Shown one piece after another: positions 1-64,000 of a stretch of DNA of 64,000 nucleotides. This DNA is from Heliopora coerulea (taxonomy: Eukaryota > Cnidaria > Anthozoa > Scleralcyonacea > Helioporidae): NCBI GenBank assembly GCA_030142905.1, contig JASJOG010000136.1:1-64000 (forward strand), given 5' to 3'. The notes under the pieces were generated by a model that saw only the letters and a program-made list of their open reading frames with translations, did not search any database and was not told the DNA's origin. Each line of letters starts with the position of its first letter. Positions within the stretch are counted from its first letter, which is position 1. A program made the position numbers and the translations under genes.

Positions 1-480
1 CACTCTCTCAACGTATCATTTCTCTCACTCATTCACTATTTCCCCCTTCACTCTCTCACTCCAATTTTCCACTTTACCTCCCTACCGCTTCCTCATTCTC
101 TCTCTCTCTCTCTATGTCTCTATGTCTCTATGTCTCTATGTCTCACTTCTCTCACTCGTTTACTTTTTCCCTCTTCACACTCCTACTCCCTCAATTTTCT
201 ACTTTACCAATTCTAACACTCTCTCATCCACTCACTTTATTTCTCTCACTCTTTCACACTCTCTCACCTCATCACTCTCACACTCTCCCAATGTCTTACT
301 TTTCTCACTTGTTCACTATCTCCCTCTTCACACTCTAACTCCCTCAATTTTCTACCTAATCTTTCTAACACTTCCCCATTCTTTCACTTTATCTCTCTCC
401 CTCAATACCCTCTACATCATAATTCTTACCTTCACCCTGACTCTCGTGTTACCATTTTCCCTCTTGTCGTTCAAAAACTC
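1..480. repeat. CT-rich low-complexity tract
   Basis: Pyrimidine-rich degenerate repeat built from CTCTCA, CTCAC and TTTCTC units, with a short run of (CTATGT) near 113-143. The open frames across it encode only Ser/Leu/His/Phe-rich low-complexity peptides, which is what such a repeat gives in any frame, so I do not call a gene. It lies just upstream of the first oxidase gene. Confidence 0.85.
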
Positions 481-718
481 ACGTTCTCTTTCATGTGGCC
501 TGAAAAAAAGATTGGCATAACCCTCCCCAGCTATCATAAACCGTCATAGAAAAGAATATGTTAAAAGTTTGCCATAGCAAAACAATGCAATTGAAATTGA
601 AATTTTCTCGCAATGATTAGGGTGAATTTGAGAAAGACAAATGCTGAAATTCTTCTCCCCTCAGCCATTACGCTCGTTCAAGTATTCACGTACACTCTTT
701 CTTGTAATAAAAAAATCC

Positions 719-3700
719 ATGACTACTACGAGCTGGCAAGATCCTCGAGCAAAGGAGTTCGACCCATTTCATTACTTGGCCTTTCTCCCTGGAGCTCATG
801 ACGACATCAATTTGCTCAAACAAACATTTTACACGAAGCTCGTTGAAAGAGGGTTAACTTACATGTATGACAAAGGCTTTGATGTCGATCCTGATTCACC
901 AATCCTGAAGACTGTTGAAGAACAGTTTGAGTTCCGCGATGACGGAAAAAAGACTAAGAATCCAAAAAAAGTGTTGGTCGTTGGAGCAGGCATGGCAGGA
1001 CTTGCTGCTGCGCGTGAATTGAAACGGTCAGGACATAAGGTGAGTACGGTTGCTCAGCTTGGGAGGTTTGAGTTTATCAGGATTTTTCAACTAGGGTTTT
1101 ACGTTGGAGTTAATCAGGATTTTGCTGTAAGGATTTTAGTATGAGGTATTTCGTCCAGTATCGATTTATAACGACGATGAAAATACTCTTTGCCTCATAT
1201 ATACCGGCAGCATGGAAACCTTTGTTAGATATTTCTTTTGTTGGGTAGGTTGATTTATCCTTAAGCAGGAACCTGTGTCCTTGCTCCTTCCATAATAAAA
1301 TGTTTTATTACAAGTATCACCAAAGTCCACGACCAGCAGACAGCTTTAAAAAGTGAAAGGTAAAACATATTCCGAAAAATAATGTCATCTTGTAAACTCA
1401 AGATTCGAGTTATATAAGAGACAAGACAGAAAGTGAAATGGTGAAATTTCGATTTTATTACAAAATCATCTTCAGACCGAGTCTGAGACCAAGACTTGGT
1501 CTGAAGATGATTTTGTAATAAAATCGAAATATCACCATTTCACTTTCTGTCTCGTCTCTTATATAACTCGAATCTTGAGTTTACAAGATGGCAATATTTT
1601 TCGGAATATGTTCCATTTTTTACAAGTATCACCATCTCTGTAGTTCTACATTTCATCTTAATCCGAAATTTGTTCTGTAAATTTGAGTTCTAAGTTTCTT
1701 GCCTCTTAGACTTCTACTTCGCGATCAAAAACATTCATATTTATCTTCTTTTAGACACACGTAATGAAACTGGGTATAATAATATAGGTTAAGATTTTGT
1801 TATTGGTGTTTATATGTGGAATATGTCTAGATCATAGGTCTAGGACTAAGCAGAGATATAAGCATAGGTGTCTGTACTAGTATAGGTATAAGTATAGTTA
1901 TGATATAGGTATTGGCGTAGTTATGGTATAGGATTAGGATTTGGTGTAGGTGTAGGTATAGGTATAAGTAGAGGTAGAAGAAGTAGTATAGGTAGAGGAA
2001 TAGATATAAGTATAGGTATAGGTATAGGTGTAGGTGTAGGTATGTGCATAGGTATAGGTATTTGGTATTGGAATAGATATAGGTATATGTATAGGTTTAG
2101 ATATAGATATCTCAAACTCATTAATAATTCATGAGATAATGAACCAATCACAACCACTCATTTTGTCATAAGACTGAAGTTTGGGTACTCCAGTAAAACA
2201 CACCAAAATCATATACCACCACAGAAGTTAGATGAAAACCGGTTTTCATCTAATCAGCGAGATCTTAATTAAAAATTCACAAAACAGACAACAACAACGA
2301 AAAAGTTTCCCACGCAAAAGTTCATTAATTATCAAGCGAACTCAATGTTTTTTAACCACGAACGTAACATTACAGTTGTTAAATACAGGTTTATCTAAAT
2401 TTACCACATTTTGGACATCATTTATTTCACTTAAATCACTCTCACAATATTCTCTGGAATCACTGACTTTCTTGGAGCTTACAGGACCGAAGATATCGGA
2501 AACAGACTTAACTTGCTCACCACATGCTTTTTCATATTTAAGTAAAGCATTACACGTATGACCTGTTCTCTGCCTGATAAGTTTCTCCTCGGCACCTTTT
2601 TGAAATAAGGCCGTGGCGCACGTTACTCTTACCCACACGTTACACGTTACAATGCCCAAAAGATATCTTCTTCTTCAGTTATCGCTTCTTTCTCATTCTT
2701 CTTTGAAGCAAGACCAATACCTTCTCACGTGCACATTTTCATTTCGCAATCCAATAATTGCCTAAATCTGTGAAACGTAGAAGAATAACGAATATCGCCG
2801 ATAGTTATAGCTAATAATATGCATCTCAAAATCAACACGTGCATTTAGAAACTCACCGGTTATCCGTCTTATCCAACAGTTTTAGCACAATGTTTCTATC
2901 AAAAAGGAATCGTTCGATACCCGTTATTAAATTGGATAATGAACGAGCAGGATATTTCTTCCCTTCTTTATTGACCACTTCTTGAACAAATTTTCCGAGC
3001 CAATACGCCAGACTTTCGGCTTCAAAATTCTCCAGTGGTGTACTAATGTCTTGTAAGCCAACTTCCTCTTCGACTTCGTTCTTCTGTACTCTCGACGTTT
3101 GCCACTCACGAAATACTTCAACTGGCCACTTAGTTTTGTAATCCGTAGATGCAGGAATAGCATTTTCGATTGCTTTATCTTCTTCGACAAAGCTTTTTGG
3201 AGAACGAAACGACCTGCCTTCTTCACTTTCGTTCATCGTTGCATACAACTTGTATAAATTTTTTGAATAAATTTTACGACCGTCACAAGGACAATCCCAT
3301 GAGGATTTTTCCTCATGTGCAATATAGCTAAACATCCAATTAAATTTCTCTTCGATTGAGATGCTATATAAACAACTCGTTATCGTGTTTCATCAGGGGA
3401 ATCCAAACACTTGAAAACAATAAAAACACTTGGCCTACGGCCTCGTGTTTTCATCATGTCTTCTCGTGTTTGGATCCCCTGATGAAACACTCAAACTCGT
3501 TGTTCATATATTACATAAGTATAGGTATATGTATAAGTATAGGTATAGGTATAAGTATAGGTATATGTATAGATATAGGTATATGTATAGGTATAGGTGT
3601 AGGTATAGGTATAGGTATAGGTGTAGGTATAGATATAGGTATATGTACAGGTATATGTATAGGTATAGGTGTAGGTAAAGGTATAGGTATAGATGTAGGT

Positions 3701-6700
3701 ATAGATATATAGGTATAGGTATAGATATAGGTATAGATATAGGTATATGTATAGGTATAGGTATAGGTATAGGTATAGGTATAGGCGTATAGGTATAGGT
3801 ATACGTAGAAGTAGAGGTAAATGAATACTTATAAGTATATGTATATAGATACAAGTATAGGTGCAGGTGTAGTTGTTGGTGTTGGAGAAAGTACAGGTGT
3901 GGGTATATGCACAAGAAGAGGTAGAGATGCAGGCACAGGTACAGATACAGGAGTTAGGCGTTGGTGTTGTCGCAGGTGTAAGTCTAGGTGCAGGTGTAGG
4001 TGTAGAGATAGGAATAGTAATGGATAGAGGACTCCGTTAAGGTATCTGTGAGTGTTCGAATTCATAAATGCTTTAACCCAAATTGAAATGGAGAGTAACC
4101 CATGCAAATACATTACAAGATAATAAACATCTTATTTTGCTAACAGCACATCACAAATTTGAAAGTAACTCAGAGTTCTTGGTCTTCAGGAGAGAAACGT
4201 CTTTAGTAACTCCCATTTGTTTGACTTTCGACTGATATTTCCTATAATATCCTATTCCTGCTCGTTAGATGACTTCTGACTTGCAGTGACATATTTGACG
4301 AGATATTTTCTATGTAACAGGTCATCGTCTTAGAGAGACAAGACCGTGTTGGTGGAAGAGTTAAGACAGTCCATTTTCAATTCGACCCAAAAGGACTGTA
4401 TGGCGAAGGTACTGCAGTTTTCGAGGTTACAAGTTGCACCTTTTGACTCAGTTTGTAATCGACTTTTTTCCAGAAATGTGATCGACCTTTCTAACAATTG
4501 TAGCAGATTTTCAAAAAAATTTCCTAAGATAGTTAGCCCCCATACCCAACCCCCCCCCCCCATAATAATGTACCTGCTGCGCCAATGTTCGCTCCGCAAA
4601 CCATCTACTTACTATCCTGAAACTCCTTTTTCGATATCCTGGATCCACCATTGTGCACGATCGAAAATTTCCTCATTTGAAACGGGTGGATGAGGTATAC
4701 TCTTCAGGCAAGGTACTTTGATATAAACATTGCTTTGTTGAAGCAGAATTCTGAAGTCGGCGATTTGCAACCTTGAGATTTAAAAAGTGTGGAATAACTC
4801 CAAGGCGTTTACAGTTCTTCAGGAAGGAAAGGTCCAGTTTAGCTTTACTGAGCTTCAACTCAATGCGTTGAAACTTGCGGAAGGCTGCAAGTGCACCATC
4901 GTTGTATCGATTTTTCAAAATAGTGGCAATGGATGAACCAGGCGGAAAGCGTAGTCTTGTTAGGAATATCAAAGCCCAGCATATAATTTTGGATAAACCC
5001 ATAATAATATAGACATGAGTTATTGAATAATATTTTTAATTTAACTAACGTTTCGTTGCCAGTCCTGCAACATCATCAGAGTAAGTGATAAATTTACAAG
5101 GTGTTCTCGACTATATAATATTCTATTTACAATGACAGGAAGTAATTAACAGAAAGACTGGTGGTGGTGAAAACCGGTCTGGTGAAAAACTGTCTAGAGA
5201 CAGACTAGTTGTACTTGGGTCTATGTGTGTGAGTCTGAGTTTTGATCTTTTTTAGCCGGGGCTATGAGGATACCCCTAAAGAACCGCCATTACTTGACAG
5301 ACGCCTATGTTAAAGAGTTCAACCTTCCAACAAGAGATTTCTACAACATTGACCCCGATCATAATTGTTTTGTCAGCGTCCGTGGTAAGCCTGTGAGAGT
5401 AGAGGGTAAGTACACAAATGCAGGATATATGATAATGATAATTATTTGAGGGCTTCTCCCAGTCTAGCTGATTGGTACGCATGAAAATTGGCAATGAATC
5501 TTGGACCAGGGAAGAGGCCCTGGGAACGTAGTTGTTGGACAAGAGACTTAATCAAAACTCAGACTAATCATCTTTGATGCAATAAAGTTCGATCAAAAAC
5601 AAATGCGAAATGAAAAGATCAAACTAGCTCTTTTGAGAGGTTTCTACATTATCTTTTATCTTCCATTTATGACACCTTTACCTCAATTTAAAAGCTGCAA
5701 GGACAAAAAATGTTGCTTGCTCAATTTACATCCTATTTAAAAATGCATTTGAAACGAGGAACGATGGTGATTTTGGTTTGTAAAGATTGTATCTCGTTTC
5801 AGAGATATTTGCATTTTTAAAATATGAAAGTTAGAAACCTTTTTGACGAAGTGCCATAGCAAGGAGGAGTAGGGAGCAATTGCTCCTGGCTGCCAAAATT
5901 ACGGGGTGCCAAATAGTGACCGCATAAAAGTTTTCTTAAAATATTAAAAATTAATTGTAAATATCACAATTTTGTCCTCGCATATTAGAAGGAAGGCGGA
6001 ATAGATAAAAAGGTAGGTATGGATGGATGGATGGATGGAAATGTTTGTTTGCATTTACTGATGTCTATGAAAAACATTGGAAAAGGATTCAAAATACCTT
6101 TGTGCGCACTATACTTGCCCCTTGCCATTCTGTACACTGAAGAATAATCAGTTTGGTATGAAGCAAAAACATAAGGAACCATTCACGAAGGCCTAAAAGA
6201 TGAATCATTTCGATTTTTGAATCAAGTTTACAGGTCCCCTTATTCCAAAAAACCCCAGAAATAAATGGCCAGTTCCCCTAATTACGTCAGCTGAATACAA
6301 CTACCAGAAAACTTTGCGATTTTTCATTTTCTTGCAAACAGTAAATTCAAAATGGAAAGACAGTTGCTCCGATTAACACTACAAACAAGATTTCGAAAGG
6401 CATTCTGGTAGTTGTATTCAGCAGATGTATAAGGGAGACCGTCCATTAAAGACAATCTATTCAAGGAACTAATATTTAAAGTAAAACTGCCAAAATTATA
6501 ATTGCTTTAAGATTTCAACAGCGACAATCCGGAAGCGAAGATGAGAGCAAAAGCGTTTTGTGACGACTTGTGGCGAGGATGGGACGATAGAATTAAGCAA
6601 GTTGAAAAGGATCTGCATGTTGATCTAAAGATTGACCATATAAGTAAGTTCTATGATTACGGGTGATTCACTGAATTTGAGAAAGAAATGTGGTTCAACC

Positions 6701-8835
6701 TGGAGGCGGCGTAGTTTTGGAACTTAAAACGTAAAAAGTTAAAAGGTTGGTAACTGCCGAACAAGGGCCCTTCGTCAGAGAATTAAAGAAACGTGTTCTT
6801 TCTCTGATGAAGCGCCTTTGCTCGAAACGTTAGAATTCTTTGAGATTAGTCGCTACAGTTACCAACCTTTGAATTTTTTTCCTTAATTAACATTGTCTAC
6901 GCGGTATTCCATTTTTACATGTCTTAAAACGTAGTTCTTTTCAAAGTTGCATTTGGAAAAACCCGGGACAGCTACAGCCCCCTTGCCCTCTCGGCTCCGC
7001 CATCCCTGATACTTTTTAAACCTCTGGTTCCATAATTAACGATTAAAAACATGGAAAGAAAGAGAAAACATTAGGCAGGATTGTGATGGAAATGAAGGGA
7101 ATTGAGTGGTTCCCAGCTTCCGATTGGCAAGCTGCGCGCTAAAACGCAAATACCATCATGACTCACCGTATCCCGTGGTCCGTTACCGACGTCCATAAGA
7201 AAGTTAAGGTTACAATTAAACGGTATTTGGCCAGGGAATTTAGCGTGCGATATATACAGGGATAACCCTTTTCCGTCATGGCGGCTATACCCAGCTTTTA
7301 ATCCAACGAAATAGTAAACAATTATTGGATGAGGCTGAGCATTGGATAATTCCTGATATTATGCGTAAGCCGAATCCAATAATTGTTTCATTATACACTC
7401 AAAAGAGCAATAGATCGAAGGAAAGACTTGCAGTAAAAAGACTCGTGCGATTAACTCTCCAAACATCTGCCGGCCATTTTTGCTGTTTTGTAATTTTCGC
7501 GGCCTTGAGGTGGCTACTTCATCAGCGTCCAATAATTTTTCTTTAAACATCTCCGTCGAGTAATTCACGATACTCGACGGAAATGATGTCACCGCTTCCG
7601 GACGTCGAGAATTAACTGGTGAATGTCGACCAACGAGAATGGTCGTCAAAGCTTTGTTCTTTGTTTGTCTGTTCTTGTTACTAGTGGAGTACTACAGAAG
7701 GACGATTGAAGAGGTCACAGACAGCGCCCCTAGAAAACCCAAACACGTTGACGATGTGGAAAAGTACACAGAGAAATGGCGGAAATGGATGGCCCGTTGG
7801 AGCAAGATGTCGTGGCTTGAATTCCTCTCGTCTGACACCGGTTGCACTGAAGATGCCAGAGCAGTGCTCAGACCTTGGCCGAAAGTAGCCATTGATGGCC
7901 TCAGTGATATTAATTACATGAATCACACTGGTTTATCAGTGGCTGCCATATTGGCTGAAGCGGTCGGCAAATGGTGGACGCCTAAAATGTACACCCTGGC
8001 TGGTGGCATGCACAAACTTCCAGAGGCTTTTGTGAACCCTACAGAGGAATTCAACTTAGATAATGACGTCCGGTTTGGCATGACCGTGAATAAGGTGGAG
8101 TGGAAACGAGGGTGTGAAGAAGCAGAATACAGCAACTCTTCTTACCCGGTCAGGGTGTTCGCTCAACAAACCATTACGGGGAACAAGTCCCACTTTGATG
8201 TTGATGCAGTCATCCTAACCCTTCCACTAAATATCATGCGCCAGGTGGAGTTCTTTCCATTCCTCCCACAAGATGTCAGCGACGCTATTGCGGGAATCAA
8301 CTATGAGCCTTCGACCAAGATCTTTCTGGGCTTCCGAGAAAGATTCTGGGAAAATACTAGGTTCCCAGTGAAAAATGGCGGAATTTCCAAAACTAATTTA
8401 CCAATTGGCCAGATTGTGTACCCCAGAGAAAGAGATACAAACCGGGGAGTCCTGCTGTTTTACACTTGGGACAAAGAAGCTCTACTCTTTGGCTCCCAGC
8501 CCAAAGACCAAGCCATTAGAGAAGCTTTAAGAGAGGTTCAGCTGGTGTACCAAGATCTGTTCAAAGAAGGTGAACCTTCAAAGGTCACTGACTACTTCGA
8601 GGCTGGCAAGATCCAATCTTGGTACACAGACCCTGCGGCGGAGGGAGCATTTGTACATTTGCTGCCATACAGTTATATGAATCATATGCGGACTCTGCTT
8701 GAGCCGAAACACATCCGCCCGATCTTCTTTGCCGGTGAGGCTATCTCGTTCGCTAATGGTTGGATTCAAGGGGCCTTGGAGTCCGGGTTAAGAGCCGCGT
8801 GGCAGTTCTACAAGTATAACGAGAACAAGAAGTAA
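719..8835 (+). CDS. L-amino-acid oxidase (FAD amine oxidase family), paralog 1, five coding exons
   Basis: Predicted flavoenzyme that deaminates L-amino acids oxidatively, releasing a keto acid, ammonia and H2O2. Related marine-invertebrate enzymes are secreted or mucus antibacterials. Proposed exons are 719-1039, 4321-4408, 5256-5405, 6512-6643 and 7685-8835, all with AG/GT borders and phases 0,1,1,1, giving 613 residues. The ADP-binding GAGMAG lies at residues 89-94 at the end of exon 1 and continues across the splice into LERQDRVGGRVKT, the classic Rossmann plus GG motif. Exon 3 carries AGAMRIP, and the C-terminus carries FAGEAISFANGWIQGALESG, the second FAD contact. The start at 719 gives an N-terminus like the paralog's; an in-frame ATG at 641 would add 26 residues. 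I see no obvious signal peptide. Introns are full of repeats. The family call is firm; substrate and role are inferred. Confidence 0.88.
1355..1621. repeat. Foldback (palindromic) element in intron 1
   Basis: Two inverted arms of roughly 130 bp meet near 1490 around CAGACC...GGTCTG. The left arm contains GTCATCTTGTAAACTCAAG and the right arm its complement, and both ends show the ACATATTCCG / CGGAATATGT pair. Mismatches are few (for example ATAATGTC versus GGCAATAT near the outer ends), so it is fairly young. It would form a long hairpin in the oxidase pre-mRNA. No coding content. Confidence 0.85.
1795..2110. repeat. (GGTATA)n minisatellite, block 1
   Basis: Degenerate tandem hexamers GGTATA/AGTATA/GGTGTA run through most of this stretch. 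The frames through it encode Tyr/Ile/Pro repeats and are artefacts. A second, larger block of the same unit begins near 3515. The two blocks flank the Crypton relic. Confidence 0.85.
2342..3335 (-). pseudogene. Crypton-like tyrosine recombinase relic (DUF3504 / ZMYM-QRICH1 type)
   Basis: Two minus-strand open segments belong to one decayed transposase. The upstream part (3335-2853, about 160 aa) has the helical N-terminal domain of Crypton/DUF3504 proteins, including LAYWLGKFVQEVVNKEGKKY followed by YPARSLSNLITGIERFL. The downstream part (2659-2342) has the end of the catalytic domain: VRVTCATALF, then RQRTGH and LLKYEK, matching the R...TGH...Y pattern of tyrosine recombinases. The middle of the catalytic domain is missing between 2660 and 2852, so it is not functional as read. 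It lies antisense inside intron 1 of the first oxidase gene. The family is recognised from motifs and was not searched. Confidence 0.72.
3384..3494. repeat. Short foldback with about 25-bp perfect arms
   Basis: GTGTTTCATCAGGGGAATCC followed by AAACAC on the left is mirrored by GTGTTTGGATC then CCCTGATGAAACAC on the right. The centre contains another small palindrome (GGCCTACGGCC). It sits between the Crypton relic and the second GGTATA block. Similar AAACAC...GTGTTT hairpins occur at 49,065-49,130, suggesting a small foldback family. Confidence 0.75.
3515..4030. repeat. (GGTATA)n minisatellite, block 2, grading into GGTGTA/GGTGCA variants
   Basis: From about 3515 to 3815 the sequence is nearly pure GGTATA/AGTATA hexamers. 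From 3816 to about 4030 the unit decays into GGTGTAGGTGCAGG-like variants. Open frames on both strands here are repeat artefacts (Tyr-Arg or Gly-Ile repeats on plus, Leu-Tyr-Ile on minus). Confidence 0.88.
4031..4320. other. 3' part of oxidase-1 intron 1, no feature seen
   Basis: Unique-looking AT-rich sequence ending in TATGTAACAG, the proposed acceptor at 4319-4320. Nothing else recognisable. Confidence 0.6.
4409..5255. other. Intron 2 of oxidase paralog 1
   Basis: Contains a C run near 4551-4561 and, on the minus strand, a hammerhead-type motif annotated separately. The small open frames here lack any family signature. Confidence 0.6.
5044..5085 (-). ncRNA. Hammerhead ribozyme core, minus strand
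   Basis: Read on the minus strand, CTGATGA (5079-5073) is followed by T, a GTTGC/GCAAC stem with a short loop, then GAAAC (5054-5050) and GTTA. This is the conserved hammerhead order CUGANGA, stem II, GAAA. The same form occurs at 24,652 (minus, next to a Penelope-like element) and at 47,275/47,571. Stem I partners are not obvious, so self-cleavage is unproven. Confidence 0.7.
5406..6511. other. Intron 3 of oxidase paralog 1
   Basis: Non-coding. Contains an ATGGATGG tract (6019-6038) and the TIR MITE at 6267-6444. It ends at the AG before 6512. Confidence 0.6.
6267..6444. mobile_element. TIR MITE copy 1
   Basis: About 180 bp with roughly 40-bp imperfect terminal inverted repeats: GGCCAGTTCCCCTAATTACG plus TCAGCTGAATACAACTACC at left, and the complement, including GGTAGTTGTATTCAGCAGA, at right. 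The interior shares ACAAACAAGATTTCGAAAGG with a second copy at 62,212-62,396. Two copies about 56 kb apart with the same ends show it is a dispersed element. No coding capacity. The superfamily is not clear because I could not settle the target duplication. Confidence 0.78.
6733..6880 (+). mobile_element. Small TIR repeat containing a hammerhead motif
   Basis: About 150 bp with inverted ends AAAAAGTTAAAAGGTTGGTA and the diverged complement TACCAACCTTTGAATTTTTT. The interior has CTGATGA (6804-6810), a short stem-loop and GAAACGTT (6824-6831), a hammerhead core on the plus strand. A partial inverted copy lies just upstream (TTCGTCAGAG, whose complement reads CTCTGACGAA). The same ends flank the hAT element at 30,351 and 32,875. 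It resembles a small non-autonomous ribozyme-bearing retroelement or a MITE. Confidence 0.7.
6881..7684. other. Rest of intron 4 of oxidase paralog 1
   Basis: Non-coding. Around 6970-7008 the complement reads CAGGGATGGCGGAGCCGAGA, which looks like a hAT-type terminus, but no partner end was found. The Met-initiated open frame that begins at 7639 is only intron sequence read in frame with exon 5. The AG at 7683-7684 with phase 1 fits the homologous splice in paralog 2. Confidence 0.5.
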
Positions 8836-11800
8836 AAATTCTCTACATAAATATTGCAATAGAATAATATGCAGTGCCATTTGAAATGCTTTCGATGTGA
8901 GGATCAAATCATTTTTGTCAATCCGTGTTGAGAATTACGCCCCCTATATTTTTCATAAATTACCTATGATTCTCTGCTGTGGCTGAATTCAAACTACTCT
9001 GTAGTCAGTTGTTCCTCAAGCAAGATCCCCAGAAAATCTTATATCGTTATGTACTTATTAATAACTGATAATTATGTACTTATAATAATTCATGAGGATA
9101 TGTATACACTTGTTAATAATTCTTATGAATTATGAAATGTTTATCTCACGAAATGTTAATAATTCACAAGGATTGTGGATTCTTATCATGAGAATTAAGA
9201 ATTATTGCTACTTATAATGAGAATTATAAAAGATGATTCATAAACATTACATAAAAGAAATAGACGTCTAAATTGTAGTTATGAATAGGATGCAGAATCA
9301 AACTGATTTCCTCTCAGCGAGTTTAACTTGTTATTCTGAGTAATTGTTAACATCTTCTCGACAAACTTCACAATGTAATAATTCGTAATAATTGGCCGGT
9401 AATAAAAGTGATCTTCTTCTCTATCCTCCCGTCTCCTTCAATTTCCTAGGCTGAAAAACTCGTATCTTGTAAGCCTTGTACCTCGTAAATACTAAATAAA
9501 TGTGGTCATTTGGATGCATTCATATTCTTTTAATATGCAATATTCGAATACAAACTGTATCGCATTTACAACGGTTCGCCTTTAAAATCCCATCATCCAA
9601 ACAAGTATTAGCGCATGGGCAAATTCAAACGTCTCGTCCATAATGTCGTCGACTGTATTTCATTTTGAAATGAAAGATGATTGATTTGAAAAGAATACTT
9701 TCTTCTGAATATGAATATGAGTGTATGGTGTCATTTTGATACCTGTGTTAGGTGATTAAAGGAGTGGAACAGGCGCATTTTGCTTGGCTGGGCTGTCTCG
9801 TTTCATCAACGTCTTACCACGGCTCTCATATACACTCATATGAAAACTAAAAAGCAGAGCAGGCTTAGTTCGGCGGCACAAAAAAACCATGACTAAGTCA
9901 AATTTCTTTTTACGGCCATACAAAGGCTTTTGTAACATCAGTCGGCTCTGTGGCCGCTGTAGATTTCAACAATAAGGAAACTTTTGTTGATAATATCAAT
10001 ACCGAAGTTAAGAAACTGTTTCGCCATTTAACTTTAATCCTTCTATCTAATAATCTATATACTTGATCTGTGTATTATTGGTGGAAATGCAGACAGATTA
10101 ACACCAAACACTGTGAAGAAAATGTGACTGTAAAAGACAATATCAAAAGAGACTCGTTAGAGCAAACGAAGATGTATAAAGTTGTTGTTGTTAATTGTCT
10201 TGGTTTGTCATAATCTAAACTAGGAAAGTTGACTAAGATCTAATTTCGTGCAGAATCAATGGCGGTAATATTCCCTATGCAGTGTACTCATATTCTTCTT
10301 GGTGTTGGTGTTGAAACCCTGGTGAAAAATTTGTAATATTTTGTGTCACCAAAACTGTTCTTTGGCAAGGATTTCTCTTCTTCAAAACCTATTTTTTGTT
10401 TGTTTTGTGTGACATGATTTGCAATGTTTGATCCCCTTAAACGTTACTTCTTTCAGTGTAGAGAGGAAAGTTCGTAAAACAACTTTTGTACGTAAGTGAG
10501 GACATTACTGAATTTCGTGGCGTTATGGTTGTGCTGGCTTTTGTCACTGAAATAATATTGTTTTGATCAAACTCTCAATAGAATGGGTCATAAAAAGGTT
10601 GAGCACATTGCAACTGCCCTCTTTAGCTTTGTATGTAAATTGTCCATTATCAGACCCCGTGATGTTTTTATGTTCTATCATTCTAAACGTTATGGCATGA
10701 TGCATATCTAAGCATCATTAAATTACAAAGATACAATTGTCGTGAATGACATCACGTTGTTTGAAATTACGGGTAAACAAACTTAGAGGATAAGAGGTCT
10801 ATTGACTTAAGATGACTTAATTACCTTAGTAAGTGTCAGAAAAAGTCGTTACACCGAAGCCTGGAGTAAAATCGTAGTTTACATTAAAAAAAAATATCTC
10901 CGTTAAAATACTTTTTGTCCAAAAAACTAGTGTTGTAAATTAAAATTCGTCATTCAGGTGAGAGCAGTGTGGAGGAAGATTGCTGAGGTTTAGACATCGC
11001 TACGATTACAGGAAACGAGGCGAGTACCTCCGCCGAAAGCTCAGTAGGACTGACCTAGCTATAAATCATAAAGTATGAGTAAGACTGCCATGCGAACCCT
11101 GATTAAGTAAACGAAGCAAGTGAATCGCTCAAGCAAGACCAGTGAAGAATTGGCTGAGGAATTTCCTTTGAACAAGGAAGTTTGGTCACCTCGTCTTGAT
11201 GTACATTGTAAACGTCACATTACCTCACTTTAATAGGCAATGTACTTTTGACTTTTGAATACAACTGAAACCACTCACAAGCAAATACTACCATATACTG
11301 GTGAATGTGATGATGTTTGGGAACTTTTGCAACCTGGACGTGAACGGCTAAGAAAAAAGTACTTTCAAAATAGGAGTGTGCTTATATTTTTGTACTCAGG
11401 GTGTTCGTGGTAGACGTCCTCTTTTTCAAGTCAACTTCGACACTAAAAGAGCAGAACAAGATGACATCATTTAGCAAATAACGTTAATTTGCTGCGTTAA
11501 AAGCGTTTAACAGAAGAAAAATAATATTGTGAGTTCATTATAACGTCAATGTACTTTTCGCTTGACTTTTCACAGTCCGTAGCCTGGTTTATTTCCGTCG
11601 TGGTCGGAACTGGAGTAAACTCATTATTGGTTTGATTGTAATCTGCCAATGTTCTTGGCGTTCGCAGTGGCACCTGTCTAAAAGTATTCTAATTTTCTAT
11701 GCATGCGAAAATGTTTTTTATCAACAATTTCTTTCTTATTTATGCGAGAAATTACAGCTTGTCGCGTTTTAATGCTTTTAAAAACGTGGACAATCATTGG

Positions 11801-14800
11801 TTGAAGGTTGGATTACTATAACTTGGTCAAAACGAAGTGCTGAGTTTAACTTTATTTAAAATGTTAACAATCACACAAAATTGTCTGTTTGCATTAAGAC
11901 TGGAAAAACGTATTCATTTGATTAAGTTCTTCTGATGTCGACATTAATTTCGCGCCGATCTTGCTGATATTCAATACGAAATAATGGTTCAAAACCTTGT
12001 AAGACATTACATGGAAAAGGTCACGCTATCGAACCCGTCATCCTGATCAGTAAGAATTCACGCTTTAATGACAGTACAAAAGGAGTGCTGTTCATGCTTT
12101 TTCTAAAGTTTGTTTTTAAAGGAAATCCGCAATATTTTTTCTGAGTTCCCAACAACTTATATTTGTTTTCTGAGTTCCCAACAACAAACTTATATTATAT
12201 GTTTGAGATAACTCGAAATAGAGGAAACACTAGTCATTCAGTCTTGTATTCCCACATAAATTTCTCGTTCTCAAACTTGCAAAGCTATTATTGTTCAACA
12301 AACATGGAAATTGTTTGAGTGTCTTTGTGCTGTAACACAGTAATAGGAACATCATTGACGCCATTTCAACCCCAAAATGCTCAAATCAAAGTATTCTTTC
12401 TAAAAATGTACTCTTGTACATTGAAATTTTGTGCAGGAACAACTTTGCACTTGTGATGGTCGATCGGAAGCAATGTTTAGATAGATCATGAGGTATGGGC
12501 GAGACTGCGAGCCAACAATTAAACGAAACGAGCGTGTAAGTTAAGCAACGAAGATCCTCTGAACTAAGAGGTTTGATCTTGACTTAATAATATACAATGC
12601 AAATGTTATTCTATCTCATCTATTTTTTTTTTCAAATGTATTATTGAATACAATTGAAACCATCGATATGTAAACACCACAACTAATATCAAGGAGTTTC
12701 CGCAACCATCAGCAACCAACAATGTGATCTGGTAAAAAAAAATCCTCTCAAAATGAAGAGAGTGCAAGTGTCATTGTTTTTTATCTCCAGAGTAGTCTAC
12801 ACGCGGTCCTGGTCGTAAACACTACACGATCCCAAGAAATCCCCAAGTTTTTTTGGTTTTTTTCACGATTTCGGGATTAACTGAGTTGAAAACTGTTGGT
12901 GATTTTTGGCGAATAACGTTAAAATGCTGTCTACAACAGCTCGAAAGTGTTTTAAAAAAGAAAAATAACCGATAGAGTTCTTTATAACGTCAATGATACT
13001 TGCTTTTCTCTCTTCTTTTAAATATCAGCTGCGTTGTCTTATTTCCGTCGCGGTCATAGTTTGCGCGTAAACTCGACCTCTTTATTAATCTGATCATCGT
13101 CTGCAATTGCCCTTGGCGTCCAAAGAAGCGGTGTTCCAATGTTTTATGCTTGCAAAAATTCTCTTTTTCGACAATTTTTTCCGTTTTGAAAATCTGTCAT
13201 ACCTACACTTTCCTATGCATGTTTTGCAATCTACGATCTTTTAATTTCTAAAAGCCTGTTTACACGTGTTATTTTGTATTTTGCGATTGTTATCCTGGTG
13301 TATGCAATAAACTTATAACATTCAATGCCGCAAGATATCCGCTTACGATTCGTTGCTGTTTGTCCTAGATGCGCTCGTGAGTTTAACACATACTCCAGGA
13401 TGTCAATCGCAACATGTAACTTCGCAGGTGTAAACAGCCTTTTAAGATGTTCCTTCCGTTTATTATTATGAAAGCTCGACTGATGTTACTCCAAAGACAA
13501 TTTCTGAAAAGAATGCACTACACCACGTCTGTTTGTTGTTTTGTTTGTTGTCGATTATTGGAATTGAGGAGTATTTCTACAGAATCGAGCCACCTATAAA
13601 GAAATTTTTTTTGTACATGAACACAGATGTCCACACAACGTTTCGTCGTTGTGTTTTAGTCTTTGCGTCATATAATCTGCACGACTGTTTTGCTTAACGG
13701 TCACACTGCAGTCGGATTTAACACTTCACGTCAGTCGTCAGTTGACGAGAACCCTCTTACAACTACAAGTATCGTGGCCATAAAAGACAAGTCAACAAAG
13801 TCATTCAGATTAAAGCAGTCGCAGACGGACAAGTCACAAGGCGGTCGCAGCTATTCATGTTGCATTATCGTCATTTAAATTGGCTGATTTCTCAGAGTCA
13901 GGTAAACTACTAAATTGTGATTAAAATAGTTTAACCCTGTTGATCTTCCCGAAAGTAACCCGGACCACTTTTGCTCACAGACAACATCTAAAATTACCAA
14001 TATCGAAAAACGTCCTTCAACAGTGTAAGATTTTGAAGTCTTCAGTCGTTCTGAAAATTCGTAAAGAAAAGCGTAAACTACACAGCATTGTCACTGTTTC
14101 AAGAAAAATAAACGAGTCAATTGACGTGAAATTTTACGCATAAAACTACGAAACTCCAAAGCAGATAGTAGAAACTTTTTCAACATACGGAAAAGCTAGC
14201 AGGAAGGAACTTTTGAGTGAGATACGGAAAATATCGAAAGGTCGATATTTGTTAAACCATTCAATTTGTTTTGGGAAAAAGACAAAATCAGTGTATTTCG
14301 GTGCTTCTGTTCAAAATACTGCCAGGGTACTTTTGTATAGTTTTCAGGAACATATTTAGGACATTTTTGCTCAACGAAGGTCACAGTTTATATTGTATTA
14401 CCCAATCAAACAACTGTTAAGATGGTTCTGTTTGAGGATTATAGACTAAGAAAGAAAGCGAACTGGCATATTGGTGAAAACGCTCTTAGCTTATAAGGTT
14501 TTGTTGGCGTATCATTTTAATTCTAGTAATGATAAGTTGACTGAAGTTACACAGTATAATTAATACCACTTTTAGTTGACAAAACTTGCGTCGAAGCGAA
14601 TATAAAATTAAGGATTCTTTTTGCAACCGTACATTTTCCTTTTTTTATGAGTTTTTGTTATCAAGTTCAGCAGTAGGACCTTAACTTACCATGCACCAGA
14701 TATAACATTTAGTCCTAAGTTATTTCTTGGCAATGGAAGTGTTTTGGCCATTAGAATATTTTTTTTATCGTTCGAGCAGACTATTGCTTCTCGATCAGAT

Positions 14801-15329
14801 ACGTCAGCGCTTGTTGTTCGTTTGTGCATATTTGAGTTGAATAATACTTAGATCGCATCAGATGTCATAAGCATAATGTCACATAGCTTAAAGAAAGCGA
14901 CATTTTCCTCTAACAGATTTCCAGTTCTTAGGACTAAACTAAGCTACAATCTTGGACAAAACCGAATCCGGTTGGATTTTACTGTAAGTACATCGGTAGT
15001 GCAGTAACCCTTACAAAGCAGCTTTAAAACCTTAATTTATACATTAACTCTAAAAAGCGCGTCCCCCCCAAAAAAAAAATCGTGCAAGGCCCCTCAAAAG
15101 TGCGGGGGCCCTGGGACGTGCCCGAAGTGCCCCCCTTAATCCACCACTGTGTCAAACTAAAGAAGTGATAAAAAGATAGCAAAACAAAAGTAAAAGTATA
15201 CGATTGAAGTTAATGATCATGTCCTGTTGACTATATGGAGTATTGATTCATACACTGATACACTATAAACTTATTTAATTCACTTAAAATTACCACAGGA
15301 AACAGTTACTGATCACTATATCAAAGACA
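8836..15329. other. Intergenic region between oxidase paralogs
   Basis: About 6.5 kb with no supported gene. A candidate polyadenylation hexamer AATAAA lies at 9401-9406 and another near 9495. An old direct duplication occupies about 11,040-11,750 and 12,450-13,190 (separate entry). Near 15,060-15,150 the complement reads CAGTGGTGGATTAAGG followed by a G-rich stretch, resembling a solo hAT terminus. Short open frames at 9.8, 13.7 and 13.9 kb have no family signature. Confidence 0.6.
11040..13190. repeat. Diverged direct duplication of about 0.7 kb, offset about 1.4 kb
   Basis: Blocks occur in the same order in both halves: AATCAT...GTATG with GAGTAAGACTGC / GCGAGACTGCG; GAATACAACTGAAACCA at about 11,257 versus GAATACAATTGAAACCA at about 12,645; AATAACGTTAA; TATAACGTCAATG at about 11,539 versus 12,984; and TTATTTCCGTCG(T/C)GGTC, GTAAACTC and ATCTG(C/A/T) blocks. 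The spacing drifts from about 1,390 to 1,445 bp, so indels have accumulated. Non-coding on inspection. Confidence 0.65.
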
Positions 15330-18300
15330 ATGGGGAAGGAAAAACGTGATAAAATGGGAAAGAACTTCAACCCATTTAACTATCTGTGCACTCTCCCTGG
15401 AGCTGAGGATAGGAATTTGATTAGCAAACAATTTTACACCATGCTTGTGAAATTTGGCTTGGCTTTTATGTACGACCATAACCTTGACGTTATTGATGAT
15501 TCACCCGTCCTAACATCAGCTGAAAGAAGCGCTGGACCTACTGAAGAAAGACAGACCAGCAATCCCAAGACGGTGGTCATCATTGGGGCTGGAATAGCTG
15601 GTCTTGCTGCAGCGTATGAATTGAAACGAGCAGGACATAAAGTAAGTGCTAAAGATTTGTCAGTAGTTTCTTCATAATTTAATATGTTTTAATTAAACAG
15701 CATGTGGACATTCATTTGTCATTTCAGAACAAGTTATTATCATCCAACCTTGTTTCGATGAGCACAAACAACATAGAATAGAACAGAATAGAATAGAGTA
15801 GAATAGAGTAGAGTAGAGTAGAGTAGAGTAGAGTAGAGTAGAGTAGAGTAGAGTAGAGTAGAGTAGAGTAGAGTAGAGTAGAGTAGAGTAGAGCAGAGCA
15901 GAGTAGAATAGAATAACTTATTTACACTCGTAATTTTTCAAGAATAATATTACAAAAAGGAAAAGGTAAAAGTATGAATAATGGCCACCTACAAATAACC
16001 CTGAAAGGCTAGTCAGAAACAATGCCATTGACGTGTACAAATGCAAAATTATCGAGTCTTTCATTCAGATCAATGTTAATGTTTTTGTCTGACCTCTTGG
16101 TTTCCTGTGCGGAAACACTCTTCAGAGACGTTAGTGAATGATGCCGGTTGGTAGTTAAGTTTTTCTTACGTCAGCTTCATGTCGACTTGTTTTCCTGCGT
16201 GGGATCTCGCGTGACGAATGATTTTGATCTCTCAGAAGTCTCGAATATGTTTGGGACAGTTCGTGGCAAACATTGATGACGCACTTTTCGAGATTCGTGT
16301 ACCACAAATAACCACTAATGAATCCCTGAGATATGTTGTCAGGTCCACAATATTGTAAAGTTTTCTAGACCCTGGTTAAATCTTTTTTTTTTTTTTTTTG
16401 AAACATGTGTTGTGGGCATCTGGTTTTCGATATCGTGCCAACTCAACGAATAACTCAATCTTGTTGTATCGCTTTTGAACATCCGTCATTTGTTTGACAG
16501 GTCATCATTGCCGAAAGGCAAGAAAGGGTTGCTGGAAGAATCAAGACACTGAGGTTTCAGTTCGACCAGAAAGGACTGTCCGGAGAAGGTATTGACGTAA
16601 CTGGCAAACGTCATCGCAACGCTTCTCTTTGTGCTATTCCGTTACCATTAAATATCTTGACATTTATGTGATGAATTCACCTTGCAGATCTTTGTACACA
16701 TCTCTGACAGATTTCCAGGAGGTCTCCCCTCGACGACTAAAATCGTCAGGCGGTTAGCAAGAGCAAAATTAATAAGTTGATCGATGAGTGTTCGCGAAAT
16801 GGCAATCAATGCCAGTTAAAGGATCAAAAGGCAATAGGATCATGTGTTTTTGAAAACAAAACAACAGATCTTTTTTAGTCAACTGCGGACACCTTTTCAC
16901 AATATCTGAATCACGGACAGCAGTGGCACAGTAACAGACACACTGTACTTAATTTGCCTTTGTCCTTAATTTCAGCGGGAGCTATGCGTATACCAATAAA
17001 GAATCGCCATTACTTAACTGATGCTTACGTGGACAAGTTCAGATTGGAGAAAACTCCATTCTTTAACAATGATCCGGCTGGAAATTGCTTTTACAAGGTC
17101 CAAGGCGAAACAGTAAGAATAAGCGGTAAGGGAGTTATGGTGCGTTTCTCCATTACGGGATCAATGTGAGATCTTGTCGCACTAAAGACGATTCTCAAAA
17201 GCAAAATGTCAATTAAGAAATATCGCTGAAAGAACGCCACAATAATTTCTCCTCGAGCCTAATTAGAATAATTGGGTGAGACGATTTTCCGTTAATCCAT
17301 GCATTTAAAAGTAATCTAATCCTTGAAAAATTTTGTTCAGGCCAGTTTTGGGATTCGAATTTCTTGACGCATTTTTACAGGCTAAAGATCTCACTTCAAG
17401 AGAACAGAAGAAAGTTGCAGAATGTTAGTTATTTTATTTCATAGGAAGAAGTACTTTTTTTTTAAAGAATAAAACTGTTAGATTGTGGCACAGGTTTAAA
17501 AGAACTTCAGAAAGTTGAGTTTCTTATATATTTTTTCTTTTTGAAATACACGCCAAACTAGCTGGTAAAATTGGGCAACCAATTTTAAATCAAATGTGGC
17601 AATAATCATGTCAAACATTACTAAAGAGATAAAGATTGCGATCAATATTTCGAGCCTATTCTATAACGTTCAGTGGTCTCTCATACCTTTGCTTAATAAA
17701 CTACATGCATTCTTTATCAAATCACCACAATGCTCTGTCAGACTCGGGTCTCAAATGACTTTTTTTCAAAGCAACAGTGAAAACAAGAGTTATCACCGAC
17801 TCATCACATTACTAGTTCGTACAAACGTTCAACTTTTTATGTCGTCTTTTTTAAGATTTCCAAGGAGATGCTGGTCCGGCAGCAAAGAAAAGAGCAAGAG
17901 CCTTATGCAACAAACTGTGGCCAGGATGGGACGAAAAAATAAAGAATCGAGTCCCAGAAATCAACGACATATGTAAGTTGTATCACTGCAAACGTTACAA
18001 AGATACTGAGAGCAAATTAAGCCCAGACACCTTTCAGAGATCTAGAATACCATGCAGGTTATCTGAGCCCGAATATGCACGGATACTGCAAACACCCGTG
18101 TCCATTCTACAAGTGCACCAATAGGGGACCAGGGTTTGCGGTTCCCCTCGACGTCATTCTTTAGTGTTTTGGCTATTCGTAAGATTCATTCACTCATTAG
18201 TTTAAAAACTGGTGATGTGAATTCGCTTAATGACAATTGCGGTATTGGCCAGTAGATATATTTTTCTAATTCATTAATATTTCATAAAGCAGAAATAAAA

Positions 18301-19870
18301 GAAATACATAATTAACTAGTATTGAGAAATCGGAGGAAGATTACAGCTGAATTTTGCAAACATTCGGCTGGATTTTCGCCTAAAATACTGGTTCGTTTGA
18401 GAAATAATTTCAAACATTCGTTAAATGTTCTTCCTCCGATTTTAGATACCTCAAAACTCGTTAAAAAAGGTCGGCTTTGCCTTGTTTTTAAACTTTTTTC
18501 TCTGTATTAAGAAATCGGAGGAAGAACACCAACTTTTGTTTGAAAAAGTACTTGGAATTCCTTTGCATTTTTTGTAATATATTTCAAATATATAATCAAT
18601 ATTAGTATATGTGTGAAGCGCAAGTTTGGCATAAATTCCAGAATTTGACTAATAAGAATAAATTTAACGGAGTAAATGTACAAATCAATCCCTCGCCAGG
18701 AAAAAGGTTATTGGTGATCTTTCTGATCCTTTTCCAGTGGAATATTTCCATCTCACAATGAAGGAAGTCGAAGAAGACGCGCCCCCGCCGTTCAAGCCAG
18801 GAGATGACGTAGAGGAGTACACTGAACAGTGGCAGAGATGGATGATGCGATGGAGTTCCCTGTCACTTCTGGATTACCTCAGATCTGACATCGGCCTGAA
18901 AGAAAAGTCCCAAACACCGCTCAGACCTTGGCCAAAAGAAGCAATCCATGGCCTCTGCGTTCTTAATTACATGCCCACAATTTATTCATCTGTGGCGACT
19001 GCAATGGCTGAAGAGGTTGGGGAATGGTGGACGCCGGAAATGTATACTCTGAAGAACGGAATGGAACAACTTCCGGAGGCCTTTGTGAGACATGGCATCC
19101 CATTCAGCTTAGAAGAAGACATTCAATATGGCCTGACCGTTAAGAAAGTGGAATGGAAGCGAAAAGATGACAAACCTGTGAGAGTATCGGGGCGACAAAC
19201 CCGTACGGGAAATGAGTTCCATTTTGATGCCGACGCAACCATAGTTACCCTACCACTGAATATAGTCCGTCACATGGAGTTTGAGCCCTTCTTTCCTCAG
19301 CATATAAACGATGCTATCGCTGGCATCAATTATATGCCTTCCACCAAAATCTTTCTTGGATTCCGTGAAAGATTCTGGAAGAACACCGACTTCCCTGTGC
19401 AAAATGGTGGAATATCGAAAACTAATTTACCCATAAGCCAGATCGTGTATCCCAAGAACATCGAGGACACAGACCGCGGGGTGTTGATGATTTACACTTG
19501 GGGAAAAGAGGCTCTTCTGTTTGGGTCGCAATCAGAAGACCAAGCAATCACCGAAGCTTTGGAAGAAGTTCAAACGGTTTACAAAGATCTATTCCCAAAA
19601 GGCCACAGTTCATCAAAAGTTACTGATTGCTTCGAGGTAGGCGCCGTTCAAGCGTGGCACAATGATTCGTCCGCGGAAGGTGCGTTTGTTCAGCTGCTGC
19701 CACACAGCTATATGCTCAATCTGCGCAGTCTGCTCGACCCGACAGAGATCCGCCCAGTCTACATTGGAGGAGAGGCAACCTCGTTTGCAAATGGTTGGAT
19801 TCAAGGTGCTTTGGAGTCGGGCCTTAGAGCTGCTTGGCAATTCTACAAATTCAACGAGAACTGGGCCTGA
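15330..19870 (+). CDS. L-amino-acid oxidase (FAD amine oxidase family), paralog 2, five coding exons
   Basis: Second copy of the oxidase. Proposed exons are 15330-15641, 16501-16588, 16976-17125, 17856-17972 and 18738-19870, giving 599 residues. Phases are the same as in paralog 1 (0,1,1,1). Exons 2 and 3 have the same length; exon 4 is 15 nt shorter. The FAD motif GAGIAG is in exon 1, RVAGRIKT follows in exon 2 (Gly to Ala at the first G of the usual GGR), AGAMRIPIKNRHYLTDAYV is in exon 3, and FANGWIQGALESGLRAAWQF is at the C-terminus. The reaction should be the same as for paralog 1, giving H2O2 and ammonia. No signal peptide is evident at the chosen Met. The open frame is clean, with no internal stops. 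Substrate preference and antimicrobial role are inferred from the family. Confidence 0.88.
15642..16500. other. Intron 1 of paralog 2, with (GAGTA)n microsatellite
   Basis: About 135 bp (15,778-15,915) are tandem GAATA then GAGTA pentamers. The rest is non-coding, with a T run at 16,383-16,399. It ends in TTTGACAG before exon 2. Confidence 0.85.
16589..16975. other. Intron 2 of paralog 2, nothing further seen
   Basis: Non-coding AT-rich sequence between GT at 16,589 and TTTCAG at 16,970-16,975. It is much shorter than intron 2 of paralog 1 and lacks the hammerhead repeat. Confidence 0.6.
17126..17855. other. Intron 3 of paralog 2, nothing further seen
   Basis: Non-coding. The open frame from 17,596 runs through the acceptor into exon 4 and its upstream part is intron. 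Confidence 0.6.
17973..18737. repeat. Intron 4 of paralog 2 with AATCGGAGGAAGA repeats
   Basis: The motif AATCGGAGGAAGA occurs near 18,328 and 18,513 in direct orientation and near 18,430 inverted (TCTTCCTCCGATT), so the intron can fold. Nothing else recognised. It ends in TTTTCCAG. Confidence 0.6.
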
Positions 19871-19911
19871 AAAAACATGTAATCCTGTTTACAGTCGCCA
19901 CAATAGGTGAT

Positions 19912-19917
19912 AATAAA
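19912..19917 (+). promoter_or_regulatory. Polyadenylation signal AATAAA
   Basis: Canonical hexamer about 40 bp after the stop codon of oxidase paralog 2, a plausible 3' end signal. Confidence 0.55.
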
Positions 19918-20199
19918 TGCCAAAACTTCTTTCAATCAGTTCAATCTTGTCATTTAGTCAGGAAAGCGGCCAGGATCTCCTCAGGAAAGCTCTCTGTCAG
20001 AGCAGCAACTTCGAGCAACCATCGATTTTTTTCATTTCGAAAACTGTTGAAAGATGTGTTTCAACTTGAAATGTTGTCCAAAAAGCAAGTTTGGTTCTTT
20101 TTCAGTTTTATTCCTTGGAATAAAGGTACTTTTTCCCAACGAAAGGGAAGGATAGTTTCCCCTTCCTTTAGTCGCTCTTTTCGATTTAGGCTCGTGGTT

Positions 20200-20645
20200 A
20201 AGTTAGACTACGTTCACACGTTTACCTTTTCAAATTTATGCGTTTTCATTTAAATGAAAACGCTTCAAATTGATTGCGTCCACACCAGTGTTTTCGCGTC
20301 GTATTCTCCTGTCCACAAGACAACGCTGAAAACGATGGGAGTTTTAATTGAATTATGTCTGGCCAATCAAAGTCACTAATCTTGATAGTGGTCTTCATGT
20401 TAGAGAACTGGGTCCAACACCGTTTTCAAAAGTCTCAGTTTTTGTCTGTCCACACGAAAAGGAAGCGTTTTCAAAAGTCTCCGTTTTCAAAAGTCTCTAC
20501 TTTCAAAGGCGTTTTCAAAATTCTTCGTTTTTTGGTGAAAACGATTCCACCCACTCATCGTTTACGTGTGGACGGAAGGCTAAAACGGATAAAAATGTCT
20601 ACGTTTTCCTACGAAAACGCATACTTGTGGATGGGGCCTTAGGGA
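20200..20645. repeat. AAAACG-rich non-autonomous repeat
   Basis: Contains multiple GTTTTCAAAAGTCTC-type units and ends with GTGGATGGGGCCTTA, opposite an ACGTTCACACGTTTACC start. This is the look of short 'GTGGACGGGGCC' DNA elements seen in many animal genomes. The open frames at 20.35-20.67 kb are repeat readings, Phe/Lys/Ser-rich, and not genes. Confidence 0.55.
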
Positions 20646-20898
20646 GTGCCTCCACGTGTAGCCTCCTCTGATCTGTTGACCTATTAAGTGTTTTTTAATA
20701 ATAATAATAATAATAATATTTAATCAGGGTATTCATTCACCCAAGGGTGTTTTTCGATGAAGCCCTGCAAAGAGTTATTTAAAATACTAAATATACATAT
20801 AAAATAAGACACACTTTACAGGTAAAAAATTAGGTATCGGATACAATAGTCAATTCAGATTAGTCCAAGTCAAACAATCGGAAATACTATTATAAAAA

Positions 20899-21396
20899 TT
20901 AGTTTAAAATCAATTGTTTTCCTTTAAAAGCTTTAAAATTTGAAACACTTCTGAGCTCAAGGTCTAATTCATTCCAATCTTTTGCAGCATGAAAAGCAAA
21001 GCGTTGCTTTCCCCATTCCGTTTTAGCTTTGGGCAGGTGAAGGTTATTCTTCCCACGGGTTGAGAAACTATGTACCATACTATTTTTTATGATGTCAAAT
21101 TCCACTTCCATAAGATCATTTAGGCACTTGTAAACAGCAACACAGCGATGTCGTCGGCGCCTTATTAATAAAGGCGTCCAATGCAAATTTTGAAGAGCAT
21201 CAATGGCTGAATACATAATCGACAAACCCAATATAACTTTCGCTGCTTTATTTTGGATAATCTGCCAGTCCTCCATTAGAGTTTTGTTATTTTTATCACC
21301 CCAGACTAAATCTCCATAGTCCATCAAAGAAAGAACTATTGAGTTGTAAAGAGTCACAAGTTCTTGTTTGGGTAAAATATGGCGAACTTGCTTCAA
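20899..21396 (-). pseudogene. LINE reverse transcriptase, C-terminal segment
   Basis: About 165 codons of the post-RT region typical of these elements (LYNSIVLSLMDYGDLVWG, then IIQNKAAKVILG). It is out of frame with the RT segment upstream. The stretch between them (21,397-21,535) reads as continuing RT homology (TTTKYLGIVIHENMTWGDHI), showing frameshifts and a stop and not a separate gene. Confidence 0.85.
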
Positions 21397-21535
21397 AATC
21401 CCTATTCGCCTATTTACCTAGGAGCAAACAGTTCTGATATGATCGCCCCATGTCATATTCTCATGGATCACTATACCAAGATATTTCGTGGTGGTTGATC
21501 GTTTAATTTGCTTCCCCTGAACAACAAGTCTCATC

Positions 21536-22873
21536 TCACCACAAAGTTTTTAGCTTGCGCGGGCCACCAATAAGAAGGAAGCTAGATTTCTCCAAATTTA
21601 ATGTCAGCAAGTTTGAATTAAACCAGTTCGTTATGTTCGCCAAACCAGTATTTAGTTTCGATTCAACATCTTTTATCGTAGAAGATGAATAATATATGAC
21701 AGTGTCATCAGCATAAAGCACCAAATTACTAAAGTCGAGGCAATGGGGCAGATCATTCATATACATTAAAAACAGAAGAGGTCCCAGAATACTTCCCTGT
21801 GGTACTCCCACCGGCACTTCCATTAAAGACGACCTCTTATTTTCTATCACTGTGGCATTTAATCGAATTGCTAAGTAGGACCGAAACCAAGTCACTGTGT
21901 TATCTGACAATCCAGAAGTAAGCAGTTTTTGAAGCAGTAACTCGTGGTCCACGGTGTCAAACGCCTTACTTACATCGAGAAAGGCAGCTCCGGTTACTTT
22001 ACCTGCATCCATTGAGGCCAGAATTTTGTCAGTTATATGAATTAAGGCAGCATCTGTTGATCTTTTAGCCCGAAAACCAAATTGCTCCTTGGCAAGAATC
22101 TTGTTAGTAAGAAGATATTCGTATAATTGATCGTAAACTGCTCGCTCAAGTAATTTACTGATCACCGGAAGTATAGTTATAGGTCTGTAATTATTTACAT
22201 CTGTCCGATCGCCTTGTTTGTAAAGTGCTGTAATTCTACCGATTTTCCATGAACTAGGGAAAGAGGCTAAAGTAAGCGATCTATTGAAAAGTTTTGCTAA
22301 ACTTGTTGCTATTACAGAAGAGGCATCTTTTAACAAGCGGGCACTGATCCGGTCAGACCCAATCGCTTTGTTCTTTTGAAGACAACTCAAATGTTTTTCA
22401 ACACATTCAGCTGGTATAGGTACAAAGTGAAATTGTTCTGTATTGCAAATGTCGTCGCTTGGTACAGTTATCGTAGAAATGGTACTATATACTGATTTGA
22501 GCTTCTCGGCCAGAATATTTCCAATAGTGCAAAAATAAGTGTTCAGTTTTTCTGATATCGATTGAACATCAGTATAACAAACACCGTCTGAGACAATGCA
22601 TGTAGGAGTTGATTTATTATTACGACCGGTCACTTCGTTAATGCATTTCCATAGTTTGTCTGGTTTTGCCTTATTTTGATCTATAAGTTCCTTGTAATAT
22701 TCTACTTTGTGTCGCTTCATTTCACATTTCACAAACGACTTTAATTTCTTATATTCATTCCAATCTTCAACTCCCTTCGTTTTAACTGCCCGACGATGAT
22801 AGTAGCCTCGGCCACGCATTGCTTTCCTAAGTTCGGTATTCATCCACGGCACTTGGAGGCCTTTTACACGCAT
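21536..22873 (-). pseudogene. LINE reverse transcriptase domain
   Basis: 445 codons. RT blocks are visible in order: NYRPITILPVISKLLERAVY, KEQFGFRAKRSTDAAL, AAFLDVSKAFDTVDHELLL (metal-binding Asp), GVPQGSILGPLLFLMYMNDL, and the catalytic YADDT box (NLVLYADDTVIYY). The catalytic core is intact. A frameshift separates it from the endonuclease segment; homology in another frame (WSNTFNTIADLNLPFKTMRV) bridges the gap. It would copy LINE RNA at nicked target DNA. Confidence 0.92.
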
Positions 22874-22958
22874 TGTTTTAAATGGGAGATTGAGATCAGC
22901 AATTGTATTAAACGTATTGGACCAATTAATTGCTGCTTCATCAACATTCTCACTGTTA

Positions 22959-23660
22959 TCAATAACGATTTATTGTATTGTAATAAGGGTATTCTAGCGT
23001 TTTGGGTGTTGCCTTAGAAACGCCTGATTTTACAATACAAAAAATAATAAGGTGGTCACTAATGGATGAAGTTATTGCACCACAGGCCACGATCCGGTGA
23101 TTATTGTTTACAAACAGTAGGTCTATGGCAGATTTCGTTGATTCCGTAATCCGAGTTGGAATAGTTATTAATTGTTCCAAGTCAGCACTAATTGCAAAAT
23201 TCTTTAGCTTTCTTCTTGGCCGTGCTGATTGCACAGCTTTACTTGAAGTCAAAAAATCAACATTGAAATCCCCTGTTAACAAAATTTCGTAATTTGTAGA
23301 AACGTTTAACAAGCTTTTCTCTAATTCTTCGATACTACGATCAAAAAGAGCATAGGGTGCACGATAAACACAGCCTATAAGCATTGTCTTAGCCTTAGGT
23401 TTACAGATTTCGACCCAACAGCTTTCAATATATGTAGTAGCGATGTCTTCACGATGCCTAAAAGGTACACCATTTCGAATATACATCATCGTTCCCCCTC
23501 CACGTTTGTTCTGTCCTCTATCCTGTCTTAAGACATCATATCCGGGAATAGACATTTCACAATCGTGTACAGAGTTTTCTAACCAGGATTTGGATAGTGT
23601 CAAAACGTCAAAGGAACTTTGTTCTAGCAATAGGCGAAGGTCGTCAGTCTTATTTCGCAC
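22959..23660 (-). pseudogene. LINE apurinic-type endonuclease domain
   Basis: About 233 codons, with the homologous N-terminus (GHLNIRSVRNK) extending a little upstream of the Met. Visible motifs are SKSWLENSV (Glu region), YRAP, TGDFNVDFL (catalytic Asp/Asn) and the C-terminal SDHLIIFC (catalytic Asp-His). This nuclease nicks target DNA for reverse transcription. The frame ends just before the RT segment because of an indel. Confidence 0.88.
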
Positions 23661-23720
23661 ACTCCGTATATTGAGATGCCCAACTTTAAAGCCCTTACCT
23701 TCGGCATTTCATCATACATT

Positions 23721-24645
23721 TCAGCTAGCGTGGCAGGTCCAGGTTGAGTTTCGATATCATTTGCCAAAAGTAAGAGCATTGCAGCAATTTGAGTCTTCAA
23801 ATATAAGCGAATTTCAATGGCTAATTTCGCTGATGGTGATGGCGAATGCGTCTTCGTCGCCTTATTTTTTAAATGTCAGGCAAATATTGGCGTAGATTCC
23901 ATCATGGCAGCTTCAGAGGCATACAATATAGCAGAACGCTTTCTTTCACTCACTAGCCAACGATCTGCAAGCAATGGCTTAGCAAACATGCCCTGTTTCA
24001 ACATATGACATGAATAGATATATGGATGTATACATGTATAGATGTCACATGGTAAAACAGGGTAGATTACAGTCAAAGCTCTCCCCGCCGACTCTCTGTT
24101 TTACCAACCGATCCACAAACAACCCGAGGTGACGCAATCTGCTCCTTGGATGACCAGCCCTTGATTCCAAGATTGCCACGTGCATGCAAGCGACGAGGCA
24201 GGGATGAAGCCGGCGAAAGAAAATAACGTTAACTCTAATGGCGGGTGGACACGCCTTTTTAACCTCCGCTATTTTTGTAATATTCAGCACCTCTTTCTGG
24301 AATTCTTCCTCGAACGAGAGTTTCTTTGGTTGCCCTCGACATTGGGCATCTTTGGTTGCCTCTTCAGAAAACGCCTTCAATTATTTACGAGCGCTCTACA
24401 GGACATACGTAGATGATGTAGTGTTTACTATTGAATCACATAGCGGCCATGTTAAACTTGGGAAGCTTCGGCACCTGAGGTATCTTTCTGGAGGTAAGAG
24501 ATATTATCCCAATGGAATTTGTTCGTTTAATCTTGTCGCGAGCGAGGATCCAGGCGGGAATCTCAATTTCAGAACAAATATTAATGCCCAGCAAAGTACA
24601 CGCAATAAGGCCATGATTTGTAAAAGAAATAAGTTTATTAACAGG
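23721..24645. other. Gap between LINE and Penelope element, no gene recognised
   Basis: Small open frames occur on both strands (for example 24,045-24,380 minus) without recognisable domains. It may include LINE 5' sequence. Confidence 0.45.
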
Positions 24646-24647
24646 AC

Positions 24648-25672
24648 TAACGTTTCGTTGCGTCTCGCAACATCATCAGAGTATGAATAAATTAAACGGG
24701 TATTGTATTTACAAGGTTAAAGGTATAAAGTAGGTGTTATATTACAAGAAGTATGGGAAACGGAAATGGATAGAGCTGTTAAAAGAGAGAAAGAGGAACA
24801 GAGCTTAGATTGGCATTCAAGGAAGGTTTAAGTTTAGAAATAATAAGACTTTCTCTTACCAAAAGTTCAGAGGCAGAAGAACAGGAGGATAGGATTTTGA
24901 AGTCGTTGAGTGATGCAGTGTGGCCTGTTTCAGTGAGATGAGTTAAAATGCTGGAAGGTGATGGGTTAAGAAGCTTTTTACCTGTCAGGGCAGAGATTCC
25001 TAGATGATCAGAGGCTCGCGTATGTAAGTGGCGAGCCGTTTGGCCCACATACAATGCGGAGCAGCATTGACACGTGTAAGAATAAAGAACACGAGACCTC
25101 AGAGCTTTAGGAGCCCTGTCCTTGAAGTTAAAAAGATGAGCAAGTCGCTTGCCTTGTTGAAAAACAAAACGGATACTAATGTGAGGGTAAGCTGAGGAGC
25201 ACAGTTTTAAAATTTGAGTGCGGATTTGAAGAGAGTGACAACCAGTGAAGGGAAGAGAAAAGTATAAGACCTTTTTGGGGACTGTGTGGAGGACTGGTTT
25301 GGATATGAAGGTTTTGTCCAAGAAAAGAGAAACGCATTTGTCAAATAAATGGGTAGGAAAGCCATTGGTTTTAAAGATATTTTTTAACATTTCAAGTTCT
25401 TTGTGGAAATTTTCATAACTGGAGCAGATGTTGAAACAGCGATGGAGTAGTGAAAGAATTAGGCCTTGTTTGTAAGTGAAAGGTATGAAGCTGTGAAAAT
25501 TTGTGAAAAGACCAGTGAATGTGGGTTTACGATAAACGGAAGTGGTAAAAGTGCCGTTATGACGGGTGATGTCAATGTCGAGAAAAGGTAATGAGCGATT
25601 GGATTCAGTTTCAAAAGTAAAGTTTATGTTTGGATGTTTATGTCAACATCCAAACATAAACTTTACTTTTAA
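24648..25672 (-). mobile_element. Penelope-like element 1: RT C-terminus, GIY-YIG nuclease, hammerhead at 3' end
   Basis: The minus-strand frame runs from about 25,620 (SNRSLPFLDIDITRHNGT, then VYRKPTFTGLF, the conserved PLE RT tail) through the Met at 25,390 to a stop at 24,779. The C-terminal half has a GIY-YIG endonuclease: YSYTCQCCSALYVGQTARHL, with the Arg in TARHLHTRASDH and a later ESLIISK (Glu). About 110 bp past the stop is a hammerhead core at 24,679-24,652. The 5' end is truncated at an inverted 23-bp repeat (25,613-25,670). The visible frame has no internal stop. Confidence 0.88.
24650..24681 (-). ncRNA. Hammerhead ribozyme core in Penelope-like element 1
   Basis: Minus strand: CTGATGA (24,679-24,673), T, GTTGC/GCAAC stem with GAGAC loop, then GAAAC (24,656-24,652) and GTTAGTCC. 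All invariant core bases are present. Penelope-like elements are known to carry such motifs in their terminal repeats, and the position just after the nuclease ORF fits. I could not pair a convincing stem I in cis, so cleavage may need a dimer or be lost. Confidence 0.78.
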
Positions 25673-25679
25673 CTTTTAC

Positions 25680-26090
25680 AACCAGGAGGCAACCAATACG
25701 GAAGTAAATTCCATTCGATCCCTCAAGGAATTTCTTACAAAAATTCATCGGAAACAGAGCAATCTAAAATTGCTTTTGCAATAAAGTTCGCGGTTTCGCC
25801 GCGACGACCACATACTACAACTTCTGCTTTTGACAATGGCCGCTCCAGTTCTCAAGAGCTTCCGGTCGACCCACGACGTATTTATGCTGGACGTCGGGGA
25901 CACCACGATTAAAATACTCCAATATCGAAGGCGATAAGTATTTTTCTGTTTAAACTGCCATGCCAAGCTGAACACATTAAAGTTACCAAACCGACAACCA
26001 CATTAAAGTTACCGTATGTAAAATCGTATACAAGTAATTGTCTAAAAATGCTGAAATATAGTTCACTAATATCCTAAAACTACTTAGGAA

Positions 26091-26136
<46 letters not shown>
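25680..26136. other. Spacer with (TC)n tract
   Basis: No gene recognised. 26,093-26,131 is a pure (TC)n run directly followed by (TA)n. Confidence 0.7.

Positions 26137-26167
<31 letters not shown>
26132..26167. repeat. (TA)n microsatellite at 3' edge of Penelope element 2
   Basis: Pure TA dinucleotides abutting the end of the PLE sequence and following the (TC)n run. Confidence 0.9.
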
Positions 26168-26171
<4 letters not shown>

Positions 26172-27590
26172 CATCAATATAAGTTCAAACTTTATTTTAC
26201 ATCTACGTTTCGGGGCCTGCCCCTTTATCAAGAATAACATGATAACAGATAAAACCAAGTTAAATACAAAAAAATTTCTAATTAAAAATACAAAATGTAA
26301 ATTAAAAATCCCGAAGGTTTAGTCCATATGGTAAAAATGTGTTTAATTTATATACCCAAAAGCTCTCTCTCTCCATGGGATCCCTTGTATTCGTCCTATC
26401 AATAATTTTCACAACCAAATCACTCAAACCCTCATGCCGATCTCCAAAAAAATGTGAATACAAATGCTCCCCCGGGATATTTCGTTGTGCTCTACCATAT
26501 CTATTAAGGCTACTCTTGTGATTATTAAAACGTGTCCTAAATGTATTGATTGTGCTGCCAATATATTGTTTACCACACCTTTTACAAGTAATTAGATAAA
26601 CAACCCCACTGGAATCACAATCAAATACATAATTAATCACATACTTTCTTTTCCCCAAACTATCCGTAAAATTCTCCCCTTCTTCCACAAAATTACAAGT
26701 CTGACATCTTCTCTTACCGCACTTAACCATACCCCTTTTACCAGATCGCCTATTTCAAACTTTACTTCTTACTAACTCATCCTTTAAATTCTTTGGTCTT
26801 CGAAAACTTACCCGAGGTGGTTCAGTAAATATTTGCTTCATGTAATCCGAAGCATGCAAAATATTAACAAATTCCCTCATTTATACCCAATAAGAGAGAA
26901 CGCTGGATGAAAATCTATCGACAGCGTTACTCTTTCTTCCGAATTACCACGCCCCGAATCCCGTACAAGTAAGCTACTTCTATCAACCTCCCTCGCTCTT
27001 TGTAATTGATTATCAACCTCCCCAGATTTAAAATCTCTCTTAGTTAAGTAACTCTTAAGTTCGATAACCCTATTCTCAAAAACTTCCTCTGAATCACAAA
27101 TCCTTCCAAGTCTCAATGCCTGGCCGTAAGGTATACCCTTTTTTACATGTCTGGGGTGACATGAAGCATAATCCAGATATTGGTGTGTATCTGTTTTCTT
27201 ACAATACACATCCGTACACAATCTGCCTTCGAATAGTTTGATTTTTACATCCAAATAGGACAACTCTATTTTAGACCATTCCCATGTGTACTTCATGGTT
27301 GAATGGTAAGAATTTACATAATCAAAAAAATCTTGGAGCTTGTCCCCACCATGCAACCAAATAAACCACACATCATCCAAAAATTTCCACCAGACCCATG
27401 GTTTCAAAGTCACCTCGCTCAACATTCTTTCCTCCAATCTGGCCATAAATATATTCGCATATGCTGGTGCAAATTTAGTACCTATAGCAGTGCCCATTCT
27501 CTGCCTATAAGAATCTCCATTAAATTCAAAATAATTGTTTTCCAAAATTATCCTAGCCAAATCAACCAAATCATCCTTATCAAGTTTGAA

Positions 27591-27596
<6 letters not shown>
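26168..27596 (-). mobile_element. Penelope-like element 2, RT plus GIY-YIG, bounded by (TA)n tracts
   Basis: Minus-strand element with the RT segment at 27,569-26,877 and the nuclease segment at 26,730-26,302. RT landmarks are GTAIGTKFAPAYANIFMARL, FLDDVWFIW (catalytic FLDD), YLDVKIKLFEGRL and the KKGIPYGQALRLGRIC block. The nuclease has DSSGVVYLITCKRCGKQYIG followed by STINTFRTRFNNHKSS (GIY-YIG plus Arg) and PMERESFWVYKLN (Glu). A stop at 26,877 and one further stop separate the two, so this copy is disabled. Downstream, a degenerate hammerhead-like motif (TTGATAA ... CCCGAAACG) lies at 26,232-26,205. Confidence 0.9.
26205..26233 (-). ncRNA. Degenerate hammerhead-like motif in Penelope element 2
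   Basis: Minus strand reads CTTGATAAAGGGGCAGG then CCCCGAAACG. The stem and GAAAC are intact, but CUGAUGA is altered to UUGAUAA, changing the conserved G8, so catalysis is unlikely. The same altered form is present in the related element at 38,879-38,906, so the change is family-wide and not a local mutation. Confidence 0.55.

Positions 27597-27638
<42 letters not shown>
27597..27638. repeat. (TA)n microsatellite at 5' edge of Penelope element 2
   Basis: Pure TA run of about 40 bp. The PLE reading frame stops exactly here. Confidence 0.92.
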
Positions 27639-27641
<3 letters not shown>

Positions 27642-27731
27642 AAAGAACTTACATGACTAAAATTTACATAAAAATGCCACTAACACTCTAGTACCTAAAA
27701 TTAACCTAAAAATAGTAATGATAAAAAAGAT

Positions 27732-28074
27732 CTATATACAAATAGTTCTTCCTATACAACCATTCATAACATTATCAGAGTATTTCTTTATTTCTAGTGC
27801 CTCAATGCACTTGCGTTCACCATGATTTTTAATATTCAAGTGTAAAATCTTCCAACTAAAATTCGACATGTCCTTATCTGCACTAATCTGGTGGGAGTTC
27901 AAGTGTTTAAAAACCGTTTGTTTCTTCATTGTTAAATGTTCTTTTATCCTAGTTCCTATTGTTCTAGATGTCTCTCCAATGTACACAGTTCCCCATATTG
28001 AGCACGTAATTTGGTAAACAACGTTTTTAAGAAAGCATTGGTTAGGTCTAGTAGCTGGCTTACAAGTCTCGCAG
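27732..28074 (-). mobile_element. Penelope-like element 3, GIY-YIG fragment
   Basis: Minus-strand frame with QITCSIWGTVYIGETSRTIG then TRIKEHL, an HLNSHQ block and a GERKCIEALEIKKYSDN end (Glu). This is a GIY-YIG nuclease of a different PLE lineage from elements 1 and 2. The upstream RT part is absent. The 5' side runs straight into (TA)n (28,075-28,101). Confidence 0.78.
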
Positions 28075-28101
28075 TATATATATATATATATATATATATA
28101 T
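28075..28101. repeat. (TA)n microsatellite
   Basis: Pure TA tract between PLE 3 and the SINE-like copy. Confidence 0.9.
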
Positions 28102-28137
28102 ACCAATGATGAGTACCACGAAGGTTACAGCGTTGAG

Positions 28138-28140
<3 letters not shown>

Positions 28141-28172
<32 letters not shown>

Positions 28173-28347
28173 TAAATTTCATCTTACTAAGTGTAGATGT
28201 TTGTAAGCTTGGATATCTATATGATGAAAAGTTTATTCTCAAGCTTTTATCTCAGAAAATTTCTGAGCTCCCCAACTGGAATCGAACCCGTGTCTCCCGA
28301 TTGCCGGTACGGTTGTTTTACCACTAGACTATAGGGTCTCAGACGGC
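28141..28347 (-). mobile_element. tRNA-derived SINE-like element, minus copy, with (TA)n tail
   Basis: Read on the minus strand, the tRNA-like head has an A-box (TAGTCTAGTGGTAAAAC) and a B-box (GGGTTCGATTCC), followed by a non-tRNA body (CTCAGAAATTTTCTGAGATA, ... GATGAAATTTACT) and a (TA)n tail at 28,141-28,170. This is the layout of a tRNA SINE. The acceptor arm does not pair well, so it is not a functional tRNA. Confidence 0.75.
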
Positions 28348-28440
28348 AAGCATGATGTTAATTAGAGACCCGGTTCGTGATATTGATATGCCTCTTTCGT
28401 ACTTGAAAGCTGAACATACCTTAATGTGATATTGTGTATA

Positions 28441-28546
28441 AATAAATTTCATCTTACTAAGTGTAGATGTTTGGAAGCTTGGATATATGTATGATGAAAA
28501 GTTTGTTCTCAAGCTTTTATCTCAGAAAATTTCTGAGACCCTAATG
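28441..28546 (-). mobile_element. Truncated SINE-like copy, minus
   Basis: The same body sequence as the neighbouring SINE copies (AAATTTCATCTTACTAAGTG ... CTCAGAAAATTTCTGAG) but it lacks the tRNA head. It forms a large inverted repeat with the next copy. Confidence 0.72.
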
Positions 28547-28547
28547 T

Positions 28548-28721
28548 CTGAGACCCTATAGTCTTGTGGTAAAACAACCGTACCGGCAATCGGGAGACAC
28601 GGGTTCGATTCCCGTTGGGGAGCTCAGAAATTTTCTGAGATAAAAGCTTGAGGACAAACTTTTCATCATACATATATCCAAGCTTCCAAACATCTACACT
28701 TAGTAAGATGAAATTTATATA

Positions 28722-28756
<35 letters not shown>
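28548..28756 (+). mobile_element. tRNA-derived SINE-like element, plus copy, with (TA)n tail
   Basis: tRNA-like head GAGACCCTATAGTCTTGTGG ... GGGTTCGATTCCCGTTGGGG (A- and B-box), then the same body as the minus copy, then (TA)n at 28,718-28,756. The matching head-body-tail order in opposite orientation supports an element family and not a tRNA gene. Confidence 0.75.
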
Positions 28757-28760
<4 letters not shown>

Positions 28761-28851
28761 ATACGCAGTAATTGACTTGAGAACATCGTGGCTATAGACT
28801 TTCCGGGCGGAAAACGTAGTTTCACGTAGAAAACTACTGTGAACAATCACA

Positions 28852-29962
28852 ATGTCCTCCTTGCCCACGTTTGTCGACGATGATCCAAACGGACATCAAT
28901 GGACACCTACAGTGAGCAAAACACAAGAAGGTTTAGGAAGAGGTACGCCTCAGAAAAGTCCTCGAAGTTCTCTGAAGTCCTACAAGAAATCAATTGAACC
29001 ATTTAAGGGAATGATCTTATTACAAAAAACCAGCATTCCTATATCAGATGGACTGTCGGTTTGAACAGTTAATCAATTCTCTATTGCCACAACATGAAAG
29101 AACTTCATAAGCCAACCATAACTGTACTGTCCTAACATAAACGACAGAACCAATGTGAAACAGAGACAAGGAGGCGTCTACAATCTGCAAGCGATGTTGG
29201 AGAAACCGAGTGGAATTTGAAACGAGGTCAAGTCTTGAAAACGAACAATTACTTCAGCAAAATTTGTGGCTAAAGTAATGGATTCCTTACCGACGCGACG
29301 TCCAAGTCTCTTACAACGATTTAGAAGTTTTTCTCATGTAATTAGAAGAATGAAAAGGTAGCGTGGAACCCAGTGGTTGATTCTCCAAAATCAATTGCAC
29401 TGGAGAGTCTGCAAGCCGCACGAGAGAACGAAAGAACTTGAAGACCAGGATGATTTAGCTCAGCAGTTAACATGAATTTCACATGAAATTAACTCCATCG
29501 CCATTTATCTTTCGTCCGCGAAGCAAAATATCAACTGGAAATCAGCATGGTGTGTCGCAGAGCAACAATCATGGACAAATGCTTTTCGATAATTGTTTTG
29601 CTGGGCATCACTAATTGCTGCACTTTCAACAGAAGCCTAAGAATCCATGTGGCTGGTTTTTTCTCATGCTGAAGTGGAATTACAGACCGACTCACAGACA
29701 ACTATCAAGAACGCCCAGAGAACAGTTTCATGTACACCGTGATGGACAGCATCCAGTCAGAAACAAATACAACAAACGCTATGAAAAATCGCCACAAAGT
29801 ATCGAGGTAATAAGACCAGCAAAAATGACTGGGAAATTACAGCATGTCGGACTAAAGAAGAAGGAGGTATCACAGGTTGTGAAACGCAGAAAACATCCGG
29901 CAATAAAGAGAAAATCGACCATGACACAACACCGTAAGCACATCAACTGCAAAATGCTTTGA
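28852..29962 (+). pseudogene. Unrecognised gene-like stretch, possibly a decayed retrocopy
   Basis: An open frame at 28,852-29,064 (70 codons) begins MSSLPTFVDDDPNGHQWTP and has a non-repetitive, plausible protein composition. Downstream, coding-looking stretches shift frame: RVEFETRSSLENEQLLQQNL near 29,207, and 29,615-29,962, rich in Lys/Arg. The absence of introns plus frame breaks would fit a processed pseudogene, but I do not recognise the protein. It could also be exons of a real gene with introns I cannot place. Confidence 0.3.
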
Positions 29963-30000
29963 CAAACAACGGTTTTCTCTCGGTCAATTTTCGTTTGCAA

Positions 30001-30350
30001 TATCGTAGGTCATTAAACGAAATTACGTTACGGCAGTATGTCAATCATGATATTTCCATCATTTTTTTTTAAATTTTAAGGGATGAAAGTATTTTTTCTA
30101 AAGTGAAAATCGTTCTAAACATTAAATCGCTAAAAACAACCTTGCTTTTGTTTCAATTTTAGCACTACAAATAATTCCACTGAGCGTACAAACAATGAAA
30201 ATCGGGATTATTAGCCCCTCTATAATAACGAGGTGTTGTTAACATGAAACTAATCAAAGCTGAGATACCGGAATTTGTACATTCTTGGCTTTCAGTGAAT
30301 AACTATGTATGTTAGGACTAGAATAGAGCGTACACAGTGATAAATAAGAT
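30001..30350. other. Non-coding spacer
   Basis: AT-rich, nothing recognised. TATGTATGTTAGGA at about 30,305 recurs at about 32,882, on the other side of the nested elements. Confidence 0.5.
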
Positions 30351-30394
30351 AAAAAGTTAAAAGGTTGGTAACTGCCGTGACTGATCTCAAAGAA

Positions 30395-32807
30395 CAGGGG
30401 TGGGCAAACATTTTCTACGGAGGGCCACATTAAAAATTTTCTTGCTATCGGGGGGCCGCATATATATATTACGTCTACTTCAATTACAATTTACAATTTA
30501 TGAAAATATGAACCAATAATTATAACCATGTATTGTTTTTTTTATTTCACATTTACACTGTATTACACATGCACATTGCATTTTACAATACAAATTGAAA
30601 ATAAGATTTTACAATTTATAATTATTACAACCAAAGTTACCATAAAAATTATGAAAAAGGATTTAATATACTTAAATCTGACCACAAGGTACAGTTATAC
30701 TTAATGAGATGTATGTAACTGTTCACAGTCTTGGATAATGTTCTTGAAATGTGGAACCAACTTACTGGTTGTGATTCTCATAACTGCATTCAAATTGCAG
30801 TCAGTCAGCATTGATCTGTTCTTAGACTTGTTTATTTTCAAACAAGAAAATGCTTGTTCACAGATGTATGTGGACCCAAATAGTGTCAAAAGTTTGGCAG
30901 CAAAGTTTTTTAAGTGCGGAAATGCTGCTTCTGGCAAAGATCCATAAAACTCCAGCAGAAGAACTGATTTGAACTTCTCTTTCAGGTCATAATTTGCTTG
31001 CAGGTCAAGCAACTCCAACTGAATGTCCTCTGGGGCTGAATCAGCTTCTGCACTAAATGGCGAACTGAGGATATTGAAAAGTGGTTCCAAGTTCTTGAAG
31101 TCTTGAAACCTCCTTTGAAATTCCACAACCAAGGCATCCAACTGAGTCTTGTACTTTTCAGCCATTTCACCGGAAATGGTTTTATCTTTCAGCAAAGAGA
31201 AATGACAAAACCTGTTTTCACCTGCTTGCCTGGAGAACAGGGAAAGTTTTGTTTGAAATGATTTAACATGCACATACATTTCATGTGCAAACAAACCAAT
31301 GCCCTGAAGTTTGACATTCACTTCATTCAATTTTTCCATAATGTCAATGGCAAACATGAAGTCTGTCTTCCACTCTTCATTGACAATATTAGTAACAAAG
31401 TCACAATCAATGTCCTTCATCTCTAGGAACAACTATTTCTTCCTTGAGATCCCACATTCGCCTCAATATCTTGCCCAGGCTCAGCCAGCGGACACTGCTA
31501 TGGTAGAGAATATCGGAATGTTCAGTTTCCAAATTTTCAAGCAGTCCTCTGAACTGCCTGTGGTTAATTTTCGTTCTGATTAGGTTGATCACACTGACAA
31601 TTGGGTCAATAACATGCTTGATATTTAATGCAGCTTTACATAGACTTTCCTGATGGATGACACAGTGGAGAGGTAAGAGTGTATGGTCAGGATGTTTTTC
31701 TTTAATTTTATCGTCCATCAACTTCAACAGACCTATGTTTTTCCCAGTCAAAGCACGGGCTCCATCAGTTGTTACACTTGCCATCTTGTTCCATGCCAAC
31801 CCAACTCTTTCAAAACAGTTCCTGACAGCACTGAATAAATCCTGGCCCGTGGTTGTGCCTTTGAGTGACTCAACACTAAGTAACTCTTCGGTGAGCTTAA
31901 AACTAGTGTCTACTCCCCGTATGAATATCAACAATTGTGCTGTGTCCTGTACATCGGTACTTTCGTCCAATGCAAGAGAGTACCACAAAAAATCCCTGCT
32001 TGCATCTTGAAGTTGGTGCATCAAATTATCACTTATCTTTTCAACACGCCTGACTACAGTTCTCCTTGATAAAGAAATGCTGTCAAATTTTGTTTTTTGT
32101 TCTGGACACATAATGTTTGCTGCATCTGACAAGCATTCCTTGATAAACTCACCATCTGAAAAGGGCTTATTCCGTTTAACAATCTTGTGGCACAGAATCA
32201 AACTGGCCTCTGTTGCAGCATCTTGTACAGAAGATTGTTTGGTGAAAATCGCTTGCTGCTTCTCCAAATTGTTAAGCAACTCCTGGCTTTTTCTTTTTCT
32301 TTCTTCGCTTGTGAAATTGTACCCGAAATCTGAATGTTTCGTTTGGTGGTGTCTTTTTAAATTGTATTCTTTAAAGACAGCCACAGACTCACGGCACAAT
32401 AAGCACACTGCTTTACCTCGATGGTTAGTGAAATAGTACTTAGCCGTCCATTCATCGTTAAAAACACGACATTCATCTTCAATCTTCCTTTTCTTAGCAG
32501 CACTCATGGTTAATGTCATCTCTATTCGCGTCTAAAGTAGGCTATAATATTTACAAAACTTACTTCCGGTAGAGCGGAAATGCAGTTGCGAATGAAAACC
32601 CCGTCTATCGCGAGGGATGCATAGGTTCACAATGCATCACCAGAGACCGGAAACAAACAAATCATAGGAAAATTCGGACGATTTGCGACAAAGTATAAAA
32701 AAGAGGAGCACGAAATCTGAACTAAAATGACAGCCGTATTACACATCATAGGAATTCTTGGCGGGCCGCATGAAAACATTTGACGGGCCGTAGTTTGTCC
32801 ACCCCTG
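30395..32807 (-). mobile_element. Complete hAT transposon with TIRs and 8-bp target duplication
   Basis: Terminal repeats CAGGGGTGGGCAAAC at 30,395 and the complement GTTTGTCCACCCCTG ending at 32,807, with GGGCCAC / GCGGGCCGC blocks inside. Both sides are flanked by a perfect 8-bp TCAAAGAA (30,387-30,394 and 32,808-32,815), the hallmark of hAT insertion. It is 2,413 bp and encodes a single transposase broken by one frameshift. The perfect target duplication suggests a young insertion. Confidence 0.95.
30701..32519 (-). pseudogene. hAT transposase (GTF2IRD2/ZBED-like lineage), one frameshift
   Basis: Minus-strand transposase in two overlapping frames, 32,519-31,407 and 31,432-30,701, together about 610 codons. 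The N-terminal BED-type zinc finger is C-x2-C then H-x4-H (CLLCRESVAVFKEYNLKRHH, QTKH). The catalytic core includes YSLALDESTDVQDTAQLLIF and TTDGARALTGKN. The C-terminal hAT dimerisation block is FGSTYICEQAFSCLKINKSK followed by NRSMLTDCNL. A one-base deletion near 31,428 breaks the frame after DLKEEIVV. Everything else reads open, so this copy was recently functional. Confidence 0.9.
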
Positions 32808-32875
32808 TCAAAGAATATCTTTTAAATCAGATCAGTTAGGATCAGTTACGGCAGTTATCAATCTTTTGACTTTTT

Positions 32876-33885
32876 ACCTCATGTATGTTAGGATTGTAAG
32901 TTTTGGTGAGACTTTATGTTAGGATTAGCGTCAGGGCAATTGTGGCTTACAGTTCATCATTATGAATCACCTATCTGCGGGGACCGAATTGTTGAGTGAC
33001 TGGGGTCTTTCAACCAGGAAAGACGTCCGGATTTCACTCAACGCTTGAAGCCAACTGTTTTCGTGACACTGGATTAACCTCAATGTAGAAGGTGGAGAGA
33101 TGAAGGAAGACTTCAGTAGCAAAGCTACACTGGTAGGTTAAGACTGGTCAGTAAAGACGCCTATGAAGTATAAATTCAGTTTAAAAGCAATTCTCTTATT
33201 TTGAAGGATTTTTGAAATTATGAAGATCGTTGTTTGTAGTTCTTCCGTATCTCAGATCGTTTTTTGAGAGGATAGGACTTGTTTGGAGTTTAAATGGCCA
33301 AGGTTTGACGTCGCACTGCTTAATGACTTCATGAGAAACGTTATCCAACGAAATTTTTGCTTATTACTGGAAAACGGTTAGGCGACAAACTTGCAGCTTA
33401 TACTCTAACTTTACGAACTGATAATGCGATAATCGAGCACGTGACCTCCCAGAAACTCTTAGGCAGAGTTTTTTTAACGTGCAGTTCTCCACAAAATGTG
33501 GAGTTCTAAATCAATTAGTGCAGCTCTCAAAACAATAATATGCAGTTGTAAAATACGACTGGTGACTCGCATTCATCCCTTTCTGACTTTTTCCAAACAG
33601 ATTGTTTTTTTTTTCTTCTTATTTTGTAAAACCTTGCTACTTTCACTTTCATTTTGTAGCAATAAATGAATTGAATATGAGGTACTTTATGTAAGAACCA
33701 TTGTTGAGGACTTTGTATGGGAATTCATTCAATTTGTCAAAACGCTCAAAAATTGTCGCATAGAAGTAAATTAAAGTTCATTAACCTCTATTAAATAGTG
33801 TACTTGCCTTTACTGTTTTGTTTGAGTGAAATTTTGTGCCATTTGTAGCTAGCTCAATTTCTTCCGATGCATGAGTGACTGTATG
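32876..33885. other. Non-coding spacer
   Basis: About 1 kb of AT-rich sequence. No domains, no tandem repeats, no convincing splice-linked coding. Confidence 0.5.
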
Positions 33886-33890
33886 ACTAT

Positions 33891-34710
33891 ATGTGCAGTT
33901 CTAAATTTTTCTTAAAAAAACCCCTGCTCTTAGGTGTTATAATAGCCCAAGAGTTGACCTTTGATAAGCACATTGATGAACTGTTGAAGAAATTAGGACA
34001 AAGATTAGGTGTCCTACGTAGGATCAAACGCTTTCTTCCGTTAGATCAACTAAAGCAATATTATAATACATTGGTCAAACAAGTAATGATGTATGGTGCA
34101 TCAATCTGGGCGATTTGTTCTACTGAAAATCTTATGAAAATTCTAAGGCTACAAAAGCGCGCTGCGCGAATCATTTTAGACGCCGACACAAGGGCAAATA
34201 GTGTCGAATTATTCAAACAACTCAACTGGCTCATTTTTTGTGATGAAGTCAAATTAAACAAGTGTACTATAGTCTACAAACGTTTTAAGGGAAACTGCTG
34301 ACCATATATTTTAGACATTTTGAAATGCAATGCTGACTTTCAAACCCGCCCCTCGGGTCGCTTTAGCCAAAGAAACTTAGTTTGGCCTCGTTCCCCCGTG
34401 AGACAGAGGGCGGAAGATCATTTCATGTCTCATCATGTAAACTTTGGAATTCTCTCCCATCGCATATGAAAAGGGTAGATCAATCAGTCATGTCTTTTAA
34501 GAAAAAAACTTTTTATTTCTTTGATAAATGTAATGAAATAGATAGTCTTGTTCTATCATAGTTGTTTTAAATCCGTAATTTAGTTGTTTTTAGATTTTAT
34601 TTGTATATTGACTTTAATTTATTATTGGAGGGCCGCTTGTTTTTCAGTTGAATAACTGTTTGGTGTTATCCTCGTTAAATAAAGTTGATTTGATTTTTGA
34701 TTTGAAATCA
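33891..34710 (+). mobile_element. LINE 3' end fragment (RT C-terminal region, 3'UTR and tail)
   Basis: The frame 33,891-34,301 reads GVIIAQELTFDKHIDELLKK, MYGASIWAICSTENLMKI and LQKRAARIILDADTRANSVE, the conserved post-RT region of CR1/L2-like LINEs, from a lineage different from the copy at 20.7-23.7 kb. It continues in broken frames to about 34,500, then a 3'UTR ending in TTGATTTGATTTTTGATTTG, a typical microsatellite-like LINE tail. The 5' part is truncated. Confidence 0.82.
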
Positions 34711-34729
34711 CTTGAAACGTTCCAAGTTT

Positions 34730-36950
34730 TGTGTCACAGTATGACACACACGCACTTTAACAGTTTTGTGTGATTCTTTCAAATGACCTCAAATATTTTC
34801 AAGGTTTTGCTAGGAGCCATTATGCGGTGGGACGTCAAAATTACGTCACTCATAAGTCTACTGATATAAGAAAGAGTTAGAAAAGGTCAGTCTTCATAGT
34901 TTTAAAAATTAAACGAAGCAAATTTCGTTTGCACTAAATTTTCACTTCGTAAGTACTTTAAGCTCAAAACCAAGCAGAATCAAGTTGCAGGTCAAGTCTG
35001 GCGATACGCTGCATATGGGAGACTTTTTTTTCCAACGCTGTCTGAAAAAAGGCGCCTTGAATGGACGCGTACTTATTTATAATGCTATATATTTTTGACT
35101 GAACTGTCACTTAAGTATCTGACCTGACTTCGCTGCCATGATGTGGTTTTTGTGTCTGCTGACCATGCCAGCACATCTTGATGGCTTGAAAAATACTGAG
35201 TGGGATAAGGGGGTACAGATATAAGGCTTAGAGTATAATTATCGTTCCAATGTATTTGCTGGTCAGAACACAATATTTGGGTCTTGTTCAACCTTCTACC
35301 ATTGACTACTGCATAGTCAGTCGAAACATCTTAGCTTTTATCAACTTTTCCTCTTTGATTTAGGTCATAGCCCTCCCCAATTTACTTTGAAGGTTATTAG
35401 CAACAGATCCCGGCGCTCTTCTTCTAATTTATGTATACTGTCTGTTTTGTTTTAAAATTTGCTTTGAACCAATGAGCAGCAAATATGCATATGTTAAATA
35501 TCAATAAAAACGATACCTGGTTGGCTTAACGCATCAAGCGTGAAGTTTGCCCACAGAGAAAGACTTTAGCTGTGAAAAATTTCTTGCTAATTGTAATGTG
35601 ATGCCGTTCCTCAAAGCGAAAGAGGGAAATCTTATTGGAAAGTTAATCAGTAAAGCGAAACAAGAGAAAGGAAGTTGAACAATCGCAGTTACTCCGCGGA
35701 GGTCCTTCGGCCCTGAGTATGTAGCTTAGGTAAGTTTTCAATTTGTCAGCTTATTCGAAACAGTGAGTCCGTTCTGAGGTGGAATGAGTTGCAATGTCAG
35801 CTTACATCGAATGAACAGCAAAAGTCTCCAATCCTAAGCTGTGACGAGCACAACTGAACAGAAGAGAAAGACATACATTTCTTCCTAATGGTATAGTTCT
35901 GGGGAATCAAGAATTAGTGACGAAAAAGTTAACACTAACCGATACAATACTTCCGGTTTGCACAACATCTGATGAGCTAATGTCTTCTCTTACGTTGCTA
36001 AATTTGAAGATTTTTTGCTCGTTATACTTAAAGATCGAGGTGGAACTTTTAATTCAAAAGAGCTTATCGATTTAGACATTTATTGCGTAAGTAGGGCAAA
36101 AATTTAAGTACCTCGGAATCTGCTTCACCGGAATGTGATGACGCAGTGTTATTTACCAAGTGCGAGAAGATTTTGATCCCGTTACACTGCAGTAAAACGT
36201 TTATGATGAAAAATTATAGCTAGAGTACTTCCCGGCCGGCTTAGAAAAACAGACATTACATCAGCAGCTTGTACATCAAATTAACTGCTAAGTTTGAATT
36301 CACAGACGTTCGAATTATGTTCTGAGTTGAAGAAATTGTCACCGCAGGAAATCATCAAATGATGAGTTTTAGCATGCCCACAGTATGTTGTTTAGTATTG
36401 AGTAAGTTGAGCTATTTGGGGTTTTGGTTCAAAAATAAGATAAATCATTTTAATATAACATGCATCAGTAGAAGACATTTCCTAAACAATCAGAAAATAT
36501 ATCAAGATTGTGTGTCTTGCGTGGAATACTTTCAGGTAAATCTCATGAAATACCTTAAATGGCCGAGATGGTTTCTTTTGATTCTAAAAGCCTGGATGTG
36601 TAGCTGTTTTCAAAAGGACTTTTACACCACCAACTGCTTAGTTTATTTATGCTCGCGTACGCTTCTTTAATGTTTAAGTTTATTTGATATTTAAACCAAC
36701 GCAAATCTCAAAGGTAATGAAACCTGTCATGTGTTATGCAGACGTTTCAATAAATGAACTTATTCTTCAGTCGAACGTGGCACTAAGCCTTAAGCAGCAG
36801 CATGAAAACTTCTAAAATGCACAGTCCTGCTGGGCCGCACGCCTTTCCAGGAGCAACCACATTGCTTGACACTGCTAAATTTCTGGTTTTAAATTCGGTT
36901 AAAGTATGCTGGGTCATACGAATGTGTGAGTGTATGTATGTGTGTGTATA
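34730..36950. other. Gene-poor stretch
   Basis: About 2.2 kb. Small open frames exist (35,085-35,291 minus; 36,359-36,670 plus) but show no family signatures. No tandem repeats beyond short AT runs. I see nothing to annotate. Confidence 0.45.

Positions 36951-36957
<7 letters not shown>

Positions 36958-36985
<28 letters not shown>
36958..36985. repeat. (TA)n microsatellite at 5' edge of Penelope element 4
   Basis: GTATATGTGTATATATA... run. Recognisable PLE coding begins about 30 bp further on. Confidence 0.88.
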
Positions 36986-36987
<2 letters not shown>

Positions 36988-37014
36988 TTCTGTATATTTA
37001 TATATATAAATATA

Positions 37015-38960
37015 TATGACCCAGTAGTGATCTGGGGTTTAAAGGAATGCAGGAAAGAGGCTTATGCTCAAATAGGGGAGTTCGAGATTTATGAAAGGGT
37101 GGATAATAAATCGGTCAAGGAACTAAATGAGAAAGTCGTTATGAAATTAAAGGATTTAAAAAATAAAGGGGTAATCTCGGATGAAGATCGTGCAAATTGA
37201 AAACCAGAGAAGGAAGCTAAAATTGGTAGATTTTATCTTCCCAAAATCCATGAGAGATTATTAAAAGTACCGGGCAGACCAGTGGTGTCTAATGGTGGAA
37301 CACCTACTGAAAATATTTTAGAATTCTTGGATTTTTATTTACAACCGGTGGTTAAAACGTTACCTTATGTTATGAAAGATACTACCGATTTTTATGTCGA
37401 CTGAAGGAATTGGGTGATTCTAGGACTTGCTCTTATTTGTAGTATGGATGCAGTGGGTCTGTATCCACATATCCCTCATGATGAGCGTTTGGAAAGTATG
37501 AGGTCGGTTTTAAGTGAATATAATAGGAATTGATGGGGGATTGCCAGTGGACGATTTGATAGATTTGGCAGAATTGATTTTAAAAAAGAATTATTTTGAA
37601 TTGAGTTTAAAATCTATCACCAGAAATTGGATACGGCTATAGGCACTAAGTTTGCACCTTCCTTCGCTAATATTTTTATGCCGAAGTAGGAAGAAATAAT
37701 GTTAAGTAAATACCACGTGGATCCTTTGGTCTGGTAACGTTTTTGGATGATGTTTTTCTCATTTGGCTTCATGGGAAGGAGACCTTACTTGAATTTTTGA
37801 ATTTTGTAAATGGTTACCATCCTTGTATTAAGTATACTTGGGAGTGGTCCACGGAGAGGCTTTCTTACTTAGATCTTATGATTTTGGTTAAAGATGAAAG
37901 GATTTTGACAGACGTGTATTCTACGCCAACGGATACACATCAGTATTTGCATTACGGGTCGTGTCACACGACGCATGTTAAGAAGGGAATTCCCTATGGT
38001 CAAGCTCTTAGGATGAAACGTATATGTAGCACGAAAGGAACTTATAATAGGAGAACAGAGATGGTCAGAGGGAATTTGAAAAAAAAGGGTTTTAACAAAA
38101 GTTTTGTTGGTTCCCAACTTAACAAGGCCAAAGGAATCTCCAGGGATAGCCTACTTTGTCAGGAAGAGAGAAAAGGGAAAAAGAGGGATATGACTTCATT
38201 AGTTATGACTTCCATCCAGCGTTATCGGGGGTTGGAAAAATTGTGGATTCACTTTGGCCGATTTTACAGGCGTCGGATAGAACAGCAAAAATATTTAACG
38301 AAAAACCTAGGATAGTGTACCGGAGGCCTAGAAATTTAAAAGAGTTTGGTGAGGACAAGGGTTAGGATGGAAGATATAGGAGATAAAGGAATAAGAAAAT
38401 GTGATAAATCACGCTGCCAGATTGGCAGCTTTGTAGAAGAGGGAAGTGGTTTGGGGGATAGTCGTGGGCATATGTATTATATAAATTACGGTTTTGATTG
38501 CGATTCGGCAGGAGTGATTTACTTATTAACTTGTAAGAGATGTGCAAAAATATACGTGAGGAGTACAGTTACATCCTTTCGAAAGAGGTTTAATAGTTAT
38601 AAAAGTAGCTTGAAACGGTTTGAAAAAGGTCCAAGGGTTATTGTGGGCGAGCATCTGTATGCTGATTTTTATGAAGGACATCAGGAAATTGAAGATATTC
38701 AAGTTAAGATAATAGATTGAACGGATGTAAATGACCCTACGTTTAGAGAAGGCTTTTGGACTTATAAATTAGATACCTTTATTCCGAAAGGTTTGAACCT
38801 TAGGGATTTCTCATAATTTTTTAATTGTAAAAACTGTTTTTGGTATAAATAGGGGCTCCTTACCTTGTAATCTGTATCCTTGATAAAGGGGCAGCTTCCC
38901 GAAACGTTGGAGTTGAGTCAATATAGATTTTAATCTGCGAGGTTTTATGTTTTTAAGATT
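37015..38960 (+). mobile_element. Penelope-like element 4, RT plus GIY-YIG, many stops
   Basis: Plus-strand relative of element 2. The N-terminal part (LNEKVVMKLKDLKNKGVISD) precedes RT blocks: GRFYLPKIHERLLKVPGRPV, CSMDAVGLYPHIPHDERL (catalytic Asp), TAIGTKFAPSFANIFM, FLDDVFLIW and KKGIPYGQALRMKRIC. The nuclease segment (38,370-38,815) has VIYLLTCKRCAKIYVRSTVT, where the usual Gly of YIG is Arg, then RKRFNSYKSS. Stops at 37,198, near 37,403, 37,534 and 37,687, and others, make it a pseudogene. A degenerate hammerhead-like motif follows at 38,879-38,906. Confidence 0.88.
38879..38908 (+). ncRNA. Degenerate hammerhead-like motif in Penelope element 4
   Basis: CTTGATAAAGGGGCAGC then TTCCCGAAACG: stem and GAAAC kept, CUGAUGA changed to UUGAUAA as in element 2. 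Probably a relic of an ancestral ribozyme. Confidence 0.5.
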
Positions 38961-38969
38961 TGGGAGCTG

Positions 38970-39600
38970 GAGGTGTTTGACTTTTTATATGTATACGTAT
39001 ACGGATATGTCGATGAGCCCCAAGATAAATCATGCAGTTGCCGCAATAAATCAAATTGTCCCCTGGACGGCGAATGTTTAGCAAATAACATTTTTTACAA
39101 GGCAACAGTCACCGCAGAGGGCCAAGACAAAGTACATCGGTATTACGGAGCATGCATTTATAACTAGATACGACAATCACCAGCAGTTGAAGCATTCAAC
39201 AGCAACCGCCTTTTCAAAGTATACTTGGCATTAAAAGGAGTCACAAACGAACTATTCAATCAAATTGTCAATCGTTAAGCTAGCTCGTGCCTATAGTGGC
39301 GAGTCCAAACAGTGAACTTGTGCCTTGTCGAAATACTTTGCATACTAAACGCTGATAAACGAATTTTATTAAATAAGAAATCGGACATTATTTCCCAGTG
39401 CAGGCACAAGCGCAAATTCTTATGTCAATTTTTATGCAAACAGTCTTGGGCTTTAGAATTTCAATTCAATTATGCAAGCACCTTTTAGATTTATAAGCGT
39501 TTTGTAATTAGATGTAACTTTAGTCTGATGATCGCCCAGAGCATGAAACTCGAGTAACCGAGAGAAATTGTTTTAGCCTTGGTAAGCAGAGTGCTCAATG
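38970..39600 (+). mobile_element. Penelope-like element 5 relic with hammerhead-like 3' end
   Basis: The frame 38,973-39,167 contains SCSCRNKSNCPLDGECLANN followed by IFYKATVTA, the Cys-rich linker and nuclease start of the same lineage as the element at 59 kb (CSCKVKETCPLEGNYLTES). The rest is decayed. At 39,525-39,549 CTGATGA and GAAAC occur with 13 bases between, a hammerhead-like core with a weak stem II. Confidence 0.65.
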
Positions 39601-39620
39601 CAAAGTCGCAGAGCTTTATA

Positions 39621-39799
39621 GTAATAATTTATTGTTGCTTATCTAATATGTTTACAGCTTGTTGTTACACCGTGTTTTATGCTTTCATAATCATCAGACG
39701 ACTGATGATTGCGAAACGATTTCGTCTGATGATTCCAAAAGCATCAAACATGGTGTAACGACAAACTGTAAACATATTAGATAAGCAACAATAAATCAT

Positions 39800-39802
<3 letters not shown>
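39621..39802. repeat. Foldback of two Penelope 3' ends, hammerhead-like motif in each arm
   Basis: Left arm TTATTGTTGCTTATCTAATA ... mirrors right arm TATTAGATAAGCAACAATAA, about 85 bp each, meeting near 39,710. These arm sequences match the 3' end of the Penelope copy at 59,800-59,850. The complement of the left arm contains CTGATGA (39,696-39,690) and the right arm contains CTGATGA (39,724-39,730), with GAAAC decayed to AAAAC or CAAAC. (TA)n follows immediately (39,804-39,834). Confidence 0.8.

Positions 39803-39803
<1 letters not shown>

Positions 39804-39834
<31 letters not shown>
39804..39834. repeat. (TA)n microsatellite
   Basis: Pure TA run adjoining the foldback. The following 100 bp (GTGAGGTCTGTATGGGAAAA) resembles 61,925-61,960, which also follows a TA tract, so it is part of a dispersed repeat. 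Confidence 0.88.
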
Positions 39835-39839
<5 letters not shown>

Positions 39840-40339
39840 TTATTTACCAAGTGAGGTCTGTATGGGAAAATATTTCCCTGGGGGTTTTCGAACAAAACTA
39901 GTAAACTTAGAGGTGAAGTCAGTGCTAAAATTGTTCTGTACAGACCGAACAAACGAGGTTAATAATTCATAGTGTCGATCTTGGTTCCTTCCTTCATCGA
40001 TCTTCACGCTTTTCCTCTTTTTGCCATGTGGCAGTTTGGACTCACCTCTTTTTGCATCTATTCGTGTAGTTTGTGCTCAAAATTTTCCTTAAAAAGGGTT
40101 AATTACATGTCGTTAGCAGTAAGTTAATCTTGTAAAACATACCTGAATCTGGTTGGTTTGTCTTCAAATCATTTCAGAATTTTTCTCATCACAACCTGTC
40201 TGTATGGAAAGGTATTGAACGCTTGGGCAAGAAAAGAGTGCAGTAAACTTAAAATGAGATACTCTGACGTTTTTTTCCCAGAGAGATAAAGAATCTTTGG
40301 CCAAAAATCAACCAGGCTTAAATAATATCGACGACAACA

Positions 40340-41183
40340 ATGGCAGTGAAACTATTCCGCGAAGAAGAGTTAAACTTCTTTAAATTTTCGTCTATCGTCC
40401 TCGATGAATTTCCCAAGGGACTACGTCAGACATTTGAGACGATGTGGAACACCAAGATTGCTGTGTTGCCTGGCTGTCAACTTTGGGATGACTCTCCAGC
40501 TGTTCGCAATATGCTTCTTTGCAGAGAGGGTGGTAAAACAGATATACCGACAAGCAAGTCGATTCAAGACTGGGATTGTACCGCACTATTTAAAGCCACC
40601 ATCTTTGCCAAGACATTTGCTTTGCCAAGTGGCAAGACATTGAATGACAGTTACGTAAAGAAAAAGAAACTAGCGAGTGGCTCATTCCATCCATCGCTGA
40701 ACAGTCCTAGCGGAGATCAAGATGAAACGCTGGCGCTGGCTATTGATCAACTACGACGCCTAAGAAATATACTCTGCCACACAGCTGAACCCAGACTCGA
40801 CAAAGTCACATTTGATCAGTATGCGCAGTTAGCAAAGGATGCATTTGTGGCGTTGAAGCTGAATACCGCTTCTATCGATGCGACTGGAAACCTAGCCGAG
40901 GCTGACTTTCCCACCAACAAATTTTTTGAATTGAGAGAATCCCTACTGAAAGAGGTCCAGGCGAGTAATTTGTTTCTTAGGAAGGAAGTAATTAGCAATC
41001 AGCTAACGAAAACTCAAGAGATAATAGAAGATATTGCTGTCTTAAAGCTCAAAGCAGAAAGAAACGAGGAACTAAATGAACAGCTACTCCAAGAGACAAA
41101 GAAAACCAGAACCGAAGTAATAGATGAAATCAAGTCACAGACCAAAGATGTCAACAGCAACACCGTTAAAAGTACCACATTAG
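40340..41183 (+). CDS. HEPN (DZIP3/hRUL138-like) domain exon, likely first exon of the STAND gene
   Basis: Starts at ATG in a good context (ACAACAATGG) and runs 281 codons plus one base to a GTAAGC donor at 41,184. The frame beyond that is intron. The domain matches the DZIP3-type HEPN: FPKGLRQTFETMWNTK near residues 23-38, IQDWDCTALFKATIFAK near 75-91, and RRLRNILCHTAEP near residue 138, which contains the HEPN R-x4-H motif (RNILCH) of HEPN ribonucleases. After residue 200 a charged helical stretch (LKLKAERNEELNEQLLQETK) looks coiled-coil. The donor is phase 1 (final G) and joins in frame to the phosphorylase-like exon at 47,830. It would also join the decayed NB-ARC exon at 43,193. By analogy it is an effector or oligomerisation module of an immune-type protein; RNase activity is inferred. 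Confidence 0.85.
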
Positions 41184-43192
41184 GTAAGCGTGTAATTGAA
41201 ACTCTTTTTAATTTTTTTCTAGTCGACTTTGGTTTGAAGTTGAACAATTTCGATCTCTTTGTGTGTTCTTGTCTTCGTTTTTCAAAGCCTAGCTCAAACA
41301 ATAAGCGATCATGTTTACTAAGTTAAAATGCGTCATGGTCAAAACTAAAAAAACAAAATCGTATCTAAGTGAGGGTAGGTCTGAGGGATGAACCCCCAAC
41401 ATCGATTTCCTTCACGTAAAACAATACGAAAGCGTATTTAAAATCATGCATGAGAAGGAGTATTTCATCAGGTATTCAAACATTAGATGACAGTCATTTA
41501 ATTGTTGTGTTAATGTCGCAATGCATTGTTTTAAAAATCTTATTCCTATTTCTACGTAGCTCGTGCATGCATTCTTCATGAGGTAATATCAGTGCTATTA
41601 ACAATCTGCCATCATCGCTTGTCTGATCGAGGAGAAGAGACTTGAAATGCAGGCCTCAAGGAGGCGGTTGGATGATATCGAGTGTTGTTTAGAAGGAAGT
41701 GAATAAAGGTTTTTAGCGGATGATGATACACGGATTACGGACATCCACAGAAACGAGGGACTGTAGCCCCCTACAACTAAGTTTTATACCACTTGTTGTG
41801 AAATTTCTCGGGTAGGCATGCAAAATGCTGTAATTTTACCTCAAGCCTCCCCACTCGAAATTTTGCTCCACCGCCCCCGAACTATACAGTTAATTTCCCT
41901 CGGGCTGTACTAACTGGCCCTCATCGGGTAGCAGATTTAACAATTGGTACAGCTCATTTTATGACATTGCGTACAAGTACTTTTCAAAAATATTTCTTCA
42001 GAGTTCGGCTAGCAACTTCTAGTGGTGAAGTTTGATAGAAAGTACGCGAGGCAATTCTCATCGTAAAATATAATTATATGGCGCATGTAAACACATAAAT
42101 TGAGGAGTTAACTTGTCGATTTTATCGAAGATTGCATGCATAACGTGAAGCGTACTTATGGAGAAAAGAAACCGATCATAAGTTGACAGGAAATATTTAC
42201 TCAACGAAGTACCTAATGGCTAAACTACGCACTTTAAACAATTATTAATTGAAGGTATCGTATTTGAAACTATTTAACTCTTGAACCGCCAGCCTGCCAG
42301 GTCGTCCCTTCTTGACTACTAAAATAATCCAACGTTAGCCAAAGTAAAACTATAAAGTTCCTGAATAGCAACGGCTATGAAAGCTTTTCAGAGTTGCGGG
42401 TGTCCGTGTCTTACAAAATGCCTTAAAGAGTGCCACGCCGTTAGATGAACTTCAAAGATAACTTACTACGTTCACAAGGTGCAAGATAACAATTTTAAGA
42501 ACTTTCTTTATTGAAAATAGCACTTTACAATTTATAGAGCTATAGATAGGTTCCAAAATGTCTCCGTCGCTGTTCAGTCATTGCATATGAATGATTTTAC
42601 AAATTAAACCAATATCTAACGCGTTAAGTATGTCCTCATGAGAATGACAAATAGCCGACGCATTTAACCTCGGAGCAGTCATGGTGCATCTGAGGTACGT
42701 TTTTATGCGGCGTAGCCTACTGAAGTAGTGTTAAGCCTCGCTTGACGTGGGTGAACAGACCAACAGCAATCTGCAGAGGGCCTCTACATTCCCATAAAGT
42801 ATTTCCTTTTCATATATAAAACCTTCATCAGTAATGATGAACCAGAATGTGCTTCGCAGCCACAACGTCAATTATCTATTTGACTAAAATATTGTTGGTG
42901 TCCTGCCTATTTTGTACACCCGCTGTCCAGAAATTGCGGGTGTCCGGACATCTGGACACCCGCTGCTTCCAGAGCCCTCGCTAAAAAGCAACTGTGCCTG
43001 GTAAAAGATTAAGTGATGATAATTTCGGGTGGAAATTTCAAAGTTGCTTACATGAAGCATGCATGCATCGGGGAAAAATGCTTTTACATAATTATAATAT
43101 ATTTAAAATACAGTTATATCCAGATAAATATTCGGCATAAATCTATCCGTTTCCAATGAAGCCCAGCTAAGATATATTTTATTTTTTATCAG
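41184..43192. other. Intron after HEPN exon (first part)
   Basis: About 2 kb, no coding signatures. GCGGGTGTCC(G) motifs recur at about 42,396, 42,939 and, inverted, 42,955, hinting at a small repeat. Nothing else recognised. Confidence 0.5.
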
Positions 43193-46100
43193 GTAATCAT
43201 AATTTATTACCCAAGTCGTGCCTTCCACCCATGGTGCCTTACTTTACAGCTCGCGAAACTGAATACAAAGAGATTATTACTTCCATGACGTCTGAGTCGA
43301 CACGACTAGTCAACATTTGGGGGTAACCGGGATTTGGGAAAACGTCCACAGCTATTGCGGTTGGGCATCACCTTCGATCACAAGGAAACCCTGTTTATTT
43401 TTTTACATGTCGAGGGATAAACTCAAAGGACGAATTGATTTCGAAATTTCTCAGTCTCTTTAAGCGTCCCTCGACGTCAACTGTAAATGCAAATTTACCC
43501 CCAGATAACGAGCTCTATAGCATTTTAGGCGAGATTTCTAGTCGCATTTTTGTTATTCTCGATAATCTTGATGATCTTTTTGCTTCTACTGAATCAAATG
43601 ATGACACCACGTCAGTGAAAGATCATGTGTTGCTGTTCATTGTAGAGATTCTCATGCGCAGCCAAAGCGTACGTTTTCTTACTACTGCAAGAGAATCCCT
43701 CCAGTACATAGGTTTAAAATTGGAAGGAATGGAGAGCTTCAGAATAGGGCCCTTAGACCAACTATCCTCTGAAAGTCTAGTGTGCAAATTTCTTCAATCT
43801 GCCACCAAAGATGGTCCACGACAAATATCAAACATTTGTGGAAATGTGCCGCTAGCCATAAAATTGCTGTGTTTTTTAATTATTGAAGATAACCAAACAC
43901 CAAATAAATCTCTTCAAATGCTACTTGAATCTTCAGAGAGTAAACTAAAAATATTAGACAATCCTGATTATCCCTCTGATTTAAGATTACATATCCTCTT
44001 TGAATCTTCTTTTAATCGACTTTCTCAGATAGAACGAGAAGCATTGATTTCTCTGTCGGTATTTATCGGGGCAAATTTTGATTCCAACGCTGCAGCAGCT
44101 GTTATAGGAGGAAGTGAAACGCAAGCGAGACGAACCTTGAGGAATCTTGTGAGAAAATCCTTCATTGATTTAAGTACCGAAAGCAAGACGTATTCTCTCC
44201 ACCCGCTCCTTCGTTCTTCGCGGTTGAAATGGGAAGAAATGAGGAGGGACAAGCCACCCTTCATTCCTCAAGAACTCGGTTCAACGATTATTACATACTT
44301 CGTTTCGGACAACTAAACGAGCTGTTTATAACTGGTGTTTCATTGAGAGCCTTCTCCACTTTTTACCAGGAAAAGCAAAACATCTGGTTAAGTTTTCATG
44401 AGGGTTTTCGGGACGAAATACTCTACGAGAAATTACTTGATGTTCTCGCTAAAGCTGAACTGTTCTTAGCTGCTCTTTACGTACACAATTATTGGAAAAT
44501 CGAATCCCTGTACGATTTAGCATTGAAAACAGCACGTAAACAAGAGAACGATTCTGCTTACTCTAAGCTTGTCGTGAGCAAATATTGGTCTGAAATTCTC
44601 TATTTCAGTACCACAGGAATACCGACAACGCAAAACAGAGAAAGCGAAGAGAAAATTTGCCCGTTATCAGGCGCAATTAAAGCGAAGTATCTGTGCTACC
44701 AAGGTATTCACGCTTTTTCTGACGAAAGGACAGACCACGGTATTCGACTAATTCAGAAAAGTCTTCCTGATTTGAAAGACACCGCTGAACACAAGATTCT
44801 GAAAATTTTGACATCCCAGCTTCTTGCTCTCTATTATAATTTCTTAAAGAATCCAGAGGAATCAATGCAATTTAGTAAAATGTCCTACGAAAATTGCAGA
44901 ACGATTCGGGAATCGAAACTTTTCCTCATCGCTGGATTGGAAGATCCAGTGGCAGAAGCTAAAGAACGAAGACCATGTGACAGTTCCACATTACTAAACC
45001 AGCCGTTAAGTTTCCTGGTAATTTTTCTTCTAAGTGTCTGGGCGACGGAATATTTACCTGTTCAGACGAAGACAAACCTATATAACTTTATCCAAGAACT
45101 AGAAGAGGAAGTAGAGGCAATACTGCCCAGCTGGGACAGTGCCTCAGTTGCAATATTTCATATGCGTGATGTGGCTCTCTTGTATTTACGTAAAACTGAC
45201 GAAGCACCATCGATTCATCAAATAGTTAAGGAAATCGAATTGGCCCTTGAAAGAGATAATCACTCTGTCGACCAGGCTAAAGAAAACAGTGATGAGTCAA
45301 GAAAACTCAGACGTCAGAAATTGTTTCTGGAAAGATTGGCGTGATTTTACCGTTCTGCAGGTGGGTACTACAGGATAAACGAACAACACGGTTTGGTTCT
45401 TCAGTTATTCCAGGAAGAACTAGACGTTAGAATGAAACTTTGTAAAAAACAACATCCTAAAACAACCAGCTGGTACAACGATACTGAATGTGAACAAGAA
45501 AGACTGATCGACTTCACTTCACCTTTTCAGTCATTTCATAATGCACCTGACACCACATTACAATTGTTTGGTGACCAATACCGACGGATAGCTGTCTCCT
45601 ACAACAATATTGGAGTTCAACGAAACAATATGGGAGATTACACTTCAGCTCCGCAGTCCCACCAGCGTGCACTTGACATCAGATTAAAACTATATGGTGA
45701 ACAACATCCATAGACAGCTAACTCCTACCACATTATTGGAGTTGTACAAAAAGACATGGGAGACTACACTTCAGCTCTCCAGTCCCATCACCGTGCACTT
45801 GACATCAGATTAAAACAATATGGTGAACAACATGCACAAACAGCTAACTCCTACCACATTATTGGAGTTGTACAAAAAGACATGGGAGACTACACTTCAG
45901 CTCTCCATTCACTCAATCGTGCACGTGACATCAGAATAAAACTATATGGTGAACAACATGTACAGACAGCTAACTCCTACAAGATTATTGGAGTCGTACA
46001 AAAAGACATGGGAGACTACACTTCAGCTCTCCAGTCCCATCACCGTGCACTTGACATCAGATTAAAACTATATGGTGAACAACATGCACAAACAGCTGAC

Positions 46101-46540
46101 TCCTACCACATTATTGGAGTTGTACAAAAAGACATGGGAGACTACACTTCAGCTCTCCATTCACTCAATCGTGCACGTGACATCAGAATAAAACTATATG
46201 GTGAACAACATGTACAGACAGCTAGTTCCTAGCACAATATTGGAGTAGTAGAAGCCAAATTGGGACACTACATCTCAGCCTTCCAGTCACATCTTGCTCA
46301 TTACATTACATCAAACCTACATGGCGAACAACATGCACAGACAACTACTTTCTAAAACCATGTTGCAGCTGTAAAAAACGATTAAATTGGGTTTTCCAGT
46401 CATATTAACGTGTTCTTGACACCAGGTTAAAACTTTATAGTAAATTACATGCACTGACAGCTCACTCTTAGTACAATATTAGAGAGGTATAATGCAACAT
46501 GAGGTACATTAGGCTTCAATGAGCTTGTAACACCCTTCAC
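43193..46540 (+). pseudogene. Decayed NB-ARC plus TPR exon
   Basis: A second copy of the large STAND exon, entered through TTTTTTATCAG with the same phase 1. The NB-ARC order is kept: LPPMVPYFTARETEYKEI, P-loop PGFGKTSTAIAVGHHL, FVILDNLDDLF (Walker B), CGNVPLAIKLL (GLPL-like), then a winged-helix region and SLHPLLRS. It is dead: a TAA at 43,324-43,326 sits inside the P-loop, a one-base deletion near 44,218 shifts the frame, and TGA at 45,342, TAG at 45,711 and TAG at 46,230 follow. About six TPR units of 42 residues (MGDYTSALQSHHRALDI) are readable to 46,232 and decayed remnants to about 46,540. It lies in the intron between the HEPN and phosphorylase exons. Confidence 0.9.
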
Positions 46541-47169
46541 GTGACCAGTCGTCATGCCCGTCTGTGACTGGTTTAACCATTCTGGAGGGCAAAACAATCT
46601 AAACAAATTTATAATGAAGTTCGATCAAGCGAGTAATTTTGAGGAGAACCGCGATTTTTTAAACGTTGAGGGATGTAAGGAGATTCAAAAGGTAACCATT
46701 CCTACTCAAACCTTTACTATGGCAGAGATTATCAACTATTTTATTGAAGTCAAGGCTGGTAAGAAGGGAAAAACCTAGGACTGTAAGTCGCTTGAAGAGT
46801 CTTCGAATGAATTGTTTGAAGAAGGCTTGTTCGAGTGCTCGAGCGAAATATTGGCTATGAAACAGTTGTTTCAAAATTCCACTGTTTGTCAGAGATGCGA
46901 AAAGACAGTGTGTATAAAGTTATTAGAAGAATTCATTCTTGCGGAGATACTCAGTTCATCAAATTGGTGGAGTTTGAGCTTCTGCTGGTTTGACTTAACA
47001 TATATAGGGGAGTTATTTTGCTTTAATTTCATCGAGCTGTTTCTCAAGGGACTGGATGTAGTTCTCCTCTTTAGTAGATTATCTTCCAATTCATTTTCGC
47101 TCTATTTACTATGCAATCTACAAGCCTTCGAGAGTAGCTGAAGCGTTTAATAAAGTGAAGTGTTAATAA
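46541..47169. other. Unrecognised stretch in the same intron
   Basis: Open frames of 74 and 109 codons on plus (46,554 and 46,812) have no recognisable family. No repeat unit seen. Confidence 0.4.
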
Positions 47170-47693
47170 AAATGAGAGCCCAGCTCAAAATTTTAAGGTG
47201 AAGAACCATGATCACAACAAGGTAAGACAAGTTAAAACATTTTGAAAATAAGTTGGATTCTAACGTTTCGTTGCAACGTGCAACATCTTCAGAGTGTAGT
47301 ATTACAAAGTTATCAATGTCTATATATAAGTCTATTTACATGCGAGAATGAATAATTAATTAGCGCCCAACCAATCACAAAAGGTGACGAACAAGAAGCT
47401 GAGAGAAAAATTAATGACGGAGTGAGAGACTAATGACTCACTCCGTCATTAATTTTTCTCTCAGCTTCTTGTTCGTCACCTTTTGTGATTGGTTGGGCGC
47501 TAATTAATTATTCATTCTCGCATGTAAATAGACTTATATATAGACATTGATAACTTTGCAATACTACACTCTGAAGATGTTGCACGTTGTAACGAAACGT
47601 TAGAATCCAACTTATTTTTAAAATGTTTTAACTTGTCTTGCCTTGTTGTGATCATGGTTCTTCACCTTAAAATTTTGAGCTGGGCTCTCGTTT
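47170..47693. repeat. Large foldback (about 255-bp arms) with a hammerhead core in each arm
   Basis: The two arms are near-perfect complements, from GAGAGCCCAGCTCAAAATTT on the left to AAATTTTGAGCTGGGCTCTC on the right, meeting near 47,431 (CACTCCGTCATTAATTTT on the right arm). The minus strand of the left arm reads CTGAAGA ... GAAAC (47,292-47,275) and the plus strand of the right arm reads CTGAAGA (47,571-47,577) ... GAAAC (47,594-47,598). Both fit CUGANGA-stem-GAAA, and the stem GTTGC/GCAAC (GTAAC on the right) is the same as at 5,050 and 24,652. It lies about 135 bp upstream of the phosphorylase exon. Confidence 0.9.
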
Positions 47694-47829
47694 TTATCCT
47701 GAGACTTGAGAACATATTTCCATCCATCTGTGTGTCTGTCCGTCCATCTGTAATTACTCATTTCATTTTCATTACTTATGATGTTTATTGTAAGACCATC
47801 TTAAGCATATTCATCCACTTCCTTTCCAG

Positions 47830-48534
47830 ATAAAACCACCGCTAAGTCTCTTGGAAACCTTGAGGCAGAACAAAAAGATTTTAAGTGTCCCACAGCTCCA
47901 CAGTTCGACATTATAGATTTCAAAGATATGAAGCCCAGTAACGTTGATTGGTTTGATATCAGCCATGAACCAGTTGATGTTCTTCTACTAACAACCGATG
48001 ATGTCGAGTTTCGTGCTGCATACAAAATATTACGTAACCCCAGAGCAGCAGATGAAGGAAGAAATCTGGGACCACTTTATTTTGGAGAAATTGGACAAAA
48101 TAAAGTTGTCCTTCTCAAATCATCCGAGGTTGCACTTGGTGTTGCTGGAACGCAGGCAACGTGCTCTGATGCCATTCAAAAGCTGAAACCAAAAGTTATT
48201 GTCGGTCTTGGAGTGTGCTTCGGAATGAAAAACGAAAAGCATGATCTGGGTGACGTTCTGGTATCATCCCAGATTGGCTTTTATGGACCTTCTCGTGTAA
48301 ACCCAGATGGCTCCATAAATACCCTTGGTCCAACCATTGAATGCAATCCAAGACTTTCGCGATTGTTTGATGGTGGGAAAGTTGGCTGGGTTGGTCCAGC
48401 GGAAGAAATACTAGTTCCAAAAGTTCACGTCGGTCAAGTTCTAACCGGTCCACAAGATATATCTAACAAACGAAGTAAGGAAGAGTTGAGAAATCGGTTC
48501 CCGGAAGCGTTTGGTGGAGAAAGGGATGGTGAAG
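47830..48534 (+). CDS. Nucleoside-phosphorylase-like domain, exon A of the STAND gene
   Basis: Enters after CTTTCCAG with AT completing a codon from the HEPN exon (G|AT) and leaves phase 1 at GTATGT (48,535). It encodes the N-terminal two thirds of a PNP/UDP-phosphorylase fold: VDVLLLTTDDVEFRAAYKIL (first strand), GVAGTQATCSDAIQKLKPKV, then VIVGLGVCFGM (the GIxxG nucleoside/phosphate loop) and DVLVSSQIGFYGPSRVNPDG. Domains of this fold are known in bacterial and eukaryotic immune proteins, where some act as ATP nucleosidases. Activity here is uncertain: at the splice junction the sequence reads GGERDGEGL where the family usually has GGEMEGxGL, so the ribose-contacting Met-Glu is replaced by Arg-Asp. 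Confidence 0.85.
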
Positions 48535-49473
48535 GTATGTTACAGAATCACAAAGCAGTCTCAGCAATATCTATATCAAACTTTTTCTGGGAGTTCATGT
48601 GCATTTTTTAAAATGATTTTGAAGTTCTCGAGTAAAGGAGGAGTATAAATTCGTTTCCCTAATCTCCATCTCAGGATGCTGTTAAACAAGGTCGACCAGA
48701 GTATGGCCATTAGAAGGAGAGTGATGTGATGGCTCGAGTCCATCTGGGGATCTTGCATGAACAAAGATAACTGTGTCTTCAACGTTCAATTACATCGTTC
48801 ACCTATCGCTGTATTGTCGTGTCGTGTCTTTAATTCTTTCCTGTGCAAGAGGTCTTCCCTTGACAAGTAAAATTGTCTGGGATTAGCCAGTGTAAAATAC
48901 CAAAGTCGGGTATGGAGCTGAAAGAGTCAAAAGTGATAAAAGCACGGTTACCTTTCTCCTCAAATTATTTCAGCTTAGAAAACAACAATTTTCAAACTCC
49001 TTATCGAATTAGCGTAATAAAGGGTTCATTTTCGAAGTTATTTAAAAAGTTCACAGTACGTGCTTTATCGCATCTAAAACACTCGACTATTGTCTCGTGT
49101 TTTAAACACGATAAAGCACTCCTACTCGTTTTTTAAATAGTACATTAATGATTAAAAGTTGGCAATAGTCTTTTTTTTCTGTTGTTTTGTTTCATTGTTG
49201 ATGTTGTTATTCTTGCATTTTTGACATTTTAAATCCCGCTTACACTGTTTGGGAAAAATTTTAGCGAAGGTACCGCTATATTTGGGCAAAGTACGGAGGA
49301 TTTTCACAGTATAAATGGTGCAGACTTCTTAAAATTTCGTATCCGTGCCTGAAAATTTAGCCTTGCCGAGCACTTCTGTTTATGTAGGTCTCGCCGGAGC
49401 TAATTTGCCTCGCCCAAAATTTTACAGTTTTAAAGTTGCTCTTTTCGTCCATTTTATTTATTTTACCAAACAG
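48535..49473. other. Intron between phosphorylase exons
   Basis: Contains a hairpin at about 49,065-49,130 (GTGCTTTATCG ... CGATAAAGCAC around AAACACTCGA...CTCGTGTTT), resembling the foldback at 3.4 kb. No other feature. Confidence 0.6.
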
Positions 49474-49644
49474 GATTATATACACTTTGCCAGAATTCTG
49501 GAATACCCTGGATACTTTGTAAGTCCATTACAAACTGGGCAGACGGCGGGAAATATGAAAGATGGCATACTTTTGGTGCAGCAGTGTCAGCGTCGTATGT
49601 GGAACACGTTTTGGAGAAATTCTACATTCCTGGAGAAATTCAAG
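49474..49644 (+). CDS. Nucleoside-phosphorylase-like domain, exon B (C-terminal part)
   Basis: A 171-nt exon after ACCAAACAG and before GTAAAC, symmetric phase 1-1. It reads GLYTLCQNSGIPWILCKSIT followed by NWADGGKYERWHTFGAAVSA and SYVEHVLEKF. This is the expected end of a PNP fold (GIPW...WADG...A..A..YV). The base-contacting Asp that usually precedes this ADG segment is Asn here (ITNWADG). It is too short and in the wrong frame for Met-initiated ORF calling; I found it by extending the fold across the splice. Confidence 0.82.
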
Positions 49645-50262
49645 GTAAACTATTCACACGAATTTTGGGTGTTATAAAAAATTTAGAGATGTTACGACCA
49701 AACAGGCTTCAACATTGGTTCGTTACCAGGTAACAAAGGGACCAAGACCTCCTTAACCATACAGAACTTCTGATCTTTCTCGGAATAATTGTTCGTGGCC
49801 AATTACTATCACTTCGTTGGAGCTGAATGTTTATACGAGAGAAATAAGCCGAAGGTTTTGTTAAGACGTGGCTTACATAAGCCACGAAATCCTCGTATAA
49901 ACAGGTCAGGAATAATGTTCACGTATTACATAAGCCGCATATCTTAGAAAACGCGGCTTAATTCTTAGGTAACTAAAACATTTCGTGGCTTACGAAATCA
50001 CCCGTTATTTCTCTAGAATCAATGATTCGGTTGGTTTCGACATTCTATACTGCCTACTCAGTTGAAATTATAACTTCAAAACAGGACAGATAATCTTCAA
50101 TTATTTTAATTATGGGAAAAACATCATGAAGAAATCGCCTCTAATGAGATATGTTTAGAAATTTAAAAATTTTCAGGGGAATATTCACCCGGACGCACCT
50201 TGCTGTCCCGATAGATACTGCAATCACCATACGTCATTAACTTGCGACTTCGTGTTCACTAG
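49645..50262. repeat. Intron with small foldback (TTTATACGAG / CTCGTATAAA)
   Basis: Arms at 49,829-49,840 and 49,891-49,902 enclose an inner palindrome CGTGGCTTAC/ATAAGCCACG. Further CGTGGCTTACG and ATAAGCCGC motifs follow to about 50,000. Ends in TTCACTAG, the acceptor for the NB-ARC exon. Confidence 0.6.
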
Positions 50263-53200
50263 GAGAACAGAAACACTTGCCGAAGCCATTCCTCCCTTCT
50301 ATGGTGCCTCACTTCACTGGTCGAAAGAGTGAATGTGACCAAGTTGTTCGCCACATGACTTCCCAATCAACGCGACTGGTGACGATTTCGGGACCACCAG
50401 GATTTGGAAAAACTTCGCTAGCCATTGCAGTGGGACATCGACTGAAATCCCAACGGTTACCTGTTTATTTCTTCTCATTACGAAATGTGAAGACAACGAA
50501 TGACTTAGCATCAAAACTTTTCAACTGTTTCACGCACGCTACATCAAACCAAGCCATTAAGCAACCGTCTTCATCTTCAGGTGTAGTTGACGAGCTTTGT
50601 CGCATTTTCACTCAAATTTCATCCAATGTTTTTATCATTCTTGATAATGCTGATGATTTGCTCGAAAGTGGTGAGCCTGACACAAGACAAGAAATTTCAG
50701 ATCTACTCCAAGAAATCTTCATGCGTTGCAACAACGTCACTTTCTTGTGTACCACAAGAATGAGCCTTGATTTCCTCAAATTAAAGTTTCAACATCACGA
50801 GTCTATGACGATAGGACCATTAGACGAGCCATCCTCGAACCATCTGGTTTATCAGCTCCTTCCCAAAGTCAATGGCGACGACTGCATGAGAATATCACGC
50901 ACCTGTGGACGTGTCCCACTAGCAGTAAAGCTTCTGTGTCCTTTAATTGATGAAGATGACGAGGAGCCTAGCAAAGTCCTTGATGAGTTTTGTAGTTCTT
51001 CCCATAGCTTGCTCGACTTCCTGGATAATCCGGATTCTACAAATGATTTACAATTGAAATTCCTATTTGAATCCGCTTTCAAGAGACTTTCTCAAAAAGA
51101 AAAAGAGGCCTTTGTATCTCTTTCGGTTTTTGTTGGCGAGAAGTTCGACGTGGACGCTGCTGTAAATGTCATTGGTGGAAACAAACGTACAAATAAGCAA
51201 ACTTTGCACAGACTTCAAAGAAAGTGTTTGCTTGATTTTAGCTCTGAGGATAGGTTCTTCTCTTTTCATTCACTTATTAGAGCGTTTGCCGTCGAAAAAG
51301 CAGAAAACGAAATGAAAGAAATTGCTTTTCAAGCTCAACAGCGTTTTCTTTCTTACTACGTTTCGATGTTCAAAGATTTAAATAACCAATTTCAAGATGG
51401 AAATTCACTTTCTGCATTTGTAAAGTGTTATCAGGAAAAAGAAAATATTTTCCCAAGTCTCCTTCAAGGTCTTTCTAACGACACTATATGCGACGAAATA
51501 TTCAAAGTTCTACCAACCGCTGAGCTGTTCCTCGACACAATTACTTACTTTGAAGGATCGACTTTCCATGATATTTACAACTTAGCAATACGAAAGGCAA
51601 AAGAGCGGCGTGACATCGTGTTCACCCATAAGCTAATGGTGGGGCAAGCATTTGCACAGATAACTTGGGGTGAAGGAGGAATAACACATCAGTTGCTTAA
51701 AATGGCTGAAGAAATTGAAGAAGAAAACCCTTCACTCATACCTGAACAAGTAAAAAGAAAACGACTTTGTTATTTAGGTATTTATTTGCTTATCAGCGGA
51801 AGAGCTTGCGAGGGATCTCAAATCCTCGAAGCTGTTGCTCCTCTATTGAGCAATAACAGTGGAGAATGGATCCTCAAATTCCTAGCTTTCCAGATTCTTG
51901 CTTTTTACTTCAAGTTTACCAATGTTCCAGAAAAATCTAAGAAGTTTAACCAATTGGCGTTTAAAGATTGCCATAAGAAAACAGACCAGTATCTTTTTTG
52001 CTTTGACTTTGGCGGAAATATTACTGAGATAGACGAAGTTGTAAGGACAAGAAATGACGATCTCTGCTCTTGTAATCATCCTCTTATTATGGCGCTTATT
52101 TGGCCAATCAGAGAATTTTTAAAAAAGTACCCTTTCAACACCATCCTCGAGAAACTCGTAGATATAATGTTTCAAATGCAAGAAGACATTGAAGCGAAGT
52201 CAAAAAACAACCAGGATTTGCTTCCATTCCTTCGGTACATACATCAAACACTGATAGGATTCGAAAAAAATGAAGATACTTATCTCGCACTACAGCGTAG
52301 TATTAATGTAACAGTGAAGAAATATGGTAAGCTACATGCAGAAACGGCAAACACGTACAGTGTAATTGGAGACGCACAACATAAAATGGGAGACCTCATT
52401 GCAGCTCTACAATCATACCAGCAAGCACATAACATTAGGTTGAAACTATACGGTGAACAACATGCAACAACGGCTGACACTTACCATGAGATTGGAGTCA
52501 CACAACACGAGATGAAAGACTACGTTTCAGCTCTTAAATCCAAGCACCAAGCACTTAACATTAGGTTGAAACTATATGGTGAACAACATGCAACAACGGC
52601 TGACACTTACCATGAGATTGGAGTCACACAACACCAGATGAAAGACTACGTTTCAGCTCTTAAATCCAAGCAACAAGCACTTAATATTAAGTTGAAACTA
52701 TATGGTGAACAACATGCAACAACGGCTGACAGTTACCATTCGATTGGAGTCACACAACACGAGATGAAAGACTACGTTTCAGCTCTTAAATCCAAGCACC
52801 AAGCACTTAACATTAGGTTGAAACTATATGGTGAACAACATGCAACAACGGCTGACACTTACCATTCGATTGGAGTCACACAACACCAGATGAAAGACTA
52901 CGTTTCAGCTCTTAAATCCAAGCAACAAGCACTTAATATTAAGTTGAAACTATATGGTGAACAACATGCAACAACGGCTGACAGTTACCATTCGATTGGA
53001 GGCACACAACACGAGATGAAAGACTACGTTTCAGCTCTTAAATCCAAGCACCAAGCACTTAACATTAGGTTGAAACTATATGGTGAACAACATGCAACAA
53101 CGGCTGACACTTACCATTCGATTGGAGTCGCACAACACCAGATGAAAGACTACGTTTCAGCTCTACAATCATACCAGCAAGCACTTAACATTAGGTTGAA

Positions 53201-55718
53201 ACTATATGGTGAACAACATGCAACAACGGCTGACACTTACCATTCGATTGGAGTCACAAAACACCAGATGAAAGACTACGTTTCAGTTCTACAATCATAC
53301 CAGCAAATACTTAACATTAGGTTGAAACTATATGGTGAACAACATGCAACAACGGCTGACACTTACCATTCGATTGGAGTCACACAACACCAGATGAAAG
53401 ACTACGTTTCAGCTCTTAAATCCAAGCAGCAAGGACTTAACATTAGGTTGAAACTATATGGTGAACAACATGCAACAACGGCTGACACTTACCATTCGAT
53501 TGGAGTCACACAACACCAGATGAAAGACTACGTTTCAGCTCTTAAATCCAAGCAACAAGCACTTAACATTAGGTTGAAACTATATGGTGAACAACATGCA
53601 ACAACGGCTGACACTTACCATTCGATTGGAGTCACACAACACCAGATGAAAGACTACGTTTCAGCTCTCCAATCTTTCCAGCAAGCACTTAACATTAGGT
53701 TGAAACTATATGGTGAACAACATGCAACAACGGCTGACAGTTACCATGAGATTGGAGTCACACAACACGAGATGAAAGACTACGTTTCAGCTCTTAAATC
53801 CAAGCACCAAGCACTTAACATTAGGTTGAAACTATATGGTGAACAACATGCAACAACGGCTGACACTTACCATTCGATTGGAGTCACAAAACACCAGATG
53901 AAAGACTACGTTTCAGCTCTACAATCATACCAGCAAGCACTTAACATTAGGTTGAAACTATATGGTGAACAACATGCAACAACGGCTGACACTTACCATT
54001 CGATTGGAGTCGCACAACACCAGATGAAAGACTACGTTTCAGCTCTACAATCATACCAGCAAGCACTTAACATTAGGTTGAAACTATATGGTGAACAACA
54101 TGCAACAACGGCTGACACTTACCATTCGATTGGAGTCACACAACACCAGATGAAAGACTACGTTTCAGCTCTTCAATCTTTCCAACAAGCACTTAACATT
54201 AGGTTTAAACTATATGGTGAACAACATGCAACAACGGCTGACACTTACCATTCGATTGGAGTCACACAACACCAGATGAAAGACTACGCTTCAGCTCTTA
54301 AATCCAAGCACCAAACACTTAACATTAGGTTGAAACTATATGGTGAACAACATGCAACAACGGCTGACACTTACCATTCGATTGGAGTCACACAACACCA
54401 GATGAAAGACTACGTTTCAGCTCTACAATCATACCAGCAAGCACTTAACATTAGGTTGAAACTATATGGTGAACAACATGCAACAACGGCTGACACTTAC
54501 CATTCGATTGGAGTCACACAACACCAGATGAAAGACTACGCTTCAGCTCTTAAATCCAAGCACCAAGCACTTAATATTAAGTTGAAACTATATGGTGAAC
54601 AACATGCAACAACGGCTGACACTTACCATTCGATTGGAGTCACACAACACGAGATGAAAGACTACGTTTCAGCTCTTAAATCCAAGCACCAAGCACTTAA
54701 CATTAGGTTGAAACTATATGGTGAACAACATGCAACAACGGCTGACACTTACCATGAGATTGGAGTCACACAACACGAGATGAAAGACTACGTTTCAGCT
54801 CTTAAATCCAAGCAGCAAGCACTTAACATTAGGTTGAAACTATATGGTGAACAACATGCAACAACGGCTGACACTTACCATTCGATTGGAGTCACAAAAC
54901 ACCAGATGAAAGACTACGTTTCAGCTCTTAAATCCAAGCACCAAACACTTAACATTAGGTTTAAACTATATGGTGAACAACATGCAACAACGGCTGACAC
55001 TTACCATTCGATTGGAGTCGCACAACACCAGATGAAAGACTACGTTTCAGCTCTACAATCATACCAGCAAGCACTTAACATTAGGTTGAAACTATATGGT
55101 GAACAACATGCAACAACGGCTGACACTTACCATTCGATTGGAGTCACACAACACGAGATGAAAGACTACGTTTCAGCTCTTAAATCCAAGCACCAAGCAC
55201 TTAATATTAAGTTGAAACTATATGGTGAACAACATGCAACAACGGCTGACAGTTACCATTCGATTGGAGTCACACAACACCAGATGAAAGACTACGTTTC
55301 AGCTCTTAAATCCAAGCAGCAAGCACTTAACATTAGGTTGAAACTATATGGTGAACAACATGCAACAACGGCTGACACTTACCATTCGATTGGAGTCACA
55401 CAACACCAGATGAAAGACTACGTTTCAGCTCTTCAATCTTTCCAGCAAGCACTAAACATTAAATTGAAACTATATGGTGAACAACATGCAACAACGGCTG
55501 ACAGTTACCATGAGATTGGAGTCACACAACACGAGATGAAAGACTACGTTTCAGCTCTAAAATCCAAGCACCAAGCACTTAACATTAGGTTGAAACTATA
55601 TGGTGAACAACATGCAACAACGGCTGACACTTACCATTCGATTGGAGTCACACAACACCAGATGAAAGACTACGTTTCAGCTCTTAAATCCAAGCACCAA
55701 GCACTTAACATTAGGTAG
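50263..55718 (+). CDS. NB-ARC STAND ATPase with long TPR array, main exon
   Basis: Begins with GA after the AG at 50,262, completing a phase-1 codon from the phosphorylase exon (G|GA). There is no ATG at the apparent ORF start (it is TTG at 50,277), as expected for an internal exon. NB-ARC runs over about residues 10-330: P-loop GPPGFGKTS (39-47), Walker B VFIILDNADDLLE (about 119-131), CGRVPLAVKLL (GLPL-like) and FHSLIRAFAVEKA (MHD-like, His kept, Met and Asp not). A helical linker of about 350 residues follows. TPRs begin near residue 680: about 26 near-identical 42-residue units (YGEQHATTAD ... MKDYVSALKSK ... ALNIRLKL) up to a TAG at 55,716. With the upstream exons it forms a frame of about 2,391 residues. 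It acts as a nucleotide-switch sensor by family logic; the ligand is unknown. Confidence 0.9.
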
Positions 55719-57640
55719 AAACTATATGGTGAACAACATGCAAAAACGGCTGACAGTTTCCATTCGATTGGAGTCACACAACACCAGATGAAAGACTACG
55801 TTTCAGCTCTTAAATCCAAGCACCAAGCACTTAATATTAAGTTGAAACTATATGGTGAACAACATGCAACAACGGCTGACACTTACCATTCGATTGGAGT
55901 CACACAACACCAGATGAAAGACTACGTTTCAGCTCTTAAATCCAAGCAGCAAGCACTTAATATTAAGTTGAAACTATATGGTGAACAACATGCAACAACG
56001 GCTGACACTTACCATTCGATTGGAGTCACACAACACGAGATGAAAGACTACGTTTCAGCTCTTAAATCCAAGCACCAAGCACTTAACATTAGGTTTAAAC
56101 TATATGGTGAACAACATGCAACAACGGCTGACAGTTAACATTCGATTGGAGTCACACAACACCAGATGAAAGACTACGTTTAAGCTCTACAATCTTTCCA
56201 GCAAGCACTTAACATTAGGTTGAAACTATATGGTGAACAACATGCAGCAACGGCTTACAGTTACCATGAGATTGGAATCACACAACACCAGATGAAAGAC
56301 TAAGTTTCAGCTCTTAAATCCAAGCAGCAAGCACTTAACATTAGGTTGAAACTATATGGTGAACAACATGCAACAACGGCTGACAGTTACCATTCGATTG
56401 GAGTCACACAACACCAGATGAAAGACTACGTTTCAGCTCTTAAATCCAAGCAGCAAGCACTTAACATTAGGTTGAAACTATATGGTGAACAACATGCAAC
56501 AACGGCTGACACTTACCATTCGATTGGAGTCACAAAACACCAGATGAAAGACTACGTTTCAGCTCTTAAATCCAAGCAGCAAGCACTTAACATTAGGTTG
56601 AAACTATATGGTGAACAACATGCAACAACGGCTGACACTTACCATTCGATTGGAGTCGCACAACACCAGATGAAAGACTACGTTTCAGCTCTTCAATCTT
56701 TCCAACAAGCACTTAACATTAGGTTGAAACTATATGGTGAACAACATGCAACAACGGCTGACACTTACCATTCGATTTGAGTCACAAAACGCGAGATGAA
56801 AGACTACGTTTCAGCTCTACAATCTTTCCCGCAAGCACTTAACATTAGGTTGAAACTATATGGTGAACAACATGCAACAACGGCTGACAGTTACCATGAG
56901 ATTGGAGTCACACAACACGAGATGAAAGACTACGTTTCAGCTCTCCAATCTTTCCAGCAAGCACTTAACATTAGGTTGAAACTATATGGTGAACAACATG
57001 CAACAACGGCTAACAGTTACCATTCGATTGGAGTCACACAACACCAGATGAAAGACTACATTTCAGCTCTTAAATCCAAGCAGCAAGCACTTAACATTGG
57101 GTTGAAACTATATGGTGAACAACATGTAACAGCGGCTGATACTTACCATTCGATTGGAGTCCCACAACGCAAGATGAAAGACTACGTTTCAGCTTTTAAA
57201 TCGAAACAGCAAGCACTTAACATTAGGTTTAAACTATATGGTGAACAACATGCAACAACGGCTGACAGATACCATTCGATTGGAGTCACACAACACGAGA
57301 TGAAAGACTACATTTCGGTTCTTCAATCACACCATCGTGCACTAGACCGAAGACTAAAACGTTTTGGTGAACATCCTGGTAAAACAGCAGACAGTTACCA
57401 TAACATAGGTGACATCCAATATGACATGGGAGATTACACTGCTGCTCATCAATCACACCAGCGTGCACTGGACATAAGACTAAAACTTTATGGTGAACAA
57501 CATGATAAAACAGCAGACAGTTACCATAACATAGGTCTCTCACAACGTAACATGAAAGACTACACTGCAGCTCTTCAATCACAACAGCGTGCACTGGACA
57601 TAACCTTGAACCTGTATGGAGGACGACATACATTGGCAGT
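52319..57640 (+). repeat. 126-bp tandem array encoding TPR units
   Basis: About 42 head-to-tail 126-bp units. The first one or two and the last three or four are diverged; the inner ones are near-identical at the DNA level, including synonymous sites. Variation is confined to a few alternating blocks: KSKHQ, KSKQQ, QSYQQ or QSFQQ at one site, and TQHQ, TQHE, AQHQ or TKHQ at another. There is no frameshift over the whole array. Such uniformity points to recent expansion or gene conversion. Confidence 0.95.
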
Positions 57641-57746
57641 CAATAGTTACCGTGAGATTGGGATCGTAAAACAGTTGAGCACCACAGTATGTGTGGCAAA
57701 AGTCATCAAGTTAGTACCATCATTCATTATTTGTTTATTCATTTGA
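55719..57746 (+). pseudogene. TPR array continuation behind nonsense codons
   Basis: The same frame continues with TPR units but is interrupted at 55,716 (TAG), 56,136 (TAA), 56,181 (TAA), 56,301 (TAA) and 56,778 (TGA). Each is a single-base change from the consensus unit. The last units (57,310-57,640: MGDYTAAHQSHQRALDIRL) are diverged and resemble the units of the decayed copy at 45.5-46.2 kb, so they look like the old C-terminal edge of the array. A possible donor GTATGT lies at 57,687. Either the protein is truncated after about 26 repeats, or these stops are allele- or assembly-specific. Confidence 0.75.
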
Positions 57747-57869
57747 CATAACCATACTCTTGGTTGTATTTCCACTCTGTTATACTTGTACATAGGTGTA
57801 CAGGTGTATTTGTGTATGTGTATGTATAGGTGTATATAGTATGTCAACCGAGACATGTAAAGCAGGCAA

Positions 57870-58408
57870 TACCAGATGGACAGTCTCTTAGGATTAGGAG
57901 AATTTGTTATTCAGAAGAAGTATTTGAGGAAAGACTTAAAGAGCTCTCCGGAGATTTTATTAAAGAGAGGTTTTAGCCGTAAATTTCTGGAGTCACAATT
58001 TTCAAAGGCCAGAAAGAAGAGTAGAGAGATCCTCCTTTGTCAGAAAACAAAAAAGGCGGCTTCTGAGAGAATTCCCTCAGTTGTTAGTTTTTATCCAGCT
58101 TTATTGGGAATAGGTGGAGTTATTGAGTTGCTTCTATCTATTTTGCATGCCTCCGAGGATATGAAAAAAGTTTTCCGTGATACCCAATGGTAGCTTACAG
58201 GAGACCACGTAATCCGAAAGACGAATTAGTTAGGGCTACGATTAGCAGGGAGAATGATATTGAAAAAGGTATGAAGAAGCGTGGTAAGTCACTCTGCCAA
58301 ATATGTAGATTCGTTGATGAGGGCAGTATGTTCCAATGAAATACAGGAAAATTTCTGTTTCGCCGCGATTCATGTGCACTGGTTTACCTTTAATCTTATA
58401 AGTTATGC
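57870..58408 (+). mobile_element. Penelope-like element 6 relic
   Basis: The frame 57,876-58,193 (KRGFSRKFLESQFSKARKKS, then LLCQKTKKAAS, VVSFYPALLGIGGVIELL) is the RT-nuclease linker seen in elements 2 and 4. The frame then breaks, and SLCQICRFVDEGSMF marks the start of the nuclease region. It is cut off at 58,408 by the GTGCA-rich element. It lies just 3' of the TPR array. Confidence 0.78.
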
Positions 58409-58891
58409 AAGGCTCGAAATACCGCATGCACACGTGCACGAATGCACGTAAAATTCGAGATGTGCACGTAACTTTTGTCACTTACATGCACTGCGTGCAC
58501 GTAGAAATTTTCACACAGTGACTGCATGGGCTGCACTCCATAATCAGCATCATTACCTTAGCTTCAGAGTAACGATTGGACATGGGATGTATTGGTAGTT
58601 TGTAACAAATAGCATATCAATATTATTTAGCTGATAATTCAATCATGAACGATTCCAATCCACTGTCCGATCTTACGCCGGTCTTTTCGCAATAATCATC
58701 AAGTGAGCCTGCGTTCTGAGAAGTCTCACTCGAAAACTTCAAGTATACCAAATCATTATTGAAAAGAACTGAAATTGTGCTTCGAGAATTTTTTAGTACG
58801 TGTCTGTGCACATAAATAATTGGTGGTGCATGTAGTTAAAAAAATTAGGTGCATGCTGTGCATGTAAGATTTTCCTATTAATTCGAGCCTT
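58409..58891. mobile_element. GTGCA-rich TIR element
   Basis: Ends AAGGCTCGAA at 58,409 and the complement TTCGAGCCTT at 58,891. GTGCAC/TGCATG motifs are dense in the 100 bp inside each end (TGCATGCACACGTGCACG on the left). About 480 bp with no transposase. It interrupts the Penelope relic. Superfamily uncertain. Confidence 0.68.
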
Positions 58892-59064
58892 GATTATGTG
58901 ATAAGATTTATGTCGAAAGCACCATGTCTTTCAGAAAACGTTTTAATAATCATAGGAGCAATGCTACAAGGTATGGCAAAGGACAGAGGTGTATGGTGTG
59001 TGATCAATTTTAACTTTTTTTTTTTTTGAACCGGATTATTATGGTGTAAGGGGGGGTTGAACCA
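58892..59064. other. Spacer with A/T run
   Basis: Contains a T run at 59,015-59,028 and a G run at 59,050-59,056. No gene. Confidence 0.5.
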
Positions 59065-59860
59065 ATGAACGTACAAACAAACGTCGCCAAGAAATTTCTT
59101 CAGCTACTCGACAAACACTTTCCACCCAGTAACAAGTTTCACAAGATTTTCCATAGAAATAACACCAAGGTCAGTTACAGTTGCATGCCCAACATGGCAA
59201 GCATCATACGATCGCACAACCAGAAAGTTCTGAACCCCCAACAAAAACGCGAGGAAAGGAAATGCAGCTGTAAAGTTAAGGAGACCTGTCCCCTCGAAGG
59301 AAATTACCTCACGGAAAGCTTGGCTTACCATGCCAACGTGACCAATGGTTCCGACAACGACCGCACAAATTACATCGGGCTTACGGAGAACACATTCAAA
59401 GACCACCTCTACAAGCACAGAAACTTTTTCCACTACGAAAACAAAATTAACTGTACTGAACTTTCTTAACACGTCTGGGACTTGCGAAAAAGAGGGATCA
59501 CCGATGAAACAATTAAATAGTCAATTCTTGAGAAGGCCCCTGCTTACAAAAACAGATCGAGAAGATGCGAGCTTTGTTTGGCTGAAAAGTACCACATATT
59601 CCAAAAATTTAAATTACTTAATAGGCGCAACAAACTGCTGTCGAATTGTCGACACACCAACAAATACCTATTATGCAACTTTAAAGAAGCACCGCCTAAT
59701 AATTAACATCTCTTGATCTCGCCGCCGGAACTGTATATAAGCTCAGTTGAATGTTGAGATAATTTAGTCGTCTGATGATTGCGAAAGCATGAAACGAGGT
59801 GTAACGACAAGCTGTAAACATATTAGATAAGCAACAATAAATTATTACATATATATATTA
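59065..59860 (+). mobile_element. Penelope-like element 7: nuclease segment and ribozyme-bearing 3' end
   Basis: The plus frame 59,065-59,469 has the linker VSYSCMPNMASIIRSHNQKV, the Cys-rich CSCKVKETCPLEGNYLTES, and a GIY-YIG nuclease start (TNYIGLTENTFKDHLYKHRN; the usual Arg is Lys). It stops at 59,467 and continues after breaks to about 59,715. A well-formed hammerhead motif lies at 59,766-59,808. The 3' end GGTGTAACGACAAGCTGTAA ... AGCAACAATAA is shared with the foldback at 39.6-39.8 kb. The RT part is missing, so it is a 5'-truncated copy. Confidence 0.82.
59766..59808 (+). ncRNA. Hammerhead ribozyme with all three stems visible
   Basis: GTCGT, CTGATGA (59,772-59,778), T, stem II TGC-GAAA-GCA, T, GAA (from 59,791), stem III AC-GAGGT-GT, A, ACGAC. 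Stem I pairs GTCGT with ACGAC. The cleavage triplet is GUA, which is allowed. The very short stem III is what is known for Penelope-type hammerheads. This is the best-formed copy in the window. Confidence 0.82.
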
Positions 59861-59871
59861 CATATATTGCA

Positions 59872-59889
59872 TACAGTATATATATATAT

Positions 59890-59924
<35 letters not shown>
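59872..59924. repeat. (TA)n microsatellite, mariner target
   Basis: Long TA-rich run ending exactly at the mariner terminus. Confidence 0.9.
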
Positions 59925-59925
<1 letters not shown>

Positions 59926-59926
<1 letters not shown>

Positions 59927-61268
59927 GAGGGTCATCCAAAAAGTAACGCCTGTTGTACAAGATCAGAGAAATTTTATTGTTTACATACACAAACTACATA
60001 TGAAAATGACCGGAAATATGTCAGGAACACAACCCTATCCCTCAATATAGTCTCCTCTATTGTCCACTGCTGCTGTCCAGCGCTGTATCAGAGCCTCTAT
60101 TCCTGCCTCGTAAAAGGAGGATGTTGTGAGCGGAGCCAAGACCGAACAGCTGTCATAACCTCTCCATCAGTCGAGAATCGCTGACCACGCAGTGCTTCCT
60201 TCATCGGTCCAAACAAATGGAAGTCTGATGGAGCCAAATCAGGGCTGTACGGTGGATGGGGCAGCGTGGTCCACCCATGGCGGGTGATTTCCTGTCTGGT
60301 TCGCAAACTTGTGTGGGGACGGGCATTATCGTGCTGAAGGAGGACACCATCCATGTTGAGATTGGGTCGGCAACGCCGAAGTCTGTTTTTCAGTTTGTTT
60401 AGAGTCGCAATGTAGGTGTCAGAGTTTATGGTAGTGCCTTTGGGCATAAAGTCAACCAATATCACACCCTGATAATCCCAAAAGACTGTAGCCATCACCT
60501 TGCCAGCGGACGGCTGCGACTTGAATGTTTTCTTTCTTGGTGAGTAAGAATGTCGCCATTCCATCGACCTTCTTTTGCTTTCTGGCTCGTAATGATGAAC
60601 CCAGGTTTCATCCCCAGTGACAATTCTTTTCAAAAATGTGTTATCATCACTATGAAGCCGCAGAAGCTCAGTGGATGCCTCAACTCGTTGCTCCTTCATG
60701 GCATCTGTCAGCTGCCGTGGAACCCACTCTGCACAGACCTTGCTGTAGCCCAATTTACTGACCAAATTGCCTGCACTACTTCTACTGATGTCTAGTGGCT
60801 CACTTATCTCAGTAATTGTAATCCTCCTGTTTTCTTTGATCAACTCATCAGTGCTTTTCAAGTTCATGTCTGACACTGCATGAGCAGGCCTTCCACTTCT
60901 TGGCTGGTCAGTCAGCACAGCCTCACCTTTGGCTGTTTCACCACCTTTAATCCTGCTTGCCCATCTTCTCACATTGCTCACATCAAGAGTGTGATCCCCA
61001 TACACATTTTTCAGTCTTTTGTGGATGGCTGCAGCACTTTCTCCCTCCAAAACCAAGAATTCTATCACAGCTCTTTGTTTTTTACATATTTCAGCATGGG
61101 CGGCCATCTTGGAAATGGAATTCTGGGAATGGAGGGAGCACACAACTCCAAATTCATGATCACAATGAAGTAAACTTATGGTTGAATATGTTTTTCAAAT
61201 TTGAAACAAATCCACCTAAACCTGGAGAAATTATGGCTTAGCAGGCATTACTTTTTGGATGACCCTCG
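59926..61268 (-). mobile_element. Mariner transposon with TIRs and TA target duplication
   Basis: Ends CGAGGGTCATCCAAAAAG at 59,926 and its complement ending at 61,268; the TIRs match over about 27 bp with one mismatch. TA lies on each side (59,924-59,925 and 61,269-61,270). It is 1,343 bp and sits inside a (TA)n tract. It carries one transposase gene on the minus strand. Confidence 0.95.
60097..61143 (-). pseudogene. Mariner transposase (DD34D), frameshift near C-terminus
   Basis: 348 codons from the first Met; a Met at residue 13 (MAAHAEICKKQRAVIEFLVL) is the likelier start. There is an N-terminal helix-turn-helix (AAAIHKRLKNVYG), the linker region (KENRRITITEISE), and the catalytic triad in VTGDETWVHHYEP, QHDNARPH and YSPDLAPSD, with 34 residues between the second and third Asp. 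Near 60,113 a T run is one base short, so the frame stops at 60,097. The conserved mariner C-terminus (GIEALIQRW) is readable in the next frame for about 24 residues. Apart from that, the gene is intact, suggesting recent activity. Confidence 0.92.
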
Positions 61269-61270
61269 TA

Positions 61271-61305
61271 TATACTACATACATATATTACATAAATATA
61301 TATAT

Positions 61306-61385
<80 letters not shown>

Positions 61386-62211
61386 TACATACATATATAC
61401 GTACATACATATATACGTACATACATACACAAATAGATTTTCATATAAACACACACACACAGAGACACGCATATATATTCTAATCAATATGTATCGAACA
61501 ATTATTCGCCGAAGTGGAGGTAAATCTCTACTATTCACCGACAATGAGGTAAATAGTTGTTTTAGCATATACCTCACATGATAGTTTTCACATATTTTTT
61601 TTTAAGTTTTAAAACAATTTTACTGAACTCAGTCATCTTGTCGCCCACTCGTCATTTGAAACAAAACATTTTGAACTCACCCTGAGTGCATTTATCCCTA
61701 AAAAGTAAAAGAAATACAAATCTTTGAATACTTTATTGCCAAATTTGTTTAAAAAAAGTTCTTCCGTAACTCCAACAAAACGGGACGCCATCTTGTTTTG
61801 CCTATAGGTGAATAGCGCTGGATATTCCGAGGTAGAGGAACCAATCAGATGGCACAAAAACCACTATTCACCTGTGAGCTATATGCTAAATATATATATT
61901 ACATATTGATTAGTGACTAACTAAGTGTGATGTCTGTGTGGGATAATATTTGCGCGCCCGACGTTTTCGTGCAGGTCTATTGCCAAAACGGCGGGGTCTG
62001 ACAGGAAAAATTTACGTTTTTGTTGACATGTCAACACCTCACCATAAACCTCATCGCAATAAACCGCTTTCGATAAACTTCCTTTCTTCCTTATTATGTT
62101 TTAATAACTTTTATAGTTTTCGAAGTTAAGGCATAGGACTATTTTTTAACCATTCTTCCCCCGTGGTACGAACTTCGAAATGACTCGATCGAAATAGGGT
62201 TAAGGTATAAT
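61271..62211. repeat. (TA)n/(ATAC)n microsatellites and spacer
   Basis: 61,271-61,480 is TA and TACATA repeats continuing the mariner target tract. The remainder is AT-rich. GTGTGATGTCTGTGTGGGAT at about 61,925 resembles the repeat following the TA tract at 39.84 kb. No gene supported. Confidence 0.7.
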
Positions 62212-62396
62212 AGCCGGTTCCCCTTATTACGTCAGCTGAATACAGCTACCAGAACACATTGCGGTTATTTTATTTTGATGCAAATGTTGAATTCCCAAAC
62301 GAATGGAAAGAGAATAGCTCTCATTTAGATTACAAACAAGATTTCGAAAGGCATTATTATAGTTTTATTCAGCAGATGTATCAGGGAAACCGGTCA
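62212..62396. mobile_element. TIR MITE copy 2
   Basis: Ends GCCGGTTCCCCTTATTACG / complement of CAGCAGATGTATCAGGG ... ACCGG, with interior ACAAACAAGATTTCGAAAGG, the same element as 6267-6444. Confidence 0.78.
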
Positions 62397-63041
62397 TTGT
62401 TCGGCTAAACTGCAGTTTGACGGACTCAACTATCTGCTGACCTGTTATTCCGGCTAATTGGGTAAGCGAGCCGGCGTTTGGCGGGAAAATTAAACTGCGC
62501 AAAGCATGTAAAAGTATTTTACTGTTTGGAATTAGAGACAAAAAGTATTACAAACAGATGAAAGCAATTTATTTTCTCATAATTCATATTTTCTTGGGGT
62601 TAGGATTAGGGTTTGGATTAATGTCACTCGTTTCTGCAAAGTGGTTTGAACACCGCGATAAAAAACCGTCGCTGCTGAAAGAAGTATTTGTAAGTAGTTG
62701 AATATCTGTGGTGAAGCACGTGGGAGAAACTCCACTAAAATCAAACAGTCGGCCTTTTTCATGTAGAAATTCTCGCAAAGTGTTCTGATCTTTTGTCCAA
62801 CGTCAATTCATAGATATCCTCGTAAACTGAAAGTAATGGCATTGTAGGTTCCGTCGTGAAAGCACTGATCAAACGTCTTAAAATTTCGTGCCAAAAGATA
62901 GTTCGCTTAATTTACTGGGCCGACTGCAAAAGGTCAGCGGCAGGGTGGGTTCACTAAACTGCAATAGTACCAATTGTTCTTTAAAATTCCACAGCTTGCT
63001 ATTTTAACATGTTTATTTATGTTGAATTTGTTTTCCTTTAG
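62397..63041. other. Spacer before the ZU5 exon
   Basis: Includes a short GGTTAGGATTAGGGTTTGG run (62,597-62,615). No gene recognised. Ends in GTTTTCCTTTAG, the proposed acceptor. Confidence 0.5.
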
Positions 63042-63376
63042 ATTTACTATGGATGAACGCGGTGGAGGTATTGCATTTCCTTCTGCTAGTGCTTTCTTCC
63101 AGTTTCCAACCCACGCTGTTTCAAGGTCGACAACTATAACGTGCGCTCGTGTGAGGCATAAAGACAGTCCGTTAGAGCCGAACAAGGGGGAGGTCTTTTG
63201 CAGTAGCATGATCAAGATAGAGTGTGGAGAAACGACCTTTAACGAACCAGTCACAGTTTTGCTGTCCCATTCAGCTTCAGACGAAGATCCTTATGGCGAC
63301 TACTATGAAATAACTATGAAGCAGCTTAGACTGGAATGGGATGATTTGGAAACCCAAAGAATTAATAAATTTGAAG
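63042..63376 (+). CDS. ZU5 domain exon (partial gene)
   Basis: An open exon between the AG at 63,040-63,041 and a GTATTT donor at 63,377. It reads GGGIAFPSASAFFQFPTHAV, then SSMIKIECGETTFNEPVTVL and LSHSASDEDPYGD, matching the ZU5 fold found in ankyrins, UNC5 and PIDD, and in many cnidarian death-domain and NLR-like proteins. The acceptor is phase 2 and the donor phase 1, so it does not join directly to the phase-0 donor proposed at 57,687. It may be the 3' part of the STAND gene through another exon, or the start of a neighbouring gene whose remainder lies beyond the window. Confidence 0.7.
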
Positions 63377-64000
63377 GTATTTGCTGAAAACTGTAGTACA
63401 AAATAAATTTTGGTTACATTGTTGATGGAAGGTTATTAATTTACAGTTTTAATGTTAGTCGAAATTAGTGATGCGTATTTTCTCAAATCACATCAACTAA
63501 TCTTACATGGTCTGATGATGGTGAAGTAATCTTAGGCTGAATCGTCCCCCGGTAAACTGCCTGTAAATTATGCATCTTAAATAGGAAAAGTTTATCGCTC
63601 ACGTTTGAAATCACAAGTTATTATCATTGATATGAGTATTTATTGGTATTCCATTGATGGTAATGGTATAATGCTAATGGTATAATGTTAATGATAATGA
63701 TAACAGCTTTATTTCAATCGATAAGAGCGGTAAGCTAATCAAAAGGTCATCTGGTACGGACGTGGAACTGATATTTATAAAATAATGTGTATCGTATACG
63801 GGTTCTGATTGGTTAAAATCCGTAAGAGTACCCAAACACGGAAAATTCCCCGCGAAAAGTGTACTGAAGTTTGTTTTTGCACGTTCAGTTATATTTTTTT
63901 ATAAGAGAAATACGTAATTGTTTTGTGTGTTTGAATATTGTGATTCAAATACTCGGTACGTTAGTTGACTTTGAAACAGCTAAAAAAAGTCTCATTTTTT
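63377..64000. other. Downstream of the ZU5 exon, nothing further seen
   Basis: AT-rich sequence with a short TGGTATAATG / AATGATAATGATAA repeat near 63,658-63,705. Probably intron. Confidence 0.5.

What the first reader, a model, noticed from the sequence alone, without database searches (positions are those of the whole stretch)
40340..57746. Candidate immune sensor fusing HEPN, phosphorylase-like, NB-ARC and TPR modules
Four exons (40,340-41,183; 47,830-48,534; 49,474-49,644; 50,263 onward) all meet in phase 1 and give one uninterrupted frame to 55,718. Each domain is recognisable by motif (RNILCH in HEPN; GLGVCFGM and NWADG in the PNP fold; GPPGFGKTS and ILDNADDL in NB-ARC; 42-residue TPRs). 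HEPN RNases and PNP-fold ATP nucleosidases are each known effectors in NLR-like or antiviral systems. Having both ahead of one NB-ARC-TPR sensor would be a two-effector architecture.
Basis: partly seen in the sequence, partly recalled or inferred. Interest (0 to 1): 0.85.

Follow-up and report, generated by a model that had tools for sequence, protein, structure and literature searches.

The report
Two neighbouring coral immune-receptor genes
The stretch read as one giant coral immune sensor is most likely two neighbouring genes, a broken receptor with an RNA-cutting-type front end and a receptor with a nucleoside-cleaving-type front end, although a gene with both front ends in one reading frame does seem to exist elsewhere in the same genome.

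Summary
The four exons, GT-AG sites, phase-1 joins and open frame to 55,718 are real, and the modules are mostly named correctly (the NTPase scores best as NACHT). The HEPN-to-PNP join in this window is probably wrong. 'Intron 1' contains a second, decayed NACHT-TPR exon (43,193 onward). The HEPN exon joins it in phase, with a stop in the P-loop. HEPN exon, intron and start of that exon match an intact HEPN-NACHT-TPR gene on the same contig as one 92% block, and the block's far end (to 47,145) matches 4 of 4 such units at 92-95%. Then comes a 532-bp palindromic repeat (47,166-47,697). From about 47,703 the DNA matches a different family: 14 of 14 PNP genes on contig C174 have another first exon (83 aa) and no intact HEPN exon; the window copy has lost that first exon. 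So the window holds a HEPN-NACHT-TPR pseudogene followed by a 5'-truncated PNP-NACHT-TPR gene; related kinds are known in corals. Elsewhere, contig C750 carries HEPN, PNP and NACHT-TPR exons in one phase-1 series (introns 500, 1,334 and 1,535 bp) with no rival exon. Its HEPN has lost the catalytic histidine (RNTLCN). None of 216 retrieved public proteins matches both HEPN and PNP.

The parts
40340..41183 (+). HEPN (DZIP3-like) plus coiled-coil exon, 281 aa, Rx4H motif RNILCH; first exon of gene A
   Evidence: open, phase-1 donor; Pfam HEPN_DZIP3 sub-threshold, E 0.0011; R142, N143 and H147 invariant in 7 of 7 aligned proteins; 81-91% to HEPN exons of four C42 genes
41184..43192 (+). intron of gene A between HEPN and NACHT-A exons
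   Evidence: 94.6% identical (gap columns left out) to the matching intron of the C42:879,886 gene, as is the HEPN exon (95.1%, with 51 gap columns); acceptor at 43,193
43193..46347 (+). decayed NACHT-TPR exon of gene A: stop in the P-loop, a frameshift near 44,226, further stops at 45,344, 45,713 and 46,232; TPR array 45,596-46,347
   Evidence: residues 1-300 are 91-92% identical to NACHT of four C42 genes, 46% to gene B
39977..47145 (+). gene A unit, a segmental copy of the C42 HEPN-NACHT-TPR gene (pieces of an upstream flank, 35,096-36,945, match too)
   Evidence: 92% over 39,977-43,270 to one unit (L039); 92-95% to 4 of 4 C42 units up to 47,145, from 46,233-46,274 on; 43,327-44,226 at protein level; 44,227-46,232 was not compared as DNA
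47166..47697 (.). 532-bp palindrome, an interspersed repeat at the junction of units A and B
   Evidence: 97% identical to its own reverse complement; tens of further places in the genome (40 of 1,189 candidates scored)
47830..48534 (+). PNP exon 1 of gene B (nucleosidase/phosphorylase fold)
   Evidence: PNP_UDP_1 E 5.3e-13 together with exon 2; nearest solved chains are MTA/SAH nucleosidases; dN/dS 0.20-0.46 against nine C174 copies
49474..49644 (+). PNP exon 2 of gene B (NWADG)
50263..55718 (+). NACHT (STAND NTPase) plus TPR exon of gene B, inside an open frame of 1,825 aa
   Evidence: NACHT 40.6 bits; 91-97% to 15 C174 copies
55719..57746 (+). continuation of the TPR array in the same frame behind in-frame stops

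Best explanation
The interval is two tandem-array NLR-like genes on the same strand. Gene A (39,977-47,145) is a HEPN-NACHT-TPR gene, a recent copy of the C42:824-912 kb family, now a pseudogene. Gene B (about 47,703-57,746) is a PNP-NACHT-TPR gene of the C174 family whose own first exon is missing, next to a breakpoint that carries a palindromic repeat. Shown by computation: the exon content, the shared duplication blocks, the decay of A, the absence of the C174-type first exon from B. Suggested: constraint on the PNP exon in this family (pairwise dN/dS). Inferred: in intact relatives the TPR superhelix binds a microbial or damage ligand, the NACHT ATPase oligomerises, and the clustered N-terminal domain becomes active. 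In the PNP type this would cleave the N-glycosidic bond of a purine nucleotide such as ATP and starve the cell; in the HEPN type it would cut RNA. Gene B may start inside its PNP exon (an ATG precedes the PNP core) or may now borrow an upstream exon, the HEPN exon included.
For:: L039 6,522-9,900 aligns to window 39,977-43,270 at 92% across HEPN exon, intron and NACHT-A exon start; exon 95.1% and intron 94.6% identity, so the unit was copied as a block. NACHT-A 91-92% to four C42 genes with open frames, 46% to gene B; 4 of 4 C42 units match up to 47,145, where the palindrome follows; the match of B to C174 units starts at 47,703 or 47,713 in 7 of 9 units; in the other two the main match starts at 47,801 and a second piece of about 85% lies upstream of it; 14 of 14 C174 PNP exons 1 have the MDEL first exon upstream; no MDEL match lies in the window, and no full HEPN exon on C174; the HEPN donor joins acceptor 43,193 in phase and the read meets a stop in the P-loop; dN/dS for PNP exon 1 0.20-0.46; for the HEPN exon 0.82 (few changes: 31.5 non-synonymous, 10.5 synonymous).
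Against: Splicing from HEPN over the dead exon into PNP is in phase and would give gene B a first exon; nothing here excludes it. At C750 the same exon order is a plausible single gene. No RNA evidence was available for any of these loci. Apart from the 47,703 block, a piece of the palindromic repeat of about 116 bp (from 47,262) also occurs upstream of 5 of 9 C174 units, so the repeat was near some of these genes anyway.
Confidence: 0.85

Rival explanations
1. One four-exon gene: HEPN-PNP-NACHT-TPR with the decayed NACHT-TPR copy spliced out inside intron 1, either by descent or by recent exon capture after gene B lost its first exon.
For:: clean frame and splice sites; gene B lacks the C174-type first exon, so it may need one; the order HEPN-PNP-NACHT-TPR exists at C750.
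Against:: the HEPN exon belongs to the duplicated gene A block; a nearer acceptor, shared with the C42 gene in L039, is available. HEPN exon dN/dS 0.82 against L039, no sign of constraint, though on few changes; 0 of 216 retrieved proteins combine HEPN and PNP.
Confidence: 0.1
2. Both genes are dead: gene B is also a pseudogene, since it has no known first exon and has stops in its TPR array.
For:: first exon missing; five in-frame stops between 55,716 and 56,778.
Against:: 1,825-aa open NACHT-TPR frame; low dN/dS in PNP exon 1, though the pairwise ratios include the history of the C174 copies and do not exclude a recent death. The open NACHT-TPR frames of the C174 relatives range from 847 to 1,939 aa, so an early stop in the array may be tolerated.
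Confidence: 0.25

Closest known systems
HEPN_DZIP3-NACHT (TPR) proteins of cnidarians and molluscs (PMC3710099, PMC8260672, PMC10236652, PMC9646362; passages seen)
   Same: Gene A and its C42, C287 and C748 relatives have an N-terminal HEPN exon, then NACHT; TPR follows in gene A; 19 of 216 retrieved proteins match both HEPN and NACHT
   Different: Gene A itself is decayed
PNP_UDP_1 domains of fungal NLRs and the bacterial ATP-nucleosidase effectors (passages in PMC10197012 and PMC11249213)
   Same: PNP-fold domain N-terminal to a STAND NTPase with repeats; 5 of 216 retrieved proteins match PNP and NACHT; PADLOC 'Effector, PN-superfamily' E 4.7e-10
   Different: Nearest solved relatives by sequence are MTA/SAH nucleosidases; substrate unknown
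OTU-PNP-NACHT-LRR protein of Porites lobata (P0141)
   Same: A coral NLR with two enzyme-type N-terminal domains, one of them PNP
   Different: OTU in place of HEPN, LRR in place of TPR; 29% identical to the C750 PNP
HEPN-PNP-NACHT-TPR candidate at C750, from 1,285,404 on, in the same genome (L037)
   Different: HEPN histidine replaced (RNTLCN); no intervening second NACHT exon

Membership tests
NLR-like STAND NTPase with repeats | NACHT or NB-ARC NTPase with Walker A and B, C-terminal repeats | tested here: met
   Gene B: NACHT 40.6 bits over cut-off 26.7, TPR_12 27 stretches; GPPGFGKTS and ILDNADDL
NB-ARC subclass | Pfam NB-ARC over its cut-off | tested here: inconclusive
   Gene B 14.7 bits under cut-off 23.5; relatives P0012, P0014 and P0020 score over the cut-off for both NB-ARC and NACHT
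HEPN_DZIP3 | Pfam model over cut-off | tested here: not met
   19.2 bits against 27. Of five relatives with this domain that were scanned (P0001, P0003-P0006), one reaches the cut-off (P0004, 29.5) and four show no HEPN hit at E 0.001
HEPN_DZIP3 | Rx4-6H catalytic motif | tested here: met
   RNILCH; R142, N143, H147 invariant in 7 of 7 sequences of alignment A1; lost at C750
HEPN_DZIP3 | HEPN helical fold | tested here: inconclusive
PNP/UDP phosphorylase-nucleosidase superfamily | Pfam PNP_UDP_1 over cut-off | tested here: met
   49.4 bits against 25.1, E 5.3e-13
Immune ATP nucleosidase | cleaves ATP to adenine and ribose-5'-triphosphate | not testable with these tools
   Only fold-family membership was tested
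Two-effector HEPN-PNP-NACHT-TPR gene (this window) | HEPN exon belongs to the same gene as the PNP exons | tested here: not met
   By homology of DNA blocks: HEPN exon, intron and NACHT-A exon start are one duplicated block. Transcripts not tested
Two-effector HEPN-PNP-NACHT-TPR gene (C750) | in-phase consecutive exons with no competing exon | tested here: met
   Only the first 62 bases of the NACHT-TPR exon were read; its open frame of 1,652 aa is from the search row. Transcripts not tested

The most novel reading that the evidence does not exclude
This genome encodes at least one true two-front-end NLR, HEPN-PNP-NACHT-TPR, at C750, where the HEPN half has lost its catalytic histidine and may serve as a binding or gating domain for the PNP nucleosidase. 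In the window the same combination may be arising a second time, as a truncated PNP-NACHT-TPR gene captures the still-open, Rx4H-bearing HEPN exon of its dead neighbour by skipping the dead exon. If so, tandem NLR arrays in corals build new effector combinations by phase-1 exon swapping across breakpoints.
Probability: 0.5. Interest if true: 0.6.

Novelty: new member of a known kind. Interest (0 to 1): 0.38.

Why it matters
It shows how a clean spliced frame can mislead when the exons of an expanding family share one intron phase, and it gives a sharp picture of birth and death in coral NLR arrays: block duplication, decay, a repeat at the breakpoint, a missing first exon. The C750 gene, if transcribed, would be an NLR with two N-terminal enzyme-type domains in series. 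I found no such HEPN-PNP pairing among 216 retrieved proteins, nor in the listings and passages that I saw; most listed papers were not opened, and supplementary domain tables could not be read.

Tried and rejected
Considered: HEPN exon as first exon of gene B (set aside because of the duplicated block). HEPN fold confirmation by structure: Foldseek gave nothing at E <= 0.001 and the second look was inconclusive; no HEPN chain other than the two Csm6 rows caught my eye there. Second structure job (P0014, PNP-NACHT): most of the PNP part has pLDDT under 50, so no fold search was run with it. dN/dS for NACHT against the copy at C174:133,798 was misaligned because of an in-frame stop; that row and the C174 pairwise NACHT mean were dropped, leaving 8 of 9 rows (0.37-0.71). 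PNP exon 1 of B against C750 and the synonymous rate of HEPN C42 against C750 gave no value (a wrong offset on my side in the first case, saturation in the second) and were not repeated. Rfam: one tRNA match at 28,554-28,620, 29.1 bits against 29, not found by ARAGORN. Literature on immune ATP nucleosidases: the primary paper did not appear among the 14 papers found; passages of reviews only.
Full report
The observation. The four exons, their GT-AG borders, phase-1 joins and the open frame to 55,718 are as stated. Pfam gives PNP_UDP_1 (E 5.3e-13), NACHT (3.1e-10) and TPR above cut-off, and NB-ARC and HEPN_DZIP3 below their cut-offs. The HEPN label rests on a sub-threshold Pfam hit, an RNILCH (Rx4H) motif whose R, N and H are invariant in 7 of 7 aligned sequences, one of five scanned relatives over the cut-off (P0004) and an all-helical model; fold comparison was inconclusive. 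The window is the start of contig C42 of a 430-Mb genome. A stony coral is my inference, from the coral proteins among the nearest matches.

Between the HEPN exon and the first PNP exon lies a second NACHT-TPR exon (43,193-46,347). It carries a stop in the P-loop, a frameshift and more stops. The HEPN exon joins its acceptor at 43,193 in phase. In the gene at C42:879,886 (L039) the HEPN donor has the same phase and the sequence GTAAGCG, and the acceptor is the same.

Which gene owns the HEPN exon. A genome search with the HEPN exon returned 26 matches, the window's own included, from 30 candidates. The four closest others, at 81-91%, are at C42:824,753, 847,065, 879,886 and 900,398. Each ends about 2.05 kb upstream of a NACHT match (827,700, 850,014, 882,834, 903,288); the window spacing is 2.02 kb. 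DNA around C42:879,886 aligns with window 39,977-43,270 at 92%: exon 95.1%, intron 94.6%, gap columns left out. NACHT-A is 91-92% identical to the four C42 genes and 46% to gene B. The DNA at the end of the TPR array and after it matches all four C42 units at 92-95% up to 47,145. HEPN exon and NACHT-A exon therefore came as one block. HEPN dN/dS against L039 is 0.82, no sign of constraint, on few changes.

Which gene owns the PNP exons. Contig C174 carries 15 NACHT copies at 91-97%. Fourteen have a PNP exon 1 on the contig; the fifteenth is cut by the contig start. In 14 of 14 a short exon (MDELSGQTS..., 83 aa) lies 1.4 to 5.2 kb upstream of the PNP exon; it is shorter or split in two of them. 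A phase-1 donor was checked in one copy. No full HEPN exon was found on C174, only five fragments with stops. I held 200 of the 431 kb of C174; the rest is known from search positions only. Window DNA matches these units from 47,703 or 47,713 in 7 of the 9 units compared; in the other two the main match starts at 47,801 and a second piece of about 85% lies upstream; a piece of the palindromic repeat of about 116 bp also occurs upstream of 5 of the 9. The MDEL exon was not found in the window. Between the two blocks sits a 532-bp palindrome (47,166-47,697, 97% identical to its reverse complement), a repeat with tens of other places in the genome. The window's gene B is thus a C174-type gene whose first exon is missing at this junction. 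Its PNP exon 1 shows dN/dS 0.20-0.46 against nine C174 copies; these pairwise values speak for the family rather than for gene B alone.

Census of the family in this genome (the searches score capped lists, so counts are lower bounds and absences are provisional; PNP: 134 of 364 candidates scored). MDEL-PNP-NACHT: 14 on C174. PNP-NACHT without a HEPN match: 9 on C77 and 1 on C37, some broken. HEPN-NACHT without a PNP match: 4 on C42, 3 on C287 (where only about 340 bp separate HEPN and NACHT matches), 1 on C748 (a gap of about 6.7 kb that I could not read), plus gene A. HEPN-PNP-NACHT: 1, on C750. Plus gene B.

The C750 gene. In L037 the HEPN exon (54% to the window's, 62% to that of C287) ends in a phase-1 donor. 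PNP exon 1 (73%) and exon 2 (78%) follow, then the NACHT exon (72% to gene B, open frame of 1,652 aa), all phase 1, with introns of 500, 1,334 and 1,535 bp and no second NACHT exon, and no gap letters. I read only the first 62 bases of that NACHT-TPR exon. Its HEPN reads RNTLCN, with the histidine gone, so its RNase activity is doubtful. Three protein searches brought 216 proteins: 19 match HEPN and NACHT, 5 PNP and NACHT, 7 HEPN alone, 4 PNP alone, none HEPN and PNP (BLASTP E <= 1e-5). Each search scored only about 8,000 candidates and the public coral gene sets are incomplete, so this is weak evidence of rarity. A Porites lobata protein has OTU-PNP-NACHT-LRR, so pairing PNP with another enzyme-type domain has a precedent.

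Mechanism. Inferred from family knowledge: TPR as ligand sensor, NACHT as ATP-driven oligomerisation switch, N-terminal domain as effector. PNP-fold domains are reported as ATP nucleosidases in bacterial defence and as frequent NLR domains in fungi (passages in PMC11249213 and PMC10197012). DZIP3-type HEPN fused to NACHT and to TPR is listed for animals (passage in PMC3710099) and is the commonest NACHT partner, leucine-rich repeats excluded, in several cnidarians, corals among them (passage in PMC8260672). In PADLOC the PNP domain matches an unnamed candidate family best (PDC-M60C, 4.4e-13) and then a PN-superfamily effector (4.7e-10). The nearest solved chains are MTA/SAH nucleosidases (E 5.8e-8). 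The substrate is unknown.

Verdict. The reading is partly supported: sound modules, a probably wrong join in this window, and a plausible example of the proposed architecture elsewhere in the genome that deserves transcript proof.

Noticed in passing
C750 from 1,285,404 on (L037 4,404-9,500): HEPN, two PNP exons and the start of NACHT-TPR in one phase-1 series with no rival exon; HEPN motif RNTLCN lacks the histidine.
   Followed up: partly
C174 at 27,974; 71,470; 229,970; 252,713; 305,062: Five HEPN fragments (residues 8-59, 52-65% identical, 1-2 stops each). The first two lie downstream of a TPR frame; the others seem to, going by the open frames. Possible relics of HEPN exons once near these PNP genes.
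   Followed up: no
window 47,166-47,697: Near-perfect 532-bp palindrome, an interspersed repeat at the junction of two gene families; arms of about 268 bp recur at tens of places.
   Followed up: partly
window 52,419-57,328: 39 TPR units of 126 bp at 93% match; open NACHT-TPR frames vary greatly among paralogues, pointing to ongoing repeat turnover.
   Followed up: no
C42:74,757-75,392 (outside the window): Another PNP exon match (50%) about 17 kb beyond gene B.
   Followed up: no
window 7,564-8,835 and 18,668-19,870 (+): Two related long open frames that look like flavin amine oxidases (label recalled, no search run).
   Followed up: no
window 21,536-23,708, 24,779-27,593, 30,701-32,531, 37,710-38,720, 60,097-61,194: Open frames that look like LINE, Penelope-like, hAT and mariner transposable elements (labels recalled, no search run).
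   Followed up: no
P0141 (Porites lobata): OTU-PNP-NACHT-LRR protein: another coral NLR with two enzyme-type N-terminal domains.
   Followed up: partly
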